Part shown: positions 1 through 64,000 of the stretch, piece by piece
Layout: each line of letters begins with the position of its first letter
Position numbering within the stretch: the stretch's first letter is position 1
Source: Arctopsyche grandis
Lineage: Eukaryota; Arthropoda; Insecta; Trichoptera; Hydropsychidae
NCBI RefSeq assembly: GCF_051622035.1
Contig: NC_135355.1
Span: forward strand, 1,488,001 to 1,552,000
Length of the DNA stretch: 64,000 nucleotides
Direction of reading: 5' to 3'
Program-made: the position numbers and the translations under genes
The notes under the pieces: model-generated
Told to the model about the DNA's origin: nothing
Database searches by the model: none
The model's input: the letters and a program-made list of their open reading frames with translations, nothing else

Positions 1-234
1 ATACTGAGAGAATCATTTAAAGTAAAATTTAATTGAAGCGTAATTCTCATTCAAATTAAATACATAATTGTTTTATCTTATTTATCGTTCCAATAATAAC
101 TAAAGTTGTATAGATAGGCCCTTCCATAGAAATTATATTCAATTTGAAAGTAAAATAGGATCCGAGGATTTTAAATATTCTTTTATTTGATTTTTTCACC
201 TTATCTTCATTTTTATGTATTATTTTTCGTTTAC

Positions 235-347
235 AATTTTTTATCATGTTTTTCTGCTTTTGATTTTTTATTTTATTTTATGCATGTTATTGTATTTTAT
301 TTTTGTGTTCTTCTCTTTTTCAAATGTAGGTCATCGTGGCGCATTAG
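235..347 (+). repeat. 3' UTR fragment of the hairpin-tailed LINE family
   Basis: A T-rich stretch followed by TCAAATGTAGG-C/T-CAT-C/T-GTGGCGCATTAGG closely matches the end of the LINE copies at about 31440-31470 and 40470-40503. The second half of the terminal hairpin is replaced by other sequence, so this is a broken copy. The rest of 1-545 shows no gene that I recognise. Confidence 0.55.
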
Positions 348-758
348 GTATCTACATATATATTGCGTCGAAAGGGTCGCAACGTTAGTTCAGCTGTAAG
401 TCAATTCTCTTTACTGTCGGTTGTTAGTGCTCGGTACGTGTGTTTATTTACATTAAAATCATCAATTTAGCAATATGTAATCAAATCTATGTTATTCATG
501 TAGGAATATAGCACAATTTGTGCTATTCCGAATCAAAAACAGTGATCTCATATATTTCACAACAATACAGAAGTCTTACGATGGCATTATCATCGCTCCT
601 GTACAAACATGCAGAACTCGAGGGCAACGCCCCTTTGACTATTCCAGAAGAAATAGTTCATCGCTCGATCGTAAAATGAACGAAACCCAACAGTGATGTC
701 ATCATGCAACTGCAACACGTGTCCAACACGACAAAGACGTCTGCACGTGGCACACGTG

Positions 759-1360
759 TGTAGGAATCTCGTCGTCGTCATCGTCATCGAAACCTTCGAG
801 AATATTCCGCAACAACAAAATACATCGAGCGGAACACCATCAAGCATTCCAGAAAATTCGACGCCTCGACGAAAACAAAATTCCTCTCGTACGCGTCAAT
901 AACCACTTCCATCAAGCATTCCAGAAAATTCGACGCCTCGACGAAAACAAAATTCCTTTCGTACGCGTCAATAACCACTTCCACCAAGCATTCCAAAAAC
1001 ACTATAAAAGGAGGTACAACCCAAACAAGACCAGTCGACCCACAGCAGCAAGCGTCGACACACAGCAGCAGACCAGTCAACATACAACTCCTGACCAGCC
1101 ACCACTACACTACGCGGACTTGGAAGATCAACCAGCCGGACGAGCCAGCAACACACTGCCGTATCCAGAGACCTTCCGTACATAGCTGAATGCTGAGCCA
1201 GCGACACTCTACCATATCCAGAGACCGCTGAACGACATACTTTTGCCCACAAATACCATACCTTTGTACAACCATAGGCAAACAATAAAACTTTATAAAA
1301 CTAGCACAACAGTGTTTCGTTAGGCCGGGATACGGTCAACACACATGTAACCCGCCTACA
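759..1360 (+). repeat. 5' LTR of the protein-less LTR element
   Basis: This is a TG...CA LTR of about 602 bp. It has a TATA box TATAAAAG at 1003-1010 and a polyadenylation signal AATAAA at 1284-1289, giving a plain U3-R-U5 layout. A ~60-bp block ending in CGACGCCTCGACGAAAAC is duplicated in U3 (about 840-960). The short reading frames here also occur in the second LTR but look non-coding. Confidence 0.8.
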
Positions 1361-1554
1361 TTGGTACTACTCCGACGTGATCTACGCAACCTTCAGATCA
1401 TCCAACAGCGCTGTCAACACATCGCTACCCCGCCTACATTGGTGACCCCATCTTTGAACCACACAACAGTGTTTCGTTAGGCCGGGATACGGTCAATACA
1501 TCGTACCCCGCCTACATTGGTGACCCCATCTTAGAACTACGCAGCCTTCATAGC

Positions 1555-1880
1555 AGTCAACAGCGCAGTCAACACGGCAGCCCACAGTGCAGCCTCCACA
1601 ACAACCAACAGCCGCCACGACAGCAGTCAACAGCGCAGTCAACATAGCAGCCCACAGCGCAGCCTACATAGCAGCCCACAACGCAGCCTTCATAGCAGTC
1701 AACAGCGCAGTCAACACGGCAGCCCACAGTGCAGCCTCCACAACAACCAACAGCCGCCACGACAGCAGCCCACAGCGCAGCCTACATAGCAGCCTACATC
1801 GCAGCCCACATAGCAGCCCACATTGCAGCCTACATAGCAGCCCACATCGCAGCCTACATAGCAGCCTACATAGCAACCGC
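1555..1880 (+). repeat. Minisatellite of 12/24-bp GCAGCC-type units
   Basis: The array is built from units such as GCAGCCTACATAGCAGCCCA. A ~145-bp higher-order block appears twice (about 1555-1700 and 1690-1770) before a purer 24-bp array. Open frames on both strands (Ile-Ala-Ala-Tyr/His repeats forward, Cys-Gly-Cys-Tyr repeats reverse) follow from repeat periods that are multiples of three. The same array lies reversed at 5540-5680 in another copy of the element. Confidence 0.8.
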
Positions 1881-2148
1881 AGACTTCACGCAACCGCAGC
1901 CTTCAACGCAGTCTACAACGCAACCCTCAACGCAGACTTCAAACGCAGTCCGCTACATGTCCCCACAACTAGTGACCATGTCAAACAACTCCGCAGCTTT
2001 CGCCACAACAAGACGCAACCCGGAGACAACAACCAAATGGATCCACTACTGTTGATCCGCCAGCACCGCTCATCACACCTTCGATGATTCATCACCTCGA
2101 TGAGCCCATGCAGGACGCCGCAGCCTGCACAACAGCACCGTCCAAACC

Positions 2149-2462
2149 ATCACGCAAGATCCGCTGTCGAGACAACTAACTCCAGCACAACCAACGAAGA
2201 CCAGCACTCAACGCACTTCGTCAACCAACGTTCTTCACGCAAGATCCGCTGTCGAGACAACTAACTCCAGCACAACCAACGAAGACCAGCACTCAACGCA
2301 CTTCGTCAACCAACGTTCTTCACGCAAGATCCGCTGTCGAGACAACTAACTCCAGCACAACCAACGAAGACCAGCACTCAACGCACTTCGTCAACCAACG
2401 TTCTTCACGCAAGACCCGCTGCCGAGACAACTAACTCCAGCACAACCAGCAAAACAGTCACG
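2149..2462 (+). repeat. Tandem repeat, about 85-bp unit, 3.5 copies
   Basis: Units start with CACGCAAGATCCGCTGTCGA at about 2151, 2236, 2321 and 2406. They are nearly identical, the last being slightly diverged. The array lies in the internal region of the LTR element. There is no unique spacer between units, so it is a simple tandem duplication. Confidence 0.8.
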
Positions 2463-2723
2463 CGAATGACTCCACGCAGAACACAGCAGCCTGCACAACA
2501 GCACCATCCAAGCCATCACAAACCTTCACTACCAACGCAGCTCGCCCAAAATAAGCAACCTGGTAGAGAACAAGACTTGGACCGGCATGCAACACAAGAC
2601 CCGCTGTTGAGACAACTTTCTCCAGCACAACCGGACAAACAACGACGCCATCGAGTCAATAGACTCCAACACATCGAGATTCCCACAAAATCACACACAT
2701 CGCTAACACTCACCGGAGAGCCA

Positions 2724-3366
2724 TGTAGGAATCTCGTCGTCGTCATCGTCATCGAAACCTTCGAGAATATTCCGCAACAACAAAATACATCGAGCGGAAC
2801 ACCATCAAGCATTCCAGAAAATTCGACGCCTCGACGAAAACAAAATTCCTCTCGTACGCGTCAATAACCACTTCCATCAAGCATTCCAGAAAATTCGACG
2901 CCTCGACGAAAACAAAATTCCTTTCGTACGCGTCAATAACCACTTCCACCAAGCATTCCAAAAACACTATAAAAGGAGGTACAACCCAAACAAGACCAGT
3001 CGACCCACAACAGCAAGCGTCGACACACAGCACCAGACCAGTCGACCCACAGCAGCAAGCGTCGACACACAGCAGCAGACCAGTCAACATACAACTCCTG
3101 ACCAGCCACCACTACACTACGCGGACTTGGAAGATCAACCAGCCGGACGAGCCAGCAACACACTGCCGTATCCAGAGACCTTCCGTACATAGCTGAATGC
3201 TGAGCCAGCGACACTCTACCATATCCAGAGACCGCTGAACGACATACTTTTGCCCACAAATACCATACCTTTGTACAACCATAGGCAAACAATAAAACTT
3301 TATAAAACTAGCACAACAGTGTTTCGTTAGGCCGGGATACGGTCAACACACATGTAACCCGCCTAC
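2724..3366 (+). repeat. 3' LTR of the protein-less LTR element
   Basis: Near-identical to the LTR at 759-1360 but about 40 bp longer, because a segment containing CAGCAAGCGTCGACACACAG is tandemly duplicated (about 2995-3075). TATA box at 2968-2975, AATAAA at 3291-3296. It is followed by TTGGTACTACTCC and then a truncated LTR end, not directly by the target-site duplication. Confidence 0.8.
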
Positions 3367-3527
3367 ATTGGTACTACTCCGACGTGATCTACGCAACCTT
3401 CAGATCATCCAACAGCGCTGTCAACACATCGCTACCCCGCCTACATTGGTGACCCCATCTTTGAACCACACAACAGTGTTTCGTTAGGCCGGGATACGGT
3501 CAACACATCGTACCCCGCCTACACGTG

Positions 3528-3925
3528 TAAGGATACATTGTATCTGCAGTGACCGCAATCTTAAATGAACGACGTTCTGGCGCTGATGCAATAAAACAAA
3601 CGATGCCCAGAGCTGAGGTCAACACACGGATAAAACACGTGTCCCGAAAACAGGTTAACATACGGATAAAACACGTGTCCTGAAGGCAAATACATCTGCA
3701 CACGACACGCCTAGAACTTCCGTATATAAACCAACGCAGCATCTCCAGACGCCAGAGTGAACCTCTGGAGTTCAGTCAGCTCATTTCTCCGAAACTCAAC
3801 TTCTTCGTACACACAATTACAACTATAACAATTGAACATAAATAAACGTTCCTCTTAAAAACACAAACAGTGTTACCATAGGCCGGGAATCGGTCGAAAC
3901 CTATCACCCGCCCTATATTATTTTT
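3528..3925 (+). mobile_element. LTR-like fragment, second LTR family (3' half)
   Basis: It holds a TATA-like GTATATAAA near 3722, an AATAAA near 3840, and a 3' end with the same AACAGTGTT....TAGGCCGGGA module seen at the end of the neighbouring LTR family. Reverse-strand relatives occur at about 55020-55190, 59825-60000 and 24920-25060. Sequence at 545-758 is probably its upstream part, because the element at 759-3523 is inserted between them with a 4-bp CGTG duplication. No coding region was seen. Confidence 0.5.
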
Positions 3926-3993
3926 TTTTTATTTATGGTCGATTAGTTTTAAACAATTTGGATTGCAGCCGTTGGCTTACCTAAAATTACAAC

Positions 3994-4872
3994 TTAAGAG
4001 GGCTGGACACCAGCGATTTGTCCATATAAACGTATTACACTTCTCCCTTCCTCAATTATGGCACTAGAGAAATTATTTTTTAATATGCTATGGATATCCA
4101 CCATAGACATGTTTCTATCTTTTTAATTTTTTGATTAGTTATTTTTTATAAGAGCTAGGAGCCACCAAACATCTATAAAATCGTCTCGTTTTTATACCCA
4201 TGAAAAGAGTCCAGCGTGCTTATTTAACGGTCGATTTAAAAAAAAAAAACGCCGATAGATGCACAGACAGAAAGTATCTTTCTCATGGTAATTGGACTAT
4301 TCGTCACATTGGGGTGGTCACAAAGACAATTTTTGCCATGAAAATCGCGAATACACAATATTTGGCACTCAAGTTTTCGTTACTATGATAGTTATCGTTA
4401 GTATGATGGACTTTTCGGCTGCCAGATGTTCCGTTATAGAGATTTTAGTGACTTTGTGACGAGTAATTTGTGACCAGTAATCACCGAACCCTTTCTCATA
4501 CCGATGATGAATTTTTTTTAAAAATTGGTCCAGTTTTGGAGGAGAAAATAGGAGAATACGAAACCTCGATTTTGTCGATTTAAAATACGTATTATCTGGT
4601 GGAAGCGCAATTGTCGCATTCACTCAATATACATATTGATATATATTGTCGCATTCACTCAATATATACATACACTTAATATATATATTGAAGAAAGGAA
4701 CGGTAACATAATGGCGGAGGCTCCATTTACTTATATTGATGACCAAAATGAGCAATATGGCGAAGTATGAAAACGATCGGATAAGAGGCAAACTTTTTCC
4801 TGAATTGTAATCGTAAGTGAAACGTAAAGGAGGTAAGTAAAAATTAAGGTTTCGGGTGTACAGCCCTCTTAA
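3994..4872. mobile_element. piggyBac-like TTAA element, non-autonomous
   Basis: It begins TTAAGAGGGCTGGACACC and ends with the reverse complement form GGTGTACAGCCCTCTTAA. TTAA at both ends is the piggyBac target-site signature. The interior (about 4270-4500) holds a degenerate copy of a repeat also found at 22715-22885 and 41495-41665. No transposase was seen. Confidence 0.6.
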
Positions 4873-4938
4873 GAGAGCTGTACACCTGAAATCTTATTTT
4901 TTTATCGTTCCTTTCTTCGATATATATATTGAGTATAT

Positions 4939-5100
4939 TATGGAGGATGAACGAATGAGACGACTGGTATGTTAATGCACGTGTTTATTATATGACAACT
5001 AAAGGCAGAGTGAGTAGTGGCTCTCCGAACCCAGCCGAGTTGGTTCCCATTCGCAGGAAGGCAACCAAACTCGACCATGTCGTATAAGCGAGCTGCCACA
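4939..5100 (-). mobile_element. 160-bp LTR-like element (TRIM-like solo LTR)
   Basis: This copy runs TATGGAGGATGAACG...GAGCTGCCACA on the + strand, i.e. TGTGGC...CTCCATA on the - strand. It has a 4-bp ATAT duplication on each side (4935-4938, 5101-5104). Read on the - strand it carries AATAAACACGTG, a plausible polyadenylation signal. Sister copies with their own 4-bp duplications are at 21882, 48699, 53889 and 57515. Confidence 0.65.
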
Positions 5101-5471
5101 ATATGTATATATTGAGTGAATGCGACAATATATATCAATATATATATTGAGTGAATGCGACAGTTGCGCTTCGACCAGATAAAACGTATTTTAAATCGAC
5201 AAAATCGAGGTTTCGTATTCTCCTATTTTCTCCTCCAAAACTGGACCAATTTTTAAAAAAATTTCATCATCGATATGAGAAAGATACTTTCTGTGCATGC
5301 ATTTATTGGCGTATTTTTTTTTAAATCGACCGTTAAATAAGCACTCTGGACTCGTTACGTGGGTGTAAAAAAGAGGCGATTTTATAGATGTTTGGTGGCC
5401 CCTAGCTCCTATAAAAAATAATTGGATAAAAACAATGGTGGATATCCATAGCATATTAAAAAATAATTTCT

Positions 5472-8400
5472 TGTAGGCGGGGTACAATGTGTTGACCGTA
5501 TCCCGGCCTAACGAAACACTGTTGTGCTGTTGTGCAGGCTGCTCTGTAGGCTGCGATGTGGGCTGCTATGTAGGCTGCGATGTGGGCTGCTATGTAGGCT
5601 GCGATGTAGGCTGCTATGTAGGCTGCGCTGTGGGCTGCGATGTTGACTGCGCTGTTGACTGCTATGAAGGCTGCGTAGTTCAAAGATGGGGTCACCAATG
5701 TAGGCGGGGTACAATGTGTTGACCGTATCCCGGCCTAACGAAACACTGTTGTGCTAGTTTTATAAAGTTTTATTGTTTGCCTATGGTTGTACAAAGGTAT
5801 GGTATTTGTGGGCAAAAGTATGTCGTTCAGCGGTCTCTGGATATGGTAGAGTGTCGCTGGCTCGGCATTCAGCTATGTTCAGAAGGTCTCTGGATGCGGC
5901 AGTGTGTTGCTGGCTCGTTGTTCGGCTATGTTCGGAAGGTCTCTGGATACGGCAGTGTGTTGCTGGCTCGTCCGGCTGGTTGATCTTCCAAGTCCGCGTA
6001 GTGTAGTGGTGGCTGGTCAGGAGCTGTATGTCGACGCTTGCTGCTGTGGGTCGACTGGCGTTGTAGTAGTAGTAGTGGGTAATATTTTATAGATAGTTCC
6101 ATGGAGTTTACTCCATGCCTATCGATCTAGCGAATTATCTGGGATCCGATTCGCGGTGATGTTGTGGTGCGGGCTGGCGGCTGCTCGCATTGCTGATTTG
6201 GATGGCTAGAACACTAAGCATAGGTTAGTGCATTAACTATGGGATACTGTTACGGTTAGTATGGTTAGTTTTATATTTAGAGGCTATAGTATTATGTTAG
6301 TGGCTTGGTTAACTTAACTTATGGTTACTGTTGTCATAATATATATTTACAGATTAATTCTATCTATCCTAGTTTAGCCTATACCCATCTTCAAGATGTC
6401 GATGGGCCTTTGATTGATCGTGAGTTTGGTCTCACCGAGGGAATTTATAAGAGGGTTGTCTATCTTGCCGAGAGACTTGAAGTAGTTCACGGCAAGTTTG
6501 TGTACGTGTTTGTCAAGGTGGTCAATGTTTAGGTCATTGTGAATTATAGTGTTTCTTGTGTACCAGTCGTAGTTGCCCGCGGCACGCAAGAATTTGTTTT
6601 GAACTGTCTGTAGTTTGAGTATGGATGTATTGGAGATGGTAGTGTGAGCCCACACGGGGCTCGCGTACGTGATTTGTGGGCGGATGATAGATTTATACAG
6701 CAAGCACTTGTTTTTAAGCGAGAGCTTGCTGTTGGGTTTGCATAGTGGGCAAAGCTTTGACGCAACTGCCCTAGCTCTGCGCACCGCGTTAGTGATGTGG
6801 GGTCTCCAGGTTAATTTGCGGTCGATTATTACCCCCAGGTAGCGGGTAGACGTGGTCCAGTTGACTGGTTGGTCGTTTATAATGACTGGCTTGGCTGGTT
6901 TGCACCGTTTTTTGCGTCTGGAGAAGAATATTGCCTGACTTTTATCCGGGTTGATTTTCATCAGCCATTTATCGTACCACGCTACCAGTTGGTCCGAGTA
7001 CTTCTGGAGGGCGAGTGAGACTCCCTTGGGGCCGACGGAGCTCGCTAAGATGGCCGTGTCATCGGCGTACTGTGCGATGTTTGTGTACCTATGTGTAGGA
7101 GTGGGTATGTCGTGTGTGTAAAGGTTGAATAGCGTGGGGCCGAGGATGGAGCCTTGGGGTACGCCAGCGGAGATGCCTCGCTGAGTTGAAATGCGGTCCT
7201 TGAGTTTGACCTGAAATCTCCTTTCTCTTAGGAAGGATGCGATGGATCGTATTGAGTGGGGGGTGATGTTGGCAGCAATCATTTTGTAAAGGAGGCCAGA
7301 GTGCCAGACTTTATCGAAAGCTTTGGAAATGTCTAGGAAGATTGCTCCAGTAGACATGTTGTGGTCGAAGCCGTCTATAACGGTTTCAACAACTCTGTGA
7401 ATCTGGTGAACGGCAGAATGTTGGGGTCTAAAACCAAATTGTGTTTTGGGAAGAAGGTCAATTTTTGCGATTTCGCTGTTGAGATTTGAGATTAAGATCC
7501 GTTCCAGGATCTTACTCAGTGAGGATAGCAAGCTGATTGGTCGGTAACTTGTTGCGAGGGAGGGGTTCGAGTAGGGTTTTCTGATGAGAATGACATTAGC
7601 GAGTTTCCATTGACTCGGAAAATAGCAGATTCTGTTGGTGGCATTTAGTATAGCTGTGAGTGCAGCGATGGCTTTTTGAGGGAGTTCTTTTAGAGCTTTG
7701 TTGGAGATTCCGTCAGGGCCAGGGGCCTTTTTGGCGGCGATGCTTTTGATAATATTTTGGACTTCAAGCGGCGAAGTGGCGACAATGGGTACTGGGGCTG
7801 GGTTTTCGAGGTAGCTATTGACGGAGCTTTCAACCATTTGGCAAAAGTCGCTTTGCAGATTAGAGTTTGAGAGCGAGAATTGGTCCTGGAGACTGTCAGC
7901 TAGGGCTTCCGCTTTATCGGCGGTGGAGTAGACAAAATTATCTCCAACTTTGATCCTGTCGATCCTATTGCCGTTGCTTCTGAAGATTTTTGACAGTTTC
8001 CAGAAACCGTTATGTCCGTCTTCTAGCGCTCTGAGTTTGGTATCCCAGTTGTCGTTTCGTAGTTGCCACAAGGCGTTTTTAACGTCTTGTTGAAGTCTGT
8101 TCATTCGCTGTTTGAGGATTGGGTCCTTGTTTCTTTGGAATGCCTTCCTAGCTCTATTCTTAAGGCGAATAAGATCGCGAATGTCGGGTGGTAAAGCTTG
8201 CGGGTGCAGGGGAGAGTGGGGAGTGGTGGTGGTGCTGGCCTCTAGGGCTGACTGTATTTCGTCAGTGAGTACGTTAATAGCCGAGTCTATCTCTTGGGTG
8301 GTGTGAATCGAGTGGGGGTAAGTGACGGTGTGATGAAGGAGAGTTGAGAATTTCTCCCATGATATGGTACTTCGGAGGATGGGGTTTATAGTTACAGGGG

Positions 8401-8831
8401 TGTTGGTGAGTTCTAGTATGACCGGGTGATGGTCGGAAGAGAGATCATTTACTACAGTCAAGGACTGCGCACCTGGAAAATTTTGAGTAAGAACGATGTC
8501 TAAGATATCAGGTCTACCTTTGAAGTTAATGGGGATTCTCGTTGTTTGGGTTGTACCTCCTTTTATAGTGTTTCTGGAATCGCCTGACCGATGGTGGTGG
8601 TTTGTTGATGCGTAAGAAAGGAATGCACTGTTGTCGAGGCGTAGTATTTTCTGGAATGCTTGATGAAAGTGGTCGTACGAGCATTTAGTTGTTGATGCGT
8701 ACAAGGGGAATTTGCTTTCGTCGAGGCGTAGTATTTTCTGGAATGCTTGATGGTGTTCCGCTCGATGTATTTTGTTGTTGCGGAATATTCTCGAAGGTTT
8801 CGATGACGATGACGACGACGAGATTCCTACA
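5472..8831 (-). mobile_element. Protein-less LTR element, reverse copy split by a LINE
   Basis: It has TTCT duplications on both sides (5468-5471 and 8832-8835). Read on the - strand: 5' part of the LTR (8831 to about 8550), a LINE insertion (about 8549-6065), the remainder of the LTR (to about 5699), a short internal region with the 24-bp minisatellite, and a last ~55-bp LTR-end fragment (5526-5472). The architecture, including the terminal partial LTR, matches the element at 759-3523 but with a much shorter internal region. Confidence 0.75.
6065..8549 (-). mobile_element. 5'-truncated Jockey-type non-LTR retrotransposon
   Basis: The LINE sits inside the LTR in the same orientation. Its 3' end is an ACT-rich tail (about 6062-6075 on the + strand), and the short sequence ACAACG appears at both junctions, a plausible target duplication. 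The 5' truncation removes ORF1 and most of the endonuclease domain. The 3' UTR is about 6066-6373. Confidence 0.7.
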
Positions 8832-8845
8832 TTCTTATGTACCAT
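6374..8845 (-). CDS. Chimeric LTR-LINE ORF: reverse transcriptase
   Basis: An 823-codon uninterrupted frame. The first ~95 codons are translated from the LTR, including its TATA box, and are not a known protein domain. From about residue 97 it is LINE ORF2. The C-terminal tip of the endonuclease is visible (SSDHHPVILEL), then a full reverse transcriptase with KAPGPDGI, TSYRPISLL, FLDISKAFDKVWH, GVPQGSILGPTLF and the catalytic YADD, and then a C-terminal region of the Jockey/CR1 type ending near an RAAGNYDW motif. The native start is missing because the LINE is 5'-truncated; the first ATG belongs to flanking sequence just outside the LTR. No frameshift or stop interrupts the RT, so the insertion is young or the frame has been spared by chance. 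It is unlikely to be autonomous, since a complete endonuclease is lacking. Confidence 0.75.
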   Translation of the reverse strand: MVHKNVGISSSSSSSKPSRIFRNNKIHRAEHHQAFQKILRLDESKFPLYASTTKCSYDHFHQAFQKILRLDNSAFLSYASTNHHHRSGDSRNTIKGGTTQTTRIPINFKGRPDILDIVLTQNFPGAQSLTVVNDLSSDHHPVILELTNTPVTINPILRSTISWEKFSTLLHHTVTYPHSIHTTQEIDSAINVLTDEIQSALEASTTTTPHSPLHPQALPPDIRDLIRLKNRARKAFQRNKDPILKQRMNRLQQDVKNALWQLRNDNWDTKLRALEDGHNGFWKLSKIFRSNGNRIDRIKVGDNFVYSTADKAEALADSLQDQFSLSNSNLQSDFCQMVESSVNSYLENPAPVPIVATSPLEVQNIIKSIAAKKAPGPDGISNKALKELPQKAIAALTAILNATNRICYFPSQWKLANVILIRKPYSNPSLATSYRPISLLSSLSKILERILISNLNSEIAKIDLLPKTQFGFRPQHSAVHQIHRVVETVIDGFDHNMSTGAIFLDISKAFDKVWHSGLLYKMIAANITPHSIRSIASFLRERRFQVKLKDRISTQRGISAGVPQGSILGPTLFNLYTHDIPTPTHRYTNIAQYADDTAILASSVGPKGVSLALQKYSDQLVAWYDKWLMKINPDKSQAIFFSRRKKRCKPAKPVIINDQPVNWTTSTRYLGVIIDRKLTWRPHITNAVRRARAVASKLCPLCKPNSKLSLKNKCLLYKSIIRPQITYASPVWAHTTISNTSILKLQTVQNKFLRAAGNYDWYTRNTIIHNDLNIDHLDKHVHKLAVNYFKSLGKIDNPLINSLGETKLTINQRPIDILKMGIG

Positions 8846-9029
8846 AATTGAGGAAGGGAGAAGTGTAATACGTTTGTATGGACAAGGTGCTGGTGTCCAG
8901 CCCTCTTAACAATCGACAATACACCGGTGTATTTTCTATGAATTAGTTTCTCCAATCGAAATTTCATCATGATGCCAATAGCGTATTGCGAATGGTGTTT
9001 CTAGAGGGGAAGTTCCGATTTGTACATCA

Positions 9030-9326
9030 AAATGAAAGCGGCACAAAATGAGCTGACAGCTGGCAGCAGTGAGCGAGAGCACACGCTGTGAGAGTTAAGT
9101 TGGCAACAGTGATCGAACCGGCGTTCGGCGTCCGGCAGCCGGCGGCCATGTCGTCGCGAGTCAACGCGCTTCCGAACGTATGGATGCGAGTCTCTCTCTC
9201 CTCGTCATTGTCTGAGTGTCGCATCTGCACCCGCGTCTGAGCTCGCTTCTGGCCCAGCCGCGTCCGTTCCCGCTTCCGCTTCCGGTCTCGTCTCGTCTCA
9301 ACCGGTGGCAACGAAACGCAACCAAC
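9030..9326 (+). promoter_or_regulatory. Probable promoter/5' UTR of SRRM1
   Basis: This CpG-rich island (about 9110-9326) stands out from AT-rich surroundings and ends at the SRRM1 start codon. No TATA box was seen, which fits a housekeeping promoter. The exact transcription start cannot be read from sequence. Confidence 0.4.
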
Positions 9327-12300
9327 ATGTATACGGTGAGTCCTTCAGCCCCCCTTCCCCCTTCCCCCTTCCCCCTACCTCCTACCCGCCCGCTCCACTC
9401 CCACGATGATGTGAATAACCTCCTATCTGATGTGATGTGTCTGATGTGCTCGTTTCAGGGGACCACAGCGGAGCAGGACACGCGCTTCAGCGACAAGGAG
9501 AAGAAGCTACTGAAGCAGATGAAGTTCGGAGATTGCCTCACGCAGCAGGTGAACTTTTGACAACTCGCCCCATCTACGACCGTCGTTAAAAGCGGTTTCT
9601 GTTTTATCGATTTTTTTTCCCTCATACATTCGCTCTAAACCTAAACCTAATTTCGCATCGATGTAGTTTCGCCTGATGGGCCTAACCCACTGAACGATCT
9701 TTTGAAGTTTTGTCCGAAGAAGAATAGAACACCAGCGCACTGTTTATTATTATTCAATGCTAGGTTTTATTGTCGGACAATTTGACAACTGAATATACAT
9801 ATATATATATATACAGGTAGTGCTCGAGTTGTTTTTTTTTTAAACATTACTATTGAATACGCCCCCTGCCCTTTGGAATAAGTTGAATGACGCATATTTT
9901 CGACAAATTAGTAAATATACACATTTTGAAGTGAATGAAATTGATACATTTCCTTCGAGTGTTGATACGTCTTGGTAAAAGTCGGAATTCTCGACCCTCT
10001 AGGCTCGGAAGCGAGGCTCACTCCTTCCTGTCATTACTTGCTCTTTGTAAGTACTCTGTAAGTATTGCCGTGCCCTGAATTGACTCGACTTTTACCTGAT
10101 GAAATACTCCGGTCGGACAGCATACGGAAGTATTCCACATGTTGCGAATGGAATATATACAGCAGCAGTCACATAAAACGGAACGCTTAAGCGAAACATG
10201 TTTTTGCGTGAAATTTCGTTAATCTTATATAAAAACAAAACCGAAAGTCATTTAAATGATAGGTTGTACCATAGTGCATTCGTATAACACCAAACGTGAA
10301 AAAAAAGGTGATAAAAATGAGTTGGGGAGAAATTTAATGGAGGGCAGATTTTACGACCGTGCGTTGACTTCATGGTTAAATGAAAGTAACACTATACATA
10401 TACATTTTTAATTTTATTACAGTCACATATTATTATTTACAACTTATAAAAAATAAATTAATATTTTGTAGCGGCTCCTTTCGATTTTATAACTTCTTTT
10501 ATTCGGTTTGGCATGGAATCTACTAAAGTTTTTAAATTTTCGATTGGGAGGTCTTCGTACCATATCTTTTCTATTATTTCTTTCAACGATTTAAGAGTAG
10601 TAACATTGTTCTTCCTTATCCTGTACTCGATACACATCCATAAATTTTCGATTGGATTTAAATCGGGACTTTTGCCAGGCCATGGTAGTGTCTTTACACC
10701 CATTTCTTGTAAATAGTCCCGAACCTAAAAAAAAGTAAAAAAAAAAATTCAGTTTTTTGATTGAAATTTTATAATTTATATTCAATGCTATCAAATAAAA
10801 TGAATACTCACCAATTTAGCTCGATGACAAGGGGCAGAGTCATCTTGAAAAATTATATCATCGGAATATGAAAGGTGGTTTTCCATCGATGGGACAAAGC
10901 TTTCTTCTAAAATTTTTTTATATTTTTTTCCATCGATGGCACCTTGTAGAAACTCCAATTGTCCAATGTTATGGTACGAAAAGCATCCCCAGACCATTTG
11001 ACTTGGAGGATGCGTAACAGTTTTAAGGGTACAATTTTCACTATACCTTTCGCCAACTTTCCTTCGGACATACGGAAAACCATCAGGGCTATAGAGGTTA
11101 AACTTTGTTTCGTCGGAAAGTATCACTCGTTGCCAATCTGATGGACTCCAATTTTCATGTGCTTTCGCCCATTCCAATCGATTGTTTTTCATTCTCTTGG
11201 TTAGTAGTGTTTTTTTTTGCAGCTTTCCGACCGTACAGTCCAGCTTCTCTGAGTCGCCTTCTTACTGTTGAGTCGCTGATCTCCATGGAAAATTGTGAAG
11301 ATACATCTGTTCTTATTTCTACAGTAGTTTTGAATCGCTGCTGTAAAGATAACACGGTCTTGCCTCTCCGATGTGCATCTTTTCAGTCCGGTCCCCTTCT
11401 TACGATCAAAACTTCCAGATTCTCTTTTTTTTTCCAGTATTCTCGAAACAGTCGATATAGAACATCCCATTTTTTTGGAAATTGACCGAAAGGAAAATCC
11501 TGAACTCGCCAATGTCGCGATTTTTACACTCTTCTGCAATGATAACTGAGCTCGTTTTTTCATGTTGACGTGTTAAAATTCGAATTTGATGCTTTCTCCT
11601 CGAAAACCCACACTAAACTGAACGCAAATCTTAGATAACAATCATATTTAGAATATTTGGTCGTTAAAAACCCTACACATAAAGGGATAATCCTTTAATG
11701 GCCTCGAAGTCGTAAAATTCACAAGCGTTCCGTTTTATGTGACTGCTGGTGTATACACGCATTCGTTTGTGGGTTCAACACAAATTCGTCTAAATATGAA
11801 TCAAAACGGGCACGCGTTGTGCCAAATTGATCGTTGTCTCATCTTTATTTTCACACACACACATCCACATTTTGCGTATGTATTTATTTCACTATCATTT
11901 GAATCCACGAAATTATAACCACACTTACCGAAATTCGGAATATTCCCGTACGCTGCCCAACTATCTGAAATTATATGCAAACCAGGCAGTATATGTCGGG
12001 AGTATTTCATCGGGTAAAAGCCGAGTTAATTCAGGGCACGGCAATACTTGGAGTAGTCGCAAAGAGCAACCGATGACGGGGAAGAGTGGATCGACCGAGC
12101 CTAGAGAATTCCAACTTTTACCAACGTCTTTTGTGTTGAAGGCCCGCTATTTCCAACTAGAATTAGTTCGATCGAACCCCAGTGGTTTGGTAAGTCTATC
12201 TCCAGGGTTCGGCGGATTCATATGATTCGGGTGCCAATTAATAAGGGTTCGATGAATGCACATATGAAGCTGGTGGGGGTCAGTACCTCCGACGAGGTTA

Positions 12301-15300
12301 AGAACCACTGCTCTAATATATCTTGCAACCATATAAAATAAACTAAAGAGGTCCAATAATGATTGTATTTTTCCAAAACTAGTTCCATCTTCTTCATTGT
12401 TGTTAAAATGTAAGCCACAATCTAAAATACTCGGCAGTTGGGGATTTCCATCTGGATGATTATAAATTCAGTCATTCCGGTGTAAACCAGTCTGTATAAA
12501 TATTGACACAGATTACACGACCCGTGTTCAATGCATTTTTTTTTTTCAACGCTACTTGGAAAGGCTAGCGGGTGGTGTTCTTGTTTATTTTTTATATACT
12601 CAAAATACAACGCCTATTGGCGTATTTCAAACTTGTTGGCAAAACGCTGATCGGCGTTGGTCAACTTTCAAAGGCATTCACGTGGTAGCCAAAAAATTAA
12701 AAGCTCGTTATCATAGAATCGCTCTCAGCCTCCAAAAATGTTTGTTCATTGTTTGCTAAACTTCTTCTCTCTCTCTCTCTTTTCGATGGCTCGCTTTTAG
12801 ACGATGCTTTTGTTATCAATGACCGTTGTTCTATGCTCGTTATGCTTCCTATCTTGCCGATGGGTCTCATTTCTTCAGTGGTGACTGGCCTTCAGTTACA
12901 CGAGTGTGTGAAATGTTTTTTTTACTCGTGTGTGTGTGTATGTTACATTTAGGTGGACATGTCGAAGGTGAAGTTGGACGTGATAAAGCCGTGGATCACC
13001 AAGAAGATAACGGAGCTGCTGAACATGGAGGACGACGTGGTAGTAGAGTATGTCAACAATCAGCTAGAAGAAAAGGTATATTTTGAATGTTTTCTGACGT
13101 GCATTTTGTTTCAAACAGTGATAAATCATAGTATGAAGAGATACCACATAGACAAAAAAAAAAAAAAAAAAAAAATATTGGCGTCGATAGTTAAAATTGA
13201 TTTAGTGTGGTAATTGTTTTTGTACCCGATTAGCTCTATTCGATATATGACGCGGCCGAAGAAGCTGCGGCCGAGCCGTTGGCGCAATCACTTGTCCGTC
13301 TGCCTACAACGTGTCCAGCTGCCGCCTGCTCTGCTGCCTTCGCCCCGCCTCTTTGCACTGGCCAATTATCTGATTTGAATGGTATTTCGGCGAATACTAC
13401 CTAAGAACTATCCGGAATCTTAAATTATTCCTTTTCGACTTCGGGCTCCTTAACTTCATTGTTTTTTTATGTGCATATATTATATATATGTATAATACAC
13501 ACATTGCCAACCGAAAACATAATGAATAAATTTCTATTAACGCCGAAATTTTAGATCATATATATATATATATATATTAATTAGCATAGGGGTGATTTTT
13601 AACAGTCGTGAAATGTAACCGTGATCAGTTTTGGAGTCACGGTTCGCTCTGGAAGTTCTGCATAATTTGGGTAGCAAATCGAAACCTTACAGATTCACCA
13701 GTCAACGTTGGACTCTAATTTGTCACCGCTCTCTCCGCATACCCCTCGCCGGGTCGCCGTGGGACCGCCGCGACTCCTCAGCCGGACACCACTTCTCCTC
13801 CTCCTCGCTCTACTCTACTCTGCTCATCGTGTTCGTGTCGTCGAATGCAGCCGACAGCGGTGCGCCTCTGGTGCGCCTCCATTGCTATCATTGATTCATT
13901 TTTATTACACACTTGCTACTTTAGATTTTATAAACCGGTGGCTCCAAAATATGATACACGGTTGACATTTTGTCGTTTAGTCTTGTCTAAAAGAAAGAAA
14001 AGAAAAGAAAAAAAAAACAAACAAACAAAAAGGGAGTGCGTTGATACTGTTTCTGTTTTATATATTAGATATATTCTATATCGTACGGATGATTATATAA
14101 ACCAACTCTTGCTTTGTTTGGTTTTTTTTTTTTTTTGTATATTGTAATTTTATATATTTGTATGATAAAATAATATTCGGACAGTCGATATATTCTTGCT
14201 AGAACTATTCTTTATGTTGTGGCCTACTGGAATCGCTCGAATTGTATGAAACTATTTTTAAATGATTATCTATATCATAAGAGTATATATGTATATATGT
14301 TAGTTTATTATTTTTAAAATATTGTAATTTCGCTGTTTTATAAACGTTCCGATTTTGCCTGTTTAGTTTCCATGTCCAAAGAAAATGCAGATAAACTTAA
14401 CGGGTTTTTTAAATGGAAAGAATGCTAGACTGTTTATGGGCGAGCTGTGGGAGCTGCTGCTCAGTGCTCAGACTTCCGAAACCGGCATCCCCGAGTCGTT
14501 TGTACAACAGAAAAAGGAAGAAATTAAAAAGCGGATGGTGCGTATCATCGCGTTCCGACGTGTATACCGATGTGTGTGTGTGTGACCGATTTTTTTAACC
14601 GTTTGTTTGCGTTTGCAGGAAGAAGACGAAAGGGCTAAAGAGAATAAGATTGGAAGCGGCGGAAGAGAACGTCGCCGTGACCATCACAGGAGTCGTACCA
14701 GATCTAGAGATCGTCGCTCCAGAGACAACCATCGAAGGTAGTCGTCATTGTCGTGTTCGACATTTGTCATTGTCGTATTCGACACTTTCAATCTAATCGA
14801 GTTTTTTTTTAGGTCGCGATCTAGAGGCCGACGAGATTCGAGGAGTAAAAGTCCAGTGCAGAGGCAGGAGAAGAAGGACGGCCATTTGAGTCCGCCCGGT
14901 CTTGCCACCGATCTGCCCAAACACTTGTACAAAGAAGACGCCGAGAAGAAAGGTTTTTCTTGTGTGACGTTTTTGTGTGTATCCGATTAGGTTGTTGCTT
15001 AAAAACTCATCGTTGAATGGTTTTCTTTTACAGAGAACGGTAATAAATCGCCCGGTGTTCCCGCCGACGACAAGACTGCAAACAATCACAATGCTGAAAG
15101 TCAGTCGGATCGACGCTCGCTAACTAAAGTGCCCAATTCAAAGGACGAGAAGTCGAGCGTTGAAAAGTCTCCCAACGCTAGGTAATTTTAAAGCGCAATA
15201 ATTAGCGATCTGTCGGTTTATTATGTTTATTTTTTTTTTAAATCACATCGATCGTTGCAGGCTGTCGAAAGGAAAGTCGGTGTCGCCGCACGGTGCTAAA

Positions 15301-17984
15301 AATGGAAAACCAAAAAGAGACTCGAGCTCTTCGAGTACGTCGTCGCACAATCAGACGGCGCTCGCTAAAAGAACGAGTCCCAAAAGACATTCTAGCACCG
15401 ATTCCAGCAAGAGTGGTGCTCAATTTTCCCGTGATTTTTTGTTGTTGTTGTTGTTACGTCTGGTCTTCGATGGAAAATAATCGATGAAAATTGTGTTTCA
15501 GGGCGGAGTCGCAATAAAGACGAATCTGAAATTAGAAAGTCGTCGACGTCTGTTCAAAAGAAGCGGCACTATCGCAATAATAAAGATTCTTCTACTAGTC
15601 CTAGTCCTCATCGTCATTCGCGTAGAGATAGGTAAATATATACTAATTAGTAGTAAATTGTGTTTGTTTCATAGTGAACGGTGTTTATTTTGTTGTTTTA
15701 TTTTATTTTTATAGCAGTCGCAGATCCCGCAGGTCCCTCGATCGCGATAGAGAGAGGGAACGTGAAAGGGAAAGGGAAAGAGAGCGGGAAAGGGATAGAG
15801 AAAGACGTCGCCGTGAAATGGAAAGAGAGAGAGAACGTGAACGAGATAGGGAGCGCCGTCGTCGTGATCGTGAGAGACGGTAAAAATCAGCCAGTTTATC
15901 GTTGCGTATGTGTGTTTTTTTGTGTCTTAATTTTTAATTCATAATGCAGGTCTCGGGAGCGGCGTCGGTCGCTAGAGAGAAGAGAAAGAGAGAGGAGACG
16001 GTCGAGGAGTAGGTCTCGGACAAAAAGATCCAGGGACAGGTAGCTTTATATTGTAATTTAAAATGTTAGCTCTTTGGCGTTGACTGGGTTTAAATTTTAC
16101 TTGTACTTTTAATTGCAGACGTTCCAAAGATCGTCGCGTGTCTAGCAAGGATTGTGATAGAAGATCGAGGGACAGGGATCGAAGGTGGAGTCGGGATAAA
16201 CGCGTCAGTCGGGATCGGCACTGGAGTCGGGATAGGCGTGTGAGTAGAGATAGACGTGTTGGTAGCCGCGACAGGCGTCTAAGCCACGAAAGAGCGAGTC
16301 GTGAAAGACCCAACAGCCGTGATCGTAGAGGAAGTAGAGAGAGAAAGCCAAGCAGAGAGAAGAGGCCGAGTCGTGAAAGAAAAAGTATAATTCAATTCTT
16401 AGATCCCCGATCGATTGGTATCGGTGGTAAATTTGATTAATTTATTTTATATTTGACGTTTCAGATTCGAGGGATCGTCCGGGATCTCGCGAAAGGCGTA
16501 CATCCGTTGAAAGAATCTCATCCAAAGCCGGAGATAGTCGCAGCAAAGAGAATCGAGACTATCGCAGCTCAAGTCGAGCTTCCTCCGAAGCACCTAATGC
16601 TGCATTTAATAAAAGTGCAGATACAAGTAAAAATGACGCTAAAGCCGCTTCGCTGTATTCCGATGATGAAACGACCAAATTCAAACCAAACGAAAAGTCA
16701 GTAGAGCAATTCGCCAAGAGTTTGTCGAGAACTCCGTCGCCTTTCCTTAAGAAACATGAAATTGACGCGATGAAAGATGAAAAGTCCGAATCGGATAAAA
16801 ACGAGAGTAGTAAAGTTTTCTCCGAAAACTCGTCTAAATCAAAAAGAAAAGCAGAGTCACCGTCGGATTCGGAAAGTTCCGATAAGAGCAGCACTGTCAA
16901 GTCTAAATCCAAATTGAAGAAGCGTAAAGATCGTACGCACACTAAGCATGTGAAGAAATCAAAGAAATCTTCGTCTTCTAGTGACAGTGGATCTGAACAT
17001 TCGTCGTCTTCGGACTCGGAGGACGACAAGAAAAAGAAAACCAAAAAGATAGCGAGGAAAAAGAATGTCAAAAAATTGAAAAAAGTCAAAAAGACTCATT
17101 CTTCCAGTTCAGACGATTCTAGTTCCGACGAAGACGTCAAAGCCAAGTCGGTCAAAACTAAAAGTCGGTCGAGACGTGACGACTCCAGCTCGGACGAAAA
17201 TAAAGTCAGCGCGTCGGAAGATCGCTCTAAAAAATCTCGCGTGAAGGACGCTTCTCCAGACAAATACAAATCTAGTAAGAAAGACAAAGAACCAAAGGGC
17301 AAAAAAGATGTGTCCGGCTCCGATGTAGAGATGCGGGGCAAAACGTATTCTGCGACTAGTCCCAACACCGATGTTGAAGTGTTGCCGTCGAAAGAAGACA
17401 GAGTAAAACCTTCCAGATCGAGATCAACGGACAGTTCTGAACCGGAGATGAAAAAGTCTAGAAAATCCAGCCGCGATTTGAGCAACTCGTCGAGAAACAA
17501 AGATAAATCTCCCGTCCCCGACAAGCACAAAAAGTCCTCTTCGAAACCAGACGCCGCCGACCTGAAAACCGGCAGCAAACCAAAGACTTCTTCCGGCTCG
17601 CAAGAATCTGGCAAAGCAGATGCCAAAAAAGGTCCGGTCGACGATGCGAAAAAGATTAAGAAACGCGAAAAGGACGTATCGTCCTCTGACAGCGACAAAC
17701 AGTCGAAGAAGAAACAACGCAAGGACAAAAACGGTTCAGAGTCTTCGGATTCTGACAGTGACGAGCCAAAAAAGTCCAAAAAGCATTCAAAAAAGCACAA
17801 GAAACACTCGAAGAAGCATAAGAAACACAAAAAACACAAAAAGACGAATAAATCTAAAAAGGACAGCTCCGGCAGTGAGCCGGAAGTCGACGAGAAGGTG
17901 AACAATGAAGATTTGGAGAAAAAGCTCCGGGAACGAGCCCTGAAATCAATGAAGCGGCAAACGAGTATATCGACATCTGAGTAA
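9327..17984 (+). CDS. SRRM1: SRRM1 / SRm160 splicing coactivator
   Basis: Nuclear SR-related protein that bridges exon-bound SR proteins and snRNPs and promotes splicing and 3'-end processing. Thirteen coding exons join in frame to about 1041 residues: 9327-9335, 9459-9548, 12953-13075, 14367-14537, 14619-14737, 14813-14952, 15034-15181, 15261-15415, 15502-15631, 15715-15879, 15950-16039, 16119-16384 and 16465-17984. All donors are GT and all acceptors AG; the exon 8 donor could lie three bases earlier. Exons 2-4 encode the PWI domain, with PWI at residues 46-48 and MQINLTGFLNGKNA closely matching vertebrate SRRM1. Exons 5-13 encode the RS-rich region: RE/RD repeats in exons 10-12, then a long Ser/Lys/Asp-rich tail with a basic KHKKH tract near the end. 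The start ATG is preceded by CAACC, and N-terminal residues (GTTAEQDTRFS) match the family. Intron 2 (3.4 kb) hosts a Tc1 element. Polyadenylation signals at 18142 and 18563. Confidence 0.93.
10160..11751 (-). mobile_element. Tc1-like DNA transposon (DD34E), copy 1
   Basis: Inverted ends CA-G/C-CAGCAGTCACATAAAAC with TA on both sides (10158-10159, 11752-11753), as expected for Tc1/mariner. About 1.6 kb long, with a degraded transposase on the - strand. The second copy at 33597-35244 belongs to a related but clearly diverged subfamily, with different terminal sequence. Confidence 0.85.
10458..11563 (-). pseudogene. Tc1-like transposase, frameshifted, with one intron
   Basis: DDE transposase of a Tc1-like element. 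The N-terminal helix-turn-helix region starts MKKRAQLSLQKSVKIA (11563) and contains FRSISKKMGCSISTVSRIL. The catalytic triad is visible as LSDETKF, FQDDSAPCH and SPDLNPIENLW, and the second Asp is separated from the Glu by 34 residues, giving DD34E. The frame is broken near 11350 and near 11215, so no full-length protein can be made. An intron of 87 bp (10725-10811, GT-AG) splits the gene between the second and third catalytic residues; the C-terminal exon is 10458-10724. The same intron position and length occur in copy 2. It lies antisense inside SRRM1 intron 2. Confidence 0.82.
12180..12310. mobile_element. hAT-like MITE fragment
   Basis: It begins CAGTGGTTTGG and ends GGTTAAGAACCACTG, the typical terminal inverted sequence of hAT-type MITEs. 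The flanking 8 bp do not match, so boundaries are uncertain. It lies in SRRM1 intron 2. Confidence 0.4.
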
Positions 17985-19415
17985 TTGTTTAATTTATGAT
18001 TATTACCATGTTTTACGTTCTCTACTATATAGTTTATACATATAACCACACATCGTTGATGTTAGTTTTAAATATTAAAATTCAGTCAAAAATTACGCAG
18101 GTTCGACATCTGCGTAGCATTTCTTTCATTTAGTGTAAATTAATAAAGTAATTTGCGATTCAGTTCGCGAATATTTAACATATTTTAGCATATTTAATGT
18201 ATGTATATCGTAAGGAAAGCTTATTGAAAATTAGCCCCCCCCCCCCTCCCTCTTTAAGTATTTGTGGGATTATGAAGTTTCAATTATGCTTTTCTGTCGT
18301 TTCTTCTCTTTACTTTTTTTTTTTTTTTTTAATTCAGTCGGTATGTGTATTTAAATATGTATATTGTTTTAACTAGGCGTGGAAAATATTATATATATAT
18401 ATACGAATGATGATTATTCCTGTTCACATACATATATCTCATAAATGTTGTCATATCATATGCATACATGTGTTTTTTCATCTTTGATTTATGTTACTCA
18501 AAGTGGAATCTGTGTTGATACATATTTCTCTTGTAGTTTGTCGGACGAGTAATTCATATTTAAATAAACGAATGCAAACCTCAATCTTGTTTTATTATTG
18601 AAAATAATGCACAAACATTTTTTTTAAGGTACAAAGTATTTTTTTCTCAATGTACAGTTAAATCGCACCCTCAATCATCAGTCCTGAATTAATGATATTG
18701 AGAAGCCGTCTGATGAAGTTCGCAGTACATTTATTTGTATTGTAGATATATAGGATGCAAAGAAAGCACATTTTAAAGTTGTAAAATAACATTTTTATTC
18801 GATATATCTTTAAAATTCAATATATTTGACTATAATAATTACATATGTAAAAAATTTTGCATAATAAAATGTAAATAGTAAAATAGCTACTCGTAGCGTA
18901 ATATTTAAGTACATATACATATAGTATAAGGCAAGTTGATATAAATATTGTCTCTGCAGTGGACGGAATAAGAGTCAATAAGTACACGGTCTATCTAGTC
19001 TTTCAAGTGGAATTCACCAGCGCACTCTCTCTCGGTGCTTAAATGCATCGCGCATGACTACAAACCCTCAAAATTTTCATTAAAAATCAGTCAACGACTT
19101 ATCGTCGATCGAACATATACATACATATATCAACGTTTATAAAATAACAATTAAATTAAATTGATTGAACCGGCAATATAAATTTGTATACAGGAATTGT
19201 ACCGTATATATGTAAAGTTACATATCAAGGTTTTCTTTACAAACTATTCTTAATATTTATATAAAATTACATTATGGAATGTATTATATATATATATATT
19301 TAATACTTGAGGCCTCTTCTGGATTGAATACAATTTGTTCAAGAGCACCTTTTCTCTACTCGGACGTGTACACGTAGCGATTGTGATAAGAGAGCAATAA
19401 ACGGTATATATGGCG
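17985..19415. other. Convergent 3' intergenic region, SRRM1 and yurt
   Basis: No gene was found. It holds the SRRM1 3' UTR with AATAAA at 18142-18147 and 18563-18568, and the yurt 3' UTR read on the - strand, with a candidate signal at 18794-18799 (TTTATT on +). AT-rich microsatellites and a C-run at about 18235-18247 are also present. The two transcripts may overlap at their tails. Confidence 0.5.
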
Positions 19416-21422
19416 TTAGAGTTGCGTCGTGATGACGGTCTTTCTATGGATGATGGTGATGTCTTTGTCTGTCGTCGTCGGAGAGCTCGGCTCGGACGTC
19501 ACCAGCCACGGAGAGAGCTGGGTGATCGACTGGTTGGCTACTACGTCCGCCGACGGGGTTTGTCGTGCCGGTGTCACAGTTACGGTCGTCGCAGTCGAAG
19601 GTGGCTCGACTACGACTATAGACACGTATTGATTCGAGTTTGTGGTCGTCGGTTTGGGTGCTTCGATGGGTGATAACGGTTCGTTCAAGACTTTCGGAGA
19701 CGGCGACGAGGGAGACGGCAGGTTGACGTTGCAAGAGTCGTTGAAGAATTTCAATTCGTTGTCTTTCGCTTTCAAAATATTGCACTTCAGCTGACCGGGC
19801 GGCAGAGGTTTCCCGCACGTGCCTAAATATTTAGATTGATTGTTCGGGATCTCGGCCGGGGAAGACGTGTCGATGAGTAGTTCGTTGCGGACTTCGTTTC
19901 TCGAGTCGTCTACGTTCAGTTTATCTTTGACTAAGCTCTTCAGCAGGTCGTTCAGCGGATTGACTACGTTAGTGTCGCTTCCTGACGCGCAACTACAAGA
20001 CGTACTCTGGCTATTGTTTATGCTCTGTAAGAAATCCTTCTTATTGTCTTTCTTAAACAGGACTTTATTAGAGATGGAGTCTTCTTTAGAGACGTCTTCG
20101 ATCGGAGGCGTGTCCGATAGATCGATGAGCTTAGTCTGCTCTGCGGACGCTCGCGCTTCGTTGCCTTCTTCCTCGTCGGAAGGCTTCGACGTCGATTTCA
20201 ACGTAGACGAGTCGTATTGAGCGGCGGTATCGGTCGATTCTGCGGGCTCGTTCTGTGTCGAGCTCGTCGCTACGTTCTCCGTCGTCTTGCTGCCCTGCTT
20301 CTCCCTCTCTCTCAATACGTGCGATTGGCGGCGGGCGAACCGTTGACTGGGCCTACGTTCGAACTGAACGGTGCGACGAGCCCTATTCTGCTGCGTCGTC
20401 TGGTACTCGGTCTTTCCCGAGTACTGGAACCGGGATCCCATTCGGAAGAAGTTCTGTCGGGCCGACGGGCCTTTGATCGGAGCTCTCAATCTGAAGAAAG
20501 TGTGATGCTCGACGGCGCACTTCCACAAATGTTTGCAAGCCTTTTCGTTGTGAAGTCTGAAGACGAAAGTGTGCTCCTGCTCTCGGCCCTGATCGTCGTC
20601 TTCGACGACGACCAACGTCAGCTTTTTCTTTTTGAAGTCTAGCTTGCTGATCTTGGGCCAGAAGAAGAGGCCGATCTTTTGGGGACCTTCGAACACTAGG
20701 ATGCCGGTGGGGGTGAGGCCGAGGTGGTATTCGCAGCCGTCTTTTCCCAACACTATGTGCATGTCCACGCCGTACATCTCCAGCCATTTGGCTTTGTTGA
20801 GGTAGTTGACCTCGGCCTGGGCCGGGCTGAGCCCCTTGCAGCGCTTGAACTCGTCCAGGATGGATATTTCGACGTCCTCCGTCTGGTTGGGGATGAAACG
20901 GAACTCGGAGACGGTGGCCGGGGTGTGGGAGGCGTCGTCGTAGTCGCCGAGCTCGGACTGCAGGGCGAGGGCGGCCAACTCCACGGCCACGGCCTGCGGG
21001 CACTCGAGCCGCCCCTCCAGGATGTCCTTCTTCAGCTGCAGGAAGAACTGGTAGCGGGTGAGCTCCTCCCTGAGCGCGTTCGGCTCCGACGAGTAGAACT
21101 TGACGCGCAGCCGCAGGGTGTAGGGCGGGCCGATCTTCACCTGCTTCTTGATGGTCTTGGTGGGGTCGAGCCAGTGCTTGACGTTGTTGGTGTCGGTGTA
21201 CTGCAGGCCGAAGTAGTCCTTCTCGATGAGGTCCAGCGAGTAGAACACCTGCTCGTAGAGGTCGCCGGCGGCCGCCTTCTTGGGCAGGGCGGCCGGCAGG
21301 TCCGTGTCGTCCAGCAGCAGCACTCGGCACACCGCCTGCTGCTTGTCGCCCCGCGAGCGCCCCCCACCCCCGCTACCCACGCCGCCCCTCGCCCTGCCCC
21401 GCCGGCTCAGGAAGCGCAGCAT
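19416..21422 (-). CDS. yrt: Yurt / EPB41L5-type FERM protein, single exon
   Basis: Cortical membrane-cytoskeleton adaptor of the Yurt/EPB41L5 group, which in animals limits the apical Crumbs complex and supports lateral junctions. The start is taken at the second Met (21422, MLRFLSRR), because vertebrate EPB41L5 begins MLSFFRR; an upstream in-frame ATG is at 21449. From 21422 it is 668 residues. FERM N lobe at about 30-105 ([12 protein letters not shown]), middle lobe at about 110-215 ([18 protein letters not shown]), C lobe at about 220-315 ([41 protein letters not shown]), then the FERM-adjacent segment with [10 protein letters not shown] and [12 protein letters not shown]. The C-terminal half is Ser/Thr-rich and disordered and ends TTQL, which fits a class I PDZ ligand. 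Unlike the vertebrate gene, the whole CDS has no intron. Its GC-rich first half contrasts with the surroundings. Confidence 0.93.
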
Positions 21423-21553
21423 CTTCTGACACTTCCCCAGCACCAGCACGCCCCCTCGACGCGCACGCTCGCCAACACACTTTGTTTACAACCACCACTA
21501 CTGCCACTATTGCCACTACTCACACTACTCACACTTCTGACACTATATGACAC

Positions 21554-21555
<2 letters not shown>

Positions 21556-21587
<32 letters not shown>
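21556..21587. repeat. (CT)n microsatellite upstream of yurt
   Basis: About 16 CT units, roughly 135 bp upstream of the yurt start. Read on the - strand it is a (GA)n tract, a sequence type that can bind GAGA-factor-like proteins in insect promoters; a regulatory role is only inferred. Confidence 0.75.
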
Positions 21588-21590
<3 letters not shown>

Positions 21591-21702
21591 GTTCACTCTC
21601 GTCACTCACTACTGAAAAGCTTCTGCCCTCGATTGTCCATCTGACGGGTGACCGTCACCGCACTGAATGTTAAAAAGTCGAAAATGTTTGTTTACCATGC
21701 AT

Positions 21703-22095
21703 CAGTGGCGGCTCGTGAGCCTTCATAGAGGGAGGTCTGCATAGATTGATCGGTTTGTAACTAACTTTTTGACTATACCAGTTATCAAATGCAGACAAAA
21801 ATAGTATGCATATGTATTATACTGGGAGATTTACAGCCCTGCAGCCCATATAGACGGCAAAAATAGCATGCATTTGTACTGTGGCGGCTCGCTTATACGA
21901 CATGGTCGAGTTTGGTTGCCTTCCTGCGAGTGGGGACCAACTCGGCTGGGTTCGGAGAGCCACTACTCACTCTGCCTTTAACTGTCATATAATAAACACG
22001 TGCATTAACATGCCAGTCGTCTCATTCGTTCATCCCCTATAGTACTATACTGGGAGGGCTGTAGCCTCGCAGCCCATATAGACGAGCCGCCACTG
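21703..22095. mobile_element. hAT-like MITE with CAGTGGCGGCTCGT ends
   Basis: Perfect 14-bp inverted ends CAGTGGCGGCTCGT / ACGAGCCGCCACTG. The flanks CCATGCAT and AATTACAT are a weak match to an 8-bp duplication. The interior is interrupted by the 160-bp LTR-like element at 21882-22041. It lies between the divergent yurt and Sec8 genes. Confidence 0.55.
21882..22041 (+). mobile_element. 160-bp LTR-like element (TRIM-like solo LTR)
   Basis: Starts TGTGGCGGCTCGC, ends CATCCCCTATA, with perfect GTAC duplications (21878-21881 and 22042-22045). It contains AATAAACACGTG. Confidence 0.7.
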
Positions 22096-22652
22096 AATTA
22101 CATATTAATATTAGGGAATCATTCTGGGGTAGGGCTGTCAGATTTATTGATATCGAAACCGGGACATTTAATTGTATACCCCCTCCCCCCCCTCTCAGAC
22201 ACAGATATTACAATAATGATAAAAAAAATTGTAAAAAGCGTAAACTTAACAAATTCCATTTAATTAAGATCCTTGCTTTTGTAAACTAGTATTTCCTTTT
22301 TTTTCAGTTTATTTAGTTATTTTAATATTAAGTGAAATTAATTACATATTGCCAAAGAAGATCAAGAAGATTTCTCAATCTCGTTTTTCTTGCTTTTTTA
22401 AATGCACATTTATTTTATAAAATGGACGTTTAAATTGTTCCCTTAAAAATAACTCGATATTGAATTGGTATTGGTATTATCTACGTTTTTTTTTTCAATT
22501 TAAATTTATTTTTGGCTATAAATTACTACTTATAACGGTAATATACCGCCGCCAATATTTTCAAAAGCACGTCGCTCACAGTGGTTAAAAGTTTGGCCAC
22601 CCATCTTATATTCCTACATTCTTATCTTTTAAAAAGGAAAACAAAACAGCCA

Positions 22653-22885
22653 GTGGCATCACTAGGATTGATGTCACCCGGTGCGCTAAGTCAGGATGTC
22701 AAAATGAAAACTATTGTAATTGGATTATTAGTCACATTGCGATGGTCAAAAAGACAATTTTTGCCATTAAAATCGCGAATACGCAATATTTGGCACTCAA
22801 GTTCTCGTTAGTATGACTTTTCGGCTGCCAGATGTTCCGTTATAGAGATTTTATTGACTTTGTGACCAGTAATCACCGTACCGAA
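22653..22885. repeat. Degenerate dispersed repeat
   Basis: The start CAGTGGCATCACTAGG resembles hAT-type MITE ends. The part 22715-22885 matches 4270-4500, and in reverse 41495-41665, over sequence such as GCCAGATGTTCCGTTATAGA. The rest of 22100-23060 shows AT-rich sequence and no gene other than the Sec8 promoter zone. Confidence 0.45.
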
Positions 22886-23063
22886 AACTATTGCTTCGTT
22901 GAGTTTGTCATTCAAAAGAAATAATCGAGTATGGCCACACTGTTTTTGTCGATGACAACTGGCAGCATCGACGCGAACTGTCAAAACCCAGTATTTGACG
23001 AGTGGCCGATGGCTCGTTGTGTCAGTGGTCGATATTATTGATCGAAATCAATCAATCGTGAAG

Positions 23064-26000
23064 ATGAGCGTGAGTCCGCCGCCGGTGAAGCCTCCGAGGA
23101 CCGTCAAGCAGACCAGAGAGACGGTAAACCCTCAAACCCACTTCGCGTTTCGTGTACATATATAATATATATTAATCGCATACACCCACGTCTCTTATCT
23201 CGCATATTTGGTTACAGAGTGGTCTATTGATGACCGTCATAAGAACTCTATCGGCCAGCGAAACCAACGAACAACGCGATAGGGAAAAGGCCAAATTGGA
23301 AAAGGAATACAAAAAGTGTGACCAGAGAGTCGACGAGCTGGTGTCCGCCCACGATGCTGAGATCACCCAAGTTATGCAGGTGCGTTCAAATCGCCACGCA
23401 GACACTCCACTTTGTTTGTTTTCAATTCACTTGACGATACGAGTTGACGGTTTTTAGATATTTGGAAGTATATGCGGTGTGGTCGGAGCGTGCCGAGCTC
23501 GCGTTCAAGGAGTACGAGCTCGTCTAGTCGGATGTAAACAATTGTTGAGGTGGCGTCGGAACGACCTGCGTCGATTGTGCGGCGAAGCTGCCCAACACCG
23601 ACACACTCTGCTCTTGTTGAATCAAATGTTAGTCTATTCTGAATATAGTGAGAGTAATGTATTTTCAATTCTAATGCTAGTTTTTATTTGTAGAGAACAG
23701 TTGACTGGCGTCGGAACTGAAATGAGTGGTCATCTGCAAAAAGGACACTATTTGAATGCGGCTACGGTATTGAGAGCTGCTCTAATAACGGCGCAGACAG
23801 ATCTCTGCCGGGTGGAAGCTTTGCAACATTTACGAACAGATTTAGAGGTTTTTCTTTTTTAGGTGTCTTTTTAGGAGATATTTGTCTTGTTGTAGAAATT
23901 TATTTGATATATTTTGCAGTCCAAAAGGCAATCTTTGTACGACCGTATACTTGGACAGATAAATATAGCTCTATATCAAGTGCATCCAGAGGATTTTAGT
24001 TTGAAAAGGCAAGGCAGTTCGAGAAGACCTGGTTAGTTTCTATTGTCACTTTACTTATTTATTTACATATATACCAGGAAGGCCTTACAGGTAAACCACA
24101 ATGCGCCTTCCTGGCCGATTACAAATTACAATTACAGTGCAGCATTTTTTTTTTATATAAGTCACTGAATTACGAGACACTGAAAAACTCGCAAATCAAT
24201 GATACATCTATCAAATTATCTAACAAACTTATTTATTACACATTAATCAATCCCAAATTATAGGTGTCATATTGTATAGGAAGGATTTGAGCCAATTTTT
24301 TCCGGGAACCGTTTCAACAATGAAATCAGAGAAAGTTGGCAAACTCTGATAGGAAACGATCAACCTGAAGTCGCAAATCCAGGTCTGACCAACAGCATAC
24401 TCTGAAAAATTCATTTTCACTCGAGGCCCGGCCCTGGGATCGAACCCGACGCCTCTCGAAGCTAAGCAGAAGCTTAACGACCGAGCTATGCTGCTGGCTA
24501 ATATAAATACTGTTGCGTAGGGGTGGGTGGAGGATCCAAGTAAAAGGCCAAAGTCGTGTCACAGCATTTATTGATGATTAAGGAGATACACACACTGGCA
24601 GTGCTCAGTCCAGAATGTCTTGATATCGCCTAAGTACCGCCTTATAAGGGGCAGGTCTCTCAGGACATCTTCGACGTCTGATTTGCTTACCTATTGTTAT
24701 GGTCACGTACTCGGATATGTCTTCCCACGACATTCGGTACCACGGTATAGGTCACTTCTGAGAAGGGACCAAATAGCGGCCATTGTTTAGCCTACATGCA
24801 CTTAGAGTCTAGATATAATCCTTGAAACCAATTATAACGATCACGCAGTGTCTGGGATGCTACTCGGGCTAATCCGATTGCAACCACTCGGCGGCTCTTT
24901 TTAGTATACGTAACAATACTTTTGTAGTCTGGCTGAACTCCAGAAGCTCACTGGCGTCTGGGGCTGGTGCGATGGTTTATATCCTAGTCGGTTGTGCTAG
25001 CTTGTCTGTTGAGATCATACTCTCGGGGATTCCTGTGAGCTCGATATTATTTACCTTGTGTGAACGAAGATACATCAGGCAAGATCTGCTCTGCATACTC
25101 TTACAGGAACGCGATGATGCAATCGTACAACTTGTGTTTTATGACGAAATAGATGAGATCATCCTATTTTTTTTTAATGTGCAATAAATTTTTTTTAAGT
25201 CATGTCAAAAAGTTATTCTTCTTCTTCTTGTTAATGCCTTTTCCGCATCCGGACGTTGGCGACCACCTCGTGGATTATTTGAAGATATCCGCATCGGTCT
25301 TCGGTGGCTCGGAACAGATCTTCGGCGCTCATATCGGTCCACATGCGCATGTTTCGAAGCCAAGATAACTTTTTCCTGCCAATCCATTTTTTTCCTTCTA
25401 TTTTCCCCATGGTTATCAAACGGAGAAATTCGTATTTTGGACCCCGTATCATGTGTCCGAGGTACTCGCATCTTTCTCCGCTTGATGACAGAAACAAGTT
25501 CCCTGCCTCTCCCCATCATGCCGAGGACAGCTTCGTTTGATATCTTTTTGGTCCACGGAATCTTCAGCATACGCGTGTAGACCCACATCTCAAAAGCTTC
25601 GATGCGGCTGATCATCTTGGTCTTCAGAGTCCACGTCTCACATCCGTGTAGTAATACTGTCCAGACGTAGCTTTTCGCGAATCTCAACCGCGTATGAAGA
25701 TTGAGATGCTCGTTTGTAAGCGCCGCCTCCATTTTTACAAATGCTGTTCTAGCCATCTCGATGCGGATTCTTAGATCTTCATCTGGGTCCATATCTTCAT
25801 TCAGCCAGGTACCCAGGTATTTGAATCTTTTTACTCTTTCTATCGCCTCTCCATCCAACGTTAGATCACCGGTGTCTGTTTGCATTCTATCTACCATCAT
25901 AAATTTTGTCTTCTTTAGATTTATGCGCAGACCTCTTCGATTGCTTTCTTGATGTACACGGTCTAGAGGTCTTTGCAGGTCTGCTAAATTTTCAGCGACT

Positions 26001-29000
26001 AGTGCCGTGTCATCAGCAAATCTTATATTAGTGATCGTCTCGCCGCCCACTTTGATGCCCTCCGCCTCTTGGAGAGCATCGTGGAAGATGGATTCGGTGT
26101 AGGTGTTAAAAAGAGTAGGTGATAGGATGCATCCTTGCCTGACGCCCCGTTCTATAGGAATCTCATCAGTGAATTGATCATCGACACGTACCACTGCAGT
26201 CTGATTCCAATAAATATTTCGTAGCAATCTGACATCTCTGTCATCCAGGCCAATATTTTTTAATGTTTCCATCAGGCGAGCGTGTTGGACACGGTCAAAG
26301 GCCTTTTCAAAGTCTATAAAGCAGATGTACACAGGTTTACGGACTCCTCATGCATCTTTGAAGTAGTGTTTTCATACAGAAAAGGGCCTCTCGGGTACCC
26401 AAGCCTTGTCTGAACCCAAACTGCTCTCTGCTAATCGCCTCTTCACACGTTTTTCTTACCAAAATCTTATTAGCCAGCAGTTTGGCTTAATGGTAGCGTA
26501 TATATTTAGCACCACTGAGGTCGAAGGTTCGAGTCCTCGTCAAACTGCTGGTTAGGTTTGGGAGTTTTGTGACTACAAATCGATCGTTTCTCTATCAGAG
26601 TTTGCCAATTTTATCTGATCATTGTTGAAACGGTTCCTGAAAATTGGTAATAGATCATTTCCTGTTGTCACAAATCTGTGTGTATAATTTGTAGAAATTA
26701 TGCACATTTATCTGAAATCTATAGATATCTCTATAATTTCGTGTTTATTATATGTATAAAAGTTGTAATAATAATTGTACACAAAAATCTAAAAATAATC
26801 CATAGATGTCTCTATGATTATTATTTCTGTACTGATTAATTGTTATATGCTATGTATTCTGATTGTATATGTATTATTTTATTTCTGACCGTTATCGTAC
26901 ACTCGTCACATTGGAGCGATCTGTAATGACGAGTGTATATTGATTGTAACAATAAAATAAAAATTTTCACATTTTCACAGAATTACCACGACTAATCAGC
27001 AGTCAATCGGAAGACGGCATATTTGATATATCACCCCAATTTGAAATCGATTTAAGCGAAGATAGCAAAAACCTCAAAATACATTTAGCCATACTAATTG
27101 AAGCGAACGCAGTTATCAGTATGATGAAACAGTCTACGGAGGTTTGAGTCACATTATTTGATTTATAATACTTACTCGATTGAATCGTTTCAATGTATAT
27201 ATATTTTGTTTTTTATTACAGAGCATCAAAATTCACATGCAGACCGAATTGTTGAATGTAATTTCGAAAACGTCTCAGTATATACTAGACTTTGGCTCGG
27301 CGCAGTTGCCGTTGGCGCAGACTTCGTTCGGTGAACTGCTCACGGTAGAATCGGAAATCTCGAAGAAGAGCAAACTGGAGGCTCAATCTGCGCAGCCGTT
27401 GGTTGAACTCATCAGTCTGCTCTTGACTCAATGGAGAATTATAGCTGAAAGGCATGAAATATTATTGGAAATTTTGAAGTATTCTAATAAGAAATACAAT
27501 GCGCCAGGTATATCCTTGTATACGATGACGCACTATTGGAGTAGAGTACAAGCAGTGGTACGATTATTTTTGAATTCCATCAATTTATCACTGTATTTAT
27601 GTACTGTTATAATCCTCGTTGTTTACTTTTTCCAGCTTCAACTATTGTTGACGAATTATTTAGATATACAAAGCCTGAAATCGGGATCTCAACGAATGGT
27701 TTACCCCGAGCAACCTACAAATGTAGATATCAATTCGTATTTTGTCAAGAAGAAAACTCAAAGGTTGTTATTTATTGTATACTAACGGATATATGTACCT
27801 GGTGTTATCAGAGTTCCTAATAAAAATAGTCAAAAATCAACTATTAAATAGTTATTTTGAATTGGATAACGCCAGGTATACATTCAAAGCCTTGACGTAA
27901 TGATGGCATAAAATTAAGTACATTTATAAACTTTATCTTGAAAATAGACTCGAGGATTGCGGTGAAATTTTATGAAACTACCCTTTTAGAGCTATTGCAT
28001 ACCAGCTAATAGGTCGTGGGTTCAAATATGCTGCTGGTGAGGTCTTGTGGGTATTAAAAGTACACAGATCGACCGTCTCCAGTTAGAATTTTCCGATTTT
28101 TCATACCTTATTGTTTCAAATCCAATAAATCGGTATCCCCCCCCCCCCCACAGTTTCTCCCAAATTTGAGTTATTAGCATCTCGAATTTGTTGAATCTTA
28201 TAAATGCTACCTACATTATATATTTCTCGCAAATTTGCTGTGTATCAAATTTTTTGTTGACTGTCCATAGACGTCTCTATTGTATTCTATACATATACTG
28301 TTATGTTTGAAATATTGTTAGTAGTATGTAAAAAAATAATCTAATCATATGTGTCGCCTTGGGGTAATTCCATGTCATGGCGCATACGATGTATGCAGGG
28401 CCGCCGAGAGGAATTCCGGGCCCTATGACAAACTAAAAAAAATCTTATATATATGTAGGGTTGGAATTGAACGAAAGGCTGATGTATGGGCTATGGCTGA
28501 GAAAGGGTATGTTACGACTGATTGTGAGAAGGGGCAGGGATGTAACGGTTAGTCGCAGTTGGACCTGTGCTCCGCGCGGTTGGTCGCTAAACCTCCGCAC
28601 GTATCGTCTTAATAAACAACATGACTGAAAACGCACGTGTTTGATCTTCACCTCAACCGCCACATTCCAACCGTGGTCCTGATTTTCTACCACATATATG
28701 TACTTTTAATATGCGAAAAATCTACCAGAACTATTAGAAAGATACCTATATGTTGGTTGTTTGTTTTTAAAATAATTGAATGAAAAAGTATGATATTGTA
28801 ACGTGGGAACATGAAAGAGAGTATCCACTGTCTAAGTGCATTCGTGGGTGAACAATAGAGACCCCAGATTAGGCTAACGGGACTCAGTATGTTCCCAAAC
28901 GTAGGATACGCTTGAGTTCTCGCAGAAAAATAGACTCACCACGGTAGACCTTTACGTGCCTAGACAATAGATACATAAATGGATCGGGGAAGCTGTGGTG

Positions 29001-32000
29001 GTTGACTTGTCCTTCAGATTATTCTGGAGTGAGCGGTGGATCCATGTGAACCTTTGGAATCGTTGAATCAATGCTGTGAAGCGACTTTGGCCTTTCATTT
29101 GGATCATTTGGATCCTACGTAACTATATAACAGGTATGATGTCCAACACGGGGCACCTGGAGTAGTCCGGGCCCTAGAACTTTACCCCGGCTGCTTCCCC
29201 CCCCCCTCGTCTGCCTTCAATGTATAAATAAAAAATGACTAAATGAGTTTTTTAAAAGTGGACTAAGTTTTATGCCTAAAAAGGATAGTAAATGTGATTT
29301 CATCTGGTTGATTGGTTTAAAATACAATAGGATAAACATTTATTTCTAGTAAAAAGAAGTGTCGTCTGTTCAAATTTTCCGGATCTGCCGTTGAGACTGT
29401 GAGCGCTTCAGTAGAACGAGGCGATGAAGCTGCTGCTGCGGGATACAAGCTCGTGTGCACGCCATCTCCAGAACATCTGACACATATTTACCACGTGTTG
29501 GACGACTTCATGGATGAGATTGAAAATCACATGGGGTATTCTGTCAACATAGATCATCTGCAGCATGCTTCGCCTACGAATATACACTATTGAATTATAT
29601 TTTTACAGCGGTTCTGAATGCTCTCTGCGCGTGTACCTTGGCGAGCTGATACGTGGAGCTCAAGGTGAGCGCGCTGCCGCTCAACTCCTCGACCAGATCA
29701 ATGAACTGTGCTCTGAGCACGGGGCGTGGAGGGAGTTGACTGTTATTCCGTTGACGCCTACGAAGAATAAAACCCTCTTTAAGGCAAATATCGGCTTTGA
29801 AATGACGTAAACAGTATGGAATAGTTGTGTAATTTTTTATGTTTGATGTATATTGCAGTGTGGTGTACAATCTTGGGAAGCTTGTGCTCACGCCTTGGCT
29901 GGTTGGATCCGATTGGGCGATATCGGAGCTCGTGCTGCTCGATCGGCCTTAGCGCCAGCACTGACAGCTTTGGCTGCCGCAGCACGACGAAGAGCTACTT
30001 ATTTAGCACCTCATGCTCGTAGCAATTCTTGGAGAACTGATAATGACATCACAAGATTCTTAAAGTAAAGCTGAACAACTATTTAGTTAACTTCTTAAAC
30101 TCTTTGCTTCTTATCTTAGTGATAGGAAGCAATTTGTTAGATATGGTATTTATGAATCTCCTTCATTTTTTACGCGATCTGGTGTAACTCAGGGGTCCAC
30201 CTTAGGCCCTTTACTATTTACAATAGTTATTAATAACCTCCGCAAAGTACTACGCAATGCTTCATGTCTCTTGTTTGCAGACGGCGTTAAATTATTCTTT
30301 GCTGTTAAGGATGAGAGGCAAGCCTCTCTCCTTCAAGCGTATATTAACGCTGTTTTAGAGTTCAGTTCCAGTTTAGGCCTTGAACTGAATACTAGTAAAT
30401 GTGCCATTATGAGTTATGGACGTGCGAATTCGCTATATTGTCACGGATATTCCATTGGATCCGTGTTGTTGAAGCGTGTGGAATCTATGGTCGACTTGGG
30501 TATCACTTTTGATCCTCAATTCATCTTTCACAACCACATCAAGACAGTCGCTGACGTTTCCTTTCGTCGACTTGGATTTGTCTTGAGATATGCTAGGTTA
30601 TTCTCCAACCCCTTGTCTTCTCGCTTGCGTTTCAACTCGCTTGTTAGAAGTAAGCTAGAGTATAATGCGATTGTGTGGAATCCGCATGAAGCAAACTACT
30701 CTCTTATTATCGAAAAAGTGCAAAAAGCATTTCTTCGTTTTCTATATAAGAAAGAGTTTGGGTATTACCCATATCTCTATCCTACTCCTTTCCTTTTGGG
30801 CATGCTTGGGTATAATTCCCTTGAACTTCGGAGAAACTTCTCGTTAATTCGTTTCGTTCTCCAGCTACTGCGTGGTAATACGTCATACCCGTTGTTGCTG
30901 GAACAGTTGGGACTTTATGTACCTAATAATTATGTGCGTGGTAGATATCATCATTTGATGGTTGTACCTCCTGCTCGCACAGTTCTTTTCCGAATGGCTC
31001 CTATGCCAAGAGCTATTCGACTTCTCAATGAAATCGTTGCTGCCGTCCCTGAATGCGATATTTTCTACCTTGGTGAGCGTAGATTATAGGATATTATTTT
31101 AACATATTTATCTGGTAACCTGCGCTCATCATTACTTTCTCAATTTGAATGTGATGTATGAGTGGAATCTTAATCTACTCTCTTCCATTTGGGCCTCGCT
31201 GTGATTTTACTTTTTATTCATATTTTGTTTTATTTTGTTTTACTTTTTCTTTCTCCTTTGTACTATTTTAATTTTGTTCAATGTAAACAAAGAATGGGAT
31301 TTATGGATTTTATTTTTGGTTTTTACACTTTTGTTCATTTTTTTTTCTGATGTATTATTTTCCTTTTGTTACTTTTTTATATTATTTTATTTTACCATGT
31401 TTTCTATTTTTATTTTATATTTTACTTGTTTTTATATCTTTATCAAATGTAGGCCATTGTGGCGCATTAGGGTTCTTCCTGTAATGCCACAATGGTCCAA
31501 AACTATTAATAAATAAATTTAAATTTAAAACATATAATGAATGAATTGCTTTTAGGTCGTTGCCGAACTGGCTCTTATTGAAGAATACTCCCACGAAAGG
31601 CAAAAAAGATACACAATTTATGAATGATGTATGCATTAATTTTCCTTTTTATCTTACACTGCTTGTTATGATGGCGTTACCATGTTAAGTTTATTTCATT
31701 TTTTGAAGGACTTGCAACGAAGTTACGAACGCGAAGCTGAAATATTAGGTTCGAGCCTCGTCGACGGCAACGTCTCTGAACAGGAAATCATCACAAATAT
31801 AGTCACATTGAGAGACATTGCGATAATGTGTGAGACTATGGTATCAATAATGTTCATTTATTTGTAGACTTTGCTATTCCGTGCTATTTGTCGTTTCAAC
31901 TTTTAAAATGTCCAGGAATGGATGTTCGTCAAGTTGAGCCATTGGAAGAGTAATGCCAAATTGAACGTGTTGAACGCTTCTAAAATGAACGGCGTATCGT

Positions 32001-35000
32001 CTTCGCCTTCACCGATGGGTACAAAGCTTAAAAATTCCGTATCGCTCGACGCTCTCCTGGCCGAGTTGACCAATACGGCTGCAGTATTCGAAGAGATATC
32101 TGATAATTGTCTCTTATTATTACATTTAGAGGTAAAACATCTATTGTTTTTCAGCCGTCCTATGCTCGAAGCGGGGACGCGACAATTGGTTCAAGTCCAA
32201 AAGGTTCAACGACAAAATGTACCCGACAATTAGTGCAATATTTACTTATTTAAATTTAAACTGTAACGAACGGTTTTACGCGCGTTATCTGATCTCGCGG
32301 TGGGAGATCCAGAGGGCGGATACGTCGTTCTTCTTCCAAGGGTCGGGTTATAGGGAAACGTGAACTAACCTTGGGATACAGTTTATATAGTCGGGGAGGT
32401 TCCTGACTGCAAATCGTCTCGTTGATAACAGCTTCCTCGTGGTCGGGAGCTGGCTCTGCGCTTCGGGCCGGTCCACTCGCGTCTGATGTTTCTTCGGAAA
32501 CGGCGTGAGCAATACGAGGACGTTGGCTGGAACTCTTGGGAGAGAGTGATGCTGCACTCGACCTCACAGCGGTTCTTCAGCAAGATGGCGGATCTCTGGG
32601 CCCCGTCTCCCCGTGGAGACGTGCACAGGAGAGGTCCTTCTTCGGCGGGGGATGGCGGTAGAGAGACTCGCTCTCGATGCGAGCGCGCCTATATCGCGCT
32701 CTTTTCTTAGTTACTTTTTCCATTAAAATAGGAAAATTTAGTCGCTTGAACGTTATTTCCGTGGACATTTTGTCGCGTGAACATTTTGTGGCGGGTACAT
32801 TTTGTCAGTGCACTAATTGTCGGGTAAATTTTGTCGTTGAACCTTTTGGACTTGAACCAATTGTCGTGTAACCGCTCGAAGCAGTTAATGGACGCCATGA
32901 TTTTTTGTTTTTTTTTTTAGGTTAGGATGCAGTGCTTTTATTATTTGGGAAAATTGGGAAGTTCTTTAGGTCTAACGTCGGAGCCGGCACCGTCTGCATC
33001 GTCGACACACATTGTCCCCGAGTCTCCGGCTACGTCGCTTGCTCGTACTCTTCACGCCTTCTCCGAACACGTCGCACCCATTCTGCATCATAGGAGACGA
33101 AATGTACTACACTTGTATTATAGTAAAATAATGCTATTACTTTATTTTAATGAGAATTTCTGTATTTTTAGTATATAATGGAAGGTTTGGGCGAGATGAT
33201 GTCCGCTGTAGTAGTGGGTAGTTGGAGAGTAGGAGGCTCTGCAGCCATCGGAAGTGCTGCTGCCCAATTGGAGCCGTTGAGGCATTGTTTAACTGCTGCA
33301 CAAATTTCGCCCGACGGTTTGCACAAAGCGTCTCTATATTTACAAATGCTTACCATGACGTCTGAAGTAAGAATATACATACATTACGTTTGGGTTTGGT
33401 GCAAACGATCGACAAGCGCCAGACAGACTGAACCAGAGATTAACTGGATGGCTGCTTTAAACGCAATTCTCGACTTCACGAATGATAGATTGCACATCAG
33501 ATGACGAGTAACCTTTCGATGTGCACAGATGCAATTATTAAAATTGAGTTGGATCTTTCTGGCGAGTTTAATAAGGCAAAATTCGGAACTAAAGTATCAG
33601 GAGCACAGAACGTACAGTCGCGGTTTCGGAAACCGGAACACCATACAAAAATGTGATTTTGCGTGAAATTTCAGTGATCTTAAATAAAATAAACACCCAA
33701 AGTCATTAAAATGGTAGATTATATCATAGTGCTTTATTTTAACGACAATCGTTAAGAAAAGGAACAACAAAAAAAAAGGTAGTAAGAATTTTAGTCCGAG
33801 CCGGTTTTTATGACCAAACGCAGTCTCCACAGTTGAATGAAATTTTGTATGAAAAAACATAGTTGATTGTAAACTTTTAATTTTATTAGACACATGGTAT
33901 TATTTACAAATTATAAAAACTTAATTAATATTTTGTTGCAGCTTTTTTTGCATTTATGACGGCTTTTATACGGCTAGGCATAGAATCTATTAAGTTTCTT
34001 AAAATGTCGATGGGGAAGTCTTCATACCATACTTTTTCAATGGTCTATTTTAATGATTGATGGCTAGACACATTTGTTTTACTAATCCTATATTTAATAG
34101 CCATCCATAAATTTTCAATTGGGTTTTAATCGGGACTATTCCCAGGCCATGTTAATGTCTTTACACCCAATTCCTGCAAATAAACCCGAACCTAAAAAAA
34201 AGTAACAAATATATTTCAGTTTTTTGATCGAAATAATATTAATTACATTCAATACCATTAAATACAACTAATACTCACTAATTTAGCTCTATGACAAGGG
34301 GCAGAGTCATCTTGGAATATGACATCATCAGAATTTGAAAGATGGTTTTCCATTGATGGGATAAAACTTTCTTCTAGAATTTTTATATATGCTATTCCGT
34401 TAATGGAACCTTGCAGAAACTGTATTCGACCAATTCCATATTAAGAAAAACATCCCCAAACCATGTGGCTTGGGGGATGCTTCACTGTCTTCAGGGTACA
34501 CTTTTGGTCGAATCTTTCTCCAACTTTTCTTCGAACATACGGAAAACCATCGGAGCTGAAGAGGTTGAATTTCGACTCATCAGAAAATATCACTTGTCGC
34601 CAATCCGATGTCGTCCAATTTTTGTGATATTCCGACCACTCTAATCGGTTTTTCATCATTTTCTTCGTAATGAATGGTTTTTTCGCAGGTTTACGAGCGT
34701 ACAGTCTAGCTTCTCTGAGTCGTCTTCTTAAGGTTACATCACTTATTTCAATTGAAAATTGATCCCAGATCTCTTTTCTTATCTCTACAGCAGTTTTGAA
34801 CCGTGTCCGTAAAGATAATTGAGTTATCAGGCGATCTTGTCTCTCGGATGTGCATCTTTTGGGTCCTGTCCCTTTCTTACGAGCAAAAGTTCCAGAATCC
34901 TTTTTATTTTTCATTATTCTTGACACAGTAGATACAGAACGTCCCATTTGTTGAGAAATTGATCGCAATAAATGTGCAGAGTCTGCCAAAGCCGCGATTT

Positions 35001-35578
35001 TTATATTCTCCTCCAATGATAGTTGAGTGTATTTTTGCATGGTATTTTTATTTTCAACGATTTCAATCCGTAAACCTCGACAGCTCACACTAAACTGAAC
35101 TCAAATCGTAGAAAACAATCATATTTAAAAGACCCGATCGTTAAAAACCATACACCTAAAGGGACAATATTTTTATTGCCCAAAAATCGTAAAACACAAG
35201 TGTTCCGGTTTCCGAAACCGCGACGGTATGGTCTGTGCTCCTGGTAGATATGTCGGGACTTCGGGTAGATTTCGCTTAGTGTAAGTGCAAGCAGTGCGCA
35301 CGCATCTGTGGTTCAGTCTGTCTGGCGCTTGTCGATCGTTTGCACCGCATCGGTTACGTTTTAATGTTTTGACTTGTGGGTCAGTGTTTAATTTGTTGAT
35401 ATTTTTGTTGTAGGAAATCCTGTCGTTGGTCTCTGAAAAGGGTGCTGTATTTTCAGAGTTGGAGTATATGAACGCTTTTCAAGTTATTGCAAAGTCCACT
35501 AATCAATCAGATTCCGCACTGAAGGCAAATCTCAATAAACTTTCAAACATATTAGGAAACGTCGGTGTTACAGTTTGA
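23064..35578 (+). CDS. Exoc4: Sec8 / Exoc4, exocyst complex subunit 4
   Basis: Subunit of the exocyst, which tethers secretory vesicles to the plasma membrane. Seventeen coding exons give about 937 residues, near the usual ~975: 23064-23123, 23218-23379, 23458-23627, 23694-23847, 23920-24031, 26981-27141, 27222-27557, 27636-27763, 29350-29535, 29609-29783 (end uncertain), 29859-30064, 31556-31628, 31709-31840, 31916-32131, 32921-33103, 33172-33366 and 35414-35578. The N-terminus (GLLMTVIRTLSASETNEQR, then KLEKEYKKCDQRVDELV) matches vertebrate Sec8 strongly. SLPNW, LLLLHLEV and the C-terminal FSELEYMNAFQVI are also family-typical. The exon 10/11 junction only stays in frame with a GC donor; a GT donor 23 bases on breaks the frame. 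Introns 5, 8, 11, 14 and 16 host SINEs, LINEs, LTRs and Tc1. Divergent from yurt. Confidence 0.92.
24064..24500 (-). mobile_element. tRNA-derived SINE with 3' hairpin, Sec8 intron 5
   Basis: Read on the - strand: a tRNA-like head at about 24500-24420 (box B-like GGGTTCGATCCC), a central block with GATCGTTTCCTATCAGAG and GAAACGGTTCCCGG, and a terminal hairpin (24074-24114) with 10-bp arms CCAGGAAGGC / GCCTTCCTGG enclosing GCATTGTGG...CTGTAAG. A diverged relative is at 41697-42153. Confidence 0.7.
24511..24914 (-). mobile_element. Solo LTR, ~400 bp, Sec8 intron 5
   Basis: Bounded by TGTTGCGTAGGGG and TATACGTAACA, with ATAC duplications (24507-24510, 24915-24918). The polyadenylation-like AATAAATGCTG lies near the 3' end when read on the - strand, so orientation is -. 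A sister copy is at 39704-40066. Sequence just after it (about 24920-25060) resembles the second LTR family seen at 3640-3830. Confidence 0.7.
25205..26460 (-). mobile_element. RTE-like LINE reverse transcriptase fragment
   Basis: The frame at 26332-25205 shows the RT core YICFIDFEKAFDRV, RGVRQGCILSPTLFN and the catalytic FADD, then a C-terminal CETWTLK / FEMWVYTRMLKI region typical of RTE-like endonuclease-RT proteins. A frameshift near 26340 separates it from upstream residues that still read QFGFR, and another near 25490 separates the last ~90 residues (LGHMIRG, RATEDR). Dead copy, antisense in Sec8 intron 5. The clade assignment is tentative. Confidence 0.75.
26473..26975 (+). mobile_element. 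tRNA-derived SINE with 3' hairpin, Sec8 intron 5
   Basis: The head (26473-26550) folds like a tRNA: the ends CCAGCAGTTTG / CAAACTGCTGG pair, with box A TGGCTTAATGGTAGCG and box B GGTTCGAGTCC. Then comes the shared core (GATCGTTTCTCTATCAGAG, GAAACGGTTCCTGAAAA). The tail has a hairpin (26898-26937) with TACACTCGTCA / TGACGAGTGTA arms and ends in AATAAAATAAAA, about 10 bp before the exon 6 polypyrimidine tract. A truncated sister is at 45490-45805. Confidence 0.75.
28456..28663 (+). mobile_element. Possible solo LTR
   Basis: TGTAGGGTTGGA...CCGCCACA, about 208 bp, with AATAAACAAC near the 3' end. The following TTCCAACCGTGGTCCTGATT looks like a primer-binding-site region. No matching target duplication was found. 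In Sec8 intron 8. Confidence 0.35.
28797..29131 (+). repeat. Diverged relative of the TACGTAACA-ended LTR
   Basis: Starts TGTAACGTGGGAAC and runs to GGATCCTACGTAAC, sharing the TTTGGCCTTTCA and GGATCC blocks with the LTRs at 24511 and 39704 but in opposite orientation. Boundaries uncertain. Confidence 0.4.
30108..31525 (+). mobile_element. 5'-truncated LINE with 3' hairpin tail, Sec8 intron 11
   Basis: The RT frame is followed by a T-rich 3' UTR, a terminal hairpin at 31452-31498 (CCATTGTGG / CCACAATGG arms with inner CATTA / TAATG pairing) and an AATAAATAAA-type tail. Copies of the same 3' end are at 40078-40548 and, reversed, at 58009-59170. Confidence 0.8.
30136..31089 (+). pseudogene. 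LINE reverse transcriptase C-terminal fragment
   Basis: Fragment of a Jockey-group reverse transcriptase. It reads GVTQGSTLGPLLFTIVINNL, then LLFADGVKLFF, where the catalytic second Asp of the FADD box is Gly. A typical thumb/C-terminal region follows (VDLGITFDPQF, FRRLGFVLRYA, KLEYNAIVWNPHE). A TAG stop at 31087-31089 interrupts it; a few more residues of the family (ILTYLSGNLRSSLLS) follow in frame. The fragment begins about 70 bp after Sec8 exon 11 and is sense to the host gene. The paralogue at 58427-59161 lacks that stop. Confidence 0.78.
32166..32880. mobile_element. TIR element in Sec8 intron 14
   Basis: Inverted arms at about 32178-32236 and 32805-32870 share CGACAATTGGTTCAAGTCCA and AACGACAAAATGTACCCGAC. 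Between them is a GC-richer block with no recognised coding sequence. Superfamily not identified. Confidence 0.5.
33597..35244 (-). mobile_element. Tc1-like DNA transposon (DD34E), copy 2
   Basis: Inverted ends -CAGGAGCACAGA- with TA on both sides (33595-33596, 35245-35246) and a conserved GTCGCGGTTTCGGAAACCGG block. About 1.65 kb. A third, partial copy of the left end is at about 48590-49075. Confidence 0.85.
33930..35040 (-). pseudogene. Tc1-like transposase, copy 2, degraded C-terminal half
   Basis: The frame from 35040 (MQKYTQLSLEENIKIAA) to 34441 is open: HTH region with RSISQQMGRSVSTVSRIM, then FSDESKF, the first catalytic Asp. It is stopped right after MVWGCFS. Downstream, the second Asp region and the C-terminal domain with a recognisable WPGNSPD-type stretch (about 34150-34110) are visible but mutated. 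The 87-bp intron (34192-34278) is at the same place as in copy 1. Antisense in Sec8 intron 16. Confidence 0.78.
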
Positions 35579-35723
35579 ATATGATTTTCTTATATATATA
35601 TATATATATAGGATGTTTCTAGTGGTGCTTAAAGATAGATGGAGGCTATGCCCAAGATGTTTATAAAAGTGTTTTTTTTTTTCTTTCTTTTCATCTGTCA
35701 TTAAGTGCTATTTATTTGAAACA

Positions 35724-36787
35724 ACATACAAGATGGGGCATAAATAATACTGAGTTGGGATACATCAATCGTTAATAAGTTTGACCCACTGAATTCGAAT
35801 ATGACAATGATTTTTTTTGTTTCTTCTCGTTTATGAGAGAATACTCATCAGTATTTACAAAGTTTGACCCAATAAATTCGGATATGACAATGATTTTTGT
35901 TAATGAGATATGAGCGATTAAGAAAATGCGCAGTTTTTACAGATTTTTTACTTTTGCAGTCTTTAACTCATAATCTAGTATTGCTATGCCAAAAGTGAGT
36001 ATTGGAATCAACAATCAGATATTATTTCTATTGATTGTGATTTTTATTGCTTTGAAATACGTATAATTGATTATCTAGCGAAATTTAAAAGTCAAAAATA
36101 TTGTTTGTTCTCGAACATGCATATGTATTCATTGGGTCAGTTTTATATTTTACTACGTTTACAAGTATTAGTTTTCAATCTCAATTCTCTACCGTTCTAT
36201 TTATTAAGTGCAGATATTCAAATATTGAAATTGAAAACCAATCCTTTAAACTTGTATAAAATATAAAACTGGCCCAATGGATACATAATAGCTCGAGACA
36301 AAAAAAATTTATATTTTTGAGTTTTAAAATTTGCTAAATAATGGATTATAAGTATTTTAAAGCAATAAAAAATTGCAATTAATAGAAAAAACATCTGACT
36401 ATTGATTCCAATACTCACTTTTGACACAGCAATACTAGATTTTGAGTTAAAGACGGCAAAAGCCAAAAATTGCGCATTTTCTTAATCGCTTATATCTCAT
36501 TAACAAAAATCATCGTCATATCAGAATTTATTGGGTCAAACTTTGTAAATTCTGATGAGTATTCTCTCCGGTAAGTTAAAACAGTTTATTATGCTCAGTG
36601 TAATTAGATCATTAGCATATTAAAAATGAACAATTTAATTGAAAATTAAATATTTTTAAGCTAAAAAAACACAAACTACAAAGTATAACATTGTCATTAA
36701 GTATTTTTGAAAATAATATCGCTTGAGTAAGCTCGAAATGTTGTCAAATATTTACCAAGTGTCTAATTGTTTCCGCTCCATCTTGTA
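35724..36787. mobile_element. Foldback element downstream of Sec8
   Basis: Long imperfect inverted arms of about 300 bp: 35829-36140 against 36265-36573, e.g. AGAATACTCATCAG and its complement. Outer ends ATACAAGATGG / CCATCTTGTAT. No coding frame. From here to 37358 nothing else was recognised except AT-rich sequence. Confidence 0.55.
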
Positions 36788-37358
36788 TTATTTTATTTTT
36801 AATATTACATTTGAAACAGTAGAATTTCTTTTTATTATAATCGGTTTAAATTATGTATAAAAAAATGTTACTTTTGTATTTTTTGTAGAAAATTTATTAA
36901 TATATATCTATCATACTTTAATTTAATTATGCACATGATACATATACAAATGTTGTTTTAAATTTAGGATCTATTTAATTTTATTATAAGTGTGTGTTTG
37001 TAGAGTTTGGTACTGGTTTAGGAACAGTCTTTAAAATTAGCGATTACATTCAATTATTCCACACCAGTACCAAATTTACCTGCAAAACATTCGAAAAGTG
37101 CAATTTAATTTCATAATAATGCAGTTTTAAAACAATATTATTTTATATAAAAAATTAAGATGAAAAAACAAGTTTATTACAAATTATATTAACAAAAGCG
37201 GAATCGACTAGTTTGTAGAAATGAATAGACTTGTCAATTACAGCTTTAATTATAATATATATATTTATACAATGATTACAACTATGTATCATTCATTCAA
37301 AAGTAACTTTGAACCACAATATATACATTATATTTTGCATCAAGTGTGAGTTTTTGTT

Positions 37359-39225
37359 TCACTTGCTCAAAAGTACGACCTGTTCCGTATCCGGGTACCT
37401 AGGCAGCCTCAGATTATATTTCTGGACGAGACCAGGAGGCACGAATCTGCCACCGAGGTAATGATACAGTCCTGTGAACGATTTGGCGCACTTCTTTGGT
37501 GCCGAAAGCGAGATGAGTATCGTCGGTGACAATACTGGTCCTTCCGTCGGAGGGCCATCATTCACGTTCCATCCAGATGGTATATCGACGCTGAAATTAA
37601 ACATCACACATCAAACACTGTAGGTTTATATTCAACGTTTCGATTTAACCCTTTGCCCGGGCTATAAATATAGCGAACAAGTTCTGTACGTGGCACCTTT
37701 TTCGCGAATTTGGCAACCGAGTTTTCGACCTTAACCGTTTGCCTGCGGCCGTCTTCTATGGAAGCTTTGGGCGACAAGTCTGTAGCGCGGCTGTCTTCCA
37801 TAGAATTTCTGAACTTTGCACAGGATTTTGAGCCTTATATGTACCTATTTCAACTGTTTTAAGGTTCAAAATTGGTTGAATATATTACTGAGAGTTGAAC
37901 GCCATCTATTCAATTTGCTTAAAATTAGTATATACCAGTCAAAATTAGTGGTTTTGTGGAACCATATTGAAACCTCGTTTATGTAACGTCACGTCTGTTG
38001 AACAATGGCGACGATACATCTCAATTGTGTGAATAATGATTATTTGACACAATTAAGCCAAAACTACGAGATATATTATGTATTTTATTGTTTGAAATAA
38101 TACTTAATGTGTTAATTAACATATCTGGTTACTTGAGTTGATATTAAAATCTGTATTTAAGGTCGAAAACTCGATTTCCAAATTCGCGAAAAAGGTGCCG
38201 CGTACAGGGCTTGTTCGCTATATTTATTGCCGCGGGCAAAGGGTTAAATACAGATTTTAATATTTACTCAAATAACCAGATATGTTAATTAACACATAAA
38301 GTATTATTTCAAACAATAAAATACATAATATATCTCGTAGTTTTGGCTTAATTGTGTCAAATAATCATTCTTAATACAATTGAGACGTATGGTCGCCATT
38401 GTTCAACAGACGTGACGTCACATAAACGAGGTTTCAGTATGGTTCCAAAAAACCACTAATTTTGACTGGTATATATTCATTTTAAGAAAGTTGAATATAT
38501 GGCATTCAACTCTCAGTAATATATTCAACCAATTTTGAACCTTAAAACAGTTGAAATAGGCGCATATAACGCTCAAAATCCCGTGCAAAGTTCAGAAATT
38601 CTATGGAAGACAGCCGCGCTACAGACTTGTCGCCCAAAGCTTCCATAGAAGACGGCCGCGGGCAAATGGTTTAGGAACTTGCCTGCAGACTGGAACTGAA
38701 GTGTTTGCCATGGCTTCCATTTGAGGCATCATTTCAGGTCGGATCGGTGGTTTGAAACTGAATCCGAACAAGGCGTCGACGACTATGTTATACGTTGAGT
38801 TTATATCGTCGGCTGTCGGACACTTGTCTACGAACTCCACTCCGTATTTTAGGCATTGGTGTGTCAAGTTCTGGTACAGGGTGTTGGCTGGTCGTTTTGG
38901 ATAGTGCACCGACGGGGCGAAACCCATCATGTGTAAATGGCGTGCGGCTACTAGGCCGTCGCCTCCGTTGTTGCCGGGGCCGCACACAATCAGCACTTTA
39001 CTGTGTCTGGAAAGTGTTGAAAATCAGCGAGAGTTGTTGAAGTATTCAATGTTTTTTTTATATAAGTTAGATTTACTCTTCTGGTAAGTATGTTTTGGCA
39101 ATGGCGCTGGCGCAACTCAAGCCGGCCAGTTCCATGAGTTGGTCTACGCTGAATTTGTATTCGTTGAAGAGGTCTTGATCTAAAGCCGCAGCGTCGGTTT
39201 GGTTGAGGTATTTCATTTCAGACAT
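37359..39225 (-). CDS. NAXE: NAXE, NAD(P)H-hydrate epimerase
   Basis: Epimerises R- and S-NAD(P)HX so that NAXD can repair the hydrated cofactors. Three coding exons on the - strand (39077-39225, 38683-39006, 37359-37590) give 234 residues in one YjeF_N domain. Visible motifs: [11 protein letters not shown] (N-terminal helix), [18 protein letters not shown] (the GPGNNGGDG nucleotide-binding loop), [20 protein letters not shown] and SLTAPK-like SLSAPKKCA, then [10 protein letters not shown] and a C-terminal YPDTEQV, all matching vertebrate NAXE. No mitochondrial presequence is encoded from this Met, so either the insect product is cytosolic or a further 5' exon exists. Intron 1 is GT-AG and short. 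Intron 2 (37591-38682) needs a GC donor (AG|GCAAGT), because only this joins VPVC to SVDIPSGW in frame; it is almost entirely filled by a foldback element. Confidence 0.93.
37645..38673. mobile_element. Interleaved foldback element inside NAXE intron 2
   Basis: Four blocks in the order L1 (37645-37730), L2 (37731-38160), L1' (38161-38246), L2' (38247-38673), where L1' and L2' are reverse complements of L1 and L2 at high identity. Block ends read TTAACC-TTTGCC-G, consistent with a TTAA-targeting (piggyBac-like) MITE. The element ends 9 bp from the GC donor and begins 54 bp from the acceptor; without it the intron would be about 63 bp. Confidence 0.75.
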
Positions 39226-39703
39226 TGTGTGTGTGCTTCTATCTGGAGATGTTTTGATCTTAAAGTTGAAAATAAGATATGTAAGTACATACGTATATAT
39301 GAATCACTTTTTGATTTTAAAGTTGCTTTTTATTTAGTTCTAAAATTTGTATAATTGTATTTTAAATAGACAATCTGAAATTTAAATATTTTTTATGTGG
39401 ACATGTTAGATCTTTTTCAGACCAAAATAGTATTTATTTAGATACTTTTGAGGATAAAGTTTAGTAAAAGTTGATGAAGAATACTTTTAATTTCAAATAT
39501 TCTTCGATTCGAATACTTTTAAATAAGCAAAATTTTCAGTATAACAAACTATTTTCGTGCTGTGGATTATTTAATAACAGTCTGTAACTAATTATTTAAT
39601 CGCTCAACAGTCTAAGGGCTTAAGGGCGGTTTCAGACTAGCGTTTTATACGCGCGTATAAAGAAGTGCATGTTTTTATTTAATATTGCCTAAATGTTTTG
39701 TAT

Positions 39704-40066
39704 TGTTGCGTAGGGGTGGGTGGAGGATCCAAGTAAAAGGCCAACAGTCGTCTCACAGCATTTATTGATGATTAAGAAGATACACGCACTGGCAGTGCTC
39801 AGTGCAGAATGACTTGATATCGCCTTATAAGGGATAGATCTCTCAGGACATCTTCGACGTCTAATCTGTTTACCTATCGTTATAGTCACGTACCCGGATG
39901 TGTATTCCCACAACATTCGGTCCCACGGTACGGTCACTTCTGAGAAGGGACCAATAACGGCCATTGTTTAGCCTACACGCACTTGGAGTCTAGATATAAT
40001 CCTTGAAAATTATAACGGTCGCACGGGGTTCATGGATGCCGGCGGCTCTTTTTAGTATACGTAACA
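39704..40066 (-). mobile_element. Solo LTR, second copy of the TACGTAACA family
   Basis: TGTTGCGTAGGGG...TATACGTAACA with GTAT duplications (39700-39703, 40067-40070). About 40 bp shorter than the copy at 24511. Confidence 0.72.
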
Positions 40067-40077
40067 GTATTATTATT

Positions 40078-40548
40078 ATCGGATATTATCTTAACATATT
40101 TATCTGGTAACCTGCGCTCGTCATTACTTTCTTAATTTGAATGTGATGAATGAGTGGAATCTTAATCTACTCTCTTCCATTTGGGCCTCGCTGTGATTTT
40201 ATTTTTTATTCATATTTTGTTTTATTTTGTTTTACTTTTTCTTTCTCCTTTGTACATTTTTATATACTATTTTAATTTTGTTCAGTGTAAACAAAGAATG
40301 GGATTTATGGATTTTATTTTTAATTTTTACACTTTTGTTATTTTTTTTTCTCTCTGAATGATGTATTATTTTCCTTTTGTTACTTTTTTTATTTTATTTT
40401 ACCATGTTTTCTGCTTTTGCTTTTTTCCTTTATTTACAGTTTACTTTTTTTTATATCATGTTTTTATATCTTTTTCAAATGTAGGCCATTGTGGCGCATT
40501 AGGTTCTTCCTGTAATGCCACAATGGTCCAAAACTATTAAATAAATAA
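40078..40548 (+). mobile_element. LINE 3' end with hairpin
   Basis: Closely matches 31085-31525: it starts at GGATATTATCTTAACATATT near the end of the RT frame, continues through the T-rich 3' UTR, and ends with the hairpin at 40484-40529 and an AAATAAATAAA tail. 5'-truncated. Confidence 0.8.
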
Positions 40549-40639
40549 ATTATATATTAAATATAGCCAATTAATGTTTTGCACTTCCAAAAACGAGCTT
40601 ATACGCGCGTATAAAACGCTAGTCTGAAACCGCTCTAAC

Positions 40640-41490
40640 AATATTTGACTAATGGATTCCTGTACATATTTTTTCAAAGTTTAGAACATTTTGCATGAAA
40701 GTATATTTTAAAATTTGCCATTCCCAAATATTTCATATAAGGTGATTTTTTTCAAATTGTATTAAATTCCCGTTATATGTTTAAATCATGATTAAAAAAC
40801 TGACGAAATATGATGAACAGTTAATAAAACGAGGTCCAATAATTCTATTCAAAATCATTGACATTTGACAGCTGACTGACCAAATATGCTAAGAGTAACC
40901 TAACAACTAAAATATAGACCATTCACTTTTTTATTTATTTATTTTGCGATTTTTAATTTTTATTATAATATGCCGTTATCTGATATAGAGTCGTCGTTTT
41001 ATAGCATTAAATACATTTCAATTTCGTTATAATGAAGTTTCCAGTATGACGAATGATTTTTGCGGCTCTGAAGAGAATTATAATATTTAGCATGAATTTT
41101 AAATTTCATTCAAATGAGTATTCAGAATAAAGAAAAAAAAATGTAACAGATCCCTAGAATCTTGTTATAACGAGATTCAACTGTGACAGGTATCTGGCAA
41201 CATTATTCCTTCTTTTTTTTTTTTGACAGCTCCTACTTAAGGTCTTTTGGGTATAATTGTGCATATACAATCTCTATCTGTGTAGAAGTCCAATCAATGC
41301 AAAAACGTTATTGAATAGATATTTGCAACTGAATGGTGTCATAAAAGTAGAAACTTCTAGTTTACGAAGGCCTAACCCCACTCCAAGCACAACGTACAGT
41401 CAACCAAAGCGCCCCGAAACGGAAATTTGTTGATTTATTTTATGTCTCGCTGAATTAATTTCGGTTCGTCAAAGTGGGTTTTGGTACGGT
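40640..41490. other. No recognised feature
   Basis: AT-rich sequence with no open frame of note and no repeat that I could pair with another part of the window. Confidence 0.4.
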
Positions 41491-41494
41491 TCGG

Positions 41495-41665
41495 TGATTA
41501 CTGGTCACAAAGTCACTAAAATCTCTATAACGAAACATCTGGCAGCCGAAAAGTCCATCATACTGACGATACCTATCATACTAACGAGAACTTGAATGCC
41601 AAATATTGCGTATTCGCGATTTTAATGGCAAAAATTGTCTTTGTGACCACCGCAATGTGACTAAT
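41495..41665. repeat. Dispersed repeat, reverse copy
   Basis: Reverse complement of the repeat at 4270-4500 and 22715-22885; shared blocks include TCTATAACGAAACATCTGGC. Both ends carry TGACCA/TCACAAAG-type sequence, suggesting a TIR element. Confidence 0.55.
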
Positions 41666-41696
41666 ATTTACATATTTTTCACATACATATATACAA

Positions 41697-42153
41697 ATAT
41701 ACCAGGAAGGCTTAACAGGTAAACCCCAAATGCGCCTTCCTGGTACACATAATTATTACATAGATACATGTAAATCTAAATATCTGACATCTATGGTCAG
41801 TATACATATATTACAAACATCGTATTAATACGATAAATAACGATGAATAACTATCATGTAACAATACGAATTTTTATATTCGATAAACAGCCACAGAGAC
41901 ATCTATGGTGAGCAATATGGCGAAACCTAAGATATAACAATAACTAAAGGTTCGCAACAGAAAATTGGGAAGGAAACGCCAATTTTACAGGAATCGTTTC
42001 AATGAAAATCAGAAAAATTGGCAAATTCTGATAAGAAACGATCGACCTAGACAAATCAAGGTCTGGCCAACAACGAGACTTAGCGGGGAATCGAACTCGT
42101 AACATCAAGTACGAAATAATTCAACATTCACCACTAGACCACGCTGCTGGTTC
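41697..42153 (-). mobile_element. tRNA-derived SINE with 3' hairpin
   Basis: Read on the - strand: the head near 42153-42085 has box A-like GTGGTCTAGTGGTGAAT and box B GAGTTCGATTCCC, a different tRNA-like head from that of the other SINEs. Then comes the shared core with GATCGTTTCTTATCAGAA, and last the hairpin at 41701-41744 with CCAGGAAGGC / GCCTTCCTGG-type arms. Confidence 0.7.
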
Positions 42154-42316
42154 ATCCAATTACCTTTTGTACACCGTTTTCTTTCTTCTATATGTATGTT
42201 ATAAACGCGAATGAATAAATAAATAAAAAAAGTCATATACCATTGGCTTGCTAAGGAAATCTCCCCGTTTTTATTATGGCACAGCTTTACTAAAATGTGC
42301 GCGAGCTGGGTTCAAA

Positions 42317-42450
42317 GGCTGCGTTCACACCAACGATATTACTTACGATATTTTCCATAACCAGTTTCTAAATAGCAACCACAGGTTGCAATATGGGAAC
42401 TGGATTTGGAAAATATTGCAAGTAATATCGTTGGTGTGGACGGCCCCAAA
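42317..42450. mobile_element. Hairpin MITE
   Basis: Imperfect palindrome of about 130 bp: TTCACACCAACGATATTACT pairs with a complement ending near 42443, around a loop near GCAACCACAGGTTGC. Related but diverged hairpins are at 53720-53880 and 57355-57510. Confidence 0.55.
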
Positions 42451-42713
42451 GGGACTACGTGACGTCATATTGAGTCCCCCTTTTATCCTGCTCGCGTACA
42501 CGTAACTGAGGCTGTGCGATAAAAACAGTATATTTCATGGCACGCCACTGTGACATACATATGTATATATGTATATAGTCGTATTTTTGTACCATTTGAG
42601 TAGTAGCTGATGCGGTTTAAATATTAATATTAATTAAAAAATTATAAAAAAATGCATTTTAAAGCATACAAAAGAGATGCGGTAATATTCGTATAAGAGT
42701 GGTAAATATGGTC

Positions 42714-43293
42714 GATGGCCACTTGGATTGAAATTACATTCACATCAATTAACGGTAATTTAATATATTGTTGTCAACTGATAGTGAAAAGAAGCCATCT
42801 CGATAGTACAAAAGCTACTTATATTTAATTTTATTAGTCTTTGCAGTATATAAACTCTAAAGGTCGAATCTTATTGATCGGACTAGCTGAATATCTGAAA
42901 AATATGAATCGCGTTTACTCTCCCCGTGAAATGAAATTTCTAAGCCCGCTTTAAAGGTCACAGAATTTGACCCTTAAAGCCCTAAGCATGAGGCCACCCC
43001 CCCCCCCCCCCGACGAATACAGTCCAAGAGACCCTTTCGTCGGAGAACGAGACGGTTGTTCATGAATATCGCACAAGAACAACCGCACATCACTGTTCTA
43101 ATAAAAAAAACCACACTGTACATAACCAAGTACAAAATTAACAACAGCGCATGAACACATAAAGCGCGCATGCGGTAGGAAACAAAAACTGAGATGTGCC
43201 GTGCGAATGCACGCACACCTCAAGTAAACATGAAATGAAATATATGTAGTTATGTTACAAGGTTCTTATCTCTAAATCCAAGTGGCCATCCTG
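42714..43293. mobile_element. Possible TIR element with a C-run
   Basis: GATGGCCACTTGGATT at 42714 and AATCCAAGTGGCCATC ending near 43293 are perfect 16-bp inverted ends. The interior contains a poly-C run near 43000 and no recognised gene. Confidence 0.45.
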
Positions 43294-43339
43294 TATGCAG
43301 AGCTACTCAAATTGAAAAAAACTATGGCCGCCAAAAATT

Positions 43340-43717
43340 CTAACAATTAATTTTCAAACGTACCACTGCACTGTGAAAAGTATCCGATTCCGATTTGGGT
43401 GACGGTCGTCCCGGATGTTTCAGAGGAGTTGAAAAAATTTTCGAAGTTCCCGCCCTTTCCTCCGCCAAGATCCTCGTTAGCGTTCGAACGGAAATATTGG
43501 TAGCTTTAGCTGTTCTCGTCCGGACATCGGTAATATTTCCCACGCCATTCGTTGCCTCGTTTTTCATGAAGCGATACACGCAGGCTATTTTCTCCCTTGT
43601 CTGTACAAATATAGGTGAATCGTATAAGCTATTTTAAAATGAATCGATTTATGTACATAGGTGTGTATTTACCTGATTGTTTAAAACTCTACGACAGGTG
43701 GTTCTTTCGACTGACAT
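43340..43717 (-). pseudogene. 5' exons of a Tc1/mariner-type transposase
   Basis: Exon 1 (43673-43717) encodes MSVERTTCRRVLNNQ and ends at a GT donor. Exon 2 starts at 43600 after TTTGTACAG and encodes TREKIACVYRFMKNEAT... with a helix-turn-helix-like segment (TAKATNISVRTLTRIL) and a GRP box (PGRPSPK). The frame stops at 43340 and no catalytic domain follows. Exon 1 alone recurs at about 54186-54232 and 57840-57890. It resembles the N-terminus of DDE transposases annotated in insects; the family call is tentative. Confidence 0.5.
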
Positions 43718-44450
43718 TTTGATGGGGTGTACACAGTGGGTCGAAAAGGAGCACCACTCCGCGAACGGAATTACTCTGACTGGCGTTTCTGTTTGACAGA
43801 CTTGTCTGAGAGTATGTGGTGGGGGTGCGCCTTCGTCAATAATAGTAACGAACCCTATTTGCCGCTTTGAGCAACTATGTGAAAACGAATATGTATGATT
43901 TTCTGGGTCTACCTCACGGGCCGGAATGTGAAATTACCGAAAACGCAAATATCGGAAGGGAAAGATCGACAATCGAAAGATCTTAATGCTGCGTACGGAT
44001 CAAACCAACGACGATTTTGGTCCAACGTTTTAACCGGCAGGATAAAACCAGTAGCGTACAAAATATCGAAATAAAAATTAAATTTGAAAATTGAAATCAA
44101 ATATCAAAATTAAAAATATTATTATTATATTAAAATTAAATTCAAATATCAAAATAAAATTATAATCAATATATTAAATTTAAAATAAAATATTGAAAGT
44201 TAAAACAGAACATGCCCAATTTAAATAAATTTTCGAGATTGACTTAAAATTAGATCATCAACAATCACATACAGGTAATCCTCGACTTACGTAGATACGC
44301 ACTAAGATCGAAAAAAAAAAATCAAAGAATTATTATTTTTACTTCCCCGTAATGCGCAGTTACTGAGAATATATCATGTGTTAGTATGGGTGACCGAGTG
44401 ATGGTCCCAACCCGACACGTTGTCGGTTTATCAAACGAAATTTTTTTAGT

Positions 44451-44597
44451 CTTCAATTGTTTCTCTCGTCGAAATAAATCAATTAATTAAATCATTTCAG
44501 AGGTAAATTTTATCGGATAATGTCTTCAATTGTTTCTCTCGTCGAAATAAATCAAATAATTAAATCCATCTCAGAGGTAAAATTTATCGGATAATGT
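44451..44597 (+). repeat. Tandem duplication, ~72-bp unit, two copies
   Basis: GTCTTCAATTGTTTCTCTCG begins each unit, at about 44450 and 44522, and both end with ATTTTATCGGATAATG-like sequence. A partial inverted match lies just downstream. The surrounding 43800-45480 is AT-rich debris, including one end of the TIR family described at 63395. Confidence 0.65.
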
Positions 44598-45489
44598 GTG
44601 ATTATTAATTTTATTTCGACGAAAGAAAAAAAAAACCCTTTGACAAATCACCGACATTTTTTTTGTTAAATATTTCATCGACGGCGAAACACATTGGTGT
44701 ATCGTGACGACTTATAAGAAACAATAACAAGGTTTCTTTCGCTCGTAATTATAATATTTCTCTGGTTGTAATGCATATCGTCGTAATTCTAAACATTGTT
44801 GTAATTCAAAACATCAACGATGATCTAATTTTAGCTCAATCTCGCTCGTTAGCTTAATTTTGATATTTAATTTCAATTTTTTTATTTAATTTTTATTTCG
44901 ATATTTTGTACGCTACTGGTTTTAAAAGTTGGCCTGTGGGCCGTTCGTTGGCTTGGTGCGTACGCACCATAAGTCGAAAGATAAAAAAAAGGGTACATGG
45001 TAAACGGTACATACTAACTTAATTTGCGCGAGCAGGATACAACAGGAACAAGAGGAACAGGCTTTTCCTCCCGTATTCTGCGCGCGCCATTGAAGTATAA
45101 TGTATAGAATAGTCATTCCTAACAAAAGTATCGCTTAAAAGCGAGCCATCGAAGAGAGAGACGGAAAGTCAGAAGAGAGACAAAAGAGTGAGGAAAAAAA
45201 ATTCGTGGAAGTGATCGTCCCTTATCGTCCCTTGACGTTCAGGGTGGCATTGGGCATATTTTTATTTTATCTATTTACGAAGTATCAATAGATAAAATAT
45301 TAATTTTAATTCTATTTAAAAATACAAAATATCACTTTTTATCTGTATTAACAGCTTTTGACCCATAGGAAGTTGCGCTTCCACCTCTTTCCCACCCTTG
45401 TATCAGTGGTCCATAAGGGTACTCCACTATAACCAAGGGGACTCAAGTTATCTTTAATTTAAACAATTTTCACGATAGTTACAATACAT

Positions 45490-45805
45490 ATAATTTTATC
45501 TGATCATTGCTGAAACGGTTCCTGAAAATTGGTATTAAAAAATCTAATCCTGTTGTCACAAAAATCTGCCTGTGTATAATTTGTATTAATTATACACAGT
45601 AATCTGAAAATCCATAGATGTCACTATGATTATTATTTCTGATTAATTGTTATATTCTATATATTCTGATTGTATATGTATGTATGTATGTATTACTGTA
45701 TTTCTGATTTCTGATTGTTTATGTATTTCATTAACGTACACCCGTCGCATTGGAGCAAATCTGTAATGGCGAGTGTGTATTGATTTGTGACAATAAAATA
45801 AATAA
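45490..45805 (+). mobile_element. SINE 3' part with hairpin (headless)
   Basis: Matches the SINE at 26473 from the core GAAACGGTTCCTGAAAATTG to the end, including the hairpin (45737-45778) and an AATAAATAAATAAA tail. The tRNA-like head is missing. Confidence 0.7.
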
Positions 45806-46052
45806 ATAAATATAAAGAAATAAGAAAGGCGTTTACGCGAAATTAAGTGAAAAATTTAAATAGCTGCCCAAGAGGATTCCTTCCTTGGGAGTGTTATCAG
45901 TCCCCTAAAGTGGAAGCCTCCTAGTCGCGAGAATTTAGTTGAATTAGAAATATATAAATATACAAATATGACATATCAATCAGAATTACATATTATAAAT
46001 AATGTTAGTGTGTTAGTGTGACAGTACTATACATATCATAAATAAAAGAATT

Positions 46053-46988
46053 TTAAAATCCTTTGAAAAGAACTGTTTTGTTAAACAAATACTTTTTCGA
46101 TGAATATTTGTTAACCAAATTATCTTTTTTCGCAATGTAATAAACTCTAATTTTAACAAAATTTTCAATGGTTGCGCGAATTAACTGTAATCTATGGTTT
46201 TGTATAGCAGGCTGATCTGTAGAATGCAGTAATATAGAACTAAAAATATTGGTACCCAAAAATAATTTTAATATTTTAGAAACTATTTCTACGTTTGTGA
46301 TTTTGTTTGATAATGTTTTCCCGTAATTTTCATTTATTAATTTCCTTATTACAGTTTCACATTTCAGGCATATTTGGAATACATCAGATGATGGATAACA
46401 TAGTCCACCCAAATTCCGCAAATTAATGAGCTTGTGAAACCACATTTCTTCTGTTGCTAACAGACTTGCAATACAGTCTTCATTTTTCATTATTAATCGA
46501 ACTACATATCCCGAGATGTAACCGATAATTTGGCGACTATTATCTGACAACATTTGCGAAACTAATTCATAATTAAAAGATTTTGACGTTGTTTCGCTAT
46601 ATCCTATTTCAACAATATTTTCATCAATTTCATCCTCAAAACGATATTTTGAAGACGTTTGATTGATTTGTTGAATAGCTGATGTACAATTTAGTATAGT
46701 AATATTTTCAAGAGGTATGCAGTTTCCATTAAATGAAGATCTTAGTTCTAGGTGGTTTAGTAGCTTCTTGTATATTGATTTAAACTGTCGGCAATTGGGG
46801 TTATTATTATATCCTCCATGTGATCTGATGTTTCCAAATAGCAACTCAATGTGATCCTGACTAAATTTGTAGGTTGGAATGAATTTTAAACATTTTTCAT
46901 CCTGAATTATATTATTATACACAGTTTTCAAACTTTGTATATCAACTATTAATCCCAAAAACCCAGTTTTATTTTTGGTTTCGATCAA
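46053..46988 (-). pseudogene. P-element / THAP9-like transposase, C-terminal part
   Basis: An intact 311-codon frame matching the C-terminal region of P-element and THAP9 transposases. Key stretches are NKTGFLGLIVDIQSL, the family signature FSQDHIELLFGNIRSHGGY-NNNP, and ISGYVVRLI. The THAP zinc-binding domain and the RNase H-like catalytic core are absent, so the product could not transpose. No clear exon continues upstream on the - strand. The frame is unusually well kept for a fragment; whether it is expressed cannot be told. Confidence 0.72.
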
Positions 46989-47059
46989 ATTTTTTATCTT
47001 TTGAGTTATTTTTACTTCCGTTACTCCATTTATTTTCTTTGTGGTTTTCGTTCTAATGG

Positions 47060-47700
47060 TTCGGACTTTGTTGAACTAATACGTACGTATTCTAAGAATT
47101 CTACTTCTATGTTATCGACACGTTGCGATGTTTTTAGAGATAATTATAAAATTACTACTATGTTTAATGAAATAATATAGATTCTAACCTATGATATGTG
47201 ATACCATCCATTTTTTTTTTGTTTTTTTGTACACTATTGCCACACAATTTCACTACACAGAGCGACATTTTCGTGAAAGTAGAGCCTACTTTAAAGAAAA
47301 CTTACTGCCACAGAGTTTAGTAAACAACTGGACAAAACAGCTGACATCTCCGGGCACACGGACTTTTGTGGCAACATTTTTAGGGGCTGAGAGCAATTCT
47401 ATGCATACTACTTCAATGTAGATAAAGTAATAATTAGTTTTAAAAAAGAATAAGGTGTACGGCCCTGTTTTTCAATGAGTGAGGCTGGTCCGAACATCTA
47501 GACGCACGTGTACATACAGATGTTCGGACTTTGTCGAACTAATACTACCACACAATTTCACTAGTAGAGCCTATTTCAAAGAGATCCTACTGCTACAGAG
47601 TTTAACAATCAACTGAGCAAAACAGCCGAAATCTCCGTTTGCACGGAGATTTTGTAGCAACATTTTTGGAAGCTAATAGCGCTTCTACCCATTCTACTTC
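47060..47700. repeat. Direct duplication next to the P-like fragment
   Basis: Two diverged copies of a ~300-bp segment, about 47060-47420 and 47515-47705. Each starts near TTCGGACTTTGT-GAACTAAT and ends near CTACTTCAATG. The small frame at 47191 is not conserved in the second copy. Confidence 0.5.
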
Positions 47701-48365
47701 AATGGCGCGCGCACATTAATACGGGAGTAAAAGCCTGTTCCTCTTGTTTCTGTTGTATCCTGCTCGCGCAAATTAAGTGAGTATGTACCGTTTACCATGC
47801 AAACTTTTTTTTTGATCTTTCGACTTAAGATCTTTCGATTTTCGATCTTTGCCTTCCGATATTTGCGTTTTCGGTAATTTCACATTCCGGCTCGTCACGG
47901 AGACCGTGATTTTCTATATAAAAATATTCTCACTAAAATAAAACGTATTTAAGAGTTTGCGTATATGTATGTATTGTAGGGGGTTTGGTGCAAACGATCG
48001 ACAAGCGCCAGACAGACTGAACCACAGATTAACTGGATGGCTGCTTTAAACGCAAATCTCGCTATACGATATGGTCGAGTTTGGTCACCTTCCTGCGAGT
48101 GGGGACCAACTCGGCTGTGTTCAGAGTAGCTACCTCACTCAGACGTGTCAAAGTTATTGGAGTATATTTTGTAGCATAGCGAGTTTTCAATATTAAATTT
48201 TTATATGATAACTAGCTGAACCCAGCATGAGTTGCAATGTCAGAATAAGGTATGCAATTCCCGGTAAAAGTCGGAATTCTCGACAGGACGAAGACCGCTA
48301 GGTCGGAAGGGGGCGCTCGGTTGACCCGTTCCTTCCTGTGATTGGCTACTCTTTGCGATGCCAAT

Positions 48366-49075
48366 AGTATGGGTTTGGTGCAAACGATCGACAAGCGCCA
48401 GACAGACTGAGCCACAGATTAACTGGATGGCTGCTTTAAACGCAATTGTCGACTTCACGAATGATAGATTGCACATCAGATGACGAGTAACCTTTCAATG
48501 TGCACAGATGCAATTATAAAATTGAGTTGGATCTTTCTGGCGAGTTTAATAAGGCAAAATTCGGAACTAAAGTGTCAGGAGCACATAACGTACAGTCGCG
48601 GTTTCGGAAACCGGAACACCATACAAAAATGTGATTTTGCGTGAAATTTCAGTGATCTTAAATAAAACAAACACCCAAAGTCATTAAAATGGTAGATTTA
48701 TGGAGGATGAACGAATGAGACGACTGGCATGTTAATGCACGTGTTTATTATATGACAGCTGAAGACAGAGTGAGTAGCGGCTCTCAGAACCCAGCCGGGT
48801 TGGTCCCCACTCGCAGGAAGGCAACCAAACTCGACCATGTCGTATAAGCGAGCCGCCACAGATTATATCATAGTGCTTTATTTTAACGACAATCGTTAAG
48901 AAAAGGAACAACAAAAAAAAAGGTAGGGAGAATTTTAGTCCGAGCCGGTTTTTATGACCAAACGCAGTCTCCACAGTTGAATGAAATTTTGAATGAAAAA
49001 ACATAGTTGAGTGTAAACTTTTAATTTTATTAGACACATGGTATTATTTACAAATTATAAAAACTTAATTAATAT
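48366..49075 (+). mobile_element. Partial copy of the intron-16 Tc1-in-TIR composite
   Basis: Nearly identical to 33390-33930: same TIR element left end, then the Tc1 left end at about 48590, breaking off near 49075. It is interrupted at 48699-48860 by the 160-bp LTR-like element. A further partial repeat at 49076-49140 restarts the flanking sequence. Confidence 0.75.
48699..48860 (-). mobile_element. 160-bp LTR-like element (TRIM-like solo LTR)
   Basis: Inserted into the Tc1 fragment with GATT duplications (48695-48698, 48861-48864). The uninterrupted sequence at about 33712-33725 is the empty site, proving the boundaries. Confidence 0.8.
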
Positions 49076-49194
49076 TGTCGACTTCACGAATGATAGATTG
49101 CACATCAGATGATTAGTAACTTTTCGATGTGCACAGATGTACTTATGTTTCGATGTTTCAGCAGGCTTGGAAAGTGAATCAAAGTTTTTCTTTC

Positions 49195-49870
49195 AAAATC
49201 GTGGATCAAAAAGGGATAATTTGTTTTCGAATAGAATAACTTCTTCTAACATTTGTTTTTCCATCCCCTGTGGTTTACGATTAAGCTGATTTAGATGAGA
49301 CGTAACGTCTACCATGAAATAAATTTTTTGGATCCACCACTGATTTCCCGTTAGTTCTGGATAGTGTTTTCAAAGAGAAATGTTTTAATTTATGTTAAAA
49401 GGGCTGGACACCAGCGCCTCGTGCATACAAACGTATTAGACTTCTCCCTTCCTCAATTATGGCACGAGATTAAATTATTTTTTAATATGCTATGGATATC
49501 TACTATTGGCATGTTTCTGTGTTTTTTTTTTAAATCGACCGTTAAATAAGCACGCTGGACTCTTTTCGTGGGTGTAAAAAAGATGCGATTTTATAGATGT
49601 TTGGTGGCTCCATAATTGAGGAAGGGAGAAGTGTAATACGTTTGTATGGACAAGGCGCTGGTGTCCAGCCCTCTTAAGAGCATTAGCTATAATGGAGTTG
49701 ATAATCTTGATCACTGATTTCATTACTTTTTTCTGGAAATGTCTGCACACAACAAGGGCTTCTAGATGAATGACGCAATGGTAAGCAAGTACCCATGATT
49801 GTTTTTTCCTTTCAAGAGCAACAAACCCTTTTTTTACGCCGTTCATACTTTTCGCCCCGTCTGTTGAAAT
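49195..49870 (-). pseudogene. hAT transposase remnant (GTF2IRD2/SCAND3-like)
   Basis: Upstream part (about 49870-49680): TDGAKSMNGVKKGFVAL, then YHCVIHLEALVV and KSVIKIINSIIANAL, a conserved hAT-derived block. Downstream part (49311-49199): MVDVTSHLNQLNRKPQG, then FENKLSLF. The piggyBac-like MITE at 49395-49677 lies between them. Both pieces are fragments of one transposase. Confidence 0.65.
49395..49677. mobile_element. piggyBac-like MITE
   Basis: TTAAAAGGGCTGGACACC...GGTGTCCAGCCCTCTTAA with inverted arms of about 65 bp. Inserted in the hAT remnant. Confidence 0.65.
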
Positions 49871-50055
49871 TTATCACAATTTTAGAGCCTTTGGCTAAGG
49901 ATGATTACCAAAATTATCTCAATTTCATTCGCTAAATAAAAATTATCACATTTAAAATAAATAAAACAAGAAAGCTAAGTAATAGATCTGTGTATTTAAT
50001 TTTCAATTATCATTTCTCTTAAAATTATTTAAATAAACTGCAATGAGAATAAATG

Positions 50056-50074
50056 TGGGGGGGGGGGGGGGGGG
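50056..50074. repeat. Poly-G run 3' of zinc-finger copy A
   Basis: About 19 G on the + strand, i.e. a C-run downstream of the finger array. The same place in copies B (about 55577-55594) and C (about 60386-60406) has G-runs of different length. Confidence 0.8.
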
Positions 50075-50169
50075 CACCAGAAACATCATGGCACGCATGC
50101 AGTCAAAATGTAAGAATATTAACAGTATTTATATAATAACAATTTTTTTCATATTCATCCCAGTATGCA

Positions 50170-50789
50170 ATTGACTATGTGTCTTGAGGTTAAATTTTTG
50201 AGAAAATTACTTTAGGTAAATTTCACACTTGTAAGGCTTTTCCCCCGTGTGAGTTCTTAAATGTTTATTTTTTTTGATAAATGATTTTAAACAAATGTTA
50301 CATTTGTGTGGTTTTATCCCAGTATGCAATTTTTCATGTGTAAGAAGTTGACATTTTTGAGTAAATGGTTTTAGTCAAATTTCACATTTATGTGGTTTTA
50401 TCTCAGTATGATTTTTTTTATGTATCACGAGCATTGATGTATAATACACTAGATCCGCCCTCACGTCTTATACTGGTCTCCCTTTTGGCGCATGCAAAAT
50501 ACATGGCGCATGCACAGTTTCTCTTAGTAGGTACCGCTGCGTCGTAGGGAAAAAAACCCAACTTCTCAGCTAGTTAAACCCGCCGCACCCCTCAGTCAGT
50601 GTAGACAAGATCTCCGACCAAAATCACACGTCAGGGCCCATCTATGTGTATTATACATCAATGATCACGAGGAAAGATTTTCGAGAAAATGATTTTAGAT
50701 AAATGTCACATTCGAGTGGTTCTATCCCAGTATGCAATTTTGTATGTGAAACGAGGTCAGATTTTCGAGTAAATGATTTTAAACATATT
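50170..50789 (-). pseudogene. Detached 3' fingers of zinc-finger copy A
   Basis: Further C2H2 units follow the frameshift at about 50790: one or two between 50789 and 50664, then (after the MITE at 50432-50663) more down to about 50170. They are in various broken frames. In copy C the equivalent stretch is still readable, showing that the ancestral gene continued here. Confidence 0.65.
50432..50663. mobile_element. 232-bp MITE in zinc-finger array A (8-bp TSD)
   Basis: Perfect 18-bp inverted ends CATTGATGTATAATACAC, with the 8-bp direct repeat ATCACGAG on both sides (50424-50431, 50664-50671). An 8-bp duplication fits hAT or P superfamilies. The identical insertion is in copy C. Confidence 0.82.
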
Positions 50790-52374
50790 TCACATTTGTG
50801 GTTTTATCCCAGTATGTATCTTTTTATGTTTCTCGAGGTTAGATTTTTGAGTAAATGATTTTAAACAAATTTCACACTTGTAAGGTTTTTCACCCGTGTG
50901 AGATCTCAAATGGATCTTAAGTGTAGTTTTATCAGAAAATGATTTTATGCAAATTTCACATTTGTGTGGTTTTATCCCAGTATGCAATTTTTCATGTGAA
51001 ACGAGGTTAGATTTACTACTAAATGATTTAAGACAAATTCCACATTTGTGTGGTTTTATCTCGGTATGATTTTTTTTATGAATCACGAGGTAAGATTTTT
51101 GAGAAAATGATTTCAAACAAATGTCACATTTATGTTTTATCCCAGTATGCAATTTTTTATGTTTATTGAGGTTATATATTTGAGTAAATGATTTAAGACA
51201 AATTTCACATTTGTGTGGTTTTATCAAAGTATGATCTTTTATATGTATCACAAGGTAAGATTTTCGAGAAAATGATTTCAAACAAATGTCACATGTATGT
51301 TTTATCCCAGTATGCAATTTTTTATGTATATCGAGGTTAGATTTTTCAGTAAATGATTTTAGACAAATTTCACACTTGTAAGCCTTTTCCCCCGTGTGAG
51401 TTCTTAAATGTCTCACAAGTTTATTTTTTTTGATAAATGATTTTAAACAAATGTTACATTTGTGTGGTTTTATCCTAGCATGATAATTTTCATGTATCAA
51501 TAGGTAAGATTTTTGAGAAAATAATTTTAAACAAATGCCACATTTATGTGGTTTTATCCCAGAATGCAAATTTTTATGTGTATAGAGGTTAGATTTTTGA
51601 GTAAATGATTTCAAACAAATTTCACACTTGTAAGGTTTTTCACCCGTGTGAGATCTCAAATGGATCTTAAGTGTATTTTTATCAAAAAATGATTTTAAAC
51701 AAATTTCACATTTGTGTGGTTTTATCTCAGTATGATTTTTTTTATGTTTATCGAGGTTAGATTTTTCAGTAAATGATCTAAGACAAATTTCACACTTGTG
51801 AGGCTTTCCTCCCGTGTGAGTTATTAAATGTCTCGCAAGATTTTTTTTTTTAATAAATGATTTTAAACAAATATCACATTGAAATAGCTTTTCTCCAGGA
51901 AGTGATCTTTTGTGTAAAATAAGTTCAGATTCAATGGGAAACGGCTTCAAGCAAATTTCACTATTATTTTGCTGAATTGTCGATTGTGAAGGCTCATCGT
52001 CCCATATTAAATCTTCCAATAAAACTTCTTCAGGCTCGATCTTCAAGCAATCACCTAATCTAATCAGTCGAGAGGATCCGTTGTTTCGAAAACAAGCCTT
52101 TCGAAAGCTGATCAACAATTCCAGATTAGTCTTACACGAAAGACACACCGTGTCTGGCAACCCATCACCACTTTTAACCTGCAGATGAAAGAAGTAGGAT
52201 TAAGAGTTGACCGATTGGGTCCACAATAATTGTAACCTGTTACCAGCAACTGACATAAATTTGACAGCAGGTCCGAATGCGTTGCTCCAGACGCTCTGGA
52301 TGAGGATCTGGTCTCTGGAAGATGGAGACGGAAGATTCGGCCGGAGCTGGTCCAAGACAAAGCCTGCACTCCAT
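50790..52374 (-). CDS. ZAD-C2H2 zinc-finger protein, copy A (truncated)
   Basis: Probable sequence-specific DNA-binding nuclear protein. Two exons: 52255-52374 (40 codons) and 50790-52178. Exon 1 gives [15 protein letters not shown], the first Cys pair of the ZAD, and ends before GTCAGT. Exon 2 opens [16 protein letters not shown], the second Cys pair, so the ZAD (residues 1 to ~75) is restored only by splicing. Then an acidic linker and 13 C2H2 fingers of the CEICLKSF...LxxHxxxH type joined by TGEKP/TGIKP-like linkers, about 502 residues. The frame ends HTGIKPQM where the 2-bp TG of the usual TTTGTGTGG is missing, cutting off further fingers. ZAD proteins often dimerise through this domain. 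Target unknown. Confidence 0.82.
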
Positions 52375-52896
52375 CGTCCCTGTATTTAACTCTGACAGCA
52401 ACCAGATCGACTGACCTTCGCCTTGCTATTATTTTTTAGTGACATCTTTGGTCTAAATTTGTTACTAGCTTAGGGCTGCCATAATTAGTGTTGTAAAATT
52501 CTCGGTAATAATCTTTTGGCGAATATTCTCCAAATCGAGATTTTTCGAGAATATTTATTTTAAGAGCATATGGAGGGCTATTATATAATACTATTCCGTT
52601 GCAATTTCATTAATAATAATTTTTAATATTTTGCATTTCATATGTACAGAGAGAAGGTAAGCAAATGTGACTTTTGAGCAGTTGGCGAAACACAACAGAT
52701 ATGTTACGCCTATTATGAAGTTTGTGTTAAAAGATTTAACGATTTCGGAGATAAATTCAAAGCAACTTATTTATAGATGTGGAAGCAAAAAAAAAAACCA
52801 ACTGACATTTTTGTGTTAATGGTAAACTCGCATTGTTTATTTACCAATTTTTATCCTATCTAAACTTAATAAATTTACGATTTCAGATTATGTATT

Positions 52897-53641
52897 TGTA
52901 GGAATCTCGTCGTCGTCATCGTCATCGAAACATTCGAGAATATTCCGCAACAACAAACTACATTCCCGAAACCCAGACGACATGCACCTGCAGTCATTAT
53001 ATTAAACTCAAGCGGAACGCCCCTACCAGTCGAGTGGAACCAAAACGGTCGAAACACGCCGCCACCATTAAAATACATCGAGCGGAAAGGCGCCAATCAT
53101 TCCAGAAAATTCTACGCCTCGACAAAAGTGCATTCCTCGTTTACGCATCAACAAACACATGCGCTTACGCATCAACAACCACTTCCACCAATCGTTCCAG
53201 AAAATTCTACCCCTCGACAAAAGTGCATTCCTCTCTTACGCATCAACAAACCACCACCATCGATCAGGCGATTCCAGAAACACTATAAAAGGAGGTACAA
53301 CCCAAACAACGCCAGTCGACCCACAGCAGCAAGCGTCGACACACAGCAGCAGACCAGTCAACATACAGCTCCTGACCAGCCACCACTACACTACGCGGAC
53401 TTGGAAGATCAACCAGCCGGACGAGCCAGCAACACACTGCCGCATCCAGAGACCTTCTGAACATAGCTGAATGCCGAGCCAGCGACACTCTACCATATCC
53501 AGAGACCGTTGAACGACATACTTTTGCCCACAAATACCATACCTTTGTACAACCATAGGCAAACAATAAAACTTTATAAAACTAGCACAACAGTGTTTCG
53601 TTAGGCCGGGATACGGTCAACACACATGTACCCCGCCTACA
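52897..53641 (+). mobile_element. Solo LTR of the protein-less LTR family
   Basis: TGTAGGAATC...CCCGCCTACA with TATT duplications (52893-52896, 53642-53645). The paralogous segments at about 57265 and 63150 are uninterrupted. U3 is diverged from the 759 element (extra ~100 bp of GCGGAACGCC-type sequence). TATA box near 53285, AATAAA near 53568. Confidence 0.85.
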
Positions 53642-53719
53642 TATTATATTTTAAAAGTAGGCACTGATGTGAAATAACCATTAAAATATCCAAACTCATA
53701 CAAAATCTGTGCTAACATA

Positions 53720-53880
53720 GCTGAGTTCAATGGCACTGTCCACATACACGATATCTACATACAATATTTCCATATCCAGTTCCCATATTGCAACATATGG
53801 TTGCTATTTAGGAACTGGATATGGAAAATATCGCAAATATCGGTAGTAGATATCGTGTGTGTGGACGGCGCCATTGAGTA
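53720..53880. mobile_element. Hairpin MITE, unit A
   Basis: About 150-bp imperfect palindrome: GTCCACATACACGATATCTA pairs with its complement ending near 53870, loop near GCAACATATGGTTGC. Copies at 57355-57510 (unit B) and a truncated one at about 63245-63290 (unit C). Confidence 0.65.
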
Positions 53881-53888
53881 ATTAGTGG

Positions 53889-54049
53889 TATGGCGGCTCG
53901 CGATACGACATGGTCGAGTTTGGTCACCTTCCTGCGAGTGGGGACCAACTCGATTGTGTTCGGAGTTAGCTACCTCACTCTGCCTTCAGCTGTCATAAAT
54001 AAAACACGTGCATTAACATGCCAGTCGTCTCATTCGTTCATCCCCCATC
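53889..54049 (+). mobile_element. 160-bp LTR-like element, unit A
   Basis: TATGGCGGCTCG...CATCCCCCATC with GTGG on both sides (53885-53888, 54050-54053). Confidence 0.65.
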
Positions 54050-54637
54050 GTGGTAAATCCCTCACGGGACCGAAAGTGAAAAGCCCGAAAACGCAAATAT
54101 TGAAAATCGAAAGATCTTACAAATATACATAGGTGAATCGTATAAGCTATTTTAAAATGAATCGATTTATGTAGGTATATATTTACCTGATTGCTTAAAA
54201 CTCTACGACAGGTGGTTCTTTCGACTGACATTTTGATGGGGTGTACAAGGAGCACCACTCCGCGAACGGAATTACTCTGACTGGCGTTTCTGTTTGACAG
54301 ACTTGTCTGAGAGTGTGTGGTGGGGGTGCGCCTTCGTCAATAATAGTAACGAACCCTATTTGCCACTTTGAGCAACTATGTGAAAACGAATATGTATGAT
54401 TTTCTGGGTCTACCTCACGGGCCGGAATGTGAAATTACCGCAAACGCAAATATCGGAAGGCAAAGATCGAAAATCGAAAGTGCGCACGCACATTAATACG
54501 GGAGGAAAAGCCCGTTCCTCTTGTTTATCCTGCTCGCGCAAATTAAGTGAGTATGTACCGTTTACCATGCACCCTTTTTTTTGACCTTTCGACTTAAGAT
54601 CTTTCAATTTTCGATGTTTGCCTTAAATTGCCGATGT

Positions 54638-55011
54638 TTAAGAGGGCTGTACACCCAAAACCTTGGTTTCGTATTCTCCTATTTTCTCAAGCAAAACTGG
54701 ACCAATTTAAAAAAAAAATTCATAATCGGTATGAGAAAGATATCTTCTATGCACCTGTGCGCGTATTTTTTTTTAAATCCACCGTTAAACAAGCACGCTG
54801 GACTCTTTTCGTGGGTGTAAAAAAGAGGCGATTTTATAGATGTTTGGTGGCTCCTAGCTCCTATAAAAAATAACTAATCAAAAAAATAAAATGTTAGATG
54901 CATCCCAAAGGTGGACATCCATAGCATATTAAAAAATAATTTCTCTAGTGCCATAATTGAGGAAGGGAGTAGTGTAATACGTTTGTATGGACAAGGCACT
55001 GCTGTCCAGCC
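54638..55011. mobile_element. piggyBac-like MITE, unit B
   Basis: Starts TTAAGAGGGCTGTACACC; the other end (CTGTCCAGCC) has lost its TTAA. Followed at 55017-55190 by a reverse fragment of the second LTR family (GGTTTATATACGGATG). Confidence 0.5.
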
Positions 55012-55189
55012 ATGGTAATTGTATGTACGCATAAGTTGAGTTTCGGAGAAGTGAGCTGACTGAGCGCCAAAGGTTCACTCTGGCGTCTGGAGCTGCTGCG
55101 TCGGTTTATATACGGATGTTCTAGGCATGTCGTGTGCACATGTCTTTGTCTTCAGGGCACGTGTTTTATCCGTATGTTGACTTGTTTCC

Positions 55190-55390
55190 TGCATTAGCTA
55201 TAATGGAGTAGATAATCTTAATCACTGATTTCATTACTTTTTTCTGGAAATGTCTGCACACAACAAGGGCTTCTTGATGAATGACGCAATGGTAAGCAAG
55301 TACACGTGATAGTTTTTTCCTTTCAAGAGCAACAAACCCTTTTTTTACGCCGGTCATACTTTCGCCCCGTCTGTTGAAATTTATCACAAT
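55190..55390 (-). pseudogene. hAT transposase remnant, unit B
   Basis: The same block as 49680-49870 (VKKGFVALERKK, YHCVIHQEALVV). One A is missing just before it relative to copies A and C, breaking the frame. Confidence 0.6.
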
Positions 55391-55653
55391 TTTAGAGCCT
55401 TTGGCTAAGGATGATTACCAAAATTATCTCAATTTCATTCGCTGAATAAAAATTATTACATTTAAAATAAATAAAACAAGAAAGCTAAGTAATAGATCTG
55501 TGTATTTAATTTTCAATTATCATTTCTCATAAAATTATTTAAATAAACTGCAATGAGAATAAATGTCATGTGAGGAGGGGGGGGGGGGGGGGGGCGCCAG
55601 AAACATCATGGCCCAAATGTAAAGCAGCCAAAATGTAAGAATATTAACAGTAT

Positions 55654-56749
55654 TTATATAATAACAATTTTTTTCATATTCATCCCATTGTGCAATTTAC
55701 TATGTGTCTTGAGGTTAAATTTTTGAGAAAATGATTTTAGACAAATTTCACACTTGTAAGGCTTTTCCCCCGTGTGAGTTCTTAAATGTCTCATAAGTTT
55801 ATTTTTTTTAATAAATGATTTTATACAAATGTTACATTTGTGTGGTTTTATCCCAGTATGTAATTTTTCATGTGAAACGAGGTTAGATTTACTACTAAAT
55901 GATTTTAGACAAATTTCACACTTGTAAGGTTTTTCACCTGTGTGAGATCTCAAATGGATCATAAGTGTATTTTTATCAAAAAATGATTTTAAACAAATTT
56001 CACATTTGTGTGGTTTTATCGCTGTATGATTTTTTTTATGGATCACGAGGTAAGATTTTCGAGAAAATGATTTTAAACAAATGTCACATTTATGTTTTAT
56101 CCCAGTATGCAATTTTTTATGTTTATCGAGGTTAGATTTTTCAGTAAATGATCTAAGACAAATTTCACACTTGTGAGGCTTTTCTCCCGTGTGAGTTATT
56201 AAATGTCTCACAAGTTTATTTTTTTGAATAAATGATTTTAAACAAATATCACATTGAAATAGCTTTTTTCCAGGAAGCGATCTTTTGTGTAAAATAAGTT
56301 CAGATTCGATGGGAAACGGCTTCAAGCAAATTTCACTATTCTTTCGGAGAATTGTCGATTGTGAAGGCTCATCGTTCCATATTAAATCTTCCAATAAAAC
56401 TTCTTCAGGCTCGATCTTCAAGCAATCACCTAATCTCATCAATCGGGAGGATTCGTTGTTTCGAAAACAAGCCTTTCGAAAGCTGATCAACAATTCCAGA
56501 TTAGTCTTACACGAAAGACAAACCGTGTCTGGCAACCCATCGCCTCTTTTAACCTGCAGATGAAAGAAGTAGGATTAAGAGTTGACCGATTGGGTCCACA
56601 ATAATTGTAACCTGTTACCAGCAACTGACATAAATTTGACAGCAGGTCCGAATGCGTTGCTCCAGACGTTCTGGATGAGGATCTGGTCTCTGGAAGATGG
56701 AGACGGAAGATTCGGCCGGAGCTGGTCCAAGACAAAGCCTGCACTCCAT
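55654..56749 (-). CDS. ZAD-C2H2 zinc-finger protein, copy B (complete)
   Basis: Same two-exon plan: 56630-56749 and 55654-56553, total 339 residues. Exon 1 has the first ZAD Cys pair (MECRLCLG), exon 2 the second (DTVCLSCK). After the acidic linker ([18 protein letters not shown]) come 7 C2H2 fingers. The protein ends [18 protein letters not shown], a natural terminus shared with the 3' end of copy C, so this is the only copy with no visible defect. It lacks the MITE and the 2-bp deletion of copies A and C. Finger helices differ between copies (for example [20 protein letters not shown]), so DNA specificity may differ. Expression and function are unknown. Confidence 0.87.
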
Positions 56750-57354
56750 CGTCCCAGCATTTAACTCTGACAACAACCAGATCGACTGACCTTCGCCTTG
56801 CTATTATTTTGTAGTGACATCTTTGGTCTAAATTTGTTACTAGCTTAGGGCTGCCATAATTAGTGTTGTAAAATTCTCGGCAATAATCTTTTGGCGAATA
56901 TTCTCCAAATCGAGAATTTTCGAGAATATTCATTTTTAGAGCATCTGGAGGGCTATTATATAATACTATTCCGTTGCAATTTCATTAATAATAATTTAAA
57001 ACATTTTGCATTTCATATGTACAGAGAGAAGGTAAGCAAATGTGACTTTTGAGCAGTTGGCGAAACACAACAGAAATGTTACGCCTATTATGAAGTTTGT
57101 GTTAAAAGATTTAACGATTTCGGAGATAAATTCAAAGCAACTTATTTATAGATGTGGAAGCAAAAAAAAAAACCAACTGACATTTTTGTGTTAATGGTAA
57201 ACTCGCATTGTTTATTTATCAATTTTTATCCTATCTAAACTTAGTAAATTTACGATTTCAGATTATGTAGTATATTTTAAAAGTAGGCACTGATGTGAAA
57301 TAACCATTAAAATATCCCAACTCATACAAAATCTGTGTTAACATAGCTGAGTTC

Positions 57355-57510
57355 AATGGCACTGTCCACATACACGATATCTACATAAAATATTTCCATA
57401 TCCAGTTCTTATATTGCAACCTGTGATTGCTATTTAGGAACTGGATATGGAAAATATCGTAAATATCGGTAGAAGATATCGTGTGTGTGGACGGCGTCAT
57501 TGAGTAATTA
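57355..57510. mobile_element. Hairpin MITE, unit B
   Basis: Near-identical to the unit A hairpin, with arms around GATATCGTGTGTGTGGACGG. Confidence 0.65.
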
Positions 57511-57514
57511 GTGG

Positions 57515-57675
57515 TGTGGCGTCTCGCTATACGACATGGTCGAGTTTGGTCACCTTCCTGCGAGTGGGGACCAACTCGATTGTGTTCGGAGTTAGCTACC
57601 TCACTCTGCCTTCAGCTGTCATAAATAAAACACGTTTATCAACATGCCAGTCGTCTCATTCGTTCATCCCCCATC
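57515..57675 (+). mobile_element. 160-bp LTR-like element, unit B
   Basis: TGTGGCGTCTCGC...CATCCCCCATC with GTGG duplications (57511-57514, 57676-57679), orthologous to the insertion in unit A. Confidence 0.7.
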
Positions 57676-58008
57676 GTGGTAAATCTGGGCATATCAAAAA
57701 GATGGGTCTACCTCACGGGACCGAAAGTGAAAAGCTCGAAAACGCAAATATTGAAAATCGAAAGATCTTACAAATATACATAGGTGAATCGTATAAGCTA
57801 TTTTAAAATGAATCGATTTATGTAGGTGTGTATTTACCTAATTGTTTAAAACTCTACGACAGGTGGTTCTTTCGACTGACATTTTGATGGGGTGTACACA
57901 GTGGGTCGAAAAGGAGCACCACTCCGCGAAAGGAATTACTCTGACTGGCGTTTCTGTTTGACAGACTTGTCTGAGAGTATGTGGTGGGGGTGCGCCTTCG
58001 TCAATAAT

Positions 58009-59170
58009 TTATTTATTTAATAGTTTTGGACCATTGTGGCATTACAGGAAGAACCTAATGCGCCACAATGGCCTACATTTGAAAAAGATATAAAAACATG
58101 ATATAAAAAAAAAGTAAACTGTAAATAAAGGAAAAAAGCAAAAGCAGAAAACATGGTAAAATAAAATAATAAAAAAAAGTAACAAAAGGAAAATAATACA
58201 TCATTCAGAGAGAAAAAAAAATAACAAAAGTGTAAAAATTAAAAATAAAATCCATAAATCCCATTCTTTGTTTACACTGAGCAAAATTAAAATAGTATAT
58301 AAAAATGTACAAAGGAGAAAGAAAAAATAAAATAAAATAAAACAAAATATGAATAAAAAATAAAATCACAGTGAGGCCCAAATGGAAGAGAGTAGATTAA
58401 GATTCCACACATTCATCACATTCAAATTAAGAAAGTAATGATGAGCGCAGGTTACCAGATAAATATGTTAAGATAACATCCGATAATCTACGCTCCCCAA
58501 GGTGGAAAATATCACATTCAGGGACAGCAGCAACGATTTCATTGAGAAGTCGAATAGCTCTTGGAATAGGAGCCATTCGAAAAAGAACTGTGTGGGCAGC
58601 AGGTACAACCATCAAATGATGATGTCTACCACGCACATAATTATTAGGGACATAAAGTCCCAACTGTTCCAGCAACAACGGGCATGACGTATTACTACGC
58701 AATAGCTGGAGAACGAATCGAATTAACGAGAAGTTTCTCCGAAGTTCAATGGAATTATACCCAAGCATGCCCAAAAAGAAAGGAGTAGGATAGAGATATG
58801 GGTAGTACCCATACTCTTTCTTATAAAGAAAACGAAGAAATGCTTTTTGCACTTTTTCTATAATAAGAGAGTAGTTTGCTTCATGCGGATGCCACACAAT
58901 TGCATTATACTCTAGCTTACTTCTAACAAGCGAGTTGAAAAGCAAGCGAGAAGACAAGGAGTTGGAGAATAATCTAGCATATCTCAAGACAAATCCAAGT
59001 CGACGAAAGGAAACGTCAGCAATTGTCTTGATGTGGTTGTGAAAGGTGAATTGAGGATCAAAAGTGATACCCAAGTCGACCATTGATTCCACGCGCTTCA
59101 ACAATACGGATCCAATGGAATATCCGTGACAATAGAGCGAATTCGCACGTCCATAACTCATAATGGCACA
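58009..59170 (-). mobile_element. 5'-truncated hairpin-tailed LINE, reverse copy
   Basis: Inserted in the sequence GTCAATAATAGTAACGAACC, which is intact in unit A at about 54336-54355. The tail and hairpin (58029-58073) are at the left. No clear target duplication. Confidence 0.82.
58427..59161 (-). pseudogene. LINE reverse transcriptase C-terminal fragment
   Basis: An open 244-codon frame paralogous to the C-terminal part of the fragment at 30136-31089 (VDLGITFDPQF, KLEYNAIVWHPHE), ending ILTYLSGNLRSSLLS. The RT catalytic core is missing through 5' truncation. It keeps the residues that follow the premature stop of the other copy. Confidence 0.78.
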
Positions 59171-59459
59171 TAGTAACGAACCCTATTTGCCGCTTTGAGC
59201 AACTATGTGAAAACGAATATGTATGATTTTCTGGGTCTACCTCACGGGCCGGAATGTGAAATTACCGCAAACGCAAATATCGGAAGGCTAAGATCGAAAA
59301 TCGAAAGTGCGCACGCACATTAATACGGGAGGAAAAGCCCGTTCCTCTTGTTCCTGTTGTTTATCCTGCTCGCGCAAATTAAGTGAGTATGTACCGTTTA
59401 CCATGCACCCTTTTTTTTTGATCTTTCGATTTTCGATCTTTGCCTTAAATTGCCGATGT

Positions 59460-59820
59460 TTAAGAAGGCTGTACATATTCGTATTCTCCTATTTTCTCAT
59501 GCAAAACTGGACCAATTTAAAAAAAAAATTATCATCGGTATGAGAAAGATATGTTCTATGCACCTGTGCGCGTATTTTTTTTAAGTCGACTGTTAAATAA
59601 GCACGCTGGACTCTTTTCGAGGGTGTAAAAAAGAGGCGATTTTATAGATGTTTGGTGGCTCCTAGCTCCTATAAAAAATAACTAATCAAAAATATAAAAT
59701 GATAGATGCATCCCAAAGGTGGACATCCATAGTATACTAGAAAATTATTTCTCTAGTGCCATAATTGAGGAAGGGAGAAGTGTAATACGTTTGTATGGAC
59801 AAGGCGCTGGTGTCCAGCCA
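59460..59820. mobile_element. piggyBac-like MITE, unit C
   Basis: Starts TTAAGAAGGCTGTACA and ends GGTGTCCAGCC without a final TTAA, as in unit B. Confidence 0.5.
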
Positions 59821-59999
59821 TGGTTATTGTATGTACGCATAAGTTGAGTTTCGGAGAAGTGAGCTGACTGAACGCCAAAGGTTCACTCTGGCGTCTGGAG
59901 CTGCTGCGTCGGTTTATATACGGAAGTTCTAGGCGTGTCGTGTGCAGATGTCTTTGTCTTCAAGGCACGTGTTTTATCCGTATGTTGACTTGTTTCCTG

Positions 60000-60190
60000 C
60001 ATTAGCTATAATGGAGTAGATAATCTTAATCACTGATTTCATTACTTTTTTCTGGAAATGTCTGCACACAACAAGGGCTTCTTGATGAATGACGCAATGG
60101 TAAGCAAGTACACGTGATAGTTTTTTCCTTTCAAAAGCAACAAACCCTTTTTTTACGCCGGTCATACTTTTCGCCCCGTCTGTTGAAATT
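60000..60190 (-). pseudogene. hAT transposase remnant, unit C
   Basis: Same block as in units A and B (MTGVKKGFVAFERKK, YHCVIHQEALVV), in frame with the upstream DGAKS residues. Confidence 0.6.
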
Positions 60191-60460
60191 TATCACAATT
60201 TTAGAGCCTTTGGCTAAGGATGATTACCAAAATTATCTCAATTTCATTCGCTGAATAAAAATTATTACATTTAAAATAAATAAAACAAGAAAGCTAAGTA
60301 ATAGATCTGTGTATTTAATTTTCAATTATCATTTCTCTTAAAATTATTTAAATAAACTGCAATGAGAATAAATGTCATGTGAGGAGGGGGGGGGGGGGGG
60401 GGGGGGCGCCAGAAACATCATGGCCCGCATGCAGCCAAAATGTAAGAATATTAACAGTAT

Positions 60461-60940
60461 TTATATAATAACAATTTTTTTCATATTCATCCCAGTGTGC
60501 AATTTACTATGTGTCTTGAGGTTAAATTTTTGAGAAAATGATTTTAGACAAATTTCACACTTGTAAGGCTTTTCCCCCGTGCGAGTTCTTAAATGTCTCA
60601 CAAGTTTATTTTTTTTGATAAATGATTTTAAACAAATGTTACATTTGTGTGGTTTTATCCCAGTATGTAATTTTTCATGTGAAACGAGGTTAGATTTACC
60701 ACTAAATGATTTTAGACAAATTTCACACTTGTAAGGTTTTTCACCCGTGTGAGATCTCAAATGGATCATAAGTGTATTTTTACCAAAAAATGATTTTAAA
60801 CAAATTTCACATTTGTGTGGTTTTATCCCAGTATGCAATTTTTCATGTGTAAGAAGTTGACATTTTTGAGTAAATGGTTTTAGACAAATTTCACATTTGT
60901 GTGGTTTTATCTCAGTATGATTTTTTTTATGTATCACGAG
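60461..60940 (-). pseudogene. Detached 3' fingers of zinc-finger copy C
   Basis: An open frame with five C2H2 units and the same natural terminus as copy B ([18 protein letters not shown]). In the fourth finger the last zinc ligand His is Arg (LRTR). The frame is cut off from the ZAD part by the 232-bp MITE and by the upstream frameshift; its first ATG (TCAATGCTCG) lies in the MITE end itself. Confidence 0.7.
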
Positions 60941-61172
60941 CATTGATGTATAATACACTAGATCCGCCCTCACGTCTTATACTGGTCTCCCTTTTAGCGC
61001 ATGCAAAATACATGGCACATGCACAGTTTCTCTTAGTAGGTACCGCTGCGTCGTAGGGAAAAAAACCCAACTTCTCAGCTAGTTAAACCAGCCGCACACC
61101 TCAGTCAGTGTAGACAAGATCTCCGACCAAAATCACACGTCAGGGCCCATCTATGTGTATTATACATCAATG
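60941..61172. mobile_element. 232-bp MITE in zinc-finger array C (8-bp TSD)
   Basis: Same element, same position and same ATCACGAG duplications (60933-60940, 61173-61180) as in copy A. It was inherited by duplication, not inserted twice. Confidence 0.82.
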
Positions 61173-61298
61173 ATCACGAGGTAAGATTTTCGAGAAAATG
61201 ATTTAAGATAAATGTCACATTCGTGTGGTTCTATCCCAGTATGCAATTTTGTATGTGAAACGAGGTCAGATTTTCGAGTAAATGATTTTAAACATATT

Positions 61299-62634
61299 TC
61301 ACATATGTGGTTTTATCCCAGTGTGTATTTTTTTATGTTTCTCGAGGTTAGATTTTTGAGTAAATGATTTTATACAAATTTCACATTTGTGAGGTTTTAT
61401 CCCAGCATGATAATTTTTATGTTTATCGAGGTTAGATTTTTGAGTAAATGATTTTAAACAAATTTCACACATGTAAGGTTTTTCACCAGTGTGAGATCTC
61501 AAATGGATCTTAAGTGTATTTTTATCAAAAAATGATTTTAAGCAAATTTCACATTTGTGTGGTTTTATCCCAGTATGCCATTTTTCATGTGAAAGAAGGT
61601 GACATTTTTGACTAAATAATCTTAGACAAATTTCACATTTGTGTGGTTTTCTCTCAGTATGATTTTTTTTATGTATCACGAGGTAACATTTTCGAGAAAA
61701 TGATTTTAAACAAATGTCACATTTATGTTTTATCCCAGTATGCAATTTTTTATGTTTATCGAGGTTAGATTTTTCAGTAAATGATTTTAGACAAATTTCA
61801 CACTTGTAAGGCTTTTCCCCCGTGTGAGTTCTTAAATGTCTCACAAGTTTATTTTTTTTGATAAATGATTTTAAGCAAATGTTACATTTGTGTGGTTTTA
61901 TCCCAGTATGTAATTTTTCATGTGAAACGAGGTTAGATTTACTACTAAATGATTTTAGACAAATTTCACATTTGTGTGGTTTTATCTCAGTATGATTTTT
62001 TTTATGTTTATCGAGGTTAGATTTTTCAGTAAATGATCTAAGACAAATTTCACACTTGTGAGGCTTTCCTCCCTTGTGAGTTATTAAATGTCTCGCAAGA
62101 TTTTTTTTTTTAATAAATGATTTTAAACAAATATCACATTGAAATAGCTTTTCTCCAGGAAGTGATCTTTTGTGTAAAATAAGTTCAGATTCAATGGGAA
62201 ACGGCTTCAAGCAAATTTCACTATTATTTTGGTGAATTGTCGATTGTGAAGGCTCATCGTCCCATATTAAATCTTCCAATAAAACTTCTTCAGGCTCGAT
62301 CTTCAAGCAATCACCTAATCTAATCAGTCGAGAGGATTCGTTGTTTCGAAAACAAGCCTTTCGAAAGCTGATCAACAATTCCAGATTAGTCTTACACGAA
62401 AGACACACCGTGTCTGGCAACCCATCGCCTCTTTTAACCTGCAGATGAAAGAAGTAGGATTAAGAGTTGACCAATTGGGTCCACAATAATTGTAACCTGT
62501 TACCAGCAACTGACATAAATTTGACAGCAGGTCCGAATGCGTTGCTCCAGACGCTCTGGATGAGGATCTGGTCTCTGGAAGATGGAGACGGAAGATTCGG
62601 CCGGAGCTGGTCCAAGACAAAGCCTGCACTCCAT
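61299..62634 (-). CDS. ZAD-C2H2 zinc-finger protein, copy C (truncated)
   Basis: Exons 62515-62634 and 61299-62438, about 419 residues: spliced ZAD as in A and B, acidic linker, then 10 C2H2 fingers. The frame ends HTGIKPHM at the same lesion as copy A (TG missing from TTTGTGTGG), with more fingers behind it. One linker has Lys for Thr (ITHKGG). It may still make a shortened ZAD-finger protein. Finger order differs from A and B, implying loss and gain of fingers by unequal exchange. Confidence 0.82.
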
Positions 62635-63394
62635 CGTCCCAGCATTTAACTCTGACAACAACCAGATCGACTGACCTTCGCCTTGCTATTATTTTGTAGT
62701 GACATCTTTGGTCTAAATTTGTTACTAGCTTAGGGCTGCCATAATTAGTGTTGTAAAATTCTCGGTAATAATCTTTTGGCGAATATTCTCCAAATCGAGA
62801 TTTTTCGAGAATATTTATTTTTAGAGCATCTGGAGGGCTTTTATATAATACTATTCCGTTGCAATTTCATTAATAATAATTTAAAACATTTTGCATTTCA
62901 TATGTACAGAGAGAAGGTAAGCAAATGTGATTTTTGAGCAATTGGCGAAACACAACAGAAATGTTATGCCTATTATGTAGTTTGTGTTAAAAGATTTATC
63001 GATTTCGGAAATAAATTCAAAGCAACTTATTTATAGATGTGGAAGCAAAAAAAAAACCAACTCACATTTTTGTGTTAATGGTAAACTCGCAATGTTTATT
63101 TACTAATTTTTTCCTATCTAAACTTAGTAAATTTACGATTTCAGATTATGTAATATATTTTAAAAGTAGGCACTGATGTGAAATAACCATTAAAATATCC
63201 AAACTCATACAAAATCTGTGTTCATATAGCTGAGTTCAATGGCACCGTCCACACACACGATATCTATATACGATATTTCCATATCCAGTTCTCACTCTGT
63301 CTTCAGCTGTCATAAATAAAGCACGTGCATCAACATGCCAGTCGTCTCATTCGTTCATCCCCCATCGTGATAAATCTGGGCATATCAAAAAGCG

Positions 63395-63580
63395 GTCTCC
63401 GTGACGAGACAGAATGTTAAATTACAGAAAATGCAAATATCGGAAGGCAAAGATCGAAAATCGAAAGATCTTAAGTCGAAAGATCAAAAAAAATGGTGCA
63501 TGGTAAACGGTACATACCTTTGCCTTCCGATATTTGTGTTTTCTTTAATTTATCATTCTGTCTCGTCACGTAGACCCATC
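63395..63580. repeat. Palindromic TIR-family element
   Basis: A near-complete inverted repeat: CAAATATCGGAAGGCAAAG pairs with CTTTGCCTTCCGATATTTG around a centre near 63500. One arm recurs, usually with CACATTCCGGC-type ends, at about 43915-43985, 47820-47900, 54418-54480 and 59240-59300. Confidence 0.6.
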
Positions 63581-63589
63581 AAAAAGATG

Positions 63590-63970
63590 GGTCTACCTCA
63601 CGGGACCTAAAGTGAAAAGCCCGAAAACGCAAATATCGGAAGGCAAAGATCGAAAAGCGAAAGATCTTAATTTGAAAGATAAATAAAGGGTCTCTCCCCC
63701 CCGTCGTACATACTCACTTAATTTGCGCGAGCAGGATACAACAGGAACAAGAGGAAGAGGCTTTTCCTCCAGTATTCTGCGCGCGCACATTAAACAAGGC
63801 TGTATGACCACAAGCGAGATAATTTCACCGCATCCCACTCATATATATTATATATACATAGTACCGTTTACCATGCACCCCTTGTTTTTGAGTTTTCGAC
63901 TTAAGATCTTTCGATTTTCGATCTTTGCCTTCCGATATTTGCGTTTCACTTTCGTTCCCGTAAGGGAGAT
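63590..63970. repeat. TIR-family element, second copy at the window end
   Basis: Inverted arms of about 80 bp (63610-63680 and 63895-63960) flank a central GC-richer block (GGAACAAGAGGAAGAGGCTT) that also occurs in units A and B and near 45040 and 47740. It lies back to back with the previous copy. Confidence 0.55.
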
Positions 63971-64000
63971 CGATCAAAAATATGGTTACATCTATTGCAT

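Follow-up and report, generated by a model that had tools for sequence, protein, structure and literature searches.

Several LINE and SINE families of Arctopsyche grandis end in a common RNA hairpin, and these ends are probably the tails of one group of stringent-type LINEs, together with those of tRNA-like SINEs that took their tails from these LINEs. The tail RNA is a hairpin built in three layers: about 12 pairs form a lower stem, a 3x3 internal loop and a short upper stem lie above it, and an apical loop that varies caps the whole. The inner motif is carried, in different stems, by at least three LINE families with 40 or more near-identical scored places each: LINE1 (our name for a family of this genome, distinct from mammalian L1), LINE X and LINE A. 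LINE and SINE tails with a common hairpin and compensated stems are already known; the variant seen here has a conserved internal loop, common to a number of LINE families that coexist and to several types of SINE tail. Searches of an open-access library turned up no print of the inner motif, which is weak evidence of absence.

By what means a LINE protein distinguishes its own RNA, and that of a SINE, from other RNA is understood for few elements. The LINE families and SINE tails described here amount to a natural stem-swap set, in which partner choice by the stem, the internal loop or the apical loop is testable. The window, by which we mean the whole stretch of 64,000 nucleotides that was analysed (C1:1488001-1552000), belongs to a genome of 475,669,232 bases in 189 contigs.

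Terminal hairpins, their architecture and their covariation

The initial annotation had listed seven hairpins at the ends of LINE and SINE copies, and each is present at its place and folds as a hairpin, six of the seven holding the exact inner motif inside a paired stem. Those of LINE1 lie at 31452..31498 (+, stem GGCCATTGTGGC, 63.2 bits with the covariance model), 40484..40529 (+) and 58029..58073 (-), the latter two with 64 bits each, and all three were recovered by the motif-in-stem scan. SINE A ends at 24073..24117 (-) in the stem GGCCAGGAAGGC, as in LINE A (folding z -4.0), and SINE A2 at 41700..41745 (-, z -6.1), both supported by the covariance model and by pairing. The SINE B hairpin, with the stem CGTACACTCGTC, occupies 26896..26939 (+; z -4.9 for this copy, B1, with motif-in-stem scan and covariance model), and that of SINE B2, with 10 of 12 outer pairs, 45735..45779 (+; covariance model, z only -1.7). 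An eighth, weaker hairpin beyond the earlier list closes SINE C at 28344..28390 (+, stem ATCATATGTGTC / GGCGCATACGAT, 11 of 12 pairs, model E 0.1, z -1.5). The remaining folding z values were -6.1 for LINE1, -8.9 for LINE2, -2.1 for LINE X, -3.2 for LINE A and -1.7 for SINE D; four of the ten hairpins (LINE X, SINE B2, SINE C and SINE D, z -1.5 to -2.1) are thus weak alone, folding only slightly better than shuffles. When folded alone, 45737-45778 is predicted to adopt a different fold, and most of the upper stem of 24074-24114 opens.

In the motif-in-stem scan, which required RCATT...CTGTAA to adjoin a stem pairing at 8 or more of 9 positions, the window gave six exact matches, all from the earlier list; 20 first-order Markov shuffles gave 0.05 on average. 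Allowing one mismatch raised the count to 10 (0.85 in the shuffles) and brought in the seventh listed site, and allowing two raised it to 14 (about 5.2), so that the loosest matches are largely chance. Stem-blind patterns performed less well: the first gave four matches, with 8 of 100 shuffles as high, and the second four matches, with none of 100 as high. A very lenient scan returned 208 matches, mostly noise, of which only a few family matches were kept. Rfam gave no match at the gathering threshold, and viral contigs held no relative by protein; none of their four pattern matches folds into the LINE/SINE tail hairpin.

The lower-stem letters differ between families, 5 to 15 of 24 being kept between groups, and A-rich repeats of the TAAA type directly follow the hairpin. 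Across 11 family rows, a table from which the LINE3 copies L011 and L046 were left out, the TT before the upper stem and the TGT after it are invariant; the 5' side of the internal loop is CAU in seven rows and CUU, CCU or UAU in the others, its 3' side is UAA in six, UUA in four and UCA in one, and the short upper stem begins U.G. The motif as first written fits literally only in the LINE copies, since 41701-41744 reads CTGTTAA and the SINE B copies read CATTGGA. The claim that stems differ completely likewise fails for LINE1 and SINE A, in which 15 of 24 stem positions are equal (GGCCA....GGC) and four adjacent pairs are altered on both sides; between LINE1 and SINE B, 18 of 24 positions differ. 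The two middle letters of the internal loop face each other as A and A in many tails, and as U and U in LINE2 (L036:8205-8248, L033:8997-9040) and SINE D (L028:1778-1816), which may be a covarying non-canonical pair.

Compensatory change in the stems, which the initial annotation had proposed, exceeds both shuffled and slid controls. In an alignment of 12 hand-picked seed hairpins with the structure given (A2), 92.0% of 201 pair cells are paired and 10 of 17 pairs have changed on both sides; the covariation score was 0.545 against 0.194 after shuffling (sd 0.024; none of 500 as high) and at most 0.182 in the slid versions. The covariance model returned 69 matches at E up to 1 in 356,877 bases. 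Random sampling of the genome covered 20 stretches of 10 kb, on C1 and C3. In the alignment of all 69 matches (A3) there are 35 distinct rows; double-sided change affects 13 of 17 pairs, a count reached by 1 of 500 shuffles, and the score is 0.390 against 0.153, a score fitted to the model and with the weak matches (E up to 1) and one antisense palindromic match (L036 +) kept. No pair count was taken from a family-level alignment (A4), in which SINE C and D are misplaced. With no structure given, RNAalifold called 11 lower-stem pairs, eight of them with both sides changed, and did not call the upper stem. Because there are only about six stem types, these many double changes represent few independent family-level changes, and the counts are of sequences, not of events. 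Lower stems formed from their own arms pair on average at 10.8 of 12 positions, against 6.3 when arms are swapped between groups; the highest swapped value, 11 of 12, joins the left arm of SINE B with the right arm of SINE D, and these two are therefore not clearly separate types.

The further proposal that the stem only has to pair is an overstatement, since stem letters are also held within stem groups. Among SINE A-type copies, identity is 0.93 in the stem and 0.87 in the 13-letter core, the stem standing above the core in 45 of all 78 pairs and below it in 18. In 33 of these pairs the upstream DNA is at background (200-base identity 0.62, shuffled mean 0.61), and there identity is 0.90 in the stem, 0.85 in the 13-letter core and 0.80 over the inner segment as a whole, with stem above core in 22 pairs and below in 11. 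The 15 pairs of LINE1-type copies give 0.83 for the stem and 0.90 for the core (stem higher in 4, lower in 10). The conservation of stem letters within groups means that pairing alone is no full account of the stem: either the letters matter or tails are renewed whole.

LINE families, SINE families and their shared ends

As had been supposed, the LINE copies of the window are 5'-truncated copies of a real LINE with one common 3' end. The first includes an ORF2 fragment at 30091..31089 (+) with the RT and C-terminal part (332 aa, RVT_1 E 8.3e-13), whose identity to the 120 further scored places in the genome is 95-96%, and ends at about 31525. The second, mostly 3'UTR, spans 40075..40553 (+) and is 85% identical to the copy at 31083-31549 and 97.5% to 58004-58487; the third, recognised by repeat comparison and open frames, spans 58004..59182 (-), with an ORF2 fragment at 58427-59182. 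In one LINE1 copy, at L051, an ORF2 of 989 codons has endonuclease and RT domains (PF03372 E 6.9e-07, PF00078 E 1.7e-27) and the hairpin follows about 350 bases beyond. A LINE1 RT query gave 121 scored places of 14,401 candidates, 19 of them with the exact 989-codon open frame. For the 3' tail, the best 40 of 898 candidates were scored and 30 fetched, and the 29 besides the window's own are 97-99% identical. A PDB search with the RT lists L1 ORF2, R2, other retrotransposon, retron-type and group II intron RTs. The L051 ORF2 also reads PPWFGSKLITDVRAKWLSHRRW, in which a P-W and a later W stand, as judged by eye, at approximately the spacing of the residue numbers given in PMC4176376 for the conserved tail-binding region that L2-clade LINEs have between EN and RT. 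LINE2 (L036, L033) and LINE3 (L048, L011, L046) are diverged relatives of LINE1 with other 3'UTRs and the stem GACCATTGTGGC or variants of it, and the internal loop of LINE2 is CTT opposite TTA.

Nine of ten LINE1 tails checked have no flanking direct repeat of at least 9 bases, and the remaining one has a single 9-base repeat. In 6 (L012, L019, L022, L025, L027, L030) of the 29 copies L002-L030, which have their match near 1501-1573, LINE1 sequence sets in close to the hairpin, within some 20 bases on its upstream side, as though the reverse transcriptase had often halted just past it. L008 resembles these short copies, with more LINE1 sequence directly upstream, perhaps through an internal deletion.

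The covariance model revealed the tail of LINE X at L014:1968-2011 (best 40 scored of 688 candidates, 99-100% identical); one copy has an RT frame just upstream of the tail, of 431 aa and 42% identical to LINE1 over 407 aa. At L029 another LINE, LINE A, ends in the SINE A stem, the C-terminus of its ORF being followed by a UTR with a TA array and then by GGCCAGGAAGGT...GCCTTCTTGGTG. The LINE A ORF end is 98-100% identical in the best 40 scored of 494 candidates, and its hairpin with 46 upstream bases was found at 40 or more full-length places (99-100%; 1,877 candidates). Ten loci, that of L029 included, occur in both lists, with the hairpin on the same strand and 212-611 bases downstream of the ORF end; at an eleventh the two are 4,186 bases apart. 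A partial LINE A RT (L078, directly upstream of another ORF-end place) shares 54% identity with LINE X and 39% with LINE1; for both LINE X and LINE A, only the C-terminal parts of the proteins were read.

The motif-bearing LINEs form one group in the RT tree (support 82/83, 80% of bootstrap trees). This tree has nine rows, not all of them complete (44% of columns are filled for LINE A), its branches are long and its outgroup is doubtful; support for the group is only 59/73 when LINE A is left out. The LINEs of L038 and L040/L049, and a window LINE at 6374-8905, branch apart from this group; the 3' ends of the former (L038, L040, L049) are free of the motif, and the window LINE has no nearby model match. 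The motif-less end in L038:400-1330 (-) belongs to a related LINE family, and in L049:2950-3900 (-) and L040:6950-7900 (-) a short GGTCAA...TTGACC hairpin, or a one-letter variant, precedes A-rich repeats. The LINE of L046/L053, whose 76-aa end is nearest to LINE X (42% over 71 aa), has a short GGCCACA/TGTGGCT hairpin without the motif (by eye), so that the motif is not universal among the nearest relatives of LINE X.

On the SINE side, the SINE A copy at approximately 24060..24498 (-) has a tRNA-like head with the B-box-like GGGTTCGATCCC, a central domain and the tail; SINE A2, at approximately 41690..42152 (-), has another head and body and the same stem as SINE A. SINE B, at approximately 26472..26960 (+), likewise consists of a tRNA-like head (TGGCTTAATGGT, AGGTTCGAGTCC), central domain and tail, and its tail is found at 40 or more scored places with 99-100% identity; a partial copy at 45492..45800 (+), in which no head was found, is 70% identical to 26607-26961. 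SINE A, A2 and B have one central domain in common, with 80-87% identity over stretches of about 69-104 bases. SINE C is a SINE-like repeat with its own stem type at approximately 28000..28390 (+); its best 40 scored of 1,257 candidates include itself, and the others are 81-87% identical. SINE D, revealed by the covariance model (L028:1778-1816), has 64 matches, 28 of which, besides its own place, span the hairpin. Loose patterns found a B-box-like match in the heads of four of five SINE copies (SA1, SA2, SB1, L046) and an A-box-like match ahead of it in three of those four (SA2, SB1, L046), an A pattern that also matches outside heads; with these patterns SINE C gave no A- or B-box match at the expected place. 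ARAGORN called no tRNA over the window, and the SINE heads are therefore termed tRNA-like only. In L046:8800-9835 (-), four SINE A tails lie on one strand, 308-356 bases apart, as a tandem SINE array.

These SINEs do end in a 3' hairpin of the LINE1 kind, as first noted. The accompanying suggestion, that two SINE types depend on the one LINE of the window, is not supported. It fails for SINE A, whose stem is that of another family, the young LINE A; use of LINE1 by SINE B is possible. The 3' end of this partner is itself related, SINE A and LINE A sharing both stem and inner motif, that is, the common 3' tail by which a stringent-type pair is recognised. Given this stem and the 10 loci that link ORF end to hairpin, the most likely carrier of SINE A, now or in the past, is LINE A. 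For SINE B, C and D, shallow searches found no stem-matched LINE. A LINE with the SINE B stem was sought in the 60 bases that precede 20 of the 40 scored SINE B tails and rejected, since all 20 show SINE B sequence there, L068 and L069 for only about 28 and 20 letters. A genome-wide pattern in which T-rich DNA precedes the SINE B stem matched three places, two of which correspond to an older SINE B end in L013.

Other features of the window were also recorded. Long frames at 6374-8905 (-) and 25205-26347 (-) belong to two other RT elements (best identity to other tree rows 27% and 24%). No covariance-model match belongs to their ends, although the second is followed downstream, on its own strand, by the SINE A copy at 24060-24498. 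An inverted repeat at 37729-38675 has 432-base arms, 94% complementary and 83 bases apart. Clustered, partly duplicated C2H2 zinc-finger frames with 84-base repeats occupy 50255-62459 (-), and one such frame has a weak zf-AD match in Pfam (PF07776, E 4.1e-05, 24.2 bits, below the cut-off of 28). Tc1/mariner-type transposase fragments lie at 34441-35100 (-) and 10791-11572 (-), the second by resemblance only.

Origin of the shared tails

If the tails were taken by SINEs from stringent-type LINEs, the LINE protein (ORF2) would bind the hairpin in its own RNA and in that of the SINE, by analogy with zebrafish L2, plant L1 and eel UnaL2, and target-primed reverse transcription would start at the repeats after the hairpin. 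Each SINE would most likely owe its entire tail to a single LINE family, as SINE A to LINE A; with tails gained whole, stem differences would have arisen mainly between LINE lineages, pairing being kept and the core held.

Alternatively, one reverse transcriptase might serve all tails, reading the inner motif alone within any paired stem, and SINE B, C and D would use whichever motif-bearing LINE is active. Several observations lean this way: SINE B is young, and yet SINE B sequence stood upstream at all 20 tails checked; the T-rich pattern led mainly to the old SINE end; and, according to PMC4176376, the stems of the zebrafish L2 pair are exchangeable with activity kept, at about half the rate in one. 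We nevertheless consider it unlikely, as the stem letters of SINE A match one particular LINE, stem letters within groups are held about like core letters, changed stem sequences sharply cut UnaL2 retroposition (PMC4176376), and the searches for a LINE with the SINE B stem were shallow. The stem could also act as an address, the internal loop serving as a group-wide handle and the stem letters choosing the LINE protein for each RNA. The stem common to SINE A and LINE A, the three LINE families with one inner motif in three stems, and the excess of stem over core in the background-upstream SINE A-type pairs would agree with this; however, a shared stem is also expected from common tail ancestry, the address could instead lie, as in zebrafish L2, in the apical loop, which likewise varies from one family to another, and the lower conservation of stem than core in LINE1-type copies reduces its odds, so that we hold it to be doubtful. 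Still less probable is a two-part tail code, the reverse of zebrafish L2, in which a common internal-loop handle would be joined to a family-specific stem address copied by the SINEs, with SINE B, C and D as orphans of lost LINEs or as generalists.

Support for reading by the RT is here of sequence origin, and the hairpin might have another RNA role, such as stability, export or 3' end formation. This is very unlikely, since the hairpin is the part common to LINE and SINE ends and adjoins the repeats, as in the tested stringent LINEs (PMC4176376). As for chance palindromes or drift in old repeats, loose stem-blind patterns do come near to chance, as do most two-mismatch matches, but the exact motif-in-stem matches, the covariation controls and the fact that each type is a repeated family make such an origin extremely improbable; for the main types, the motif-in-stem counts against shuffles refute chance palindromes. 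The transfer of tails from one group of stringent-type LINEs to SINEs remains our preferred reading.

Relation to known LINE and SINE tails

In the eel, UnaL2 and a SINE have a common 3' hairpin that is required for retroposition; it has a conserved apical loop and a bulge, whereas the tails described here have a 3x3 internal loop. Among insects, the SINEs HaSE1-3 (PMC3272025) and several lepidopteran SINEs (PMC8010984) have a tRNA-related head and a common central domain, with 3' ends that differ. As here, one family was matched to a LINE tail (PMC3272025, PMC8010984); the words stem-loop and hairpin are absent from the first source, and stem from the second.

In zebrafish, ZfL2-1 and ZfL2-2, of the L2 clade, have an essential 3' stem-loop whose stems can be swapped with the structure kept, and the region of the protein that binds the tail lies between EN and RT, according to PMC4176376. 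The loop is there LINE-specific and the stem general, whereas in the present tails, as known from their letters, the inner motif is common and the stem differs (PMC4176376). A similar arrangement occurs in the LINEs of the plant L1 clade and the SINEs of monocots, which have a common 3' hairpin with compensated stems and few conserved letters in loop and flank (Ohshima; PMC3747384). In both systems LINE and SINE have the hairpin in common and their stems vary with compensation; the conserved letters of plant L1 lie in the loop (UCU) and in the 3' flank (CGAG), while here they lie in a 3x3 internal loop and a short upper stem (PMC3747384).
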